From contig CM037593.1 of the NCBI GenBank assembly GCA_021018995.1, positions 13,234,088 to 13,298,087 on the forward strand: a stretch of DNA of 64,000 nucleotides, in the 5' to 3' direction. The stretch is from Chloranthus sessilifolius (lineage: Eukaryota; Streptophyta; Magnoliopsida; Chloranthales; Chloranthaceae). Below are positions 1 through 64,000 of the stretch, one piece after another. The notes under the pieces are model-generated. The model searched no databases. It was not told the DNA's origin and was given only the letters and a program-made list of their open reading frames with translations. The number at the start of each line of letters is the position of its first letter. The stretch's first letter is position 1. Both the position numbers and the translations under genes were made by a program.

Positions 1-1296
1 TTCAGCTTTATAAGTAAAAACAAACAGTTGCCTTTGTAAGCCAGTTTGTCCAACCCGGGAATCGGAGTGAACTGAACTGCGAACCGGTTTGTTCAAACCG
101 GGTTTGCGATTCGCATGGGTAGTTGACGAATTAGGTAACCCTGGTATAGACCATGGCCGTCAAGTTTTCCTAGGATTGATGGGTAAAAATCTTTTCATAA
201 CCTTGGATACCAAAAGGAGTAAACACCATAGGAGAGAGCAAGCAGGGATCGCAAAATGAAAAGAGTCCCATATCATACACACAACAGCTAGATCATGAAA
301 AGAGTCCCATTTCATGCTTCACGATTATATCCACGTGCAAAATGTCCATGTTTGACTAAAAAAACAAATTTAGTTCAGTTCCTTAGCCATGTGATTGATG
401 ATCTGACTGATAGGAGCAGAGATGCTCACCTGCAGAAGTACCTATAGTTCCTATTTTTATATTTTTCATTGCAGGAGGGTGATTACACCATTTCCCATCA
501 CCTTCGAACCGTGTGATTGGGCCATGAGTAGGAGTGTTAATGGGCCGGCTGGTCTGGGTCTAAAACAACCTGATTATTGACCAAAATTAAGCCCTTTGTC
601 CAAAACCAACCAAAGCATGTGAAAACTACTTTCAAAGATAACAAACATTTCCTGTTTGCTTTCATCTGTTGAGGCCAGATGGTACAAAAATCAACTTGAT
701 CCATTTTCTAGTCTAATCGACAAGAATCTTGATTTCCATTGACACGATCCAGATTCACTAGACTCATCATGTAAAGTATAGTTGAAAACTGAATTGAGTC
801 GAGATGAATCAAGAGGCTTAATCCAGATAGAAGTTCATTGGATTTTTAAGTTGTTGGAAGACATGAATGTCCAATGAAGTCTTGGGATATTTTAGGCTTC
901 TTAAAACCCTAAGAAAAATTTCTCCTAATATTCTCTACAGTCAAACAACGACCAATCAAAGTTCCTAGTTATCTACTTTAATCCCATTTGCAGAAAACTA
1001 AATTTTGTATTCATTTGACTCGAGATATCCATGGAGGTCTAAAAGCCATTACAATGGATATGAAATCAACATATATTCAAAGTCAATCCGATGAGTTAAC
1101 ACGTTTCTGCCATATTTTTCAGTTTTTCTAAAAATACCAATTTTAATTTTTATTCTCAAATTTTCAGAATGTTTTTGAACTTCAAAACTAGTATGCAATG
1201 ATTTGTGAATTTTCTAATATTTGTACTATATGAAATTCCCATACAAGTATCCTGGTTTACAGATTTTTTATAATTTTTATTTAATATTGATTCCAG
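1..1296. other. Intergenic DNA, no gene seen
   Basis: AT-rich sequence with no long open frame and no recognisable domain. Around 535-600 there is text of the 'gttaatgggccgg' kind, which is common at ends of degraded plant hAT elements, but no matching second end was found. Nothing else could be supported. Confidence 0.5.
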
Positions 1297-1442
1297 GCCA
1301 ATTGGGATTAGTGATTCAAATGAGGCGGGAGCTAAGGGAGGTGATTGAAAGGCACGTCTTTCCGCTCTTGGATGAGGCACATGACTTGATGGAGGGAATG
1401 GAAGTCTCTCTAAATCTTATTGAAAGAAGGTATATGAAGTGA
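1297..1442 (+). other. Unrecognised short open frame after a splice-acceptor-like site
   Basis: A T-rich tract ends in 'gattccag' at 1296 and is followed by an open stretch of about 48 codons with a charged, helical-looking composition (for example RELREVIERHVFPLLDEAHD). This could be a leftover exon of a host gene, but I do not recognise the protein, no partner exon was found, and the frame is short enough to arise by chance. Confidence 0.15.
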
Positions 1443-1662
1443 CAGATAATCTTGCTAAGGAAAGTGATTTTAGGAGTTCAGTGTGTTGAGGAGTCCATTC
1501 CTCTTCCTAATCATTGAGAATTTCTTTGATAAGTTTGAAAGTCACATGTAAGGAGAGTGTTAGTATTTATCATGGTTATTGAATTGTACGATTTTCGATT
1601 TGAACTGTAGTATTCATACCACCTGGACACTTAGACATTCAACTCGTAATCGCAACGACCAA

Positions 1663-1700
1663 TTGCAAGAGCGACGCTCTACCAACTGAGCTATATCCCC
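1663..1700 (-). pseudogene. trnA-UGC: Plastid trnA-UGC 5' exon, non-functional copy
   Basis: The minus strand reads GGGGATATAGCTCAGTTGG, the start of plastid tRNA-Ala, through the D arm to the anticodon region, and then continues into group II intron sequence. There is no 3' exon in the window, so no tRNA can be made. It belongs to the plastid-derived segment 1606-1858. Confidence 0.8.
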
Positions 1701-1766
1701 CGAGCCAAGTGGAGCATGCATGAACGAATCAGATGCTTCTTCTTCTATCCTGTTCCATGGCACAAG

Positions 1767-1802
1767 TGAGTCATCCTGGATTAGAACCAGAGACCTCGCC
1801 CA
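1767..1802 (-). pseudogene. trnI-GAU: Plastid trnI-GAU 3' exon, non-functional copy
   Basis: The minus strand reads GGGCGAGGTCTCTGGTTC and so on, the anticodon-proximal and T-arm half of plastid tRNA-Ile after its intron, with several substitutions in the T arm and acceptor part. The 5' exon is absent. It is part of the plastid-derived insert. Confidence 0.75.
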
Positions 1803-1858
1803 TGAAGCATCTACAATCCAACCAATTGGTAGAGAATCAATAGATTCTTCTTCGGGGT

Positions 1859-3039
1859 TAGTCCAGGTTCATTATCAAGTTCCAGTTCCAATTATTCCGT
1901 GTTCGATTTCTAGAACCTATTTCTATTTTTTTACATCTCAAATTGGAATCATAACATATGGTGTCAATTTGTATTGAATTAATAAGATGTGTTGAATCAC
2001 ACAATTTGAAGCAAATCATGTGATTTGATAGGAGTTTCACAAGTCACGGCACAACAACGTATAGGACCACCTATTTTATTTTTGATTATTTTGCCAAAAT
2101 GCCCCTATGAAAGAAAATGAAAGAAACCAAAGCCCCAACCCCTCCCTCTCTCTCTCTCTCTCTCCAAGAAATGAAATTGGAAAGATATTCAATTTGGACG
2201 GGATTTCAAACAGCTACTTGTCCCCTTCTCCTATATAGAAAAGCAGGACATTGTTTCATAGGGGCGTCTTCTTCTACAATCACCATCTTCTTCATCTTTT
2301 GCACTTTTATACAGCTTCATCTTCTTGTTCGCTGATAAATCAAATTTTTACATTTTTTTCCTACAAGTTTTGTGACCATATATCGCCATAATTTTAATAT
2401 TGTGAGCAATACATGAAGTGCAATCAGCTCTGGGCATTCACTATTGATTTTCATATAGGGCTTTTGCAGCCCACCAATATGTCCCGCTTCATCAATCGAG
2501 GGCTAGAGAAGCCTGGCCCTTCCGCTCATCATTCGGCTTTAAGGGCAACTTCTCACCAACTTGCTCATTTATTTATTTATTTTAGGTTTATTTCATCTCT
2601 ATGCTTATTCGGCATCCTACATGCTTGATTGATCGTAGTTTAGCCAACATCAATATTCTTCTTAGTTAATACTTTATTCGGGTACCTCATTTAACCATAC
2701 ATTGATCTAATAGTTTATCTTATGGCATTCATTTGATCTAATAGGTCGAACTTTACCTGTAAGTACACATCTTCCAGATCTACACTTGATCTTAATCATG
2801 TGCGTCTAGCTTTCCGCACTTACACTACATCTATAATCTCACCAGTCTAATTAGTGACTCGTTTTCTTATAATATAGTTTCAGAAATTCATACTTACATT
2901 ATCTCTCAGAGCTGTTTTATTTTAAATGCCTTTCACATATATTTTAGACACAGACACTTCCACACTAAAAACACTTTTTAAGTGTTTAGAGTTATTTTAT
3001 AACATTAAGAGTACTTCACTTACTTTAGAAAGAGTTTGT
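1859..3039. other. Intergenic DNA with a CT microsatellite
   Basis: There is no convincing gene. A (CT)n tract lies at 2145-2164. Open frames of 60-85 codons here have no recognisable motif. Confidence 0.5.
2228..2335 (+). promoter_or_regulatory. Possible core promoter: TATA-like box and pyrimidine-rich leader
   Basis: 'CTATATAGAAAAG' at 2231-2243 is followed about 45 bases later by a CT-rich stretch typical of plant 5' leaders (cttcttctacaatcaccatc). The upstream CT microsatellite is a common neighbour of plant promoters. No coding gene follows, so this is at most an orphan or dead promoter. Confidence 0.2.
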
Positions 3040-3935
3040 CTTTTGGGGTCTTTTTAGGAATCAGACGGTTAAGGAAACCTGGGAAAGAGGTCGCATGAAG
3101 CTGACGTGAAATATCAGACTCAACAGAAATTTGAAGGAAGAAGAAGAAGAAAGGGAATAATGGAGTTGCTTGGGGAGCTAGAATTGATAAGGGCAGACAA
3201 ATAAAGACATTTCACATTGGGAGAAGAAAGGCAACTGCACCATAAGCTCCCTCTACAAATTCCTGGTTAGGACGCCATTGATTGACCTTCCTTGGACCTC
3301 ATTGTGTTAGACGTTTGCCCCATGAAGGTAAAAAATTTCGCCTGGGAAGCGGCATGGGGCAGAATTTTAACCACGGTCCAGCTTTGTAAGAGGAGAAAGG
3401 CAGTACCCAAAGAATGTGTATTCTGTGGAGAGGAGGAGACCATTGAGCACCTACTGATCCTTTTTGCGAGATAAATCTGGAGTTATTCTTATCAGAATTT
3501 GGGTGTGTACATGTCTAGCTGAGTCATGTGCCAGTATTTTAGTGGGGCTTTCTATTTTCTGACAATAGGGCCATTTTCCGAAAAACTCTTACGCTAGCAA
3601 TCTTCTGGGTGATCTGGAATGAACAGTATAGGAGCATTTTCAAAAGGAAGATAACTCATGCAGAGCCCACATTAGCCAGATTTCTGAGGATAACTCGTGG
3701 TGGTGTCTTGTTGCACTCAGGTGCTCTGTGTCATCCGTAAGAGAGATTCTCAGTGACTGGGAGCGATCCACTCACCATTGGAGATGGGTCCTGCGTTGCC
3801 TATCGGGGATTCGGAGTGAGCATTTTACCTCAGGACCCCTAACTCTTCTTTGTCTTCATTCATTTGTGCATTTTATTTTTTATTTCTTTTTCCTTTAATG
3901 GAATATAGCTTTGCATCGATTAAAAAACAGAAGAA
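3040..3935 (+). mobile_element. LINE 3' fragment with reverse-transcriptase zinc-binding domain
   Basis: The open stretch 3292-3474 reads MKVKNFAWEAAWGRILT and then a zinc-ribbon CVFCGEEETIEHLL, the C-terminal zinc-binding domain (zf-RVT) of plant L1-type LINEs. Downstream, 'ggaatatagctttgcatcgattaaaaaacag' is the usual A-ended LINE tail (around 3900-3930). Only the last ~0.9 kb remains: the reverse transcriptase catalytic part and endonuclease are missing. The flanking coding sequence (3061-3290 and 3475-3800) is frameshifted. Confidence 0.75.
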
Positions 3936-5594
3936 ATGGGGGGCTTATACTAAAATGCAAATATTTTTACCATAGGTCACGGAATTGAATTCGATTTTTT
4001 TCTGTCTTCTACAATTTAATAGGAGACGGTAAGTATATATTTCCAAAGGATTAGTGCCTCCATCAGAATCAGCCATTGAGGGTGATTTATGGTTTTATTA
4101 TAGCTCTTTTTTTAAATCTGAAGATGGTGATAGAGTCAGATTCTACATGGGAACATTATAGGCTACTACATGAAAGGAACAAGCAATTCATTTGGTAATC
4201 AACTTTTATATTACTCTAGCCTTTATAATGCGATTATAGAATTATTTACGTAGTCTATAATGCCTTGTTTGACAAAACTCATGGGAAGGGTTTTTTTTTT
4301 TTTACTTCCCATGGGTTGGTGAAGAAAAAAACTCATGGGAAGTTTTTTTTAAAATAAAGTCATAGGTCTATGAAACTTTTTTTGTCAACCGTTTGGCTAC
4401 TAAGCCGTAAAATTTGATGTGCCACCATTTCCTTCTTGGATATATTCAGTTTATTAGATGGATGGTTGCTGCTGTTGTCGGGGATACTATTGCCAACGGC
4501 GAACGTATTTTTTCCCGGCGGCTATGATCCGCTGGCAATGGTTCTTTTAATGGTCACTAACCGTCACAATTGTCGACGGTGAACATATTTTTCCCGGCGG
4601 ATCAGGCTATGATCCGCTGGCAATGTTCTCTTGACAGCCACTAACCGTTCTAATCACTGGCGGCCGCATTTTCTTTGCCGGCGGACTCTTGCCGCCGCGA
4701 ATGCTCTTTAAATTTATGAAAAGAATCGTTTGCCAGCGGCTATTCCATTTGGGACCGCCGGCATTGACTATATTTTCGGTGGATTAGGCTGCCAAGAATA
4801 ACATTATTGCATGCAGATATGGCTGCCTGTAATAGTCCTTAATATTTTTCTCTAGGTAGGTTAGGGCTGCCGGCAATAATCTGCATTTTTTTTTGTGGAG
4901 CTACAACATGCACCCGAGATTAATACAGTGGCACGCGTTTAGAAGAAAGACTTTTGGCATTTTCGAGATATGTGCCACGTAAGACACCATCTAAGTCGTT
5001 TAATTTGAAGGCCATGATATATTGCCTAAGTTCGGCACGAAATGTGATCTCGATCATCTGATTTAACACAGTCAAAGACAATCAGCAGATTCATGACCTG
5101 ATTTGGTCGGGTTAGGTCTTAAAAAATAAGCATGTGCCTGAATTTACTCGAGCCAAACCCCGATTGATTTTATAGTCACGTTGGCTTCAAGCCTAGTTTT
5201 TAAGGTAAATAATTGGGCCAATCCGAGGCTTACGAAGCCCAATTTACTTGAGGTAAAAACTCGGGCCAAGACTGGCCCAATTATAAATCGGGTTGGGTTT
5301 CGCCTTGTTTTATAGAGAAAAGAATAATCGGGCTTTCCAAAAGCCAGGCCCATTGACAGCCCTCCAAATCACATAGTAGGATTCTCAAATTTGACTTATT
5401 CGGATATCAGGGATTCATAAAACGAAAGAAAGTCCCTCTTAGACTATTAGCGTCAAACCCTTTGCAAAACTACTTGCCTCATTTCATCTGCCACACCTGA
5501 CATCAACTGCAAGCACAACCAATCTTATACCTGCTTGACACAGGAGCTTTTCTCCTCTAAATCATCATCTCCCACAAAAAATCTAAAACCCCAA
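3936..5594. other. Intergenic DNA with degraded transposon ends
   Basis: Around 4268-4350 the motif 'actcatgggaag' occurs in both orientations flanking T-runs, a likely decayed MITE. The segment 5105-5360 has 'gggccaa/ttgggc' text and ends in 'cattgacagccct', a sequence typical of plant hAT termini, but the other end is not clear. No host gene was seen. Confidence 0.4.
4490..4670. repeat. GC-rich diverged tandem repeat, CACTA subterminal-like
   Basis: Two copies of an approximately 85-90 bp unit lie side by side, each with 'cccggcgg', 'ctatgatccgctggcaatg' and 'cactaaccgt'. Up to about 4880 related 'gccggcgg' and 'gccggcaata' motifs continue. Short GC-rich direct and inverted motifs like these are typical of the subterminal parts of CACTA transposons. 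I could not find clean CACTA ends, so this is a suggestion. Confidence 0.35.
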
Positions 5595-6000
5595 ATGCTC
5601 AGCCATGCCTTCACTAGTCGTCGTTTCTCATCATCCATAAACCCTAAAACCTTCTCCTTCCTCAAATCTCAAACAAACTCGAATAGAATCCTTCAAATCT
5701 GTCGATCCACCTCTCTCACTCCCGAATCCTACACCGACAAAATAGCATTATCAATCGCAATCTCAAACCTCCACAATTCCAAATCGTTCGACGCCATCCG
5801 ATCTCTCATCGACGGCCTGAAATCCAGCTTGAATCAACCAACTAAGTGGTACACATCGCACCTGATCGTCCTCTACGGGGAGGCAAGAATGTTGGACCGT
5901 TCGATCCGTGAGTTTGAACAGATTGATCGTGGCGCTCAACGCTCTCCCCTTCGCATGCATCCTTGTGAAGAAACACGATCACGTAACTCGAATTTATAAG
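5595..6000 (+). pseudogene. PPR protein gene, 5' fragment (pseudogene)
   Basis: From MLSHAFTSRRFSSS the frame shows a Ser/Arg-rich organelle-targeting N-terminus, then a typical start of short mitochondrial PPR proteins (KIALSIAISNLHNSKSFDAI; SHLIVLYGEARMLDRSIREF). At about 5925 the frame shifts: the continuing PPR helix pair (ALNALPFACILVKKHDHVTR) is in the next frame (5933-5990). After about 6000 homology stops and unrelated sequence follows, so at least two thirds of a normal PPR gene is missing. The nearest type I can name is the Arabidopsis PPR336-like group, with moderate certainty. There is no intron, as usual for PPR genes. It is not functional as it stands. Confidence 0.65.
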
Positions 6001-6384
6001 ACTTATAAATGGGGAAGAGCGATGGGGGGCTTGCTTTCGGCGTCGACGAAGGAGAAGGCGAGAGGCCCCTCTTGCTCTCGTTTTTACCAAAACCGTTTTT
6101 GTAGGAAATAAATTTCCATCAGAATTTAGGGAGGTTTTTTTCCGACTTTTTTTTTTCTATTTTCTCGGAATAAGTGGGACCCACTTTATTGCCAAACACT
6201 TGCAAATCGCGTTTTTGTAGGAAATTTCAAATTTCCAACGATTTTTCGCCAGCACTCGAGTCAACAAACAAGGCATCAATCTATTAATGCATATAAGTCA
6301 TCAACTCATTATAAGGCTTAAGAAGACTTACCTTAGATAAGGGTAAAGGTAGAGTTGTTCAAGAGGAGGAAGAATTTATATTAA

Positions 6385-6580
6385 CCTCAAGGGGTTAGGT
6401 GAGCTGGCCAAGTACCTGCTTCCAAAAGGGAGACACAGTTCGAATCCTCCCCTTGAGGCCACCTAGGATTTAAATCTCTGTTCGACATGTGCTTAACTTG
6501 GGGTGCGCATGTGCCCCTGGGATTAGGCGGTTGCTCAAAGAGGCCCGAATACCCAGGTTATATATATATATATATATATC
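6385..6580 (+). mobile_element. tRNA-derived SINE
   Basis: The head at 6385-6458 folds like a tRNA: CCTCAAGGGG at its start pairs perfectly with CCCCTTGAGG at its end. An A-box-like 'gtgagctggccaagtacc' and a B-box 'agttcgaatcc' lie inside. A tRNA-unrelated body follows (ggtgcgcatgtgcccctggg, 'cccgaatacccagg'), of a kind seen in other plant SINEs, and it ends in a (TA)n tract at 6558-6580. Target duplications were not clear. Confidence 0.65.
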
Positions 6581-6814
6581 TTCCAAGGATGAAGGGGATG
6601 AGGGTGAAATGGAGTTGTAGGGAAAAGAAAGTGAAGATGAAGATGTGGGCGACAACAAAGATGCTAGAGAGGACGACGACAATGACGAATGAAGATTGAG
6701 GACTAATTACATTTTTTTTGTTATATGGATGATTGCTCTCCATGTGTTTTTTTGGTTTTTGCGAACTTGATGTTTGATACGCATACTGTTTATACGCTCA
6801 TACATACACTTCTT

Positions 6815-6902
6815 TCTTTTTTTTCATAAGCTGGGCCCGAACCTGGAATCATGAGGATACAATATTGTCAACCTTCCATTGTGCTACAGGCCCAAGCCCC
6901 CT
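6815..6902 (-). mobile_element. tRNA-sized retroposon with 15 bp target duplication
   Basis: An insert of 88 bp is flanked by perfect 15 bp repeats (atacatacacttctt at 6800-6814 and 6903-6917). Read on the minus strand it is a tRNA-like unit of about 75 nt with a B-box-like 'ggttcgggccc' followed by an A-rich tail. It is a sister of the insert at 21330-21438. Both lack the tRNA-unrelated body of normal SINEs. Confidence 0.75.
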
Positions 6903-6929
6903 ATACATACACTTCTTATACAATTATAC

Positions 6930-7300
6930 ACTTGCATGGTTGTCAAGGCCACGCTATGGCCTCGCCATAGTGAATGGTGATGGAAAACGCCATATATGAC
7001 TAAATAGCCATAATGGCTAAATAGCAACGTCATAGCATCGCCATAGTAGAATAGCATTATGGCATCGCTATGCACGCTATTTAATTTTTTGGATAATAAC
7101 ATATAATACTTATAAGTTATGACATTTTTATAATATATATAAGTTACAAAAGTTAACTTACAAGTTACAAAACTAAACTTATAAGTTACAAAATCCTCTA
7201 CTCTCTCTCTCTCTCGTCATAGCAGCTACCAATACTAGCATCGGCGACACTACCGTATGTGTATTTAATATTTAATATTTTTTAATATTTTATATTTGTT
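6930..7300. other. Intergenic DNA with 'gccatag/ctatggc' short repeats
   Basis: The segment 6945-7080 is full of short direct and inverted copies of 'catagc/gctatg' around 'ttgtcaaggcc', a typical appearance of a decayed MITE whose right end is not recognisable. A CT microsatellite lies at 7201-7216. No gene was seen. Confidence 0.4.
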
Positions 7301-7924
7301 GAGATATCTCTGCGCCTATTGATATAGGTGTGACACGTAGCGCCTTTTTGTAAAGTGACGGGTGGCATGGGGCCCACTTTACTAACCAGAGTTGAAACTT
7401 TTAAAATATTCTAAAAGTTATATTCCCTTTCGGTCGTCATACTTGATTTTTTTAGAAGTCTCTTTCTTTTCTCTATTCTTTCCCTTTTTCCAAGAAAGTG
7501 ACAGACTTACTTTTTCAGGTATATTTTACTCAAAAATGTGGGCACCCAGTAGCAAGGTGCTGGCAACTCGATTTTTTTTTTCTGCACCCAATAGCGAAGT
7601 GTTGGCACCCCAATATGCGCCTCGATATCGAGGCACTGACACCTCAATAGCGAGGGCGTTGGCACCCCAGTAGCGAAGCACTCCTAGTAGCGAATCATTG
7701 GCACCTTAGTAGTGAAGCGCTAACACCACTTTGGTGGAAAAGAGGTGGGTTGGTGAAGTTCTGACACCCATGTGGTCAGGCAAATGGTATTTCAAAAAGG
7801 TTATCTAATTTTTTTAAAACAAAGATAACTCTAGTTAAACCGTGATTAAATTATAAAGCAACACCCGTCATTGCACAAAAAGCTCTACGTGTCACGCCCA
7901 TATCAATAGGTGCAGAGATATCTC
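7301..7924. mobile_element. Terminal-inverted-repeat element carrying a minisatellite
   Basis: The left arm 7301-7366 (agatatctctgcgcctattg, then gtgacacgtag) is repeated inverted at 7861-7924 with about 85-90 percent identity by eye. The arms are about 64 bp long. No transposase is inside, so it is non-autonomous. The interior holds a degenerate minisatellite (7530-7770). Target duplications are not clear, so the superfamily is open; Mutator-like is possible because of the long arms. Confidence 0.6.
7530..7770 (+). repeat. Degenerate minisatellite, unit about 22 bp
   Basis: At least eight imperfect copies of a unit close to 'ggcaccccagtagcgaagcg' plus 2 bases follow each other with variable gaps. 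It lies in the centre of the inverted-repeat element 7301-7924. Confidence 0.65.
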
Positions 7925-9192
7925 TACGCCCGGGAGCATTCTCCCGACCTCTTTATATTAACACATTTAATATATATATATATAAGATATATCCACAGGT
8001 AGGGCCGGGCTAATGGGCTTTAACTTGTCAAGACTTTACCCGACCCGACGGACAACAAGCTTTTCGTGTTGACGCCCTAGCCCTACCCTTTTACCTCATT
8101 TTTAAGCCCTAGCCCTAAGATTTTAGGAATGGGCTAGGCAGGCTGACGGGCCAACCTGGCCCTATTGACAGCCTTACGGATCTTGCACTAGGTATGCAGC
8201 GTTTGAAAGCTGCACTAGTACCGAGATCAGGGCCACGTGATCTAAAAAATATTTTTGAAAAAAACAAAACTTTTTTGGCCTTCAAAATCATTGTCAAATA
8301 TCGGGAGACGCCCAACATACTGATGCATTGAATTTTTTCCAACTTTGATCACTATTTGAACGGTGTATAAGATGTTTTTTTTTTGGGGATGGCCTTGATC
8401 AACCTTGTGAATGCCTTGGCACCTGATCTTTGGATTAGGTGTCACTTGGCACCCAAATGGCACCAGTGTAGGGTTAAACCCTACATCGCAAACCCCCATT
8501 GTTCGCGTCCTCATTGATATTCCATATGAAGAGTATATGCACAACTTGTTTCCCACCACTGGGTTTATGATACAGTTGCTCTACGAAGCCCACCAATGAA
8601 ATTAGGTTCATGGATAGATCGGACGATCTTACGACTCACACATTGGAAACACACTTTATAATTAGCATATATCTATCCTAGTTTTAAGCGAATCCATCAT
8701 CGTCAAATCCATCATCACACAACGTTAAGAAAAATCTTATTATTGGGTGCATCACGCTGATTTTACAAAGACAAAATATAAAACAACGTGTTCTTGATAA
8801 AGTCAAACTTTCCACGTAAACAACCATCACAACATTATTATATTAAAAGCGAGTTTAAGATGGCAGCCACTCAATTCAATTTCTATAATGCATTCTATAC
8901 GAAATTAGCAATTTAAAATGTGCATCCAAACATGCCCTAATTATTATTGAGCCACAAAAATTAGGTTTAAGCATGTAAGAGATCATCCAACTCATAATAT
9001 GACTACTCAATAACATTTCAACCCCCATGAACTACGGATCAATTTAGCAAATTCCCTAGCTAATAAAAGCTTTTTTTCACTAAAAACGAAGGAATTTGGG
9101 ATCCATGTTGGAGATCTAATCAAATCAAGATCTAGTTTTTTATATTTTATTTTTTAAATCCGTAACATTTCATATAGATGTATGGAAAAATT
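7925..9192. other. Intergenic DNA, decayed repeats
   Basis: The segment 7998-8170 is rich in 'gggcta/tagccc' text ending in 'ctattgacagcc', a probable decayed hAT end. The segment 8170-8620 is repeat-like, with a (T)n tract at 8374. No host gene was recognised before the ATP synthase gene. Confidence 0.4.
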
Positions 9193-9491
9193 TTAGGGCA
9201 CATACCTCTTGTGCCTCTGCACGAAGGGGGAGTTCTTAGCATCCTCTTCTGTAAAAAAAAAAAACAAAAAAAACAGAAAAATGGCATTAAGGGATCAGAT
9301 TGGGGTTTAGGAAAAAAATAGTATGTGGAGCATGGACAGATATAAAAAGGTGTGAAGGAAAAAAAAGTACCGGTGAGCCCGAGCGTGAGCTTAGTAATAA
9401 GCGCGCCGGTGACGGCAAATCCTACCAAAAACGGCCAGTTTCTGTTCCACTCGCGCTTGAAGAAAACGTTCCAGGGATCGAATTTCGGCAT
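9193..9491 (-). CDS. Mitochondrial ATP synthase 6 kDa subunit (two coding exons)
   Basis: This is a small membrane subunit of plant mitochondrial F1Fo ATP synthase. Exon 1 is 9371-9491 and starts MPKFDPWNVFFKREWNRNWP, followed by a membrane segment (FLVGFAVTGALITKLTLGL). A GT donor at 9369-9370 and an AG acceptor at 9249-9250 after a T-run remove a 122-base intron. Exon 2 from 9248 reads EEDAKNSPFVQRHKR, matching the known plant family (about 55 residues) from end to end. Read through, the protein is 58 residues and stops at 9193-9195. A GTATG donor at 9201-9205 right after HKR could instead lead to a further exon, giving a C-terminus like that of the Arabidopsis protein. The start at 9491 is the one conserved in the family; an upstream in-frame ATG would add 32 unlikely residues. 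A CT-rich leader lies at 9495-9535. This is the only intact-looking host gene in the window. Confidence 0.88.
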
Positions 9492-10354
9492 CTCTTCTTC
9501 CCTTTTGAGTTCTCTTCTCTCTCTCTCTCGTATGGAAGAAGACCTAAGATGAAACGATGAGTTGGTTTTAGGGTCCCAAATTCTCAAGTAATCAGTGGAT
9601 TTAAATGGACTTCAGACATAGACGCTTTCAGAAAGAGTGTAGGCATGAACAGAGGTACCCTTTAAGGAAAATTATTAATGGTGAACAATTTTGTGAACAA
9701 TTTTTCAGACAACTTATATTGCGCGATGTGATTGGCTGCAATGCTTGGATCCCCTATGTGTATAGCCAATTTCGTCAAATCACATAAGCTGTCTAAAAAA
9801 TTATCAACCAAAATTTGTCCATTGTATAACATTGTCCACCCTTTTAATCGTATGTATATATTAACTTAGATGATAGATATTTCTCTTATGAGAACTGTGT
9901 CACATTGCAAAGTCTTTCTTCCAAACTATGTGCAACGGAAATTACATTTGCTCTCTCACAAGTGTTAAAATGATCCAACCAGTGTATAAAACAGCTTTTC
10001 GCCAGAGCAAATGAGGCAAGGAATTATCTTACCAAATGTAAAAATAGTTCTCTGCTAGAACCAAAAAGTGAAAGAGCTACTCTTTGCCCCAAAAGAACTA
10101 ACCCAAACGTAGCCTAAGAGCACTAGCCAAATGGCCTAAAAGTATATGTTACGGCTTTGTTTTTTGTTAGGCACAAGTACATAGAAGAAGTAAAGAGGTG
10201 GCCTAATTAAAAAAGGAGAATTGGGGAAATGCGTTGGGATGCATCATGCAGCGTTTGAGAGTTGTACCCGATCCCAAACCACATATCACGTAACATGATC
10301 AATCCAAAGTGACACCCGCTTCGCATGACATGTGATTTTAAGCAAAAGCACTTT
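9492..10354. other. Upstream region of the ATP synthase gene and intergenic DNA
   Basis: The stretch 9495-9535 is pyrimidine-rich on the gene strand and probably the 5' leader. At 9672-9700 and 9775-9805 there are short inverted pieces (acaatttt, gacaacttat/ataagctgtc) suggesting a small decayed MITE. No further gene was seen up to 10354. Confidence 0.4.
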
Positions 10355-11325
10355 GTTTACCTCAATTTGATGGGTTAAAGATAAGGTGATGCCTCATAAA
10401 TTTGGTGCATTCATTTTATTGTCGTTGACCATATTTTTAATGGTGGATATATATAAGAGAGAGCCCAATTTTTTTGGATAATACCTTACTGATGTTATCC
10501 AAGTTTCCATGACACCTGAACCTCATAATTGGTGCAACACTCCAAGCTGCACACGGGTGCATGGTTGAGGGCCACTTAAAAGAAAAGGGAATCATTACTT
10601 GCACTTGCTTTTTAAGTGATTGCACCAAGGTTAAAAAAAGACTTTATATATTAAGGACGTGATATATGAAAACGCAATCTGAGCCGTCTGATTTAAAATT
10701 CATGATTCATAGATCCTTAGTGAATAATCTTCATCATGTGATTAAATATAGTTAAACGTTATTATTTGATTCAACAATTGACAGCAATAAATCTTATAAT
10801 AAATATTGTGTCCTTAAAATACAAAGTCTTTCTTTAACTTCGGCGCAATCACTTAAAAAGCGTGTGCAAATAATGGCTTCCAAAAGAAAATTACAAGCAT
10901 GCTTTAGGTTGGGTATTGGACCGACTCAAATTGATCTATTGACAGCCCTAAAAAACGTTCGTAATTTTAAATTAAGAAGCTGAGCTCTCATTTTATAAAA
11001 GAGAAGAGTTAATAGGATATTTTATGAGTGTGTGTTCCTGGTAATTGGGAAGTGTTCCAATGTAAAACCTCCCATATCATATCAAATGACATTTTTAAAA
11101 GAGGCCCGGTAATATGGCTTTTGGAGGCAATTAATTGGGCACCACGTGGCACCCACACGAGGATCAGATACTTTGGAACCTTAGACAAGATCGATTGGGT
11201 ATAATTCAAAAAATTTGGGCATAATGATCCAATGCATATCCACCATTAAAAATATGATCAAAGCTGCCTCAAACTAATGCATAGGTTGGTTGAGAATCAC
11301 CTTATCTTTAACCCATCAAGTAGAG
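10355..11325. mobile_element. Large terminal-inverted-repeat element, interrupted
   Basis: The left arm (TTGATGGGTTAAAGATAAGG, then gtgat, about 10367-10391; and catatttttaatggtggata further in) reappears inverted near 11250-11320 in the same order, giving arms of about 90 bp with gaps. The element is non-coding. A Mutator-like MITE at 10587-10881 is inserted in it. Outer ends and target duplication are not clear, so the limits are approximate. Confidence 0.55.
10587..10881. mobile_element. Mutator-like MITE with 9 bp target duplication
   Basis: A 295 bp unit lies between perfect 9 bp repeats (AAAAGAAAA at 10578-10586 and 10882-10890). Its ends are inverted repeats of about 75 bp (outer part GGGAATCATTACTTGCAC against GGAAGCCATTATTTGCAC; inner part with ctttttaagtgattgc). 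A 9 bp duplication and long arms fit the Mutator superfamily. A diverged relative lies at 25171-25545. Confidence 0.8.
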
Positions 11326-11478
11326 GGCACCAATATTAAAAAAAAAAAATAAAAAAATGAATAAACTTAAGTCACATTCACATACCCTATGATTGATAAA
11401 AAAGTGTTGTTTTGAGTTGTTCATGCCATGTGATATATATCTGATGTCCAGTGTAGCACTTCAAGGTTCCATTTGGAC

Positions 11479-11822
11479 TAGGGTGCAAAAAAAAATTGAA
11501 AATCGAAGGTAAATCGGGTCAACCAAAATCGATTGAAAACTAACACCAAACCAAACCGATTTGCCCCTGTTCGGTTTCAGCTTTGTTCCCCAAAAACCGA
11601 AACCGATTAGGTAGGGTTAAAAAACCGATAAAAATTTGAAAATTGGAAAAAATAAAATATATGAAGAAAAACTAAAAACGGAACCGAACGAAACTGAAAT
11701 CAGTTTGGTTCGGTTTTGGTTTGGGGAGTTGAAAATTTCAGTTAATAGAAACCGAAATCAAAATGTTTCGATTAGGGTTCGGTTTTGTAGAAACTTTTCG
11801 GTTAACCGAATATGCACCTTTG
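11479..11822. mobile_element. hAT-like MITE with 'ccgaaaccga' text
   Basis: The start TAGGGTGCAAA and an inverted partial match (ATGCACCTT) at the end are flanked by ATTTGGAC (11471-11478) and GTTTGGAC (11823-11830), a 7-of-8 target duplication. The interior is built of short 'accgaaac/gtttcggt' and 'ggttcggttt' motifs in both orientations. It is non-coding. Confidence 0.55.
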
Positions 11823-11882
11823 GTTTGGACACATTTCCCCATTTCTCTTTTAAAATGTCCGACACGAGTAAATAGGTCAAAG

Positions 11883-12244
11883 CCATAGTGATAAATTTTG
11901 CCGAAATTCGAGGAAATTTTGCAAAATTCGACGAAAAGGAGGTCAAACGAACATTTTAGAAAATTTTCAGTATTTTTCAATAATTTCGGTATTTTTGGGC
12001 GAAAATTTGAAATTTTCAATATATTTTTTTAATGTTAATTTGTTTTAAAAAAGAGAAAAAATAAATGTTAATAATTTAGTATATGTCGTAGTAAATTTTT
12101 TTGAAAATATTAAATATATTATATATATATTTTTAATCTCCAAAACTTTCCCGAATTTTTTCTGAAAGGTATCGAAATTAATCTAAATTGTACCGAAAGG
12201 ACCTCCCACCAAAAAATTATTGAAAACGAAATTTGTCACTATGG
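11883..12244. mobile_element. MITE with CCATAGTGA termini
   Basis: CCATAGTGATAAATTTTG at the left end is matched inverted by CCATAGTGACAAATTTCG at the right end (12244). The 362 bp interior is AT-rich with 'gaaattcg/cgaatttt' motifs and a TA-rich tract near 12115-12135. Target duplication is not clear. A partly similar AT-rich unit is seen near 33010-33180. Confidence 0.5.
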
Positions 12245-13056
12245 TCCTAGCAAATGTTTGGGTCACGAGTCACGACAAAATGAACAAAGATCCGATGCAT
12301 TGGCTGACAATCAAGGACTTGGATCATGATATGGCCATCGGTTGCGACAGTGGTGTGCGTTATCTAATTATCTAAGCTTTTCCTATTTGACATTGTATTT
12401 GTCAAACAAGCTTAACCATTAACCATTCATTTATATTCTGGGTACCGCCAGTTCTTGATTGGAATAGATAGAAAATTTCAAATTTCAATCAATGTTATTT
12501 TGGGGATGCAATCAATCCACATGAGTCTATTTCACATGGATGGTCCTGATCTATTTTTACGCTCTCACATATCCTGACCATGGTTCAACATGTTTCAAGG
12601 CGAAAAGTTGAACATGTTTCAACAACTTAGGCCATGGTTCAAAATGTCAGCGCAAAACTTAAAATTTTGGCCGAAATGTTTCATTTTTGGTAGGGACCAA
12701 AACCAAAACGAAAATTAAAATTTTCGTAATTTTTGGGCACTGTAGCAGATTTCGGCCAAAATTTCAGCCGAAATTCAAAATTTTGATCCTTTATTTAGGC
12801 TAGGGAATTTGTAGTTGGATGACGAAAGTATATGTTGAAGCCTTCAAAAAAGTGAAGGGAGTCCAAATTCGAACGTTGGATCCAATTCTCCAAATGATTT
12901 AAGAGGTGAGCTTTTTTATACTTATGTTTGATGCCATGTCCTCTACTAGAGAGACACTTGCGATGGTTCTTTTACAAGTTATAATCTTATATTTGATATT
13001 ATAACTTTCGTTTATAAAAGCATAACCATAACCCATGCGCAGGACGTTACAGTGTA
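12245..13056. other. Intergenic DNA with a decayed MITE
   Basis: The segment 12590-12800 contains the same 'ttttggccgaaat/atttcggcc' motif text as the MITEs at 13653 and 31064, without clean ends. No gene was seen. Confidence 0.4.
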
Positions 13057-13064
13057 GTCTCTAG

Positions 13065-13487
13065 CAAGGTAGCAAATCAGGTACCGGTACCGGTATCGGG
13101 TATCGATACTTGGACGAGTGATACGTATCGGTATCGGCCGATAAGATGATTTTTTTTTTCTAAAAGAAATCTAAAAAATCTTATAAACTTATAATTTTAA
13201 AAGTATCATAAAAGACTAATATTTAAACTATTAGATGTTTTTTTACTAAAGAGAAAAAATATATTTTCTTTTCAATAAAAAAAATTCAAATTTGATAAGT
13301 ATCAGACGATACTCGTGTCATATCGGTCGAGACCCAATACGTATTGTCCGATGTTGTGCAGTATCGGCCGATACCAATACCACTCCAATACTAGTATCGG
13401 GGTGGTATCAGTATCAGTTGGCGAAGTACTGATGCGTATCGTTGATACATATCGGTATCTGCCAATACGGTTCTACTTGATACATTG
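13065..13487. mobile_element. hAT-like MITE rich in 'tatcggtatcgg'
   Basis: The ends CAAGGTAGCAAAT and (inverted) CAATGTATCAAGT agree at 10 of 13 positions and are flanked by GTCTCTAG (13057-13064) and GCCTCTAG (13488-13495), a 7-of-8 duplication. The interior has dense 'gtatcggtatcggccgata' motifs in both orientations near the arms and an AT-rich centre. It is non-coding. Confidence 0.6.
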
Positions 13488-13652
13488 GCCTCTAGTGTCA
13501 ATTTCCTTCTACCGAAATAGTTAAGCGCGCCGAGGGTGACACTTTTTTATGAGCATGAAAAATCAGTAACTGTATGCTTTTGATCTATCGCTGGCTTGGC
13601 ACTGAGTAAGTACTCGGGAGTATATACTATATGTATCCACGCTTATCCAAGG

Positions 13653-13879
13653 CAAGGATCAAAATATCGGGTAAAATTTCGGTTTTGGGCTTGACCAAAA
13701 CCAAAAATTTGAACCAAAATTTCGGCCGAAAATCAAATATTTGGCCGAAATTTCGACCGAAATTTTGGTCCCATACAAATTTGGGCTGAAATTTCGGTCT
13801 AAATTATCGTTTTGGTAGAGACCGAAACCGATAATTTCGACCGAAATTTTGGTCATTTCGGCCGAAATTTTGATCCTTG
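13653..13879. mobile_element. hAT-like MITE with 8 bp target duplication
   Basis: It has perfect 8 bp repeats ATCCAAGG at 13645-13652 and 13880-13887. Its ends are CAAGGATCAAAATATCGG and, inverted, CAAGGATCAAAATTTCGG. The interior consists of 'accgaaattt/aaatttcggt' motifs. It is 227 bp long and non-coding, of the same group as 31064-31221. Confidence 0.8.
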
Positions 13880-13887
13880 ATCCAAGG

Positions 13888-14589
13888 TTATTTGCTGAGG
13901 AAGATTGAGTGCATCACAGAATGTGGTTGGACCGGGGCTACCTAAACTCATGTACGCTCTAATGCCTGAAAGTACAAAGAAGGCTGTTTGCCAAATATCG
14001 TTAAATCGGCGACTTCTTGAAAAAGTTGCTATTAAATTGTAATATTTTTTATAGTCATTAATTGCACACGAGAAGTTGCCATTGCAAATAGGCCATGATC
14101 AAGGTATTGACCCGACCCAATGGTGCACCCTAACCCGACGTGACAGATCAAAGGTATATGCCTGACCCGAACTGAAAATTCAACCCGACTAAAGAAACCC
14201 CTATTATATACAAAATATCGGGTCGCATCAGATCGACCAAACCTTTTAGCGACTTGACCTGACCAAACCTCATGTTGGGTCAGATGCCTCATGCCCAACC
14301 CGACCTGCTTGTCAGGTCGGATGCCTCATGCCTAACCTGACCCGATGGGTCAAGCATATGTGCTGGACCGATAAAAAACTAAGGTCGGGCTGGTCGTGTA
14401 TCATGTAGACCCGACCCATTGATATCCCTAGTTAGTGCTACCGAATTGGCATCTAAAACTAGTAAGTGGACGGTGTTCACTTATTACCGATAACTTGGAT
14501 TTTGGGTCGTGACATTTAGATACGTCTAAATACGAACCACAACATCCATATGAGGCACATGAGGAGCTTCCATGGATCTGTTACTACAC
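13888..14589. other. Intergenic DNA, decayed hAT-like text
   Basis: The segment 14100-14430 is full of 'gacccgac/gtcgggtc' motifs and ends in 'cccattgatatccctag', which resembles a hAT terminus; the left end is unclear. No gene was seen. Confidence 0.4.
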
Positions 14590-17500
14590 TAAAGCATATG
14601 AAATATTTGGGCGAGTGATAGCAAAATAAACTAGTTTCCCTATTAACCTCCGATATCGACCAGGATCCTTAACAACCTCTCCTTGGTCAACAACCAACTT
14701 TAGATTAGGATCCATAGGGGTATCAACGGGTTTAGGCATGGCAACCCTTATTTTTCAACAGATCAACCACATTCTTTTGTTGTGATAGGTAAATTCCATC
14801 TTTAGATCTGGCAACTTCAATCCCAAAGAAGTATCAAAGTTGTCAAAGATCTTTAGCGTAAAAACTGTCTTCGGGTACTGCTTGAGATTCTCAATGCCTT
14901 CAACACCACTACCAGTGATAACTATATCGTCAACATACACCACCAAGACTATATACCCGCAACTTCTCTGTCGTTTAAACACTGAATGGTCTGCTTGACG
15001 GTGACGTAGCCCATATGAGACAATCACCTTGTTGAATTTTTCGAACCAAGTATGAGGAGATTGTTCATAACCATAAATTGCCTTTCATAGACGGCATACT
15101 TGAGATGATGACTTCCCTTGAGCAATAAATCCTAGAGGTTGCTCCATATTCAACTATGCTTGTAAGTCCCCATTGAGTAATGCATACTTGATGTCTAACT
15201 AATAGAATGGAATTAAGATTTTCTAGAGGGGAGATCTTGGAGTAGTCAATAACATATGATTGAGAGTAACCCTTCGCCATTAATCGAGCCTTTGATCTGT
15301 CCATAGAACCATTCAGAAGATACTTCATTGTATACACCCAACAACAAGTTGTCCATTAGGAAGATCAACAAAATCTCATGTATGATTTGAATGAAAAGCA
15401 GACATCTCATCAACCATAGCCTTTTTCCAACCAGAGTGATCCACCTGAGTCACCACTTGTTGATAGTCCATGTCCTCTTTCTCTTGAGCTTCCTATAGCC
15501 AAACGAAAAGATAAACGTACATCTACTGCTCAACTTATTTCATATTCTGTGTCATTCGCTTCATTATCTCCAACCTATCATGGCTTATCTATTGCTTTGC
15601 CCTCAGTTATCTCTTGCTTTGCATTTGTATCTTTGTTGAGTGTGAGAATACCTAAGAAGGGACACTTGATGGACCAAGGGTCAAATTTATCAGTACATGG
15701 GGTAAGAACTTGGACAAAGCAAGTACATCCAAGCACACAATAAGGTAAAGAGAACGATTTACCAGTAGGAAACAGTACAGAAAAAAATGCGAGCTGGATG
15801 AGAGCATTAGATTGATGAGATGACACAGTGAGAACCGCATCCCCCTAGAACTTCTTAGGAACACCCATAGGAAGAAAAGCCTATGAGACATCAAGGAGAT
15901 GTATATTCTTCCTTTCTGTAACACTATTTTGCTGAGCAGTATATGCTGAAGATGTTTGATGAAGAATGTCGTAGTAATTACAATAAGATCGAAAAAGAGA
16001 CGACAAAAATTCCTTGGCAATATCGGATCCACAATTAGCATTAAACTGAATTTGTATTTCCATATGAAAACTTCGAAAATAGAAAATATTTCAAATCTAT
16101 CTTTAATGAGATATAGCCAAGTCATTCTTCCAAAGTCATCAACAAATATAATAAAGTATCTAAACTCCAACGAACTCGGGACCCAATCAGGCACCACCGT
16201 CACAATGAACTAAAGAAATGGGCGCTCAGTACACTTAACTACACGAGATGGAAATGACACTCTACGGCATTTACTTATTTGATACATTTCTCATGAACTG
16301 TAATACTGATGAGTGATGATAAAGACGAAACTAAACGCTGCAAACTATGAAGTGAAGGGTGACTAAGATGACAATGTCATTGAAGAGGTATCGAATTGGA
16401 ATGCAAAGCAGCCCCCAACTGTCCTTACTGAAACACACAGTAAGAAGGAAAGAAGGTTACTGAACAGTTAAGAAGCTTAGTTATTTTACCTATAGACATT
16501 AAACTAAATGGAAACTTAGGTACATACAAAACTGAAGACAATTGCAATGAGGGACTAGGGATGGCAATTCCCTATCCATGAATTTTTGACTGAGTACCAT
16601 CAGCAAGAGTAACACTAGAATGATTACTCGAGTTATGGACTGAAGAAAGCACATGTAATGTACCTGTCATAGGATTGTAGCACCTGAATCAATGATCCAA
16701 GGTGATGGTGGAGTAGCTTCAAGAAAAACCTTACCTGTGTTGACAAACATAGCATGGGCTGGAGAAGGAACATTGGTACGAGTAGAAGGCTGTTGGCTTT
16801 GGATCAATCTTACATAGTCCTCACAGGACAACAAAGCATAATCTCCTACCATAGGCTGTGACTGATGAGACATAGCGGGTGTAGTAGGTGCAGATATGGT
16901 ATCCGCAGTATCCTCAGTATAAGCTTCATTTGCCCATGCAGGCTTCCTATGAAGATCCAAACAGGTCTCAATAGAAGGAATAGAGAGACCATTATGTAAA
17001 CGCTTACCGATCTATGACCTCTACCTCTTCCACGGCCTCCCCCTGAATCTCTACCATCACGACCACTACGGCCTGCACGATCTCCAAGACTACCATCGCC
17101 AACCACAGTAGAGAGAGCAGATTGGTCATTAGTACCATTGCCACTGCTATTGGCCATTAATTCTCGCTAGAGCAAGCATAAACCTTTGTCACAGACGAAA
17201 TGGAATGACCTCCCAGAACGTACTGGCTTATACTCAGATGGAAGTCCGATAATAACTTGGCCACCTTCCACTCTTCATGCTATTGTCTCTGTCTTTCAAT
17301 ATCTAATGTGTCCCTCATCCCAGTAAGTTTAGAGTAGAATTTTCCCTAAGTTGATCATCCTCTTCCAATGAAAAAAATCTCCTCAAATAATTGATAAACA
17401 CAAGAAATATTTCTCTCTGAAGAATACATATCCCATATAGCCTTAGCGGAATCCAAAAACAAAACATTCAAACTAATGGAGGGTTCCATGATATTCCATA

Positions 17501-17723
17501 ACCATGTCATAATTTGAGCATTGTCCTTAACCCATTCACAATACTTGGGATCATTGCTCAGTGGAAGCTCTAAAGTGAAGAAATGATCCTTCTCTTTAGC
17601 CAAGAAGAATACACGTACAGACTTGGCCCATTGAAGATAATTAAGCGCATTCAACTTTACGGACGTAATTGGACCACTAAGAGAGGTAAATGGAGACACA
17701 ACATCCATCTTCAAATCCATCAC
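14590..17723 (-). mobile_element. Degraded Copia retrotransposon, no 3' end
   Basis: This is a fossil Ty1/Copia element in reverse orientation. Recognisable parts in order are a gag N-terminus (17723 to about 17350: NALNYLQWAKSVRVFFLAK), a Gly/Arg-rich gag tail (about 17050), a protease start (PSPWIIDSGAT, about 16680), integrase (about 16200-15850), and reverse transcriptase with YVDDIVITG (about 14930) down to a region like DTPMDPNLKL near 14680. RNase H and the 3' LTR are missing. The coding parts carry many breaks. The 5' LTR was not clearly identified; AT-rich sequence up to about 18300 may belong to it. It is old. Confidence 0.8.
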
Positions 17724-19161
17724 AAATAAAAAATATCACCTTACTAGATGGAGGTACACGATTTGGAGGCTTCTCAAGGGATGGCCGACAATCCGTACAC
17801 ACTTGGAGATGTCATACCTCATGTTCTTTGGACTTGCTTCTTCAACCCACATGCACACACACCCTTTTAAAGCATATTAGTCCACCAACGAACCCATCAA
17901 ATTGATTATTCACTGCTTGTGTAACAGTAAATGTTGTTCTTTTCTTGATTTCATACAAAGATGAGCTTGGACACCACCACGAACATGCGAAACATGAACA
18001 ACATGAAGAAACTTAAGCTTTCAAATGATGAAAAATCCTAGTCCACAACTCTCTAAAGAATAGATTTTTTTTTTTTTAAAAAAAAAGAGAGAGGGAATGA
18101 TGAAACCCTAATGTGATTTCTCTGATGCATATCAGTAGGATTTTCGTGTTTGAAAATTAATGAAAAACAGAATTGAGGAGAAAGATATAGGAATTAATAA
18201 GGAGAGAGAATAATAAGAAAGATGAGTCGTATGTGAATTTCTTATTCACGCCTCACCACTTCTATTTCTATTAATATCATTAACCAAAGCTTAGGCTTAT
18301 TATAAGATTGCCATTAATTAAAAAGATAAGACAAACATGCCCATACACTATTTAAATGCAAATTAACAGCCTTACAACAGTTTTAAAGGTGTGGAAAGTG
18401 GAAACCACCATTCTTTCTTTAGCAAAGATATTTAATGGTTAGGTTCATTCAATCACTCGATTTCTTATAGTCCAAAAATTTTACCATGTTCCATTGATTT
18501 GATAGTCTAAATTGAACGAAAATACTAATTGCCCACCAAAAAATGAGCATTATCATGTCAAAAGGTAGTACGACCACATAATAATCACATATTTATGCTT
18601 TAAGAACCATTTGACATATAGATAAAATGTTATATATACCAGCGGCCCGTAGAAAAGAAAAAAACACTATCATCAAATACCTTATCAAAAAGAGAATGAG
18701 GGAAAGGGATTGACCTTTGCCCCAGTGGTGATGCCCTCAAGCTTGTAGCGTTGAGGTTATGATCATTATTAGCACCATTTTATCATTAGTAAAGGTGTTC
18801 TCAATTTCCTTCAACAAAGATATAATGATCATACCCATTCAATCAATCGGATGTGTCATTGACCATAAATGATACATATGACTCACTGATTTGACAATCT
18901 AGATCAAACAGAATATAAACTTTTAGCTTACATAGATAGGAACGGAGTCATCTTCTAGCTTACATAGATGAAAATATGTCTGTTACCCTTTCTCCCATGA
19001 TCCGTATTACGTTACAAATATAGGAGAAGTATATAATGCAGAAAAATGTAAAACTTCTAAGAAGCTTTCTTAAATTGAAAAAAATAAAATTATTATTCAA
19101 ACTCCAATACGGCCAATTATTTGGATGGGTAAATTATACAGTGCCATTATTTGCACCCGTT
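17724..19161. other. Intergenic DNA, possibly including a Copia leader
   Basis: The segment 17724-18320 may be the untranslated leader or LTR of the Copia fossil to its left, but no second LTR copy exists to define it. The rest is AT-rich with no gene. Confidence 0.35.
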
Positions 19162-19548
19162 TTTCCTGTGAAGAACACACGCATTTCCACCATAAAAAAC
19201 CGTTGATTGCCTTGAATCAGACAATGGAGATCGTTTTTAGTCCCAATCTTCAACACAAAAGATCTTGAGATCATGGCGCACCTATCAGATGGTCACATGT
19301 TGTTTCCATGTCGCACACATCCCCAAAAGTGACCGTGAACGCCATGGGCGTACCATGAGAAAGGGTTCTCAAGTGTCACTTATGAGGATGTGTGCCACAT
19401 GGAATCAAAAATTGACTGTCTAATAGGTGCACCATGATCTCAAATCTATTGTGTGGAAGATGGGGACGAAAAACGATCTCCATCGTCTGATTCAAGGCAA
19501 TCAACGATTTTTTAGGGTGGAAATGCATGTGTTCTTCACAAGAGAAAA
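19162..19548. repeat. Fold-back element, arms about 172 bp
   Basis: The segment 19162-19333 is almost the exact reverse complement of 19372-19548, with a loop of about 38 bases. Diagnostic words in the stem are 'gatggagatcgtttttcgtc', 'gatctcaaatc' and 'ggatgtgtgcc'. Transcribed, it would form a long near-perfect hairpin. Related units lie at 27026-27450 and 31574-32172, with single arms near 25600, 26826 and 35890. Confidence 0.8.
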
Positions 19549-21059
19549 GAGTGAAATGTGTCATGTAGCAAAATCACAGCAGTTCTTCATGGAATGGAAT
19601 GTCCCATAACTACGCTAAATACTAGCATGCAACAATCTTTTTTTTAAAAATAAATTAGATGGGACACATACGTCGGTGTCAGACATAGTAAGAGGTGTCC
19701 AACATGGAGAACCTGAGAATCTACAACCTACAGCGATTCTTAGACAGACACGTGTCGATGTAGCATGGATGTCTAATGTGGCATTTCTTTAGCATATGGA
19801 GCTTCCTTGTTACGTAGACTTTAGTAACTATTTTCCTTCAGTCTTCAAATGTGTTTATTTTAGCTCCCCAAACTCCTACATAGAAGTCTAATTAATGAGT
19901 TAATAACGGACATTTTACACTATTTATAACTATAACAATGTGATGTCCCATGCCTAGGTTCGTCAAAATGCACAGATCTTTGTGGATTGCTAAAACATAT
20001 CACTATATCAAACGGCACATAAAAGTGGAACTTGGATATCAAGTATCACTGTAGCACTATCATTGATCAACCCATGCTCGAATCAAGATAGCAGAATGTT
20101 TTTTTCCTGGAAAATAATAAAATATACAAAGCAGAAAGTGAAGGCGTGAAAAAAGTTTAAGGCCCAAAAAAGCACAGGATCATGGGATCAAATCCCAATA
20201 AAACATTCTTTCCAATCACTCCATACAAGCCATCTTACCAACCAAAGAAGTTTTAAAAACTTACAAATCAACAAGGAAACAACAATGATCTTATTTGGAA
20301 TCGCCTCAAAACTTTGCAATCAATCGAATTTTTCAAGCATAAAACATTTATGTGATAATTTAATTTTTCAATTTTGGGATACTTAAAGGTTTTGGATGAG
20401 TTTTCCAACTGTTGCAGTTATCTGAGAGCATAAAATCAAGTTCAAGAGCATTTTCAACTTGTTCAATTACTATATCATTTCTCTTCGTGGTTTATATAGG
20501 CTGACTTACCTCTTGAAATTGAGTACTCAACCTGAGTCTTGATCGAGAAGAATCACATAGATGTGTGAGTTTTTTGAGTATAAGATCAAGCTAAGACTTT
20601 GCACACCAACAAATTTTCTTCCCTATGGATTACTAGTGTAGCAAAAATGTAGAAAATTTTAAAACCAAATCTCTCAGAGTAAGAAATATGTGTGGGATGC
20701 CAACGAGGGTAAGAATGATTAGCTCAACAGCTGAACCAAATAGCTGAACAGGGCCATCCTTAATTCAAAAAGATTAACTATTATCGAAGTAAGATTGCAA
20801 CATGTGATGCATTGCTATCTAAAATCAACTAGCCCAAGGCCGTAAAAGGCACAAAATCAAAGGATGGACAACCACAGAAAACATTGATTCCATTTGCCAA
20901 AAAAATAACCATCCTGCAAAATTTTTTAAAAATAATAATATTTTAATATTTAACAAGCCACTTTTTGGCTCATCAAAGTTGAAGAGCGATGAAGACTCAT
21001 CAAAGTTCAATCAGAGTTGAAGAGGGGGTTGGAAGCATTTGAAGAGTCAGGGATTCTTC
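19549..21059. other. Intergenic DNA
   Basis: AT-rich with no recognisable gene. The part just before 21060 may be leader sequence of the Copia fossil that follows. Confidence 0.4.
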
Positions 21060-22735
21060 AAAACTTACCGTTTGGGTTGCCCAGTCAGATTTGGCGAGTC
21101 CCTTGGAGATGATCTCAGCTTTACACGCTCCAAAAAGGTAATCTCACAACGGAGAACTATTTGAAGAAAATGAAAGAATACACTTACAAATTTTTCGTCG
21201 TTGGTTCACCTCTTCCCGAAGACGATAAGAGTTTTTTTCACCCTCCATGTCTTACCATCAGATCACTCATCATTTAAGTACACAATTTGCATTCATGTCG
21301 AACCAGTCCGACTCCGCAAACTCAACTCTTTTTTTTCAATTTTTTTTCTTTTTCTTTTTTTATAGGTAAGCTGGACTCGAACCTGCGACCTTGAGGTTGC
21401 AATATTCTCAACCTTCCATTCTACTACAGGCTCAAGCCCTCCGCGAACTCAACTCTCTTTTGAGTTCCAAGGAAGTTAATCTCGCCATGGAAGCTCCTCA
21501 ACCTGCTTACTCCCAAATCACTACCGCTTTCAAGGCTACTAAAAGTGATGTCACTTCTCAAGGCAATCGTGAAAATTAACACCAAAAGGCAAAACTTCTC
21601 TTCGAGAAATAATTGTAGAGGTCAATCCAATGGACGTCAATCTTCACCAAATCGAAGTCGTCGACAAGCTTTGAATTCTTTCCGCCATGGTCAAGCCATC
21701 TCAAAGTATTATTATAATTTTGTAGTAAAAGCAATCACTATGCCTTCAATTTTTCGTATCGCCCCGATGCTACCTCCAATCCATCCCGAGTCCCGACCCA
21801 ATTTCTAACCCCAAGCTTATATAGCCTCATCCCGTCTATGTCAAATTCTAATTAGTACGTTGATATCGGGGCAAGTAATCATCTCACAAATGATCTTTCC
21901 AATATATCCATTCATGGTGATTATCACAACTTGTATAAGGTGCAAGTAGCTAATGGTCATTCACCCTAAATCCAACATGAAGGCTCTGGTTTACTTCCTC
22001 TACCCACTAAATATCTCTCTCTTTCCAAGTTATAAGCACTTGATCTTCTTCAGTGTCGTGGCATCACAAGCTTGGTCATTCATCAACAAATGTTTTTAAT
22101 ATTTTTGTTCGCAAGTATCATGTTTCTAGCTCTAGTTATTTGAATAAAGTTTGTGAATCATGTAATGTGGGAAAATCTCACTAGTTACCATTTTCAATAA
22201 ACTATTCCTACTCCCTTAGAATTAATTCATGCAGATGTATGGGGTCCCTTTCCCATCACTTCTTTTTGTAGCTATCGGTTCTACGTTTCTTTATCAATAT
22301 CAACTGCTTCTACTCCCTTAGACTTAATTGATGCAAATGTATAGGCCCCTTTCCCATCACTTCTTTTTGTGGCCATCGGTTCTACTTTATTTTCATTGAT
22401 TTTAGGTCGCTATGCATGGCTATATCCAATGAAATCCAAATCTAAGGTGATTCACAAGTTTATGGAAGTCAGAAATGTTGCTGAGAACCAATGATCTCAT
22501 CACATTAAAAAGCTTGCGCCAAATTAATGGGGGTTAATTTGTCAACAAACCCATGACCCAATTCTTTACCAACATGGTATCCTTCACGAAAAGACTTGTC
22601 CACATACCTCGAACAAAACAGTTTTGTCGAGCACAAACATTGACACCTAATTGAATGTTAAAACCACAACAACCCTACTCCGCTATGCCTCCATGTCAAA
22701 CTCCTATTGGCTCGATGCCTTGTGTAACAGAATGC
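21060..22735 (+). mobile_element. Degraded Copia retrotransposon, plus-strand copy
   Basis: This is a fossil Copia fragment, gag to integrase. Visible parts are gag (about 21100-21800, with LRELNSLLSSKEVNLAMEAP), a protease-like segment with YVDIGASNHLTNDLSN (about 21855), and integrase (about 22060-22720, including LELIHADVWGPFPITSF). Part of the integrase start seems duplicated (about 22200-22290 and 22310-22390). It carries many breaks, and both LTRs are missing. It is the sister of 22736-24270 and is interrupted by a small retroposon at 21330-21438. Confidence 0.75.
21330..21438 (-). mobile_element. tRNA-sized retroposon inside a Copia fossil
   Basis: It is flanked by 18 bp repeats with one mismatch (CTCCGCAAACTCAACTCT at 21312-21329 and CTCCGCGAACTCAACTCT at 21439-21456). 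On the minus strand it is a unit of about 75 nt with A-box-like 'gcctgtagtagaatgg' and B-box GGTTCGAGTCC, then an A-rich tail of about 33 nt. The sister Copia copy (around 23340-23375, minus) shows the uninterrupted site, which proves insertion. Confidence 0.85.
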
Positions 22736-24270
22736 TAACCTGCTTGCACCTTATCCAAGCCGTGATAATCACCATGAATGGACATTTAATGGGTGTAGGA
22801 AGCAAACCAAAGCCTTCATGTTGGAATCAAAGTGAGTGACCATGACCTATTTTCACCTTATCCAAACCAATATAATAGTTATGGATGGGCATATTAGAAA
22901 GATCATTTGTGAGATGACTATGTGCCCCAGTATCAACGTACCAATTAGAATCTGGTAGAGAAGGGGTGAGGCTAAATAAGCATGGGGTTGGAAATTGGAT
23001 CGGGATGGATTGGAGGTAGCATCGAGGCGATACCAATAATCGGAGGCATAGTGATTGATTTCACCACAAAAATTGCAATAATACTACAAGATGCCTCGAC
23101 AACCGCCTCAGAAAGAATTTGAAGCCTATCCACGGCTTCGATTTGATGAAATTTGACATCTATAGTGATGTCCCTTGTAACGACCTCCACGATTACTATT
23201 CGAAGAGAAGTTTCATCTTTCGGTGTTGTTTTGACGATTGCCTTGCAAGTGGCATCATTTGTAGTAGCCTTGGAGGTACTAATGACGCCAGATGAGGCAG
23301 GTTGGGTAGTTTCCATGGCGATATTGACTTCCTCGGAACTCAAGAGAGAGTTGAATTTGCATAGTCAGATTGGTTAAGCATGCATGTGAAACGTGCATAT
23401 AAATGATGAGTAATTCAATGATAAACTAGAGAGGGTCAAAAAAATTATATCGTCTTCGGGAAGAGGTGAACCAGGGGCGACAAGTTTGTCAATGTCTTCC
23501 TTCATTTTCTTGAGATAGTTCTTCATTATGAGATCTCCTTTTTGGAGAGTGTAAAGCTCAAATTTGATTTCATGAATGTGAGATCATGATTGTGAGTTGA
23601 AGTTGACGGAGAGAGAATTGAAAATATCAGGTAGAGAATTGAGACCAAGAGTTTGTGGAATGAATTCGGGAGCAAGGGTGAGAATTATGCAACTATTCGA
23701 ATGATTGTTGACTGTGATACAAGAAATGTAAGCACGGTTAATGATCGATTTTCCGACTGTGTCAAGGATTTCTTGAGGAGGGCATGGGGATGGGCCATCA
23801 ATGTAGCCAATGAAATTGTTGGCGCGGAGCGCATGATGTAACTGAGTATTCCATATAACAAAGTTAGTGTTGTCCAACTTGACGGTGATATGGGAGAAAA
23901 TATTAGATATGAAGAAGAGAACACCAGTAGGTACGGGAAGAAGTGGAGGAAGACGCCATGGATGGCGGGTGTAGAGTCGATTGAGGATGCTGAATTGGAA
24001 AGAAGAGAGTTTAGGTCCTAGATAGATGATGGTGTTAGCCTTGGGCGATTGATACCAAGAAGAAATGATGAAGATGATAATTGTTTCCTATATTTGTTTT
24101 GCTTGACGAGATTACCATAAATAGAGTCAAAGGACTCTTCTAGAGTATAATGGTTGCTGTAACAATATACAAGGATAAAGGAGAGATTCTCTCAACCGTG
24201 ACTGTTGATTTAGGCTGAGACTTTTATCTTGGCTGGGATCACCCTTATCTTGGCTTTGATTCAGTGTCAT
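22736..24270 (-). mobile_element. Degraded Copia retrotransposon, minus-strand copy
   Basis: This is a fossil of the same Copia family as 21060-22735, in opposite orientation, so the two converge. From the right: a probable 5' LTR (about 24063-24270), a primer-binding-site-like TTGGTATCAATC near 24050, gag (DNTNFVIWNTQLHHALRANN near 23870, then SSEEVNIAMETTQPAS near 23330), and a protease-like NWYVDTGAHSHLTNDLSN near 22920. It is truncated before integrase. It carries many breaks and is old. Confidence 0.75.
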
Positions 24271-24285
24271 CACTTATAGCCACGT

Positions 24286-24465
24286 GATGCAAAGGTCCCA
24301 ATGTAAAGCTCTAGCAGGTCAAAGTTGCATCGAAAAAAGATAGTCATCATGTGATTCAAAGTGTTGTAAAGGCGTTTGAGTTTGACCACTTTGAATCACA
24401 TGATAGACATTTTTTTTTTATGCAATCTTTGACACCACAGATCATTAGATCGTGGTGTTTGCATC
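24286..24465. repeat. Short hairpin MITE
   Basis: 'catgtgattcaaagtg' near 24349-24363 is mirrored at 24387-24403, and the outer parts (gatgcaaa ... tttgcatc, and tttttttatgcaatctttga against tcaaagttgcatcgaaaaaa) also pair. The total length is about 180 bp, with no coding sequence. Confidence 0.6.
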
Positions 24466-25170
24466 GCATAGCAACTTGATGGGAAAAAATTGCTGCCTAT
24501 CCAAAAAAATGACCCGGAATCTAGATTGAGGACCAATCGATTGCCCTATACCAGCTCAAATTTTTATGTCTGCTCAACAATTGATATACCCTGGCCATTG
24601 ATATCCCCAGGAGATTTCCACAAAATTTTCTGAAATATCCAAGTTATAATCCCTAGCAGCTCAAAGGAATTTGATTAAGATATACCAATTAATCATAAAT
24701 TGACGCCGCCAACTTAATAATATAGAAACCCATAAATTAGAAGCCATGTAATCAAATTCTAACCTAAAATTCTTCTAGTATTAAAGAAGTAAAACTGGAA
24801 ATGCAATAATTCAAACTAATATTAATAGAAAAATTAAAGAAAAAGTAGAGGTACCAGAAATCAAGCAGGGAGATCGAAACTAGATGAGTATAAGGGAGAT
24901 GAATCGTATCTGAAAGTTCCCATTTCTCTTATCCTTTAGGAACGAAGAGCGAGAGAAACCAAAATGAAGCGGGAAATCTGAGAGGATTAGGTTTTATAGA
25001 GACAATTACCAGACAGGGACAGGGTATAGAATTGGACATTATTGCCCTGTTTTGGTAAGTAATTTCGTGAGAAGTACCCTTGTTGATTTAGAAGGGGCTA
25101 CTAGTAACACCCTAGTGAATATCCCCCGTTAATTGTACCTGTGTTTGAATTGTACGGTGGAGATTTTATT
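24466..25170. other. Intergenic DNA with a possible minus-strand promoter
   Basis: No coding gene was seen. See the separate entry at 24880-25010. Confidence 0.4.
24880..25010 (-). promoter_or_regulatory. Possible promoter and first untranslated exon, orphan
   Basis: On the minus strand, TCTATAAAACC (24990-25000) is a good TATA box. About 30-60 bases on, the sequence becomes CT-rich (ggtttctctcgctcttcgtt), as plant leaders do. After a short open frame beginning ATGGGAAC there is a donor-like 'tttctggtacctct' near 24855. No downstream exon was found: the sequence to the left is intergenic and then a Copia fossil. It may be the stranded start of a lost gene. Confidence 0.3.
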
Positions 25171-25545
25171 TTGGGACCCATTACTTGCACCCGGAAAGAT
25201 AGCCCTTGCCTCGAATTTAAAGAATTGATATTTTAGGGAAATGTGATATGTGAAAAACAATTTTGGCCTGGTTTGAAGTTTATGGTCAATATATCTCCAC
25301 TCTTTAAGACTAGAGCAAAACACAATACTTATCATATAATCTATTATATATGGTTGACTGTTAAATCAAATAATATCCTTTGACTACATTTAATCACATA
25401 ATGAAGATTATATTTTGTGTTAATCATGACCTATAAATCAAACGGCTTGGATGGTATTTTCACATAATAGAGAACGCCAAATTTACATGTCTTTCTATTA
25501 AATTTGGTGCAAGGGCCAACATGATGAGTCCGAGTAATGGCTCCC
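25171..25545. mobile_element. Mutator-like MITE, diverged copy
   Basis: The ends GGGACCCATTACTTGCACCC and, inverted, GGGAGCCATTACTCGGAC are flanked by TTTTATTTT (25162-25170) and TTTTATTAA (25546-25554), a 7-of-9 duplication. Inner words ('gtgaaaa', 'aagccg' or 'gagccg', 'cccttgc') match the element at 10587-10881. It is 375 bp long and non-coding. Confidence 0.65.
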
Positions 25546-25554
25546 TTTTATTAA

Positions 25555-27025
25555 TTTAGTGTTTCATCCACTTAATCTTTGAAAATATGGGCATAATATC
25601 AAACATGCTAATATTTTTTCACGAAACACACATCTAAGAAAAGTGACTCAAAGACAATGTGGCATGCATAATGCTTAGAGGTCACTTGTTGGGATGTGTG
25701 CCACATAGAATAAAAAATTAACAATCAGATGATAGAAAGACTAGTTGTGTGGAAGATTAGAAAGAGGGACGCTCCTCATCGTATGATTTATAATAGTCCC
25801 ATTTTAATGAAGTATAATCAGTATTTGGTGGGGATGCTAGTAGCAGCCCCATATAAAAGGAGCAAACAACCGGATAGCTAGGGTTAAACCTTTTAGGGGA
25901 TAAGTTTTACACTTATTTAACCGGGAGGATGGAAACTCTTAACTTTAAAAAATAAAAAATTATGTGCATTTTTTTATGACTAAAATATATTTTAACTAAA
26001 TGCATGCACTATTTTCTATAAGGGCTTTTTACAAAACAGCGCCTTGTATTATTTTTTATTACAGAAAAATCAAATGTCATTTTTCTTTCAAAACAGTGCC
26101 ACCACGTACTCGAATCGGGCAGCCATACATATCAACGCACATAGGACGTTGATCAATTTTAATGAATAATTATAATGTTGCCCTTGCCATCGAATTCCCT
26201 TTTTGTTTTACTTTTTTCTTATTAGACATTCAATATGTGCATGGAGACTACGTACGAATAATGAATGAGACGCATTTTCATAATTAAACAAAAATTTCTA
26301 CCTTTTTTATAATAAAAATATAAATGGGGTGTATTTTCGTACTTTTCTCTTTTTATATAATGGGATAAATCGGGTTTCATAGGAGACCATTACGGATCTA
26401 TCTTGTATTAGACATTGGCTAATTGGTCTCGTACAAAACCCCGATTGATCATGATGTTGTACAAGACCGATGAAACTCATATAAAGGTAAATGCGCTTGT
26501 GCATTTAGTTACGGGGCATTTTCTCAAATTAAAAGTGAACAAAATACACAATATATTTCTTAATAAATGGGCACGTGTAAGTAGTTTCCTTTATTCATAA
26601 TAAAGGTGTCTAATCACTTTTAAATTACAAGATGAAGATACTTATGAATTTTGATGCCATCTTTGACCCACAAGTCTTTTAGTGCATCTTGATGTAAAAT
26701 AGTGTCACGTATCTAGAATTAGGAACCTATTTACAATTTAGACCGAGAGCAAATAGTTATCGACATACAGTCCATTTTTTATTACACATATACAGCTCCA
26801 ATAGTAGACCCTAAAATCATGTTTGATCGTGATGCACTTTTGGATGTGTGCTATGTGGAATAGAAAACACGTCATATGATGCACACTCATGATCTTCAGA
26901 TTCATTGTGTGGAAGATTGAGATGAAAAACGAACTCCATCATTTGAATCAAGGTAGTCAATGAATGCCAGCAGGAGGAGATGGGGTGAGATCATAGTTCC
27001 GCCAAGTGAAAATAATAGTACCCTT
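25555..27025. other. Intergenic DNA with single arms of the fold-back family
   Basis: Two partial copies of the fold-back family are visible: about 25600-25860 ('gggatgtgtgccacatagaa', 'gtgtggaagatt') and about 26826-26995 ('ggatgtgtgctatgtggaat', 'gatgaaaaacgaactccatc'). No host gene was seen. Confidence 0.5.
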
Positions 27026-27450
27026 TTGAGAATGAGTACCTTTAAATCCACCCACCGAATCTTTGAGTTCACCCACGCTGAAATTCATTGACTTCTTTGG
27101 ATCTGACGATGGAGATCATTTTTCGACTCAATCTCTCACATGACAGATCTTGAGATCATGGGCATAGCATCAAAAGATCAATTTTTTTATTTCACATGGT
27201 ACAAATCCTAAAACAGTGACCTTATTTGTGTCTAATAGTTCCAAGTGATGCTAAGGTCACTTATTTGGAATATGTACCCCATGAAATAAGAAGCTGACGG
27301 GTGGATGGTAAGCCCATGATCTCAAGATCCATTATGTGAAATATTGGGTTAAAAAACGATCTCCATCGTCAGATCCAAAGAAGTCAATGTGTTTCAGCTT
27401 GGGTGAACTAAAAGATTTGGTGGGTGGATTTAAAGGTACTCTTTGAGAAT
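27026..27450. repeat. Fold-back element, arms about 200 bp
   Basis: The left arm starts at 'gagtacctttaaatccaccc' and the right arm ends with its inverse ('gggtggatttaaaggtactc'). The arms stay complementary through 'ggatctgacgatggagatc' and 'gatcttgagatcatggg' to the centre near 27229-27255 (gtgacctta ... taaggtcac). It is related to 19162-19548 and 31574-32172. Confidence 0.8.
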
Positions 27451-27671
27451 TATCTCTTTTGGGGAGAAACGTGAGTTATCCCTAGAGCAAATTGAGTCCT
27501 ATTGGGTTAAAGAGGAAAGTCTTCTTTTCAAATGGACACTAATATGTAGCGAACACTAACATCAAATCATTCAACAGACCGCTTACATGGCATAATGATA
27601 GCGCAGTGAGTCCCAATAATGCAGGTTGGGCCATCCACTTACACCACGCCACGTAACCAATTTGTTGGTCT

Positions 27672-30600
27672 ACTATTTTATTTTTATTTTATAGTTACGC
27701 TTGAAGTTTTAGGGGCCTCACCCTTTCATTGAAAAGCCCGAAAAGGCAAAAAAAAAAAAAAGGAAGAGAGCCAAAAGCTCTACATCAACAACATCAAAGG
27801 ATACAAAACTAAAGCCTAACAAAAAAAAATATCGAAGATATAGAACCCAGCTAGCCAGCAACCCAAACACTAAGCCCCATCCTCTAACCTAACATCCCAA
27901 GGAGAAGCCCTACCACCAGAGTCAATAACTTCAAGATTACAGTTGCAATCAAGAATCAAATAATCTATGAGCCCACGCCCATTGGAGCAACTTGATTTGA
28001 ATTTTCTCCGTGAGCAATACCTCAATCTCTTTCCCATCGAAAATGCAGGAGTTTCTCTCATTCCAACCAACCAGAAGATAGCAAAGGGGACAAGATTCCA
28101 TATGGCCTCGTTTCTAGAGCCAAACACAACCCTCTTCCAGACACCAACTAGCTCTCCACAGTCCTTAAACTTGACCCAAGACCTGTTAAACCATTTAAGG
28201 GAAAAAGACCAAATTCTTCTAACAAAATTACAATGGATGAATAGATGAGCGGCGTCCTCCTCCTCAACCTTGCACAAGATGCAACAATTAGCCATAGAGA
28301 AGCCTCTGGATTTGAGAATGTCGAGAGTAAGGATTTTATCATGCATGACCATCCATAAGAAAATGATAACCCGATACAAAGCTTTGGCTTTCCAAATCCA
28401 GAGCCAAGGAAAATAGGGTGTGACAGCCCCCGCTAATTTCCGAAACAATGAGTTGACCTTGAAACTGAGACCCGGACTATCAATCCAGGGTAATCAGCCG
28501 AAAGAGGTCAAAAAGCATGAAAACTGTCGAGAAGAGTGAATAATTCAGCAACCTCACCCACCTTCATGTCATAAAAATGACAGGACAATAAAACCTTCCA
28601 TAGAATCCTGCCATTACCATCCATCTCGGCAGCATCAAACACCGAATCCGCTTGATTTAGAGCTAGCTTGAAAATATTAGGGAAAACCATCTTCAAAGGT
28701 TGATTGCATACCCACAAATCATGCCAAAAGGAGGTATCACCCCCACTGCCAATAGCAATCCTCGAACATTGCCTAAAGGTGTCTTGAAGCTTGCACAGAG
28801 AGTTCCAGAACCCAGAACCATTCCTGATATTCAAGTCAATGTCCCATAAACTCCCACTAGACTCGTACTTATCTACTAAAATTCTTCTCCAAAGAGCAGA
28901 CCTCTCCACCTCAATCCTCCATTACCACTTGATAAGAAGAGCATCGTTGAATTCCTTTAAATAGAGAATGCTAGCTTCCCCATCTTCTTTTGACCTACAT
29001 AAAAGACGCCAATCAATCATATGAATCCTGGCTTTATCATTTACCCCAGCCCAAAGAAAATCCTGCTGAATTTTCTCCAAATGCTGAATGACCCAAGTCG
29101 GGCAGCGAAACATAGACATGAAATACACCGGAAGGGTAGACAAAGTAGATTTAATAAGAGTTAACTTCCTGACAAAAGGCAACACCTTTCCCTTCCAACC
29201 TTCTAATCTTCTTTCAACTTTCTCAATGACCAAATACCAAAGCTCTCTTCTTTGGCAACTAGGACCGATAGGCATACCTAAGTAAGAGAAAGGTATGGAG
29301 GAGGACTTACATCCGAAACGATTAGATTGTCGGGCAACCTCTTGAATCTCCCCAATCAAGCAAGATTGTCGGGCAACCTCTTGAATCTTCAACCCTGAGA
29401 TAGCTTCGAAACAAATAAGGATCGATTGGACCCCGTTGAGAGCATCCTCTTTACCCTCAATAAAAAGAATGGTGTCATTTGTATATTGCAGATGGGTCAC
29501 CTCACAACTAGATCTGGTGGCCTTGAAACCTCTAAAGACACCCACTTTCATGGCCTTACGAACCAAAGCCGCAAGTCATTATGCAATTATAAGGAATAAG
29601 AAGGGGGAGAACGGATCCCCTTGCCTTATCCCTTATTCAACATGAAAAAAACCTTCAGCAACCCCATTAATAATGATTGAGATCCAGGCTGACAAGAGAC
29701 ACCCTTGTATCCAATTTCTCCACCTCGCCCCAAAGCCCATCTGAACCATTTGATAGTCAAGGAAACCCCAGTCGACCTTATCATAGGCTTTTTCCAAGTC
29801 GACTTTAAGAATAAGCCCTTGCTTCTTCCTTTTATGATAGTTGTCCACTAACTCATGAGCAATCAACACTCCATCAATAATCTGCCACTCTTTGAGAAAT
29901 GCCGATTGAGACAAAGAAATAATGCCCGAAAGAGTCTCAAGCAATTGGTTAGCACTTTAGAGAGAATCTTATAGAGCCCATTTAGTAAACTAATCGGAAC
30001 CACTCATTGACACTACCGAATGAGAGCAACAAAGGTCGCATTCATGTTGTGGCTAACCACCCCTCTCATGGAATTCCAAGAAAACCTTCAGGATATCAGA
30101 TTTCAAGAGATCGTAACACCTATGATAGAAGGCCATCAGAAACTCATCAGGTCCCGGAGCTTTGTCCCCCTTGAGCTCGAAAGCTGCAGATCTGATTTCT
30201 TCTTCAGAGAAATCCTTTTCGAGATCTAAAGCATCAGCATTTGAGATGGCAAATTGAGGAACTCCATCCATGGTAGGCCTAGACCAGGCCTCACTCTTGA
30301 ACCACTCGTGGAAGTGAGTGACAAGAGTTGTAGAAGCCTCCTCATGTGATTGAACTTGATCACCCTCCGCCATTAAATGGGCAATGCTATTGTTCATTCT
30401 TCTGTTAGAAGCCATAACCTAAAAAAAGTTAGAATTTTTGTCCCCCTCAGCAACCCATTTCTCCCTTGAGTTTTGCCTCCAATATATCTCCTCCTTCGCA
30501 AGCACCGCTTGAAGATTAAGGATATTGACACTAAGGAGCCCCTTCCTCCTTAGTGTCAATACCCTTAATCTTCGATAACAATTCCCCTTTGAGATGGAAA

Positions 30601-30975
30601 ATGTTCCTGAAGACATTTTCATTCCAGAAGGCTAATGGTTTTCTGACAACTCTAAATTTGGCCATGAACACAAAACCAACCCACCCTTTTATAGAACACG
30701 AAATCCACGCCTCTCGGATAACCTGAAACACATGAGCATCCTCAAACCACATTAGTTGAAATCTAAAGGGCCTTGGTTTGGAGGGGACATTACGAAGTTG
30801 AAGGAGGAGAGGGCAAAGGTCAGCACTTGGACGGGGGAGAACCTCCATGAAGAAATCCAGCCCGCAGCACACGATCCCAGTCAAGGGAAACTAAAAATCT
30901 GTCCAATTTGGAGAGGCAAGGGTTCTCTTAAAAGTTGGACCAAGTAAAGTTAGCACCACTCAACCACTCAAAGGA
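27672..30975 (-). mobile_element. L1-type LINE, 5'-truncated and frameshifted
   Basis: In reverse orientation from the right: the end of the apurinic endonuclease domain (LSKLDRFLVSLDWDR near 30910), the linker, reverse transcriptase (30415 to about 28920, with LKVDLEKAYDKVDWGFLDYQ near 29800), and the C-terminal zinc-binding domain (CCILCKVEEEDAAHLFIHC near 28260). The catalytic box reads YTND where active LINEs have a DD pair (near 29480), and the reading frame changes several times, so it is dead. A piece of about 40 bp is duplicated at 29326-29393 (the QEVARQS residues occur twice). The tail is A-rich on the minus strand near 27672-27700. Most of ORF1 and the endonuclease are missing. Confidence 0.85.
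30511..30573. repeat. Near-perfect 28 bp hairpin inside the LINE
   Basis: 30511-30538 and 30546-30573 are reverse complements at 27 of 28 positions, with a 7-base loop. It lies in what would be LINE coding sequence and is best explained by a small inverted duplication after insertion. Confidence 0.85.
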
Positions 30976-31063
30976 ATATCCATCAGATTGAGGTCCACTC
31001 ATTATAATTTTCCTTTTGAGTTAGTATCTACTATTAGGTGCCATAATAGTAGGTGCCTCAGGG

Positions 31064-31221
31064 CAAGGTTCAAAAAATCGGATTTTGTTTTGGTTTCGGT
31101 GGGGACCGAAACCAAAATTTTGGCTGAAATCTTCCCCCTAGAACAAAAACTACCGATGATATGAGTTATCGTTTCGGTGGAGACTGAAACCGAAACATTT
31201 CGGCCGAAATTTTGAACCATG
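31064..31221. mobile_element. hAT-like MITE, CAAGGTTCAAA ends
   Basis: The ends CAAGGTTCAAAAAATCGG and, inverted, CATGGTTCAAAATTTCGG are flanked by CCTCAGGG (31056-31063) and CCTAAGAG (31222-31229), a 6-of-8 duplication. The interior has 'ggtttcggtggggaccgaaa' style motifs. It is 158 bp long, of the same group as 13653-13879. Confidence 0.65.
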
Positions 31222-31573
31222 CCTAAGAGTTGGTTTTAGGTGCCCCACTTGTTCACAAAGGACGGGACACCTGCCAATCTCTCTCTCTACCAAAGTACTA
31301 AGTATAGGAGAAACATAGATATTTATGAACACATAAATCAATGAAAGTAATTTCTTCTTCTTCTTTTTGACTTATTACTGCTTTGGGACACGAAAATACT
31401 TGTGCATCTCTCAAGATTCGCAAGGGAGACTGACCAGTATACTGCCTTTTCTGCAGAGGCTGGCAACCTGCTACTACGAACTCTCTGTAGAATAATTTCA
31501 CTTGTTAATAGTGTTTGAAAAAAGTGCTATCCCATGTAAAAATTAACTTGTATAAGACCTTGGGTACCGTTAT

Positions 31574-32172
31574 ACTCACCCCAAAAGACTACTTTCTCAC
31601 TCATCTCCTCCGGCAAAATCATGCATTGACAGCCTTTAAATCAGATGAAGGAGGTCAAATTAGATGATGGAGGTCGCTCTTCTTCCCCATCCTCCTCCGC
31701 CAAATGGATCTATAGTTCATGTATCTCCCATCAGAAAGTTTTTCATTAAACATAGCACACATCTAAAAAAAGTCATTACAAAAAATAAAACTATTAGCGG
31801 CAATCATAAACTGCCGCTATTAACAAAAAAATTGCCTCTAATACCCTTGCCGTTAATAGTCTTAATAGTTTTTTTGTTAATAGCGGCAACTTTTGGCTGC
31901 AAAAAACTGCCGCTAATAGTCTTATTTCTTGTAGTGAGTGACCCTAAAATCATGTGACACGCATCACGCTCGAGCATGATTAATTTGAGGGTCACTTTTT
32001 GAGATTTGTGTCACGTGTCAAAAAGAAATGGCCGTCTGATGGTAAGCTCATGATCTATAGATCCATTGTGAGGAAGATGAGATGAAAAATGATCTCCACC
32101 ATCTAATTCAAAGGCGGTGAATGCATGCCCGCTAGAGGAGATAGGCCAAGAAAGCAGTCTTTTGGGGTGAGT
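31574..32172. repeat. Fold-back element split by a mini-CACTA
   Basis: ACTCACCCCAAAAGACT at the left end is mirrored at the right end (32156-32172). The arms share the family words 'atgcattcaccgcctttgaa' and 'atggatctatag'. The left arm is interrupted by the CACTA miniature element at 31774-31936. The right end of the window's F-box flank (35890-36150) holds a decayed relative. Confidence 0.7.
31774..31936. mobile_element. Miniature CACTA (En/Spm) element, 163 bp
   Basis: The right end, read inverted, is CACTACAAGAAATAAGAC and the left end is CATTACAAAAAATAAAAC. Both continue into 'tattagcggca'. The flanking trinucleotide AGT (31771-31773 and 31937-31939) is the 3 bp duplication expected for CACTA transposons. 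Interior repeats of 'gccgctattaac' are typical subterminal motifs. It is non-autonomous. Confidence 0.82.
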
Positions 32173-32463
32173 GACCTCGCCCCTACATAGGATAGAAGCC
32201 TTCATGGATCGCTTCAGCCTTAGAAATCAGTGAAATTAGTGCCAAATGTAGTTACCAAATTAGCCTAATTTTTGAAAAATTAATAAATAATTTGCATTCG
32301 TCGAAGTAACTCACGATTGTTTTTAGAAATATGAGTGAAATTTCGTAAAAAATTGTGAATTGTGTGATTAGCTTTTGTTTGGCAACTTGAATGTAAAATA
32401 CAATCGTTCCGCTAAATTCCTTTATTAATTCCTAAAACAAGTAGGGTAAAGGTAGCCTTCTAC

Positions 32464-32824
32464 GATGGACCAGATAACTTACCTGGCCCCATACTAATTT
32501 CCACCTACGTAGTACCAATCCCATGATCGGATGCCATAGATAGCAGCGGCTCATGATCACAATTATTTTGTAAAAAAAATTAAAATAAAATATATAAAAT
32601 CAAGTGGTCAAAAGAGTCACTTTCATGTAAAATGAACGATAAAATCAGATTTGGTTATACCGTTCATTTCTCTTCACAGTTGATGCCATTGATTGTGCAG
32701 TTTTATATTTTAATTTATTTTTTTTTGTAAAATAGTTATAATCATCGAGCTGCTCCTATCCATGACACCCGATCCGTGGCAAGATCATAAGTTAGTGTGG
32801 GATCAGGTAAGTTACCTGATCCAT
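32464..32824. mobile_element. MITE with self-palindromic ends
   Basis: The left end ATGGACCAGATAACTTACCT and the right end, read inverted (ATGGATCAGGTAACTTACCT), match. The arms run about 125 bp inward to T/A-rich segments (aaaaaaaattaaaataaaat). The right end itself is a 23 bp palindrome. It is non-coding, and the target duplication is not clear. Confidence 0.6.
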
Positions 32825-34553
32825 GACACCAAGTAAGAATTTTAAATTGTAGACTTTACTGGATTTTTGTAATGTCATTTGTTTATGTCTTCCCCATTGT
32901 AAAGTGCATAATAAAAGAGTCATGACCAAAATCCTTATGATCGATGCAGTTGGTGATTTCTTCAGTATTTTACCAAAGATCATAATCATGTATTCCAAAA
33001 ATGTCTTTGTGGGGTCGAAATTTACGGTAACAGGGGTTTGACGAAACTTTCAACAAAATTTTGGTATTTTGTCAATGGTATTTTTAAATTTTAATTTGCA
33101 ATGAACCAAAACAACCTCGTTCAGAAATATTGCCGAAAACGAACTTTCTCACTGTGCTTTACGGTAAAATCCTTAATAATCGTGTGCTATATAAGCAAGT
33201 CAGGTTCAGATTAACCACAAATATAATCTGAACCTAATCTAATGCCTGGTTTCTATGAGACATAAACACATTTTCAACAGGTTCAAGTCAGGTGCAGGCC
33301 AAGTTTAAAAGTGGTTACTTGGTGGCCAAGGCCTGAAAATGGAATTAAATCACACAAGCAGGTCAAGTGCAACTTGGGTGTAGGTCCATGTTCGAATCCA
33401 AGTGCTATTAAGAAGTTAGGTGCCAGCCAGCTGCAATTCAAGACTTTTTTAACAGTTTTGATTTAGGTTTAGGTCAAGGTTTAAAAGTTAACAGGTCAGG
33501 TATATTCTCTGGTTAGTGGTGAATAAGCCGGATGCAAGTTTACTATAAACCCGTCCCTCACTTTTAGAGGTCTCTAACCTCATGTATCAGGTACCCAACC
33601 CGAGCCCCAGTTGACGTAGTTCATATATCACTTTTTTTGGACAGATGTGTTGTGCTTTAGAGACCATAAGAATCCTTATTTGATTCAGGCAGTCAATGGT
33701 TTTTAGCTGACATGGAATTCATATTAGATCAATCTTAAAGTGGAAGTCAAGATTCCCTTTTATATATTCAAAGGTTCTAAATCAGTTGAATCCCACTTAG
33801 AGCCCAACTTATTGGACCTAATGATAGCCCAAATATAAAAAGGCTCTTAGAAAAAGGGACTACTTTTAACACTTTCTAGTTATTATCTGACTTCAAAGTT
33901 CAAACAGTTTTAGAAAGATAAAAAAAAAAAAGGCATAGTTCAAACAGTTTTAGAAAGATAAAAAAAAAAAGGCATACTCTAAGTTTTATAAAGCCATGCC
34001 CACCCATTAAAAAAAAAACCATGCTCACCCACTCAAGGATTGGGTGCCGCCACAACTCAAGTATTGGTGCCACATCAACTTATCCAAGAACAATTAAGTA
34101 CTACCTAGAAAATTTGGATATGATCTGATGCATATCTCACCGTTGAAAATGTGGCCCAAGGTGTCCAAAATTAATGCACCAAGTTGGATGGGTGTTAGCA
34201 TATCTTTGTCTCATTCAAAGAAGGGCAGAAGAATTTTGGAAACCTATTTTAAAAACAAAATTACATGCGACGGGAGTGATCAACTCAGAACAGGTGTTAT
34301 TCTAAGTTGAACGTTGCATTCAAATAATGCAAAAGCCCTTTTGTTTGAAACTACTTGAAATGGGAGAATTGATTTTCCCAACAACTCCAGAAAATTAATT
34401 AATAAAAGAAACAAATAAATATATAACATTTCAAAACGTTGAATTATTAGAGTGCTTTTTTTTTTGGGTACAAATATATATGACTTGTTCAAAAGAAATG
34501 TATTCATCAATTCTACCAATAAACCTATAGAATAACTAACGTACAAGTGGAGT
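32825..34553. other. Intergenic DNA
   Basis: The segment 33010-33180 is AT-rich MITE-like sequence; 33230-33600 shows 'caggttcag/aggtcaag' text of unknown nature. A recent 39-40 bp tandem duplication lies at 33897-33975. No host gene was seen. Confidence 0.4.
33897..33975. repeat. Tandem duplication, unit 39-40 bp
   Basis: Two copies of 'agttcaaacagttttagaaa' plus an A-run and 'ggcat' follow directly, differing only in A-run length. Confidence 0.9.
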
Positions 34554-35501
34554 TTATTCAATTTTCAAAGGTATCAAGCTCTCTACATGCTGTTCACTAG
34601 TGTCAACCCAGTCTCCATTTTCATCATCCCCTCTATAAATCACTTCAAGAGATTTTCCTTGAGGATCATAACAAAATCAAATCAAGGTGCAACTCAATAC
34701 AGTGATCTTTGATCCACATATTCGTCTTGGAATCCTTCAATTTCCATATATCCATTCTTCCGCTAACTCTACTCCCCTCGTACCAAATTACATCTACCAA
34801 ACATAGTTTCCCTTTCAGATTTACTAAAGACAATCTTGCAAACTCGTCTATCTTCCTCTCGCGATTCAAGTAGTATTTAGGAGGCCGAATTGCTTTACTT
34901 TTTTCATCTCCGATGTCAAACGAAACAATAAATTCTGATCCCAGCTCATACGATTCAACAGCAATTGTCCAATATAGAGATCCGTCCACAAGGACATAAT
35001 CCTCCCAAACAGCGAGTTGAAATGGGATGTTTCCGACCGCTCTCCACGGCTTGGTGCCCACAGTAAGAACTTGGCAATCGTAAGAAATAGTACTCGAATT
35101 AAACCATAATTGAATTACTTTATATTGCTTAGTGAATGGATCAAATCCAAATCCATGGTTTGGCCAATATATAGTTCTCTGGCCTTCTACTATATGGGAG
35201 AATTTTGATTTTGTGGGTGGTGGGAATTCGGTGCCGTCTATAGCATCTGGTAACATCGTCTTAGTTACAACACCTTCGGCAAAGGAATAAAGGTTTCTCT
35301 TAAATCTTCTATTCATAACGAGGTATCAGAAAGAGGGCTTCTTCTTCGCGTAGTGTAGGTGTTGGTATTTGAAAACTGGATCATTGATTAGTGTGTGCCA
35401 CTGCTTGCAGACAAGCTTCAATCTTACGACTGATGGCGCAGGGACTCTATAGAGTATGTTAGTGACCACATCAAAAGGTAGGTAGGTAGGTAGGTTTCCA
35501 T
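34554..35501 (-). pseudogene. F-box protein gene with F-box-associated domain (pseudogene)
   Basis: Host F-box proteins are substrate adaptors of SCF ubiquitin ligases. On the minus strand, sequence from the ATG at 35501 gives a short N-terminus, an F-box (LPFDVVTNILYRVPAPSVVR, then LKLVCKQWHTLINDP; 35480 to about 35365), then an F-box-associated beta domain (35316 to about 34680: PNHGFGFDPFTKQYKVIQLW, GSLYWTIAVESYELGSEFIV). Three lesions are visible. A GGTA-type repeat right after the ATG puts the start codon out of frame with the F-box; an in-frame TGA lies between the F-box and FBA parts near 35325; a frameshift near 34670 separates the last about 37 codons (ending ESLIPLKIE, stop at 34554). 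At about 310 codons it is near the low end for the family. The 216-codon remainder from 35316 could still be translated, but would lack the F-box. Confidence 0.8.
35477..35495. repeat. GGTA tetranucleotide microsatellite in F-box N-terminus
   Basis: Four and three-quarter GGTA units lie two codons inside the F-box gene start (CCTA/ACCT on the coding strand). With two units fewer, the ATG at 35501 would be in frame with the F-box. Confidence 0.85.
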
Positions 35502-36501
35502 CTTCAACTTCCGGTCACTTTAATTTTTTCAAAAAACCAATCAAAACAAAAAACTTGTTAACACTTCAGTGATTATAAATACAGGATCAATTGGTAACCA
35601 AGGTTCCGAAGCACATTCTAGCCGTCGAATAATATTTGGACAGTGTTATATGGTGGATAGGTTTTTAGCACAGAAATGCAACACAATTGATTGTAAGTGC
35701 GATAGGGCTCAATTAATGCAGGCCGGTGTAGCCAATTGCGCTGCACCACATCAGACGCCTGTACTTTGTCAACATCAAATCTGTCTACCCTTTGCAATTT
35801 TAAATGATATTTTGGGTTCATAAATCAGTTGAAGTAGCACTTAATAGAATTTAACCATGATAAGGAAGAAAGTGTCATTGTTCACTGTTATACTCACTTA
35901 TTCCGAAAGACTGCTTTCTCACCCCTTCCACTCCAGCCTTTGTATAAGAGGATAGAGATCATTTTCATCCTAATCTTCTTTACAATGGATCTATACATAA
36001 TGAGCCTACCATCAGACATTCAATTTTTTATTGTGCAGGAACAAATCTAAAAATGTTACCTTATAATGGTACTCAATGTGTCTCACATAATTTTAGGATA
36101 TTTATTTGGGATGTGTGCGACATGTGTGTGAAAGATGAGTACGAAAAAAAATCACCATCATCTTATTCAAAGACCCTCAATGCATGTTTACAGGAGCATG
36201 TCACAAAAATCTCGGAAATTTTGAAAATTTAATGAATAATTTGCAAATTAATGCCCAACTATTTGTGCATCTTTCAAAATTTGCGTGTTCACAAAAATTC
36301 GCGAATTATTTCTGAAATTTTCAAAAATTTGCGAATTCTCTTATCCTTACCTAAGCAATTCTTGATTTTCACCACCCAAAACCAAAATCGAACCAAACGG
36401 TTCGGTTTTGAATCGATTTCGGTCAGGTTCGGTTTTGGGTCAAAACTTGCATCCCTAACTGCAGTGATCTTCCATGGCTCTACTTCAATTTCTTCGAAAA
36501 A

Positions 36502-36543
<42 letters not shown>

Positions 36544-37448
36544 AGATTTGAGAAGAAAGGTGAAAGTTGATAAAGTAAAGAAAGTACCTTGACGGGTGAC
36601 CAATTGGTGAATGTGGGAGAGAAGAGAGAGAAAACGTCTATTTTAGTGGCCGGAGGGTATAATTTTATAAGAAGAAATTAAAGTTGTGTTTTATATGAAT
36701 ATCTCTATATATTCCTATTTCCTAGTACAAGTATTTAATATAAGGATTAATTTAATGGAGAGAGTTAAGAGTTATCTGTAAAGACTACTATCAGTTATCA
36801 AATGCTTACTTTCACAGTTCATTTAGGGCCCCGAAAACAGTGAGAGTAGCTTTAAGTTGAGTTTCACCGGGTTCAAGAAAAAAGTGTCGTGCCCTTTAAA
36901 AATTGAGTTGTTTTTACTGTTAGCACAAAGGACCGTGAACCTACAAAGCCCGGCCCAAGCCCGTAGCAGGCTCATGGCCCCAAGCCGAAGCCTGGCCCTA
37001 AATCTGGCACCCACAAATTCAAATTATACACCCCCCAACCCAGGTCCCCATCGTCTATGGCAATCTCCAACCGCTCAGTGTGGAAAGCTAAGAAACTGTT
37101 TGGCACGGCATACCATTGATATGCTAAAATAGTCAACAAGTCAAACCCTTCTACGGCTGGTGATGATACAATTTGATTGGTGAAGAAACGAAAGCAAACT
37201 TGCCAAAATTCTTGTAAATCTAACGGCGATGATCCTCATGGGGGAAAGCTCAAATTTCAGAAGATTATTGACACGGATTATGTTGATGATCCTTTACCAT
37301 CAACACATAATGAGAAACATAATTCATGGAACTCGTAATGCAGAAGGGATATGGACTACATCCAGAGTCTATTCACTACTGCTCATCCAAGGAGAGTCGA
37401 GGAGGGACTTCTTCATGTTTCATCAAGAGGAGGGACTTCTTCATGTTT
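35502..37448. other. Intergenic DNA between the F-box relic and the nested retroelement
   Basis: A fold-back family relic lies at about 35890-36180. 'ggttcggtttt' text ending in 'ttgcatccctaac' near 36450 looks like one end of a hAT MITE. A (TA)n tract lies at 36505-36540. 37150-37448 is unrecognised. A 22 bp direct repeat (37399-37420 and 37427-37448) ends exactly where the LTR begins. Confidence 0.4.
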
Positions 37449-37556
37449 TGTAAGACTTTTTGTCACCATCATGACCCAAAAAACAGTATTGCTTCTTTAG
37501 GAAATAGTTTTGTCAAGTAATTAAGTTTGACAAATTGGTTTGTCATTTTTGGACCC

Positions 37557-37626
37557 ACGGTCGTCCGTAGTACACTCACGGACGTCCGTTGTCACGAACG
37601 ACCGTGAGTGATTCACGGATGTCCGT
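37557..37626. repeat. Cluster of the 12 bp palindrome ACGGACGTCCGT in the LTR
   Basis: One perfect copy (37578-37589) and three close variants (37557, 37594, 37615) lie in 70 bases, about 110-180 bases into the LTR. The same palindrome is arrayed at 61856-62176. Confidence 0.9.
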
Positions 37627-37821
37627 GATCCTAAAACATATAAATTTTAGGTAGTTCGGGCAGTTTGGTAACTGATCCGAAAATCTTCATTCTAAAATTT
37701 TTGTTAGTCCAAAATTTTGTCATTGAGATTACTTTTCATCTTTTGATTTCATTCTTTAATCTCTTTGATGTTTATGGGTCTTTATGATTTCATGTTTGAG
37801 AGTGTAAGATTTGTGTGAGAC

Positions 37822-40205
37822 TGTGATGACCCGACTTTTCCAATCCCTCAGGTATAGGAAAGGTCGATTCGCCAACCTATCGAATAAACGATAAGCCGGA
37901 CAAACAGGGCACATATCAGAGTAAAGCGTAATAAATATCCATAGCTAAAATAAATGCGGAAGTAATTAAAAGTAAAGAACTACCGATGATGGCCGACCAT
38001 CATCGAAACATAGCTCATAACAGAAATCAACGTCAAATATAAAACTATGGTATCCAACTAAAATGGGCCCACAAATTCAAGTCTAACTCTCACCACAAAT
38101 AAGAAAATCAGTAAGTTCTATACTAGGAAAAACTCCTCAGGAGGAACCTTAAGCTCTTCCTCGACGTAGTCGATCGGTCTCACGATACGAATAGCCGTCT
38201 TACGAACACATGACGTATAGTCGGAGTGAGCTAACCAACAAAGCTCAGTAAAAGAAAGACATCTACGGCATTTTACTTTAACTAACATGGTTTCAAGACA
38301 AATATCGGAATATAGCTTGTCAAACCTATAAGCAGATAATAAACTGAATTTAGGTGCAGAAATCATATGTAAAATTTATTTCTAAATGTGTGAAAACAGT
38401 TTCAAGAATGTATGCGAGTTTTGTCTTAGTTTCTCTAACTTCTATATGCAAAGTTCAAGAATTCATGACTTAATCCTCAACTTAAAATACCTCCCGAGTA
38501 AACTATATCTCGAGAGGAGCGGAATATAGCCGATGGGAACCCCTACCTACCATCGCCGCTCATGAACCCTTTTCAGATGCAACAAGCCCTCGTAATGAGG
38601 GAAACTTGTGCCAGAAAGTTGTTCAGGAATTATTGAGGGGTCGTTCAAGTCAATCATAAAACAAATACAGACACTAATATAAATCAGATGCAAGTCTCTT
38701 ATACATAGTTCAGGTTCTTGATTTGATTTTTGAGCTTAAGCGATTCAGTTTCGAGATTCGTAGATTTAGATTTTCATCATCCATATCAATTTCGGTTCTG
38801 GATGTGATTTCAATGGCATATGCAAGTTCAAAGATTTTAATTCAAAATATCCATGCGAATTAAAATAGAATACTGTAAAGATGAGATTCTCCTACCCAAA
38901 ACTCGGAGTTATGCGAAGTCAAGCAAAGTCCTATTGATGGCCTCTCGCCCTCAATCTACATCACAATATACGTTCATGCATTAAGATAAACTCTAATTAC
39001 TAATAATATAGACCTATTTAAGTGTTTCCTCAAAAACAAGTCAAAACAGGCAAGTTGCGCCAATCCTAGAATTTGACGTAACATTCTCATATATTTTTGA
39101 CCATCAAGACGATTGATTCATGAGTTGGTCAAAACATGAAAGTTGTAGATTTTTCTATTAGCTTTCTAACACAAAAAGAATCATCTCAATCGGAGTTCAG
39201 AATAAAATATTATGACTAAAATACTAAGGCAATATCGGAGTTCGGTAATACCTCGCTCGAGCGATGATAATAGCTCGCTCGAGCGATTTGATGTAACCTT
39301 CTCATATATTTTTGACCATCAAGATGATTGATCTATGAGTTGGTCAAAACATGAAAGTTGTAGATTTTTCTATTAGCTTTCCAACACAAAAAGAATCGTC
39401 TCAATCGGAGTTCGAGATAAAAAGTTATGACTAAAATACTAAGGCAATGTCGGAGTTCGGTGATACCTCGCTCGAGCGAGCTACAGCGACGCGATTTCGC
39501 TGGTTTTCACCCGAATCGAAACCCATACATCCCAAAGCAAAACCCATGGCTAATCTAATGACTTAATCAAAAAGTTTAATTAAAACATACCTTTAATCTA
39601 AGGATTCCTAGATTAGAAATGAGTCACGTGAATGGAGCTTCGGAACGAAACAGACGGGTTTCCTCAACGATTCGCGCCGCGATCGATCCCACGAGTTCAC
39701 AGAGACAACTCCAACACGCCCCCAATGATCTCAACCTTTCCCAATAGCCAACTACGAATCCCAGGTTGATTCAAGTTCTTTATAAGGTTTAAGTATTTTC
39801 AACAAAGAGGGTTCTAGAGAAGGAGGTTTTCTAAACCGATCTCCTATGATGATTGAAGAAGAGAGAAGACGAAGTTTCACACGATTGGGTAACTATCCTC
39901 TCTTAACAAAACCTAGTATAATACGGGAATACAATTCCTTCTTATAATAGGATTGCTCACAAAGTAAAACACACACACATCTTATGTATTATACACTTCT
40001 AATTTTAAAACTCAAGTCCGGTGTTGAGCGGCTACACCGAGGTCGGTGCACAACTTTCGCACGAGGGTCCAAATGGGCTCTAAATTAAAATCTGTCGGCA
40101 CAATCACATCTAGATAAAAATTCAAAACAAATGGTGACGTCGATTGCCGAGCCGAATACACACACAGGGTCAGTCTAACTCGGGTTCAAAATACGGGTCT
40201 TTACA
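37822..40205 (-). mobile_element. Solo LTR of a third retroelement family, inserted in the Copia 5' LTR
   Basis: A 2384 bp insert with perfect 5 bp duplication GAGAC (37817-37821 and 40206-40210). On the minus strand it starts TGTAAAGACCCG and ends GGGTCATCACA, so it has LTR-type TG...CA ends, very like the ends of the Gypsy LTRs in this window (TGTAATAGCC ... GCTGTCACA). No primer site, gag or pol is inside, so it is a solo LTR, probably Ty3/Gypsy. It contains a 217 bp tandem duplication and its own 12 bp palindrome (see 39073-39480). Confidence 0.85.
39073..39480. repeat. Tandem duplication in the solo LTR, each unit with TCGCTCGAGCGA palindromes
   Basis: Two units of about 217 and 190 bp (39073-39289 and 39290-39480) are about 95 percent alike by eye. 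The 12 bp palindrome TCGCTCGAGCGA occurs at 39253, 39275 and 39468, always at the unit ends; the last is part of a 14 bp palindrome. Confidence 0.85.
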
Positions 40206-40521
40206 GAGACAAGTGAACCTTCGCAAGAAACGTAGGTTGATGGAAATGTTCACTATGGATAGTATGATGGAGAAAGGCTGTCATGTTTGGTGATTGGAGT
40301 GCTAGGGCATATCATTCCAAAGAAGCACTGTAAAGTTTTTTTTGTTCATAGTGAATTTCTTTTTGGATCTGAGATAGATCCCGTGGTTTTTGCCTGTGAT
40401 GGGTTTTTCATGTTAAAAATGTCTTGCGTACTTATTTTGATTGTGTGATGATTGTGAGTAGATTTTAATTGATAAATTTAATAGATTATATTAAAAAACC
40501 TAAATATCCCAAATTTTCAAT

Positions 40522-40533
40522 TGGTATCAGAGC
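40522..40533 (+). other. Primer binding site, initiator Met-tRNA type
   Basis: TGGTATCAGAGC, the exact 12-mer complementary to the 3' end of plant initiator methionine tRNA, lies two bases after the 5' LTR. Confidence 0.92.
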
Positions 40534-40568
40534 CTGATCACTTGGTAAATTTTAACAAATTAAGTGTT

Positions 40569-42020
40569 ATGTCTAGTTTGGGATATCACGATCTTCCTAG
40601 AGAAGGTGCGTCTACTGCTAGACCCCCTCTGTTTGATGGTTCTAATTATCCTTACTGGAAGGCAAAGATGAGAGCATTTTTAAGTTCACTTGATCCTCAC
40701 ATTTGGTATTCTATTGAGGACGGATGGTTGCCACCAACTACGACCTCTGTTGTCGATAATATACCACATACCACTATCAAACCTAGATCTTTATGGACGA
40801 ATCAGGAATATGATAATCTTGGTTATAATTCCAAGGCCCTTAATGCTTTATTTGGAGCAGTTACTGCTTCTGAGTTTCGTTGAATAAGTACTTGCACCAT
40901 AGCCAAAGATGCATGGAAAATTCTTGAAACCACTTATGAAGGGACTCATCAAGTAAAGATTTCCAAACTTCAAATGCTCACTTCTCAATTTGAAAATCTT
41001 CGTATGGATGATGATGAAAAGTTTTCTGATTTCTATATTCGCTTAAATGATATTGTAAATGGCTCATTTAATTTAGGAGAACCTGTTTCTAATACTAAAA
41101 TTGTGCGAAAAATTCTAAGGTCTCTACCTAAAAGGTTCAGATCAAAAGTCAATACTATTGTTGAATCTAAAGATGTTGACAATCTAAACTTAGATGAACT
41201 CGTTGGGTCATTACAAACTTATGAATATGAAATTCAAGATAATCATGTCACTAAAAGTGTTGCATTTAAATCATCAAAGGTTGAGTCTGATTCTAGCAGT
41301 GATTCTGATAAATCAGATGAACTTGCTTTATTTGTTAAAAAATTTTAAAAATTCTATAAAAATAAGAAACAACCTTTTAAAAAATTTGAAAATTCTGAAA
41401 AATTTAAATTATTTGAAAAGAAACCTAAAAAGGATTTTCCTGACACTACTCAATGTTTTAAGTGTCATGGTTATGGACATTACGCTAATAAATGTCCTAG
41501 TAAGAAAAATGATAAAGGAAAATCCAAAGCTTTGACTGCTTCACATGAGATTGAAATATCAACTGAGTCATCTTCTGATGAATCTGAATCTAGTTCTTAT
41601 GGGTTTAGAGCTTTTGTTGCTTCTATTGTGGAAACTAATAATTCTCAAACTCCTTCTCATACTGAAACTGACTCTATTGATTCAATCTCATCTGCTAATG
41701 AAATTGATGGTGATGTATTAGATATGACAAATGCCTATAGTGAACTTTATCAAGAATCAATACATCTAACTAAAGAAAAAATTAAATTAATCAAAGAAGT
41801 GACTGAGTTAAAAAACATTATAAGAAATCTCCGAGAGAATGTAAATTGTTTAACTCCAAAATTTATAGAACAAGAAAATAAAGTAAATTCTCTTATTGAA
41901 ATAAATGAAAATTTAAAAAGGGAACTTGTTTTTATTTCTGAAAAATATTCAAACATTTACAAGACTAATGAGAAAATGGAAAAATTCCTCAGTTCTGGTC
42001 AAAGAACAATAGACAAATCA
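40569..42020 (+). other. gag region of the outer Copia element (fossil)
   Basis: It begins MSSLGYHDLPREGASTARPP with the typical Copia gag opening (PPLFDGSNYPYWKAKMRAFL), continues through the gag helical part (LRMDDDEKFSDFYIRLNDIV), and has a CCHC zinc knuckle CFKCHGYGHYANKC near 41455, followed by an acidic Ser-rich stretch and a coiled-coil-like segment near 41750-41980. It has a few breaks and is interrupted at its end by the solo LTR at 42021. Confidence 0.85.
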
Positions 42021-44593
42021 TGTAATAGCCTGAAAAATCACGCTTAACTATGACCTCGGGATCCGTGCCCGATCGGTCATAGGTTTGACCAAATGGAAGA
42101 CCAACAGTTAGTATGTGGTGTAATGAACGGATGAGATGTGATAAATAGAATGCCTATGTGGTGTGTGTTGTGAGGGTGTAGTCGCATACACCTACCGCGG
42201 TGTATGTGCTCAACACACAAGTGAGGAAGAGGATAAAAGGGTTTAATAGCCCTAAAATCAAGAGTTTGGTTGTTGAAGGAGAGTAAAGAAGAGAGAGAGA
42301 GAGAGAAGTAAGAGAGGAGTTATTTCAACTGATTGGAGGGGGGATTCAAGCGATAAAAGCCGGATTCAACCCGATTTGGATCTGTTAGAGCCAAAGCTGA
42401 AAACCCTAGCCTTCCAACCACTGGATTGAAATCAACTTGAGATCTATTCAAGGTAAAGTTTTTGTAAATAAAATGCATAGATTATAGGGGTTAAGTTATA
42501 GTTGAATGTGGGTTAAATCATAGGATAATGGCTTAGAAAAATAGAGGAAAAAGTATGGAAGAAGATAGGGAAGAACAACTCGAAAAGGGCTGAATCTGAC
42601 AATTTCGATTAATCGAAATTGGCCAAGAAGTTGAAAAGTCAGAAGACCCCGATTTCGATTAATCGAATTTGATTTCGATTAATCGACTTTGGATTTCGAT
42701 TAATCGATTTGGGGATCGATTAATTGACTGAGAACCTCCAGTGGACCCCAGGGGTTGGAGGAAATGGCTTGAGGAAAAATCGACTAATCGAAATGGGATT
42801 TCGATTAATCGATTTAGATTTTCGATGTCGATTTGGGATCGATTAATCAATTTAACTTCATTGTTGAGCGAGAATCGACTTTGCGAAATAGAAATTTGAT
42901 TAATGAAATTGGATTCGATTAATCGAATGAAAACTTCATTGTTGAACTAAGAATCGACTTTCGAAAAGGAGAATTTGATTAATCGAAATTGGATTCGATT
43001 AATCGAATGGCTTCACTATTGAGAGAATCGACTTTGCGAAAGCAGAGAATTTCGATTAATCGAAATTACTTGATGTCGATATTGACCTTCGATTAATCGA
43101 TTTTGGAATTCGATTAATCGACTGAGATAAATTATGTTGACTTTTGGGTTTGACTTTAAGATTCTTGGAGGGTCTTATACCTTCTTTATTGCATCCTTTG
43201 TGATGTGTTTCACCTGCTATGTGGTACCATAGGTGGTACGTGTGGACTAGTGCACAAAGAGCCACGTGGGACCTTGATGCATTGATCAAATGAAGACTTG
43301 AGGTAGGGAACACCTTGAACATGTACTTTATTTTACAAGAGCATGTATGTAGTGATATAGAATTCAATTCAAATGTTTATTTCTTAAGAAATTGTGAAAA
43401 GTGTGTGTGTGTGACATCCATAAGAGTAATCATATGAGCCATCCCCAGGGGATGAAGAAGTAAAGAGATAAGAGCATCAGGTGTGATGCAAGTAAATGGA
43501 TACATCCCAGGGATGTATCCAAGGATTGAATCATGTTTGATAGGGCCTAACCGATATAAGATAGCACATTTACACGGTGAGTAACTATATGTAAGACACC
43601 GATATTTTTGTTATTTGAGGTTTGATAGGGTACCCCATCGACGTGGCGGGATATCCACGACTGACACGGCAGGATATCCGTGACCGATACGGCGGCGAAA
43701 CCGTAGGCCAGTGCGGAGGCTTATCCGTACATAGTAAGCACACCCCAGGGGTGTTGATTGAGACAAGTGAAACCCCGCCACCAATCCCCAGGGGAAAGGG
43801 GCTTGGGTACTATTAGTATTCCCAGGGAATACGGTTAAAACTGTCTATATAGATGACGATGATGGGTATCTCATCGGGGCTCGATGCTATATTGCTCGGG
43901 GATTACTTAAGTTGAAAGTTTAAGTTTTGCTTTAGGCCTTTTCAGCATTCATTCATGAGTAAATGAAAACATAAGTAATCAACAGTAAAATGAAATGCTT
44001 TTTTTTCTGTTTCATCAATAACTGCATAGATACATCATGCATGGCATATCATGGAATATATGTGAGTTATAATTTATATGTTCAACCGTGTTTGTTCCCT
44101 ATTGAGCTAGGATGTAGCTCACCCTATAGACTATACGTCGCAGGTCCACTACTAGCAGCTGTCGAGGCTTGGGAGGCGATCCCGATCGGACCTGCGGCGT
44201 GAAGAGTTGGAGCCACCTCCTGAGGACTTCTTCTAGAGGACTCCGTTGTGCCACTTTGAGAGATTTTAGAGAGAGTTTTGTACGGCTTGGTATGTCAAGC
44301 CTTAATTCTGTTTAAACCATGTATATGTATAGAGTTGGGATCATTCTTTTGGGGCGAACCATCCGTGATGATTGCTATCATCGATGGTTCGGATCAGTTC
44401 TCCACTCATGTAGAGGCATGTGGTTAGAACTGTCTTTTGGATAGTTAATTAATATAGATTTAAATTCCGCAATTTTGTTTATTATACTTTTTGATGCTTG
44501 ATATACCAGTGTTCCGTGCTTAGCTAAAGGGCACAGTCAAGATGATCGTGCTGATGGCACGGGTTTCGGGGTGCCGAAATCCGGGCTGTCACA
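42021..44593 (+). mobile_element. Solo LTR of a Ty3/Gypsy chromovirus
   Basis: A 2573 bp insert flanked by AATCA (42016-42020 and 44594-44598). It starts TGTAATAGCC and ends GGGCTGTCACA and matches, inverted, the LTRs of the full element at 46025-58809 along its length. No internal domains are present, so a former full element has recombined to one LTR. It carries an array of TCGATTAATCGA palindromes at 42605-43121. Confidence 0.92.
42605..43121. repeat. TCGATTAATCGA palindrome array in the solo LTR
   Basis: A dozen or so perfect or one-off copies of the 12 bp palindrome are spaced irregularly by about 5-40 bases. Confidence 0.9.
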
Positions 44594-46024
44594 AATCAGG
44601 TATTGGATATCATCATGTAGTAAATAAAAATCTAAAACCTGTTGTAACTCATGCTCCAAAATTTGTTAAAGAAATCAAATCACTCTCTACAAATTCTAGA
44701 CAAAAGGGCAATAAATTCAGATCTTCCAATACTAGATTTTTTAATAAGAGAGTGCCAATCTGCTATACTTGTGGATGGGAAGGGCATACTTATGTGTATT
44801 GTCCATTTGACTTTGAATACTCTCAATTCTATGTTCCTCACTCCCAAACTTTTAAGAAAAATAAAGTCATTTCATTGAGTAGTTCACATAAATATAACAA
44901 CAAGTATGTGATTCATAACAAATCAAATCTTAAATACAAACGAGTTTGGATTCGAAAATCTGATTTGACTGCTCAGGTTGCTCATATTTCACTCAAAGCA
45001 AGTGAATCATCTAAGTGGTTCCTTGATAGTGGCTGTTCTAGGCATATGACTGGTGAGAAATCATTCTTCTCTCATCTTAGTCCATGCTCAGAAGGAAATG
45101 TGACTTTCGGTAATGGAAGTTCTTGTAAAATTACTGGAAGAGGAACAATTAATGCACCTGATTGTCCTAAACTAAAAGAAGTCCTTTATGTTGAAGGACT
45201 TAAGGCTAATCTCATTAGTATTAGCCATTTATGTGATGATGGGATGAATATTAATTTTTCAAAAAATCTGTGCACTGTTGTTGATTCTAATGGCAAAATT
45301 GTTCTTGAAGGGATTAGATCTACTGATAACTGTTACACTTTTAGCGATCATCTCCAAAATAATTGTCTTATCACTAAAACAAATGAGATCAATATCTGGC
45401 ATCAGAGGCTTGGTCACATGAATAAAAATGATCTTTATAAATTAGCCTCTGATCAACTTGTTAAAGGTTTACCTAAATTAAGTAAACCAGATGGATCTAT
45501 TTGTGGTGCTTGTCAAATGTGTAAACAGACCCGTGTTCCTCACAAGAAAGTAAATGTTCCTACTTCTTCTAGGATTCTTGAATTAATACATTTTGATCTT
45601 GTAGGTCCCATGAGAACAAGTAGTTTAGGAGGTAAGAAATATGTACTTGTTGTGGTTGATGATTTTTCTAGATATACTTGGGTTGCTTTTCTTAGAGAAA
45701 AATCTCAAGCTTTTGATGAATTTATTATCATTTCTAAGAGAACTCAAATTGAAAAAAATCTTTCAATAATTCGAATTCGAAGTGATCATGGTAAAGAATT
45801 TGAAAATTCATCTTTTACAAAATATTGTGCATCAAATGGAATAAAGCATGAATTTTCTGCTCCTCACACACCTCAACAAAATGGTGTGGTTAAGAGGAAA
45901 AATAGGGTCCTTCAAGAGATGGCTAGGGTTATGTTAAATGCTAATAATGTGGCTAAAAATCTGTGGGCTGAGGCTGTTAGTACAGCATGTTATATTTCAA
46001 ATCGAGTATACCTTAGACCAAACA
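44594..46024 (+). other. Protease and integrase part of the outer Copia element (fossil)
   Basis: Order: a second zinc knuckle CYTCGWEGHTYVYC (near 44760), protease with WFLDSGCSRHMTG (near 45020), the GAG-pre-integrase His-Cys motif (WHQRLGHMNKNDLYKLAS to CGACQMC, near 45400-45520), and the integrase core with its first Asp in ELIHFDLVGPM, second Asp in IRSDHGKEFE and Glu region in HTPQQNGVV. It is cut at 46024 by the Gypsy insertion and resumes at 58815. Long and largely open, which supports a young age. Confidence 0.9.
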
Positions 46025-48629
46025 TGTGACAGCCCGGATTTCGGCACCCCGAAACCCGTGCCATCAGCACGATCATCTTGACCGTGCCCCTTAACTATGC
46101 ACGGAACACTGGTATATCAAGCATAAAAAGAAATAAGAACAACTTGCGGAATTTAAATCTAATTAGAAATACTTTTCAAAAGACAGTTCTACCCTCATGC
46201 CTCTACATGAAGGGAGAACCGATCCGAACCATCGATGATATAAATCATCACAGATAGTTCGCCCCAAAAGAATAATCCAACTCTATACCTACACATGTTT
46301 TCACAAAGTAAAGGCTTGACATACCAAGCCGTACAATCTCTACTCAAAACTCCTCAAAGTAGCACAACGGAGTCCTCTAGAAGAAGTCCTCTGGAGGTGG
46401 CTCCAACTCCTCGGCCGGCAAAGAAGTCCCACTCACGGATCGGCGTCCCAAACCTCGGCACCTGCTAATGGACCTGCGACGATAGTCTATAGGGTGAGCT
46501 ACATCCTAGCTCAATAGGGAACAAACATCACGAACATATAAGTTATAACTCACATATATTCTATGATATGCCATGCATGATGTAACTATGCAGTTGTTGA
46601 TAAAACAGTTAAAAGCATTCGTTTTACTGTTGATTTCTTATGTTTTCATTTACTCATGAAAAATGCTGAAAAGGCCTAAAGCAAAACTTAAACTTTCAAC
46701 TTAAGTAATCCCCGAGCAATATAGCATCGAGCCCCGATGAGCTACCCTTCATCGTCATCTATATAGACAGTTTTAATGTATTCCCTGGGAATACCATATA
46801 TTACCCAAGCCCCTTTCCCCTGGGGATTGGTGGCGGGGTTTCACTTGTCTAAATCAACACCCCTGGGGTGTGCTTACTATGTACGGATAAGCCTCCGCAC
46901 TGGCCTACGGTTTCGCCGCCGTATCGGTCACGGATATCCTGCCGTGTCAGTCGTGGATATCCCGCCACGTCGGTGGGGTAACCTAAGGAACCTCAAATAA
47001 CAAAAATATCGGTGCCTTACATATAGTTATTCACCGTGTAAGTGTGCTATCTTATATCAGTTAGGCCCTATCAAACATGATTCAATCTGTGGATACATCC
47101 CTGGGATGTATCCATTAACTTGCATCACACCTGATGCTCTTATCTCTTTACTTCTTCATCCCCTGGGGATGGCTCATTCGTTTTCTCTTATGAATGTCAC
47201 ACACACACTTTTCACAATTCTTTGAGCAGTAAAAATAATTGAATTGAAATTTATATCACTACATACATGCTCTTGTAAAATAAAGTACATGTTCAAGGTG
47301 TTCCCTACCTCAAGTCTTCACTTGTTCAATGCATCAAGGTCCCACGTGGCTCCTCGTGCACTAGCTCACACGTACCACCTATGGTACCACACAACAGGTA
47401 AAACACATCACAAGGGATGCAATAAAGAAGGTATAAGATCCTCCAAGAATCTTAAAGTCAAACCTAAAGTCAACAAAATTTATCCCAGTCGATTAATCGA
47501 AATCCAGAATCGATTAATCGAACTTGGTTCGATTAATCGATTTCCAAAATCGATTAATCGAAGGTCAATATCGATTAATCGAAGTAATTTCGATTAATCG
47601 AAATTCTCCTTTTCGCAAAGTAAACTCACCGCTCGAATAAATGAAGCTCGATTAATCGAATCCAGTTTCGATTAATCGAAATCTTCTTTTCGCAAAGAAC
47701 ACTTACTATTCGAACAGTTCGAGTTTCTATTCGATTAATCGAATTCAGTTTCGATTAATCGAATCTCTCCTTTTCGCAAAGTACACTTACTGTTCGAACA
47801 GTTGACTTTCACAAGTCGATTAATCGATCCCAAATCGATTAATCGAAAACTAAAATCGATTAATCGAAATCCCATTTCGATTAGTCGATTTTTCCTTAAA
47901 TCATTTCCTCCAACCCTTGGGGTCCATGAGTTCAATCGATTAATCGATTTTCAAATCGATTAATCGAAATCAAATTGATTAATCGAAATCCAATTCGATT
48001 AATCGAAATCGTGTCTTCGACCTTTCAACTTCCGCCAATTTCGACATTAAACCCAATTTCGATTAATCGAAATTGTCGATTCAAATTTTTAGTTCTTCCC
48101 AATCTTTTCCCATACTTTTTCCTCTATTTTTCTAAACCATTATCCTATGATTTAACCCACATTTAACCACAACTTAACCCCTATGATCTATGCATCTTAT
48201 TTACAAGAATTTACCTTGGATAGATCTCAAGTTGATTTCTATCGATAGTTGGAAGGCTAGGGTTTCTAGCTTTGGCTCTAACGGAACCCTTGCGTCGAAT
48301 CCGGCCTCCTTAATGCTTGACTCCTTCTTCCAAACAGTTGCAATAACTCTCTCTCTCTCTTCTTTACTCTCCTTCAACAACCCAAAATACCCATCTAGGG
48401 TTATTAAACCCTTTTATCCCTCTCTTAGTTTGTGTGTTGAGCACATGCACCTCAATAGGTATATGCGACTTCATATTTACAACACACACCACGAAATCAC
48501 TCAAGCTATCACATCTCGTCCGTTCACCACATCCTATGCTAACTCTTGATCTCCCGATTGGTCAAACTTGTGACCAATCGGGCACGGATCCCGAGGTCAT
48601 AGTTTTGCGTGATTTTTCGGGCTATTACA
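46025..48629 (-). repeat. 3' LTR of the Gypsy element (left copy)
   Basis: 2605 bp, from TGTGACAGCCC (inverted end) to ...GGGCTATTACA (inverted start). It contains the palindrome array 47489-48070. Confidence 0.92.
47489..48070. repeat. TCGATTAATCGA array in the left Gypsy LTR
   Basis: About 17 perfect copies plus one-off variants lie in 582 bases. Spacing is irregular, so this is a cluster of short palindromes and not a simple tandem repeat. Confidence 0.92.
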
Positions 48630-48640
48630 TCCTCCCCACC
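48630..48640 (-). other. Polypurine tract of the Gypsy element
   Basis: GGTGGGGAGGA on the minus strand lies directly before the 3' LTR, the expected place for the plus-strand primer. Confidence 0.8.
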
Positions 48641-48999
48641 TTGGGAATTTTCGTCGTCGAAAATCACCCAACGGTGTGGTGGTGTGCACGCTCTCCCCCC
48701 CCCCCCCGCACACTCGGAGGTGAGGTGGTTCATTTTACCCATACGTATTTAAGTCTCCACACATTCACACAATACAAACATGGAAGTAAAATGTAACAAA
48801 ATTTAACAATTTATATAAAAAGCTTTCTTTGTATTAAGGATTGAAGATTTTGTTACAATGCCAATAAGTTGGCGTACAGTATAAACTACAGGTATAAATC
48901 AAAATACAAAATACATAGACGACTCAAATGCCCCGTCAGTGATCGGGTGCCGCAGTGGATCGTGGGTCTGCAGGAGCTGCTCTCAGCTGCAGGCTGGGT

Positions 49000-50414
49000 C
49001 GTCATGAGTAGATGCGGATGTGGAAGGAGCCGTCGTCAGTGGGATAGAAGACGGGTCCTCGATGGAAGGCGGCGTCCGGCCGTCCACTCTTCTTCAGCGG
49101 CTAACATATCCATGTAGGTGTGGGGTAGATGAATCGGAGGGTGTGAAACATGAGGAAATCAATCCTCCTGTTCATCCTCTCGTTATTTCCATTCTGCCAA
49201 CACGTCCTCTATGGTAGGACTGGATGGGAGGCGCACGGCAGTAGGATGAGGTGGGAGTCATGGGCGCGGAGTGTGCAGTGTGGTGTCGGCTGGTGGTGTG
49301 GAGGGAACCTCTCCAGGATGGCTCACGTGGGTGTGCCCCACCCTCAAGTGGGTCCTCTGAGGTGGTGGGGTGGTGACGGTGTTGCACTGCCGCTCTTTGG
49401 GGCCGGGAGGCGGGGACCGAGCTGGTAGGGTTCGCTTCAATAGGTTGTAGCTACGGGTCCATGAAGACTTGGTGAACGTCTTCACGCGATCCGTAGCCCT
49501 CACCTCGTGGGGTGAAATAGTGTAGGAGGGCTCGTCAGAGTAGCACTCCAACATGCTCGAGATGAGCCGAGCATACGCATCTTCTCCTTGGGCCGCATGT
49601 TGCCCTTCATCGCTTTAGTCTTGATGTACCGCATCCCTCAAGGATGACCATGGTAGCATCAAACCATCGGCCATGTAAGGTCACAGTAAAGTGCATGTTG
49701 CACTTTATCCACGCGCCCGTGTCGTGGCGCGACGGGTAAAGGTTGCATTTTATTATGGAGTCGAGCATCCACATGTAGGGTGGAAGATCGACCCTCTTGA
49801 TGGACGTGCAATTCTTCTTCCCGTTGGTCATGCGAGTCATGACCTCTTCAAAACGGGGTTCCTTTTCAAAGGGTGGAAATAGGGTAGTTTCGGGAGTAAA
49901 GTCGAGGTAGCATTCAAGCACCTCATGTATGTGCCGACGAGTGATCGTATAGAGACGACCCTCGATTTTGGTTATAATGCAATCGTCACTAGGGCCATTG
50001 GTTAGCCCTTGGTAGAACAACCTCACCAATCTAGGGTAATAGGAACCCCGGATTGGTTTGAGAAGGTTGCCGAGTCCGGCACTGGTTAGGTAGTTCTGAG
50101 CCCATTGGGTCTCGCCCGGTAAATCGGGATTTGTGAATAGGGTAGGGTCAATGGTGTATTCGACCTCAAAGGTCTTGGCAGCCCACCACTCGTTTGGTTG
50201 CTCCACGTTGGTGGGTGGTGGTGGCATGGGGTGGATTTCGGGAAGACTCGCGCGTAGATGCGCTCGTCGAACCGGAGGTGGTCTCCGATTCCGACGGTGT
50301 CGGAGTCCTCACCGGCGATGGGGTAGGTGGTGGTGGTGCGGCGTTCTTACGCCTAACCGGTAGCTTGGATGTTGTCTTTTTCGAAGATAAACGGGTTTTG
50401 GGCGGCATGTTCAC
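49000..50414 (-). other. Extra ORF of the Gypsy element, 'putative plant transposon protein' family (fossil)
   Basis: It starts MNMPPKTRLSSKKTTSK with a Lys/Pro/Ser-rich tail, then a globular part containing EWWAAKTFEVEYTIDPTLF, YYPRLVRLFYQGL, GRLYTITRRHIHEVLECYL, and a later helix around MWMLDSIIKCNLYPSRHDTG. This spacing (VR.FY..L, then an I.E.L helix, then L.PR) resembles the widespread plant retrotransposon ORF called 'putative plant transposon protein' in domain databases, and the ORF at 62274-63458. There is no signal peptide or membrane segment, so it does not look like an envelope. It has a few breaks in its second half; the 3' limit is approximate. Confidence 0.7.
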
Positions 50415-50640
50415 TAAACTAGGGTTTATCTAGCTTGAATTGAAGAAAAAACGGAAATCTAGGGTTTACCTTAGGTTTTGAGTAATGCACGCGATTTCGG
50501 ACGCGAATCGGCGGAAAACCCAAACCCTAGAGCACTCGGTTGGTTGGAGAAGAAGGAGAAGATGAAACGCCCAAAAATCCCAAGCCAAATGATTTCGAAT
50601 GGGGAATGAAATCCCCAAATTTATTTATATAGCCCGCGGC

Positions 50641-51107
50641 TCGATTAATCGAAATTCCATTTCGATTAATCGAAATTTAAAACTAGGTTAAGCCGCGTAA
50701 AATCGATTAATCGATTTCGCAAATCGATTAATCGAAAATAAAATTCGATTAATCGAAAATATTTCGATTAATCGAAATCGTGTTTGTTTAAAAATTTAAA
50801 ATTTTTGAGCTCACTGGCGCGTGCCAGTCGATTAATCGAAATTCATTTCGATTAATCGAATCTCAAATCGATTAATCGAACTTAGTTTCGATTAATCGAA
50901 ATCGTGCAAAAACTTCAAAAATTTTCCAAAATTTCTTAAGTATTCGATTAATCGAAATCCCATTTCGATTAATCGAAATTTCTTTCTATGCATTTTCTAA
51001 CTCAACTTTTCATTTTCAGTCACTGGCACATGCCAGTCGACTAATCGAACAAGATCGATTAATCGAAATTCCAAATCGATTAATCGATTTGAAATTCGAT
51101 TAATCGA
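50641..51107. repeat. TCGATTAATCGA array between pol and the extra ORF
   Basis: About 15 perfect copies and one variant lie in 467 bases. The array ends 227 bases before the start of the extra ORF (50414, minus). The same palindrome is arrayed in both LTRs. Confidence 0.92.
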
Positions 51108-51239
51108 TTTTGCCCAATTCTCGCAATTTCAATCTCTTGTTTCTTTTACTATTATTGACAATTCATGACAGATTGGATCAAAATTTCCATTGAAATACAA
51201 GTATAGTGGAGATTTCACAACACGTTTGTGGTTTACATT

Positions 51240-54200
51240 GCATTCTCACGTCGTTGGAAACAAGGCTGGGTATTGTTCTTTCATATCGGCCTCTCGTTCC
51301 CAAGTAGCCTCTTCTTTAGGATGATTGTTCCATCGAACAAGCACTAAGGGAATTACTTTAGTCGAAGATTTGCTTTCCGATCCAAGATCTCCATGGTTCT
51401 ACTATCATGCTCATGTCCTCACACATCTCTATAGGTTGCTTCCCTAACACATGAGACGGATCATTCACGTACTTTCTGAGCATCGATATGTGGAAGACAT
51501 TATGTACTCGATCGAATAGCGGTGGTAAACTAATGCGATATGCAACTTCACCTATTCGTCCCAAAATTTCAAATGGTCCAACATAACGTGGACTTAACTT
51601 CCCCCTCTTGCCAAATCGCATTACACCTTTCATAGGTGACACCTTCACAAACACATGCTCGCCCACTTTGTAGTCAACACTAGTCCGCTTCACATCGGCG
51701 TAACTTTTCTGTCTACTCTGTGCTGTCTTCAACCTTTCTCTGATAATTCGGACAACGGTGGCGTTGTCTTCAAGCAGTTTTGGTCCTAATACAAATTTCT
51801 CACCTGTTTCTTCCCAATTGAGGGGTGACTTGCATCGTCGTCCATATAGAGCTTCATATGGTGCCATGCCAATGCTCGTTTGAAAACTGTTATTATATCT
51901 GAACTCGAGCATCGGTAGATACTCATCCCGGATCCTTGCATATCAAGCATGCACGCCCGAGCATGTCTTCTATCACTTGATTCACTCGCCTGTCGCCCAT
52001 CACGAGGATGGAAAGTCAACTAAAGTCTAGTCGCTCCCATTCCTTCTTGAAATTTCTTCCAAAACTTGGACGATATAGTGGATCACGATAAACTATCGCT
52101 TGGAATACCATGTAATCTTACAATCTCTTTCATATATAGGTCTGCCAATCTTCCTGCCGTATACGTAGTATTGTATGGCAAAAAGTGCGCTGATTTGGTC
52201 AATCGGTCTACGACGACCCAAATAGCATTATGTCTCTTGGCAGTACGAGGTAATCCAACAATGAAATCCATTGAGATCGATTCCCACTTCCATTCTGGTA
52301 TTGGTAAAGGTTGCAATAGTCCCGCAGGATGTCTATGATCAACCTTCACTTGTTGACAAGTCAAACATCGTGACACATACTCGGCCACGTCTTGTTTCAG
52401 TCCTCTCCACCAGTAGTTCCTTTTCAAATCTTGGTACATTTTGGTGCCACCAGGGTGGATCGCATAATTTGACTTATGAGCTTCATCAAGAATTGTTCGT
52501 CTTAGATCGGCATTATCCGGGATGCATAGACGGCCTTTAAACAATAACGAACCGTCTTCTTTTACTGAGAAGTCCGAACTGATGCCTTCACTCACGTCTT
52601 GACGAATCTTTGTTAATGCTGGATCTTTCATCTGTAGCTCGTGGATATGTTCAAATATCACTGGCTTTACTGAGATGTTAGCCAAAAAGGATCCAGTGTC
52701 CTTTGACTCAATGTTCGCATCATAGCATGCCAGGTCTTCCAATAGTTTCCATCGGTGCATACCCAAAATCAATGAAGCTAACTGAGCTGAACCCTTTCGA
52801 CTCAATGCATCGGCTACTACATTCGCCTTGCCAGGATGATATTGTATGGAGCAATCATAATCCTTGAGGAATTCCATCCATCTGCGCTGTCTCATATTGA
52901 GCTCTTTCTGTGTAAACAGATATCGGAGGCTCTTATGATCGGTGAAAATTTCAAAAGTCTCACCATACAAGTAATGTCTCCAAATCTTCAGCGCAAAAAT
53001 GACTGCTGCCAGTTCTAAGTTATGAGTCGGGTAATTCTTCTCGTGTTCTTTCAACTGTCTTGATCCGTAAGCTATCACCTTCTTGTGTTGGTTGAGCACA
53101 CAACCAAGGCCATTGTATGACGCGATCATTTGTACGCGTATCCTCCATGCTGAAGGAATCGCTAACACTGGAGCCAGTGAGTCTCATTTGTGTTCTTGAA
53201 AACTCTTCTCGCATGCCTCACTCCACTCAAACCTTGAATCTTTTCGTGTTAGCTTTGTGAGAGGTCCCGATATCTTTGAAAACCCCTCAACGAAACGTCG
53301 ATAATAGCCTGCTAAGCCCAGAAAACTTCGGACATCTGTCACTGTCTTTGGTTGCTCCCATTTAACTACTGCTTCTATCTTTGCTGGATCTACCGTGACG
53401 CCGTGCTTCGAGACGACATGTCCCAAAAAGCTAACTTCTTCCAACCAAAACTCACACTTACTGAGTTTGGCGTATAATTGGTGTTCACGTAGCGTTTGTA
53501 GAGCAATCCTCAAGTGTTCTTCGTGTTCTGTCTTGGATTTGGAGTATATTAGTATATCATCAACGAACACTACCACACAGGAGTCCAAGTGTGGTTTAAA
53601 CACTCGGTTCATCAGATCCATAAATGACGCTGGGGCATTCGTTAATCCAAACGGCATCACAAGGAATTCGTAGTGTCCATACCGTGTCCGGAAAGCTGTC
53701 TTCTGTATGTCCTCTGCCTTGACTCGCAACTGATGATAACCAGATCTTAGGTCGATCTTGGAAAAATACCTTGCTCCTTGCAGTTGGTCGAATAGATCGT
53801 CAATTCTAGGCAAAGGGTAGCGGTTCTTCACAGTAAGTTTGTTCAATTGTCGATAGTCAATGCATAGTCGCATTGACCCATCTTTCTTCTTGACAAATAA
53901 GACCGGTGCTCCCCATGGAGATACACTGGTCTAACAAACCCCTTGTCCATCGGCTCTTGTAGTTGTTCCTTCAACTCCTTTAACTCGTGGAGCCATTCTA
54001 TAAGGTGCTTTGAAATAGGCTCTGCCTCGTGTTAAGTCAATGGCTAATTCTACCTCTCTTCTCGAGGTAATCCGTGCAATTCTTCCGAAACACGCCTAAG
54101 TCTCGCATAACCGCTATCTCAAAATGACGCTTCTTTTCTTCCTTGTCCTCCTTTAAGAACGCTAAATATCCATCAACCCTTTCGATCTTTTCGCCTCATC

Positions 54201-54600
54201 ACGAGATCAAGGGTACGATGACGACCTCACCCTTGAAACCGAAATGATCTTCTTGTGTTGGGTCCGAAAATGACTACCTTGTTCTTGCAATCAATGGTCG
54301 CACAATGTCGCCAACCACCCATGCCAAGGATTACATCAAACCCTTGCATGTCTAATAAAGACCAACTTTGCTTCCAATTCATGCACTTCTAAGTCTTGAA
54401 CTGCTACGACGATGGATTTGCAAGCTAACTCGTGTCTACTAACTCTCCAAATGGAATAGACACAGATAGGACGAAATCCAACGCTCGAACGATCTTCATC
54501 TTCTTAGCAAAACGTGGAGTGACGAATGAGTGGGTAGACCCGGTCTATCAACACCGAAAGCCATGTCTAAATACACTTCCTTTTCCTAGATAGTTAAAGT
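51240..54600 (-). other. pol region of the Gypsy element (fossil)
   Basis: On the minus strand: a degraded protease part (about 54600-54000); reverse transcriptase (53870 to about 53190, [20 protein letters not shown] and the [11 protein letters not shown] catalytic box); RNase H (about 53110-52820, [14 protein letters not shown]); integrase with its His-Cys zinc motif and core (about 52480-52090, [20 protein letters not shown]); the integrase C-terminus (GKLSPRYVGPFEILGRIG, about 51580); and a chromodomain-like end (VLVRWNNHPKEEATWE, about 51300). RT before integrase is the Gypsy order, and the chromodomain makes it a chromovirus. Several breaks. Confidence 0.88.
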
Positions 54601-54716
54601 ACCTATAATATATATACACATACATACAGGAATTTACACATCAAAATGCACTCTCAGTTTATATTAAAAGAATCTACACTATTCCTAAAGCATGCACCCT
54701 TTCCATCTAAAATTCT

Positions 54717-56019
54717 TTATGAAACGAAATTAAATTTTTTTTTGGAATAAAAATAAAATTTCTCACCTTGGGTGACCGCGTGTACATTCCCTGCTTCCTG
54801 AGCAGTGTCTGCATAGGCTCTCCCCCTAACAATCGGCTTCCTTGCTTGAATGGGTCGTGGTGCTGTAACTGAAGCCGTCTTGCCCTTGTCTGTCTCGGGG
54901 CAATCCTTGATCATGTGGCCCACCTTGCCACATCGGAAACAACCTCTAGTTCCGATTCTGCAGTCTATAGTCCTATGCGGCTTGCCACATCTGGCACACG
55001 TCTCTCGAGGTGCGGAAGATACGGTACGAGAACCCTGTGTGATAGTGGCACCAGTAGACATGGCAGGGCTCTCATAGCGAATAGGTCTCCCCGACGCAAG
55101 TAATGGAAACCTCTGTTGGTGTTGTTGTTGCTGTTGTTGCGCCGGTCTTCCAAAACCTCCCTGAAACTGCGGTCTCTGACTCTGACCCACGAACCTCGGC
55201 TTTTTATTCACCGGTTCGAAGTTCCCCATCCTTCCGTGGTCAAGTCCTCTGTTGCTCTGCCTATATCTGTTCGTGTTCTCCTCTTCTACAACCAATGCTT
55301 TGCTCATGACCTCTTCATAGGTCCTCAGTTGAAATGGAGCTACGCCTCCCCTAACCTCAGGCTTCAAACCTTGCTGAAACCTCTTGGACTTCATCACTTC
55401 AGAAGCGACGTAATCCGGAGCAAAACGGGCAAGTCGTAGAAACTCTACCCCGTATTCTCTCACGGTCATTCTCCCTTGTACTAACTGCAAAAATTGTATC
55501 TCTAATTGGTTCCTCACCACTTCCGGGAAATATTGTTTGTTGAACTCCTCAACAAACTCCTCCCAAGTCCATGGCAACTCTGGGGTCTCCTGAGCCCGAG
55601 TCCGTATCACGGACTTCCACCAAGGCCCAGCCTCCCCATCCAACATGTAAGCTGCCCATCTTACACTCTCATCTTCCGTAAAAGTTAGCACGCTAAAACT
55701 TTCTCCATTTCCATCACCAATTCCTCGTGCCATTGTGTACTCAGAAAATGAAGGAGGTCTCATCCTTCTAAACTCAGAAAAGATGAGGGCACAGCAACGC
55801 AGTCCTGGTGTGGTGTAGGTGGTCACGTTTCTGACGATGAGTCGCAAAGGATGCGGCTTGTTGTGCCATGGCAGCTGCCATAGTCTCCATAGTGTGCATC
55901 ATCCTTTGTCGCTCTTCTCTGTCCTCTTGTCTTTCTCTCAATCTTTCTTGCTCTCTTTGATCTTGATCCTGATGATCTCGATCCTCTTCTTCATGTTGTC
56001 CGCTACGCTCGGGCCTCAT
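54717..56019 (-). other. gag region of the Gypsy element (fossil)
   Basis: An Asp/Glu/Arg-rich coiled-coil-like start (MRPERSGQHEEEDRDHQDQD, about 56019) is followed by a Ty3-type capsid part (AAYMLDGEAGPWWKSVIRTR; TWEEFVEEFNKQYFP) and two Cys motifs, CARCGKPHRTIDC and CFRCGKVGHMIKDC (about 55000-54900). A few breaks. Confidence 0.88.
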
Positions 56020-56210
56020 TACCTCCTAAAGGCACTCTATTGGTAGGAGAAATGTAACCATCTCCACTACGTAAACTCCTTTGATGGCCTCCCCTTGGTC
56101 GGCCTCTCCCTCTAGCTGACATTTGCGGCTGCATTTGAAACTAAGGTTTCGTTAGCAGAAGCCCCTATGATCTGACGAAAGAATCCTTGTCAGAATTGCT
56201 AAAAGAAAAT

Positions 56211-56223
56211 AGCTTTGATACCA
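56211..56223 (-). other. Primer binding site of the Gypsy element
   Basis: TGGTATCAAAGCT on the minus strand lies two bases after the 5' LTR. It matches the initiator Met-tRNA type TGGTATCAGAGC with one change. Confidence 0.85.
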
Positions 56224-56225
56224 AC

Positions 56226-58809
56226 TGTGACAGCCCGGATTTCGGCACCCCGAAACCCGTGCCATCAGCACGATCATCTTGACCGTGCCCCTTAACTATG
56301 CACGGAACACTGGTATATCAAGCATAAAAAGAAATAAGAACAACTTGCGGAATTTAAATCTAATTAGAAATACTTTTCAAAAGACAGTTCTACCCTCATG
56401 CCTCTACATGAAGGGAGAACCGATCCGAACCATCGATGATATAAATCATCACAGATGGTATAGTTGCCCCAAAAGAATAATCCAACTCTATACTACATGT
56501 TTTCAAAAGTAAAGGCTTGACATACCAAGCCGCATAATCTCTACTCAAAACTCCTCAAAGTAGCACAACGGAGTCCTCTAGAAGAAGTCCTCCGAGGTGG
56601 CTCCAACTCCTACAAAGTCCGCTCAAGGGATCGGCGTCCCTGAAACCTCGGAATGCTAATGGACTCGACGATAGTCTATAGGGTGAGCTACATCCTAGCT
56701 CAATAGGGAACAAACACCTGAACATATAAGTTATAACTCACATATATTCTATGATATGCCATGCATGATGTAACTATGCGTTGTTGATAAAATGCTTAAA
56801 AGCAGCATTCGTTTCTTGTTGATTTCTTATGTTTTCATTTACTCATGAAAAATCTGAAAAGGCCTAAAGCAAAACTTAAACTTTCAACTTAAGTAATCCC
56901 GAGCAATATAGCATCGAGCCCGATGAGCTACCCTTCATCGTCATCTATATAGCAGTTTTAATGTATTCCACAGGAATACCATATATTACCAAGCCCTTTC
57001 CCCGGGATTGGTGGCGGGTTTCACTTGTTCTAAATCAACACCCCGGGTGTGCTTACTATGTCGGATAAGCCTCCCGCGACCGCCTACGGTTTCGCCAACA
57101 GTATCGGTCACGGATATCCCTGTGTCGGGCCGTGGATATCCCGCCACGTCGGTGCGGTAACCTAAGGAACCTCAAATAACTAAAATATCGGTGCCTTACA
57201 TATAGTTATTCACCGTGTAAGTGTGCTATCTTATATCAGTTAGGCCCTATCAAACATGATTCAATCTGTGGATACATCCTCGGATGTATCCATTAACTTG
57301 CATCACACCGATGCTCTTATCTCTTTACTTCTTCATCCCACAGGGATGGCTCATTCGTTTCTCTTATGAATGTCACACACACACACTTTTCACAATTCTT
57401 TGAGCGGAAAATAATTGAATTGAAATTTATATCACTACATACATGCTCTTGTAAAATAAAGTACATGTTCAAGGTGTTCCCTACCTCAAGTCTTCACTTG
57501 TTCAATGCATCAAGGTCCCACGTGGCTCCTCGTGCACTAGCTCACACGTACCACCTATGGTACCACACAACAGGTAAAACACATCACAAGGGATGCAATA
57601 AAGAAGGGATAAGATCCTCCAAGAATCTTAAACTCAAACCTAAAGTCAACAAAATTTATCCCAAATTAATCGAATCGAATCGATTAATCGAACTTGGTTC
57701 GATTAATCGATTTCCAAAATCGATTAATCGAAGGTCAATATCGACATCGGTAATTTCGATTAATCGAATTCTCCTTTCGCAAAGTAAACTCACTGTTCGA
57801 ACAGTCGAGTTTCCGTTCGATTAATCGAATCCAGTTTCGATTAATCGAAATCTTCTTTTCGCAAAGAACACTTACTATTCGAACAGTTCGAGTTTCTATT
57901 CGATTAATCGAATTCAGTTTCGATTAATCGAATCTCTCCTTTTCGCAAAGTACACTTACTGTTCGAACAGTTGACTTTCACAAGTCGATTAATCGATCCC
58001 AAATCGATTAATCGAAAACTAAAATCGATTAATCGAAATCCCATTTCGATTAGTCGATTTTTCCTTAAATCATTTCCTCCAACCCTTGGGGTCCACTGGA
58101 GGTTCCCAGTCGATTAATCGATTTTCAAATCGATTAATCGAAATCCAAATTCGATTAATCGAAATCCAATTCGATTAATCGAAATCGTGTCTTCTGACCT
58201 TTCAACTTCCTGGCCAATTTCGATTAATCGAAACCCAATTTCGATTAATCGAAATTGTCGGTCACCTTTGTTTGTTCTTCCCAATCTTTTCCATACTTTT
58301 CCTCTATTTTTCTAAACCATTATCCTATGATTTAACCCACATTTAACCACAACTTAACCCCTATGATCTATGCATCTTATTTACAAGAATTTACCTTGGA
58401 TAGATCTCAAGTTGATTTCTATCGATAGTTGGAAGGCTAGGGTTTCTAGCTTTGGCTCTAACGGAACCCTTGCGTCGAATCCGGCCTCCTTAATGCTTGA
58501 CTCCTTCTTCCAAACAGTTGCAATAACTCTCTCTCTCTCTTCTTTACTCTCCTTCAACAACCCAAAATACCCATCTAGGGTTATTAAACCCTTTTATCCC
58601 TCTCTTAGTTTGTGTGTTGAGCACATGCACCTCAATAGGTATATGCGACTTCATATTTACAACACACACCACGAAATCACTCAAGCTATCACATCTCGTC
58701 CGTTCACCACATCCTATGCTAACTCTTGATCTCCCGATTGGTCAAACTTGTGACCAATCGGGCACGGATCCCGAGGTCATAGTTTTGCGTGATTTTTCGG
58801 GCTATTACA
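56226..58809 (-). repeat. 5' LTR of the Gypsy element (right copy)
   Basis: 2584 bp, same family and ends as 46025-48629. The palindrome array is at 57680-58252. It differs from the left copy mainly by small gaps that cluster near CAG/CTG words. Confidence 0.92.
57680..58252. repeat. TCGATTAATCGA array in the right Gypsy LTR
   Basis: It corresponds to 47489-48070 of the left LTR, with a similar number of palindromes; a few are lost or gained between the two. Confidence 0.9.
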
Positions 58810-58814
58810 AAACA

Positions 58815-60913
58815 CTACTAAGACTCCATATGAAATATGGAATGCTAAAAAACCTCAAGTTAGTTATTTTCGAGTTTTTGGTAGTGCTTGTCACATTTTA
58901 AGAGATCGTGAATATCTTAGAAAATTTGATGCTAAAACTGACAATGGTATTTTTCTTGGTTACTCATTGAACAGCAGAGCCTATAGGGTTTTTAATTTAA
59001 GAACTCTTACTGTCATTGAATCAGTTAATGTGGTTGTAGAAGATCAAAAATCAGATTCTTCTTCTGTTTTAAATAGAGATATTGACGATGAAGTTCTTAT
59101 TGTTCCTATTAATCATGAAAAAATTAGACTTGTTAACATTAATTTATCTTCTGACAATGAAAATTCTACACACACTACATCTAATATCACTGAAGATATC
59201 AGTGTAGATATTTCACACAACAATATCTCTGAAAATGAGTCTCGACATAGGCCTTCCTATGCTCGTGATATGAGAAGTCACCCACCTTCTGCTATCATTG
59301 GTGACTTGTCCACTCAACTTCTTACTAGACGAAAATTTAAAAATCTGTCAAACCTTCTTTCTCATGTATGTTACACATCAAATCTTGAACCAAAAAATAT
59401 TAAAGAAGCTCTTCTTGATGAGCATTGGGTTACTGCGATGCAAGAAGAGCTCACTCAATTCAAAAGGAATGATGTGTGAGAACTTGTTTCTAGACCTTCA
59501 AACATTAGAATCATCTGTACAAAATGGATTTTAAAAAATAAAACTAATGAAGAAGGTAAAATCATTAGAAACAAAGCAAGATTGGTGGCTCAAGGGTACA
59601 CTCAGGTTGAAGGTATTGATTTTCATGAAACATTTGCTCCTGTAGCTAGGCTTGAGTCCATTCGCATAATCTTAGCAATGGCATGTCATTTAAAATTTAA
59701 ATTATACCAAATGGATGTAAAGAGTGCATTTTTAAATGGTTTTTTGACTGAGGAAGTGTATGTGGAACAACCCAAAGGATTTGAAGATCCACATCATTCT
59801 CATGATGTATTTAAACTTAAAAAGGCATTATATGGCTTGAAACAAGCACCTCGTGCTTGGCATGATAGACTCATAAAATACCTAATCACTAATGGTTTTA
59901 AACGTGATAGTGTAGATAAAACATTATTTTTGAAAGAAGAATCATCTAATTTAACTGTTGCTCAAATTTATGTTGATGACATTATCTTTGGATCCACATT
60001 AGACTTAAATGCTCATAAATTTCAAACTCTAATGAGCAATGAATTTGAAATGAGTTTATTCTGTGAGTTAAATTGCTTCTTAGGTCTACAAATAAAACAA
60101 TGTTCCACTGGCATTTTCATTTCCCAATCTAAATATGCAAAAGAACTTGTTAAGAAATTTGGCTTAGAATCAAGTAAACCTGCCCGCACCCCTATGAGTA
60201 CGTCAGTGAAATTGACAAAAGATGTAAATGGTAAAATTGTAGGGGATACACTTTATAGAAGCATGATAGGTAGTCTTCTCTATCTTACTGCTAGTAGACC
60301 AAATATTGCTTACAGTGTGGGTATGTGCGCTAGATTTCAATCAGCCCCTAAGGAGTCTCATCTAACTATTCTTAAACGTATCATTCGTTATGTTAACGGT
60401 ACACTAGAGTTAGGTCTCTGGTATCCTTTCGATACCACATCTCATATCATTGGTTTTTCCGATTCTTATTGGGCCGGTAACTCTGATGATCGTAAAAGCA
60501 CGAGTGGTGGTTGTTTTTATATCGGAAATTGTCTTGTTTCTTGGCTCAGCAAAAAACAAGCTTTGGTTTCTTTATCCACTGCTGAAGCGGAATATATTTC
60601 TGCTGGTAATGGGTGCACTCAACTCTTATGGATGAAGCAAATGTTGTCTGACTATGGGATTTCTCAAGGTGTAATGACCTTGTTTTGTGATAACACCAGT
60701 GCTATTTGTATTTCTGAAAATCCTGTACAACATTCTAGGACTAAACACATTGATATTCGACACCACTTCATACGTGATTTGGTGGAAGAAAAAATTATTC
60801 TCCTGAAGCACATACACACACAATTACAATTAGCAGATATTTTTATAAAATCGTTGGATTTTGATCGATTTGAATTTCTTCGAAAATCCATTGGTTTATG
60901 CTTCATCGATTAA
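58815..60913 (+). other. Integrase end, reverse transcriptase and RNase H of the outer Copia element (fossil)
   Basis: After the Gypsy insertion the integrase C-terminus resumes (FRVFGSACHILRDREYLR near 58870). A divergent linker follows (about 59000-59480). The reverse transcriptase (from about 59582, [20 protein letters not shown]; catalytic [10 protein letters not shown] near 59970) and RNase H ([20 protein letters not shown] near 60580; [17 protein letters not shown] near 60740) form a long open block ending at 60913. Very few breaks. Confidence 0.9.
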
Positions 60914-60933
60914 TCACTATTTCATCACTTGTA

Positions 60934-60970
<37 letters not shown>

Positions 60971-61855
60971 CTTCGCAAATATTTTTATATAATTATGTAT
61001 GATACGTTCTAAAGTTTCATACGTGAACATGTGATAAAATTTTCTAAGAATGCATTTGTATTATTTTGAGTTACACTTAATTGGCTTTTATTCTGTATCA
61101 TCAAGGTATTTTTTTATTATCGTTAGTATATAAAGGAATTTTTTATTAATAGTCATTGCAACAAGCTTATGTTCTGGGTAAATGTTGAATCTTGATTTTT
61201 TTTTATTCAAATAATGTTCTGTATTCTTCTTATTTTTTTCCGTTTGCCTTTTCAACTCGAGTTAATAAGCCGTGGAGTATTCTATACTTAATGCCCTAAG
61301 TCAACTGAATTAGGAGTCATTGGTCTAACCCTCGCTAAATGAGTTGAATAGAAAGCAAGTAAATTTCAGATTGAATATTCAAATTTTCTTTCACTCTACC
61401 TTGTAGCCTAATTGACTTGAGCAAGTAAAATCGTTGGGATTTCTTCAAATCTATTGCCCTAAACTAACTAGTTGGGAGTCAATGTTCTAAAGCTCATTAA
61501 AAAGGTCTTTTAGAAAGCTTAAAAAGGTGTGAGTATCTTTCTTTTATGGAGAACATTTAAAAAAAAAAAAAAAAAGGGAGTCTCAATATTATTTGGACTA
61601 TATGTTGTTGTTGCAATTAACTTTGATTTTTAAAATCTTCCTTTGTTAACTATTTTTTTCGTAATGTAATACATATGATGTGTATAGAAAATAGTGAATT
61701 TTAAGCTACTTTTATTGCTTCGTATGCATTTTAGGATGTTTTAACTCTTTCACATGAAATTTTATTACATATTATAAAATTTAAAAAAAAAAAATAAAAA
61801 AAAAAATTATTATTATTATATATATATATATTTTTCGTAAGTGTCACGGACGTCC
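60914..61855. other. AT-rich untranslated part after Copia pol
   Basis: No coding sequence. It has a (TA)n tract (60932-60956), T-runs and A-runs (61558-61576, 61783-61805). A partly repeated pair of 'ccctaa.t.aact.....ggagtca' segments lies at 61290-61320 and 61450-61480. Confidence 0.7.
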
Positions 61856-62176
61856 GTGAAATCTAGACGGACGTCCGCATTTCCAACCCCAAACTAACAA
61901 TTTTCACCCGGCCGTCCGTGAATCACTACGGACGTCCGGATTTCAATAGGTTCTCTGACACTTTACCACGGACGTCCGTGAATTACTCCGGACGTCCGGA
62001 GTATAAACAGTTTCCAATATTCGAACGGTCTTTTTGCAGTTATTACACCTGACAACTGTCATTCATTCACGGACGTCCGTCAGTTCAATTCCCAAAGCTT
62101 TTTCAAAGCGATTAAATTTTGTTCTCACGGATCTCAAGGTCTTACGGAGGTCCGTGATCTTCTTACGGACGTCCGT
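61856..62176. repeat. ACGGACGTCCGT palindrome array before the extra ORF
   Basis: Nine copies lie in 321 bases, most with the perfect core GGACGTCC and four exact over 12 bases (for example 61856-61867 and 62165-62176). The array ends 98 bases before the start of the ORF at 62274. The same palindrome is clustered in the LTR at 37557-37626. Confidence 0.92.
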
Positions 62177-62273
62177 TCAAATTTTTTTATAATCGGCTTC
62201 TTGAACCGTCTTCTTCATTTTTCACTCAAATTTTTTTTCACTCTCTGCTTTCCATTTCAACGAAAGATAAAGA

Positions 62274-63458
62274 ATGTCTCTTAATAGGAAAAACTCTAAG
62301 AAATCTAAAGGTTCTTTCTCTTCTTCATCGCATGAACTTCAACGTTTTCCTTCTAAAAGCCATGAAGAACGTTTTCAACGTCTATTTCTTACTCGAAATC
62401 TCATAGTCGAACGGGTTGTTCTTGACAAATTTCTCAGAGATCATGATATGTATGAGATGTTTGCTTCTCGGGGTTGGCTTTCACTTCTTTCTCTAACGGG
62501 CTCTGCTTACACCGATGTGGTTCGGTATTTTTATGCTAATCTCCTCAACGCCAAGATAGTAGAGAGTAGGATGGAGTGTTATGCAGTGACTTACATTTTT
62601 GGTAAGCAAATCACTTTTTCTCCTTTACTTATCTCTGAAATCTTGGGCATTCCTTTAAATGAAAATGGGTATAGCTATCCTGTAGATGAAAGTCAAATTC
62701 AATCACTGTTTAGTCCTTCCACCGTCTATGACTATGTGTGCAATGTACCGTCTCAACTCACTGGAATTGCATTGCACTATTCTTCCTTGAAAATGAAATT
62801 TCAATGGCTTCGCCACGTTCTTTTTGCCACTCTTACACCAAGAGCGGGAAATAAAGATCAAGTGCGTTGGGACATTATTTATCTAATGTTCCTGTTAGAC
62901 AAAAATCGTCCTTTGTGTGTATCTTCAATTATTTTTGAATTAATCGTTCGACGCATGAGGGATGATACCTCTAAAATGTCTCTTCCCTTTCCTATAATTA
63001 TTAGCAAGATTGTTGAGTCTCAAATGACTCTTCCTCCTTTTCTGGCTACTTCTAGAGCCATGGCACCATTAGGTAAGTTAAAAAAAATTGGGAAAAGGGT
63101 TACACTAGATTTGGACGATGTTGAATTATTAGATGAAACGTCTGATGAGGATGAGGCAGAAGATTTTCCTGCTCAAGAAGGTTTTCCTCAAGATGCCGCT
63201 GCTCCTCCACCAGTTCCTCCGTATCAGGGTCAAGAGGGTCATTATTATGATCAACATTTTCATAGGATGCATACTGAGATGCAACATATGCATTCTGAAA
63301 TTCAAAACTTATCTAATCGGATTGAAACTGGTTTCAATATCTATGGGGAGCAAATTTCTTCGTTACAAATGACAATGATTGACGGTTTTGAAGCGATGAT
63401 GAATCGTTTTAACAATGTCTTCCCGCCTCCAGGAGCACACTTTCCGCCTCCTGAATGA
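62274..63458 (+). CDS. Extra ORF of the outer Copia element, 394 residues, intact; 'putative plant transposon protein' family
   Basis: Start MSLNRKNSKKSKGSFSSSSH, a basic, Ser-rich tail of about 40 residues. Residues 45-250 form a globular, mostly helical domain with RLFLTRNLIVERVVLDKFL, YTDVVRYFYANLL, FSPLLISEILGIPL and WLRHVLFATLTPRAGNKDQV, the pattern of the plant retrotransposon 'putative plant transposon protein' domain. An acidic stretch (about 285-305), a Pro/Gln-rich linker and a C-terminal coiled coil (about 335-385, MHTEMQHMHSEIQNLSNRIE) follow. There is no signal peptide or membrane helix, so a fusogenic envelope is unlikely despite the 'env-like' position in SIRE elements. The basic tail and coiled coil would fit a dimeric nuclear or nucleic-acid-binding protein. 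Function unknown; family call moderately sure. Confidence 0.8.
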   Translation: MSLNRKNSKKSKGSFSSSSHELQRFPSKSHEERFQRLFLTRNLIVERVVLDKFLRDHDMYEMFASRGWLSLLSLTGSAYTDVVRYFYANLLNAKIVESRMECYAVTYIFGKQITFSPLLISEILGIPLNENGYSYPVDESQIQSLFSPSTVYDYVCNVPSQLTGIALHYSSLKMKFQWLRHVLFATLTPRAGNKDQVRWDIIYLMFLLDKNRPLCVSSIIFELIVRRMRDDTSKMSLPFPIIISKIVESQMTLPPFLATSRAMAPLGKLKKIGKRVTLDLDDVELLDETSDEDEAEDFPAQEGFPQDAAAPPPVPPYQGQEGHYYDQHFHRMHTEMQHMHSEIQNLSNRIETGFNIYGEQISSLQMTMIDGFEAMMNRFNNVFPPPGAHFPPPE

Positions 63459-63652
63459 TGTTTATTTTGTTATAATGTTGTAATTCTGACAATTTTATTT
63501 TGGTTTGAGGATACATTATGTTTTCGTAATGCTGTAATTCTTCTTTTCATGTCTTAATCTTTTCAATTTTAATATGGTGTTAAAAGTTTCCTTCATTTGT
63601 GCTTAACTTCAAAATTTATATTTGAATGTAGTTTCACTGGTTAAATGTACCC

Positions 63653-63947
63653 TTTGTCACATTATGACAAAAAGGGGGAGATACTCTTTATATTTCACTT
63701 GTGCTATTAATGTGTTCTATGGTTATTTCAATAGGTGAAGAGCTACAACTAAAAGATAAATTTTTAATATAGTGTTAAGGTTATACTTTTACTTGGCAAA
63801 TAGTTAGGGGGAGCAAATAGAGTTGTAATTTCTGTATTTGCATTCTAGATTGATGTATAGGACTTACAAGGGAAATGAATGTATTGTATTTTCTATTTTT
63901 TCAATCCTTGTAAATTTTTTTGTCATGATTGTGACAAAGGGGGAGAT
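63653..63947 (+). other. Repeated hairpin plus polypurine-tract modules before the 3' LTR
   Basis: Twice, the hairpin arms TTTGTCA and TGACAAA (63653-63671 and 63919-63938; loops of 5 and 6 bases) are followed at once by AGGGGGAGAT. The second copy abuts the 3' LTR and is the likely working polypurine tract; a third AGGGGGAG lies at 63806-63813. Multiple polypurine tracts are known from SIRE-group elements. Confidence 0.75.
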
Positions 63948-64000
63948 TGTAAGACTTTTTGTCACCATCATGACCCAAAAAACAGTATTGCTTCTTTAGG
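63948..64000 (+). repeat. Start of the 3' LTR of the outer Copia element
   Basis: 53 bases, identical to the first 53 bases of the 5' LTR at 37449. The rest lies beyond the window. Confidence 0.93.

Follow-up and report, generated by a model that had tools for sequence, protein, structure and literature searches.

Do two unrelated LTR retrotransposons, one nested in the other, carry a common module in which an array of short palindromes precedes an extra open reading frame (ORF) and recurs in the LTR, and what would such arrays be for? This question was raised by the window, the whole stretch of 64,000 nucleotides analysed here. The first-pass annotation had proposed that the Copia and the Gypsy element share such a module. 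Palindrome clusters were indeed present in both elements and both ORFs matched the same Pfam family, the Gypsy ORF with a score under its cut-off, but the Copia half of the module had already been published (PMC2829016).

Palindrome arrays of the two elements in the window

The palindrome of the Gypsy element, TCGATTAATCGA, occurred in 59 exact copies in the window (expected 0.01), which fell into four clusters, located in a solo LTR (42605-43121), in the two LTRs of the element (47489-48070 and 57680-58252) and upstream of its extra ORF (50641-51107), so that the same palindrome was present at all four places where it had been noticed. The palindrome of the Copia element, ACGGACGTCCGT, had five exact copies (37578, 61846, 61968, 62069, and 62165; expected 0.01). 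When the window was scanned without bias for palindromic 10-mers occurring three times or more, six clusters were found, against none in each of the 20 shuffles used as the control. The six clusters were the four of TCGATTAATCGA, the internal array of the Copia element, and an array of CGCTCGAGCG at 39254-39469, which was absent from the first-pass annotation. The sites in the Copia LTR were missing from this list because just one of them is exact.

The Copia element lies on the plus strand. Its 5' LTR starts at 37449 and was followed to 37700, with its full end hidden by a further insertion, and the same start is found at 63948 in the 3' LTR (63948-64000), which runs past the window end. The LTR contains four palindromes at 37557-37626, where they had been placed earlier (one exact, the rest with up to three mismatches; gaps of 21, 16, and 21 bp), and a TATA box at 37639-37644, 12 bp past the last of them. 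The 3' part of pol (58793-60913) spans the SH3-like to RT domains. The internal array contains nine sites with up to three mismatches, four of them exact; its annotated end at 62176 was correct, while its start moved from 61856 to 61846. A TATAAT sequence (62188-62193, plus strand) comes after the last internal palindrome, and the extra ORF (62274-63458), a Transposase_32 protein of 394 aa, was open as annotated. At L019, the window's own Copia copy extending further, two exact palindromes were also located downstream of the ORF. GGGGGAG polypurine tracts were read by eye near 63674, 63806, and 63939, the last of them leading into AT/TG where the LTR starts. Several such tracts before the 3' LTR, with the last one joined to AT/TG, mark Sireviruses, as do palindromic boxes with a CGG-CCG core located both in the LTR and ahead of the env-like gene, which the element also carries. 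The Copia element is a Sirevirus.

The Gypsy element (46025-58809, minus strand) was inserted in the Copia pol and has a 5-bp target repeat, AAACA. Its 5' LTR (56226-58809) and 3' LTR (46025-48629) contain 18 and 19 palindromes, and the solo LTR (42020-44593, plus strand) showed 84.5% identity to the 3' LTR. The gag-pol region (51240-55898) ends with a chromodomain-like stretch that was read by eye in one frame. The internal array, confirmed at its annotated position, contains 16 sites, 15 of them exact, and a TATA box, TATATAAATA (50622-50631), is located between this array and the extra ORF (49607-50408), while the LTR arrays were followed by only a weak GATAAAT. The position of this ORF beside the array stood, but its start moved from 50414 to an ATG at 50408, and the window copy was interrupted by stops and frame changes. 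With its Gypsy-type domains and the motif TCGATTAATCGA, the element has neither the Copia host nor the CGG-CCG core of the Sirevirus boxes.

The extra ORF and its motifs across the genome

The Copia ORF matched Transposase_32 (Pfam PF20167) with 65.1 bits (E 9.7e-18), over the cut-off of 45 bits, while the Gypsy ORF of the window reached 35.9 bits (E 9.2e-9), under it. Among 15 copies of the Copia ORF, with the duplicate of the window's copy left out, the mean dN/dS was 0.18 (71 of the 105 pairs), which, at the level of sequence, shows that this ORF is under purifying selection. None of the 2142 candidates from a large protein database reached E ≤0.001 with the Copia ORF, and neither extra ORF had a match in NCBIfam or a known DNA-binding domain in Pfam or NCBIfam. 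The search for relatives of solved structure gave no significant match (five at E 1.1-1.3). No DNA-binding fold was found, and the AlphaFold2 prediction from the single window ORF sequence failed at a pLDDT of 43. In a hydropathy scan for a transmembrane helix, the window ORF peaked at 1.26 over 19 residues, and the peaks of five other ORFs were 1.00-1.97.

The survey covered one plant genome of 2.17 Gb, with 80 ORF loci, two of which (L019 and L038) belong to the window itself. Upstream of 75 of the 80 loci, these two included, the motif of the locus's own clade was the best of six tested. The motifs were ACGGACGTCCGT in the Sirevirus clade A, TCGATTAATCGA in the chromovirus-like clade B, GTCGATTAATCGAC in clade C, CCTCGCGAGG in clade D, and ACGGTC(A/G)ACCGT in clade F, which consists of one locus. 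Clades C and D we take to be Athila-like, from hallmarks of the Athila integrase end seen in their translated ends. The motif differed between ORF clades, except that B and C had a common core. These two grouped as sister clades in the ORF tree with just 60% support, too low a value to separate a motif that follows the ORF from one that follows pol. The palindromes were kept in other copies of both elements, with at least one exact upstream site at 28/29 ORF loci of the Copia family (L019 excluded) and at least seven upstream sites at 28/29 of the Gypsy family (L038 excluded). As far as could be checked in this one genome, the results did not contradict the expectations that ORF-bearing families would generally have an array and that the motif would differ with the ORF clade, although a match of motif and ORF is expected from family descent alone and is therefore no independent proof of pairing.

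Three of the loci lacking their own motif could be accounted for. At L008, upstream homology stops at the ORF; at L050, about 1.2 kb including the array is missing; and L073 was counted as a miss because its upstream region reads as the LTR of another element, inserted in the ORF, and it was rejected as a case of motif swap. Exact palindrome pairs were abundant genome-wide, with 130,580 from one form alone.

Bousios et al. (2010) described the Sirevirus repeated motif (RM), in the passages cited here, as palindromic boxes that precede TATA in the LTR, form clusters 5' of the env-like gene, and are absent from classic Copia elements (PMC2829016). These boxes have a CGG-CCG core as in ACGGACGTCCGT, which is nearly identical to GTCGGACGTCCGAC, the published box of Usier; the same passages make no comparison with Gypsy elements, mention no two-turn spacing, and do not propose the env-like protein as the box binder (PMC2829016). 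Sireviruses were the only lineage for which we found an array before the extra ORF described in the literature. What is new here is the occurrence of this layout, built from different palindromes, in a chromovirus-like element and in two Athila-like families. The ORF clades in which arrays recur span at least two superfamilies.

Spacing, conservation and alternative explanations

In clades A-C, the palindromes were mostly 18-23 bp apart from start to start, which corresponds to two DNA turns. The gaps were 20-23 bp in 117/253 cases in clade A (none at 24-38), 18-22 bp in 367/507 in clade B, and 19-23 bp in 47/76 in clade C (one at 24-38). Among the matches listed genome-wide, clade B pairs at 77 plus-strand places were spaced at 19-23 bp (61), 24-39 bp (4), or 40-42 bp (12). 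The 16-bp gap in the clade A LTR departed from the two-turn spacing, and no such phasing was found in clade D or at L084. A TATA box was often located about 10 bp past the last palindrome. In clade B it lay within 100 bp at 29/29 loci, at 9 bp in 23 of them (background 0.11), and in the LTRs of clade A it was found 12-13 bp past the palindrome in 11/11 placeable cases (of 30 loci). Of the internal arrays of clade A, only 13/29 had a TATA box (background 0.27). With the pattern used, it was found in 0/6 cases in clade C and 2/5 in clade D.

Over 29 loci each, conservation was 97.3% in the palindromes vs 89.3% in the spacers in clade B, and 93.3% vs 75.8% in clade A; alignment gaps were equally or more frequent in the palindromes, and the sequence units could have been homogenised by duplication instead of selection. 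A functionless expansion of tandem repeats, copied into the LTR and the internal region, might produce such arrays: Tandem Repeats Finder detected repeats of 19-21 bp within the array of the Gypsy element, and paralogous arrays look alike. However, it reported no such repeat in the Copia array, distances stayed constant while spacer sequences differed in clades A-C (clearest in C), the palindrome letters were conserved above the spacers, and the layout was common to several lineages, which makes this explanation very improbable. Slightly less remote is a role of the palindromes as RNA or single-strand hairpins or sources of small RNAs, instead of protein sites. LTR palindromes of maize Sireviruses are described as small-RNA hotspots in passages of two reports (PMC10760457, PMC5311732), and symmetry exceeded expectation at the centre of C and the outer pairs of A and B. 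Nevertheless, in A and B the majority of core half-site pairs varied as if independent, so a pure hairpin role was rated low, and it is hard to see what a hairpin would gain from the two-turn spacing.

A protein-bound promoter element fits the two-turn spacing, the palindromes less changed than the spacers, and the nearby TATA. The protein might be a host transcription factor, different in each family, for which the palindromes serve as LTR enhancers and an internal promoter, with the ORF otherwise employed (movement, capsid, or envelope-like). The spacing and the TATA neighbourhood suit any dimeric factor, and in the cited passages the boxes were matched mainly to stress-related plant sites and persist in the LTRs of env-less Sireviruses (PMC2829016). 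The latter observation counts against the ORF product as the binder and fits a host factor equally. Even so, we consider host factors rather unlikely, since one protein family with changing specificity explains more easily both the near-identical two-turn spacing across different motifs and the position of the internal arrays beside one kind of ORF.

A putative regulator circuit and its known counterparts

We estimate a probability of about 50% that the arrays are regulator sites at the LTR and internal promoters, with the ORF product as the most likely regulator. In this view, a dimeric regulator with sequence specificity would bind the clustered sites of each array, which lie immediately 5' of a putative TATA promoter. 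The copy in the LTR would drive the genomic RNA, while the array between pol and the extra ORF would form an internal promoter for that ORF. With palindromes held two DNA turns apart, bound dimers could share one DNA face and cooperate. From the arrangement of sites we infer that the element would activate its LTR and its own regulator at the same time, and the product may also resist silencing, as VANC does. The layout looks like a self-control switch.

A broader reading is held more tentatively. In plant Sireviruses, chromoviruses, and Athila elements, the env-like ORF or additional 3' ORF may encode, instead of an envelope, an ancient DNA-binding regulator of the element itself, which reads family-specific two-turn palindromes both in the LTR and in the internal promoter of its own gene; protein and palindrome would co-diversify, giving a two-promoter circuit of self-activation or anti-silencing. 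Among the additional ORFs described in plant LTR retrotransposons (PMC11728184, PMC7264820), the 3' ORF of a sunflower Athila element contains Transposase_32 and is predicted to have a nuclear signal; neither text uses the word "palindrome". The common motif, spacing, and TATA layout makes the role of these ORFs a simple binding question, with cognate pairs ready-made.

Element-encoded proteins with site arrays are known from other systems. TnpA of En/Spm is one of them, a different protein of a DNA transposon in which short sites are arrayed close to the promoter. According to the passages cited, VANC of VANDAL is also encoded by its element and paired with arrays of short family-specific motifs in non-coding parts; unlike here, VANDALs are DNA transposons, the motifs are non-palindromic and in one orientation, and demethylation is demonstrated (PMC5735166). 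Foamy-virus Tas, as described in the part of the source cited, is an element-encoded regulator acting on the LTR and an internal promoter with a shared-site layout of the kind seen here, but its binding is demonstrated in animal retroviruses, whereas in the plant elements binding is inferred, and homology was neither found nor is claimed (PMC4929722). The plant elements have the same palindromes at both the LTR and the internal position. If the protein binds them, plant retrotransposons would own a regulator circuit resembling that of complex retroviruses.

Elements, arrays, and extra ORFs in the window

The Copia element of the window, which is of the Sirevirus type, started at 37449 and extended past the right edge, and its coding region was interrupted in two places, once by a solo LTR (about 42020-44593) and once by a complete Gypsy element (46025-58809) with the 5-bp repeat AAACA on its flanks. 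The Gypsy element contained gag, RT, RNase H, and integrase domains and, as read by eye, a chromodomain-like end. The first-pass annotation had described in both elements an array of palindromes (ACGGACGTCCGT in Copia, TCGATTAATCGA in Gypsy) upstream of an extra ORF, and the palindrome positions were borne out with minor corrections; the shuffle comparison also agreed with it, since 20 shuffles produced no cluster of a repeated palindromic 10-mer, of whatever sequence, against six in the window itself. An additional array at 39254-39469 contained three copies of CGCTCGAGCG, two of them 22 bp apart, and was located in a separate inserted stretch (roughly 37.8-40.3 kb) within the Copia 5' LTR, which also carried a 194-bp direct duplication (39071 and 39286).

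The extra ORF of the Copia element matched Transposase_32 (PF20167) with 65.1 bits (cut-off 45), and the broken copy in the Gypsy element scored 35.9 bits, under the cut-off. The window Copia ORF had an acidic stretch at 278-297 and, in a poor structure model, a predicted long helix at 320-382, and its peak 19-residue hydropathy, taken as hydropathy only, was 1.26 (up to 1.97 in a relative). Mean dN/dS of the Copia ORF was 0.18 among 15 open copies (71 of 105 pairs, those with dS > 0.08).

Palindromes and ORF clades across the genome

The genome searched comprised 2.17 Gb in 32 contigs and yielded 13,856 first-look candidates for PF20167 and 41,298 for the Gypsy ORF, with 150 scored in each search. 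At least one exact ACGGACGTCCGT was present upstream in 29 of 30 Copia ORF loci, and 7 to 19 exact TCGATTAATCGA were present in 29 of 30 Gypsy ORF loci; these counts included the window's own copies (L019 and L038), without which the arrays were kept in 28/29 loci of either type, as the module first proposed would predict. A further 20 loci were chosen for diversity. Six motif cores were scored per locus, success meaning that the own-clade motif was best with at least two sites. The proposed correspondence of motif and ORF clade held in 75 of 80 loci of this one genome, where clades B and C have one core in common: A (Sirevirus) 36/38, B (chromovirus-like) 29/30, C 6/6, D 3/5, and the single locus of F. 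Clades C and D end in an integrase that we take, by its hallmarks, to be Athila-like. Among the misses, upstream homology stopped at the ORF in L008, the array was absent from L050, a foreign LTR was inserted in L073, and L075 and L080 were decayed, each with six sites at up to two mismatches against 0.39 and 0.30 expected. The LTR-like insertion of L073, which lay within the 2 kb preceding the ORF match, contained 13 exact sites of a different palindrome, TGATCGATCA, mostly 19-23 bp apart, the same spacing as in the arrays.

Spacing, promoter context, and conservation

Spacing was measured start to start between adjacent sites. Gaps in clade A (37 loci) were 20-23 bp in 117 of 253 cases, 39-42 bp in 54, and 24-38 bp in none; 367 of 507 gaps in clade B (30 loci) were 18-22 bp, and in clade C (6 loci) 47 of 76 were 19-23 bp and one was 24-38 bp, although gaps of different loci are not independent because the loci have common descent. 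Single arrays of the window were compared, for gaps of 18-23 bp, with 20,000 uniform placings each. Such gaps made up 11/15 in the Gypsy internal array and 13/18 in the Gypsy 3' LTR array, neither ever equalled, 6/13 in the solo LTR (P 0.006), and 4/8 in the Copia internal array (P 0.014). Phasing at 10.5 bp was detected in the Gypsy internal array (p 3e-4) and LTR (p 6e-4), the Copia internal array (p 0.012), and the clade C locus L069 (p 0.005), with p 0.03 for the LTR in L073 and 0.06 for L082; it was not detected in the Copia LTR (0.71), D (0.81), or L084 (0.74). Exact TCGATTAATCGA pairs separated by 2-32 bp numbered 130,580 in the whole genome (control 0). Among the 77 plus-strand pairs listed, all from positions up to 2.9 Mb on contig C1 and with minus-strand doubles removed, 61 were at 19-23 bp, 4 at 24-39 bp, and 12 at 40-42 bp. 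In alignments of 29 loci per clade, B sites mostly formed groups of four and A sites mostly pairs.

A TATA box followed the last palindrome in 29/29 B loci, 23 of them at 9 bp (background 0.11 per 100 bp), and in 13/29 A loci (background 0.27); by the pattern used, it was found in 0/6 C and 2/5 D loci, and two C copies had TATTTAAA in its place. A 3' LTR start was locatable in 11 of 30 A loci, and in all 11 of these TATA lay 12-13 bp past the last LTR palindrome. The Gypsy LTRs of the window showed only a weak GATAAAT after the palindromes.

Column agreement in the 29-locus alignments was 97.3% for palindromes, 89.3% for in-array spacers, and 90.3% outside the array in B, and 93.3%, 75.8%, and 86.2% in A. 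CpG letters were conserved like the other palindrome letters, and alignment gaps were not rarer in palindromes than in spacers (B 0.108 vs 0.105, A 0.096 vs 0.059).

Candidate regulators and comparison with known elements

The two palindrome halves varied as if independent at the majority of core positions in A and B (A pair 1, 203/236 symmetric vs 203.9 expected), and excess symmetry was seen at the outer pairs of A (pair 0, 169 vs 151.8) and B (pair 0, 145 vs 122.5) and at the centre of C (70 vs 49.3). On balance, the conservation and half-site data speak for a protein that reads the sequence rather than for hairpin pairing. Judged from the layout, that protein may well be encoded by the element itself, a putative regulator acting at the LTR and an internal promoter; we consider this the best reading, with a probability of about one half. 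The chief rival, in which a host factor would take this role instead, appears rather unlikely.

For the broader rule across lineages no printed precedent was found: among the papers listed by a literature search without most subscription journals, and judged by those listings, none dealt with such arrays ahead of the extra ORF in chromoviruses or Athila elements. The Athila Transposase_32 ORF itself has been published in sunflower (PMC11728184, available portions). The Copia half of the layout is already known. According to the available portions of Bousios et al. 2010 (PMC2829016), palindromic boxes occur in the LTRs of all 13 Sireviruses studied and are absent from classic Copia; the nine env-bearing elements have them in the linker too, with 77 of 79 linker copies upstream of env, and the four env-less elements have no linker copies. 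Regulation and an internal promoter were considered there, and the authors were unable to identify a binding factor. A later paper, seen through excerpts (PMC10760457, PMC5311732), tied Sirevirus-type LTR palindromes to small RNAs. At the single locus L084, ACGGTC(A/G)ACCGT sites 1.5 kb upstream of a divergent ORF nearly match the Vitis box CGGTCGACCG in the same portions of PMC2829016. Motif arrays are likewise published for VANC, as excerpted from PMC5735166.
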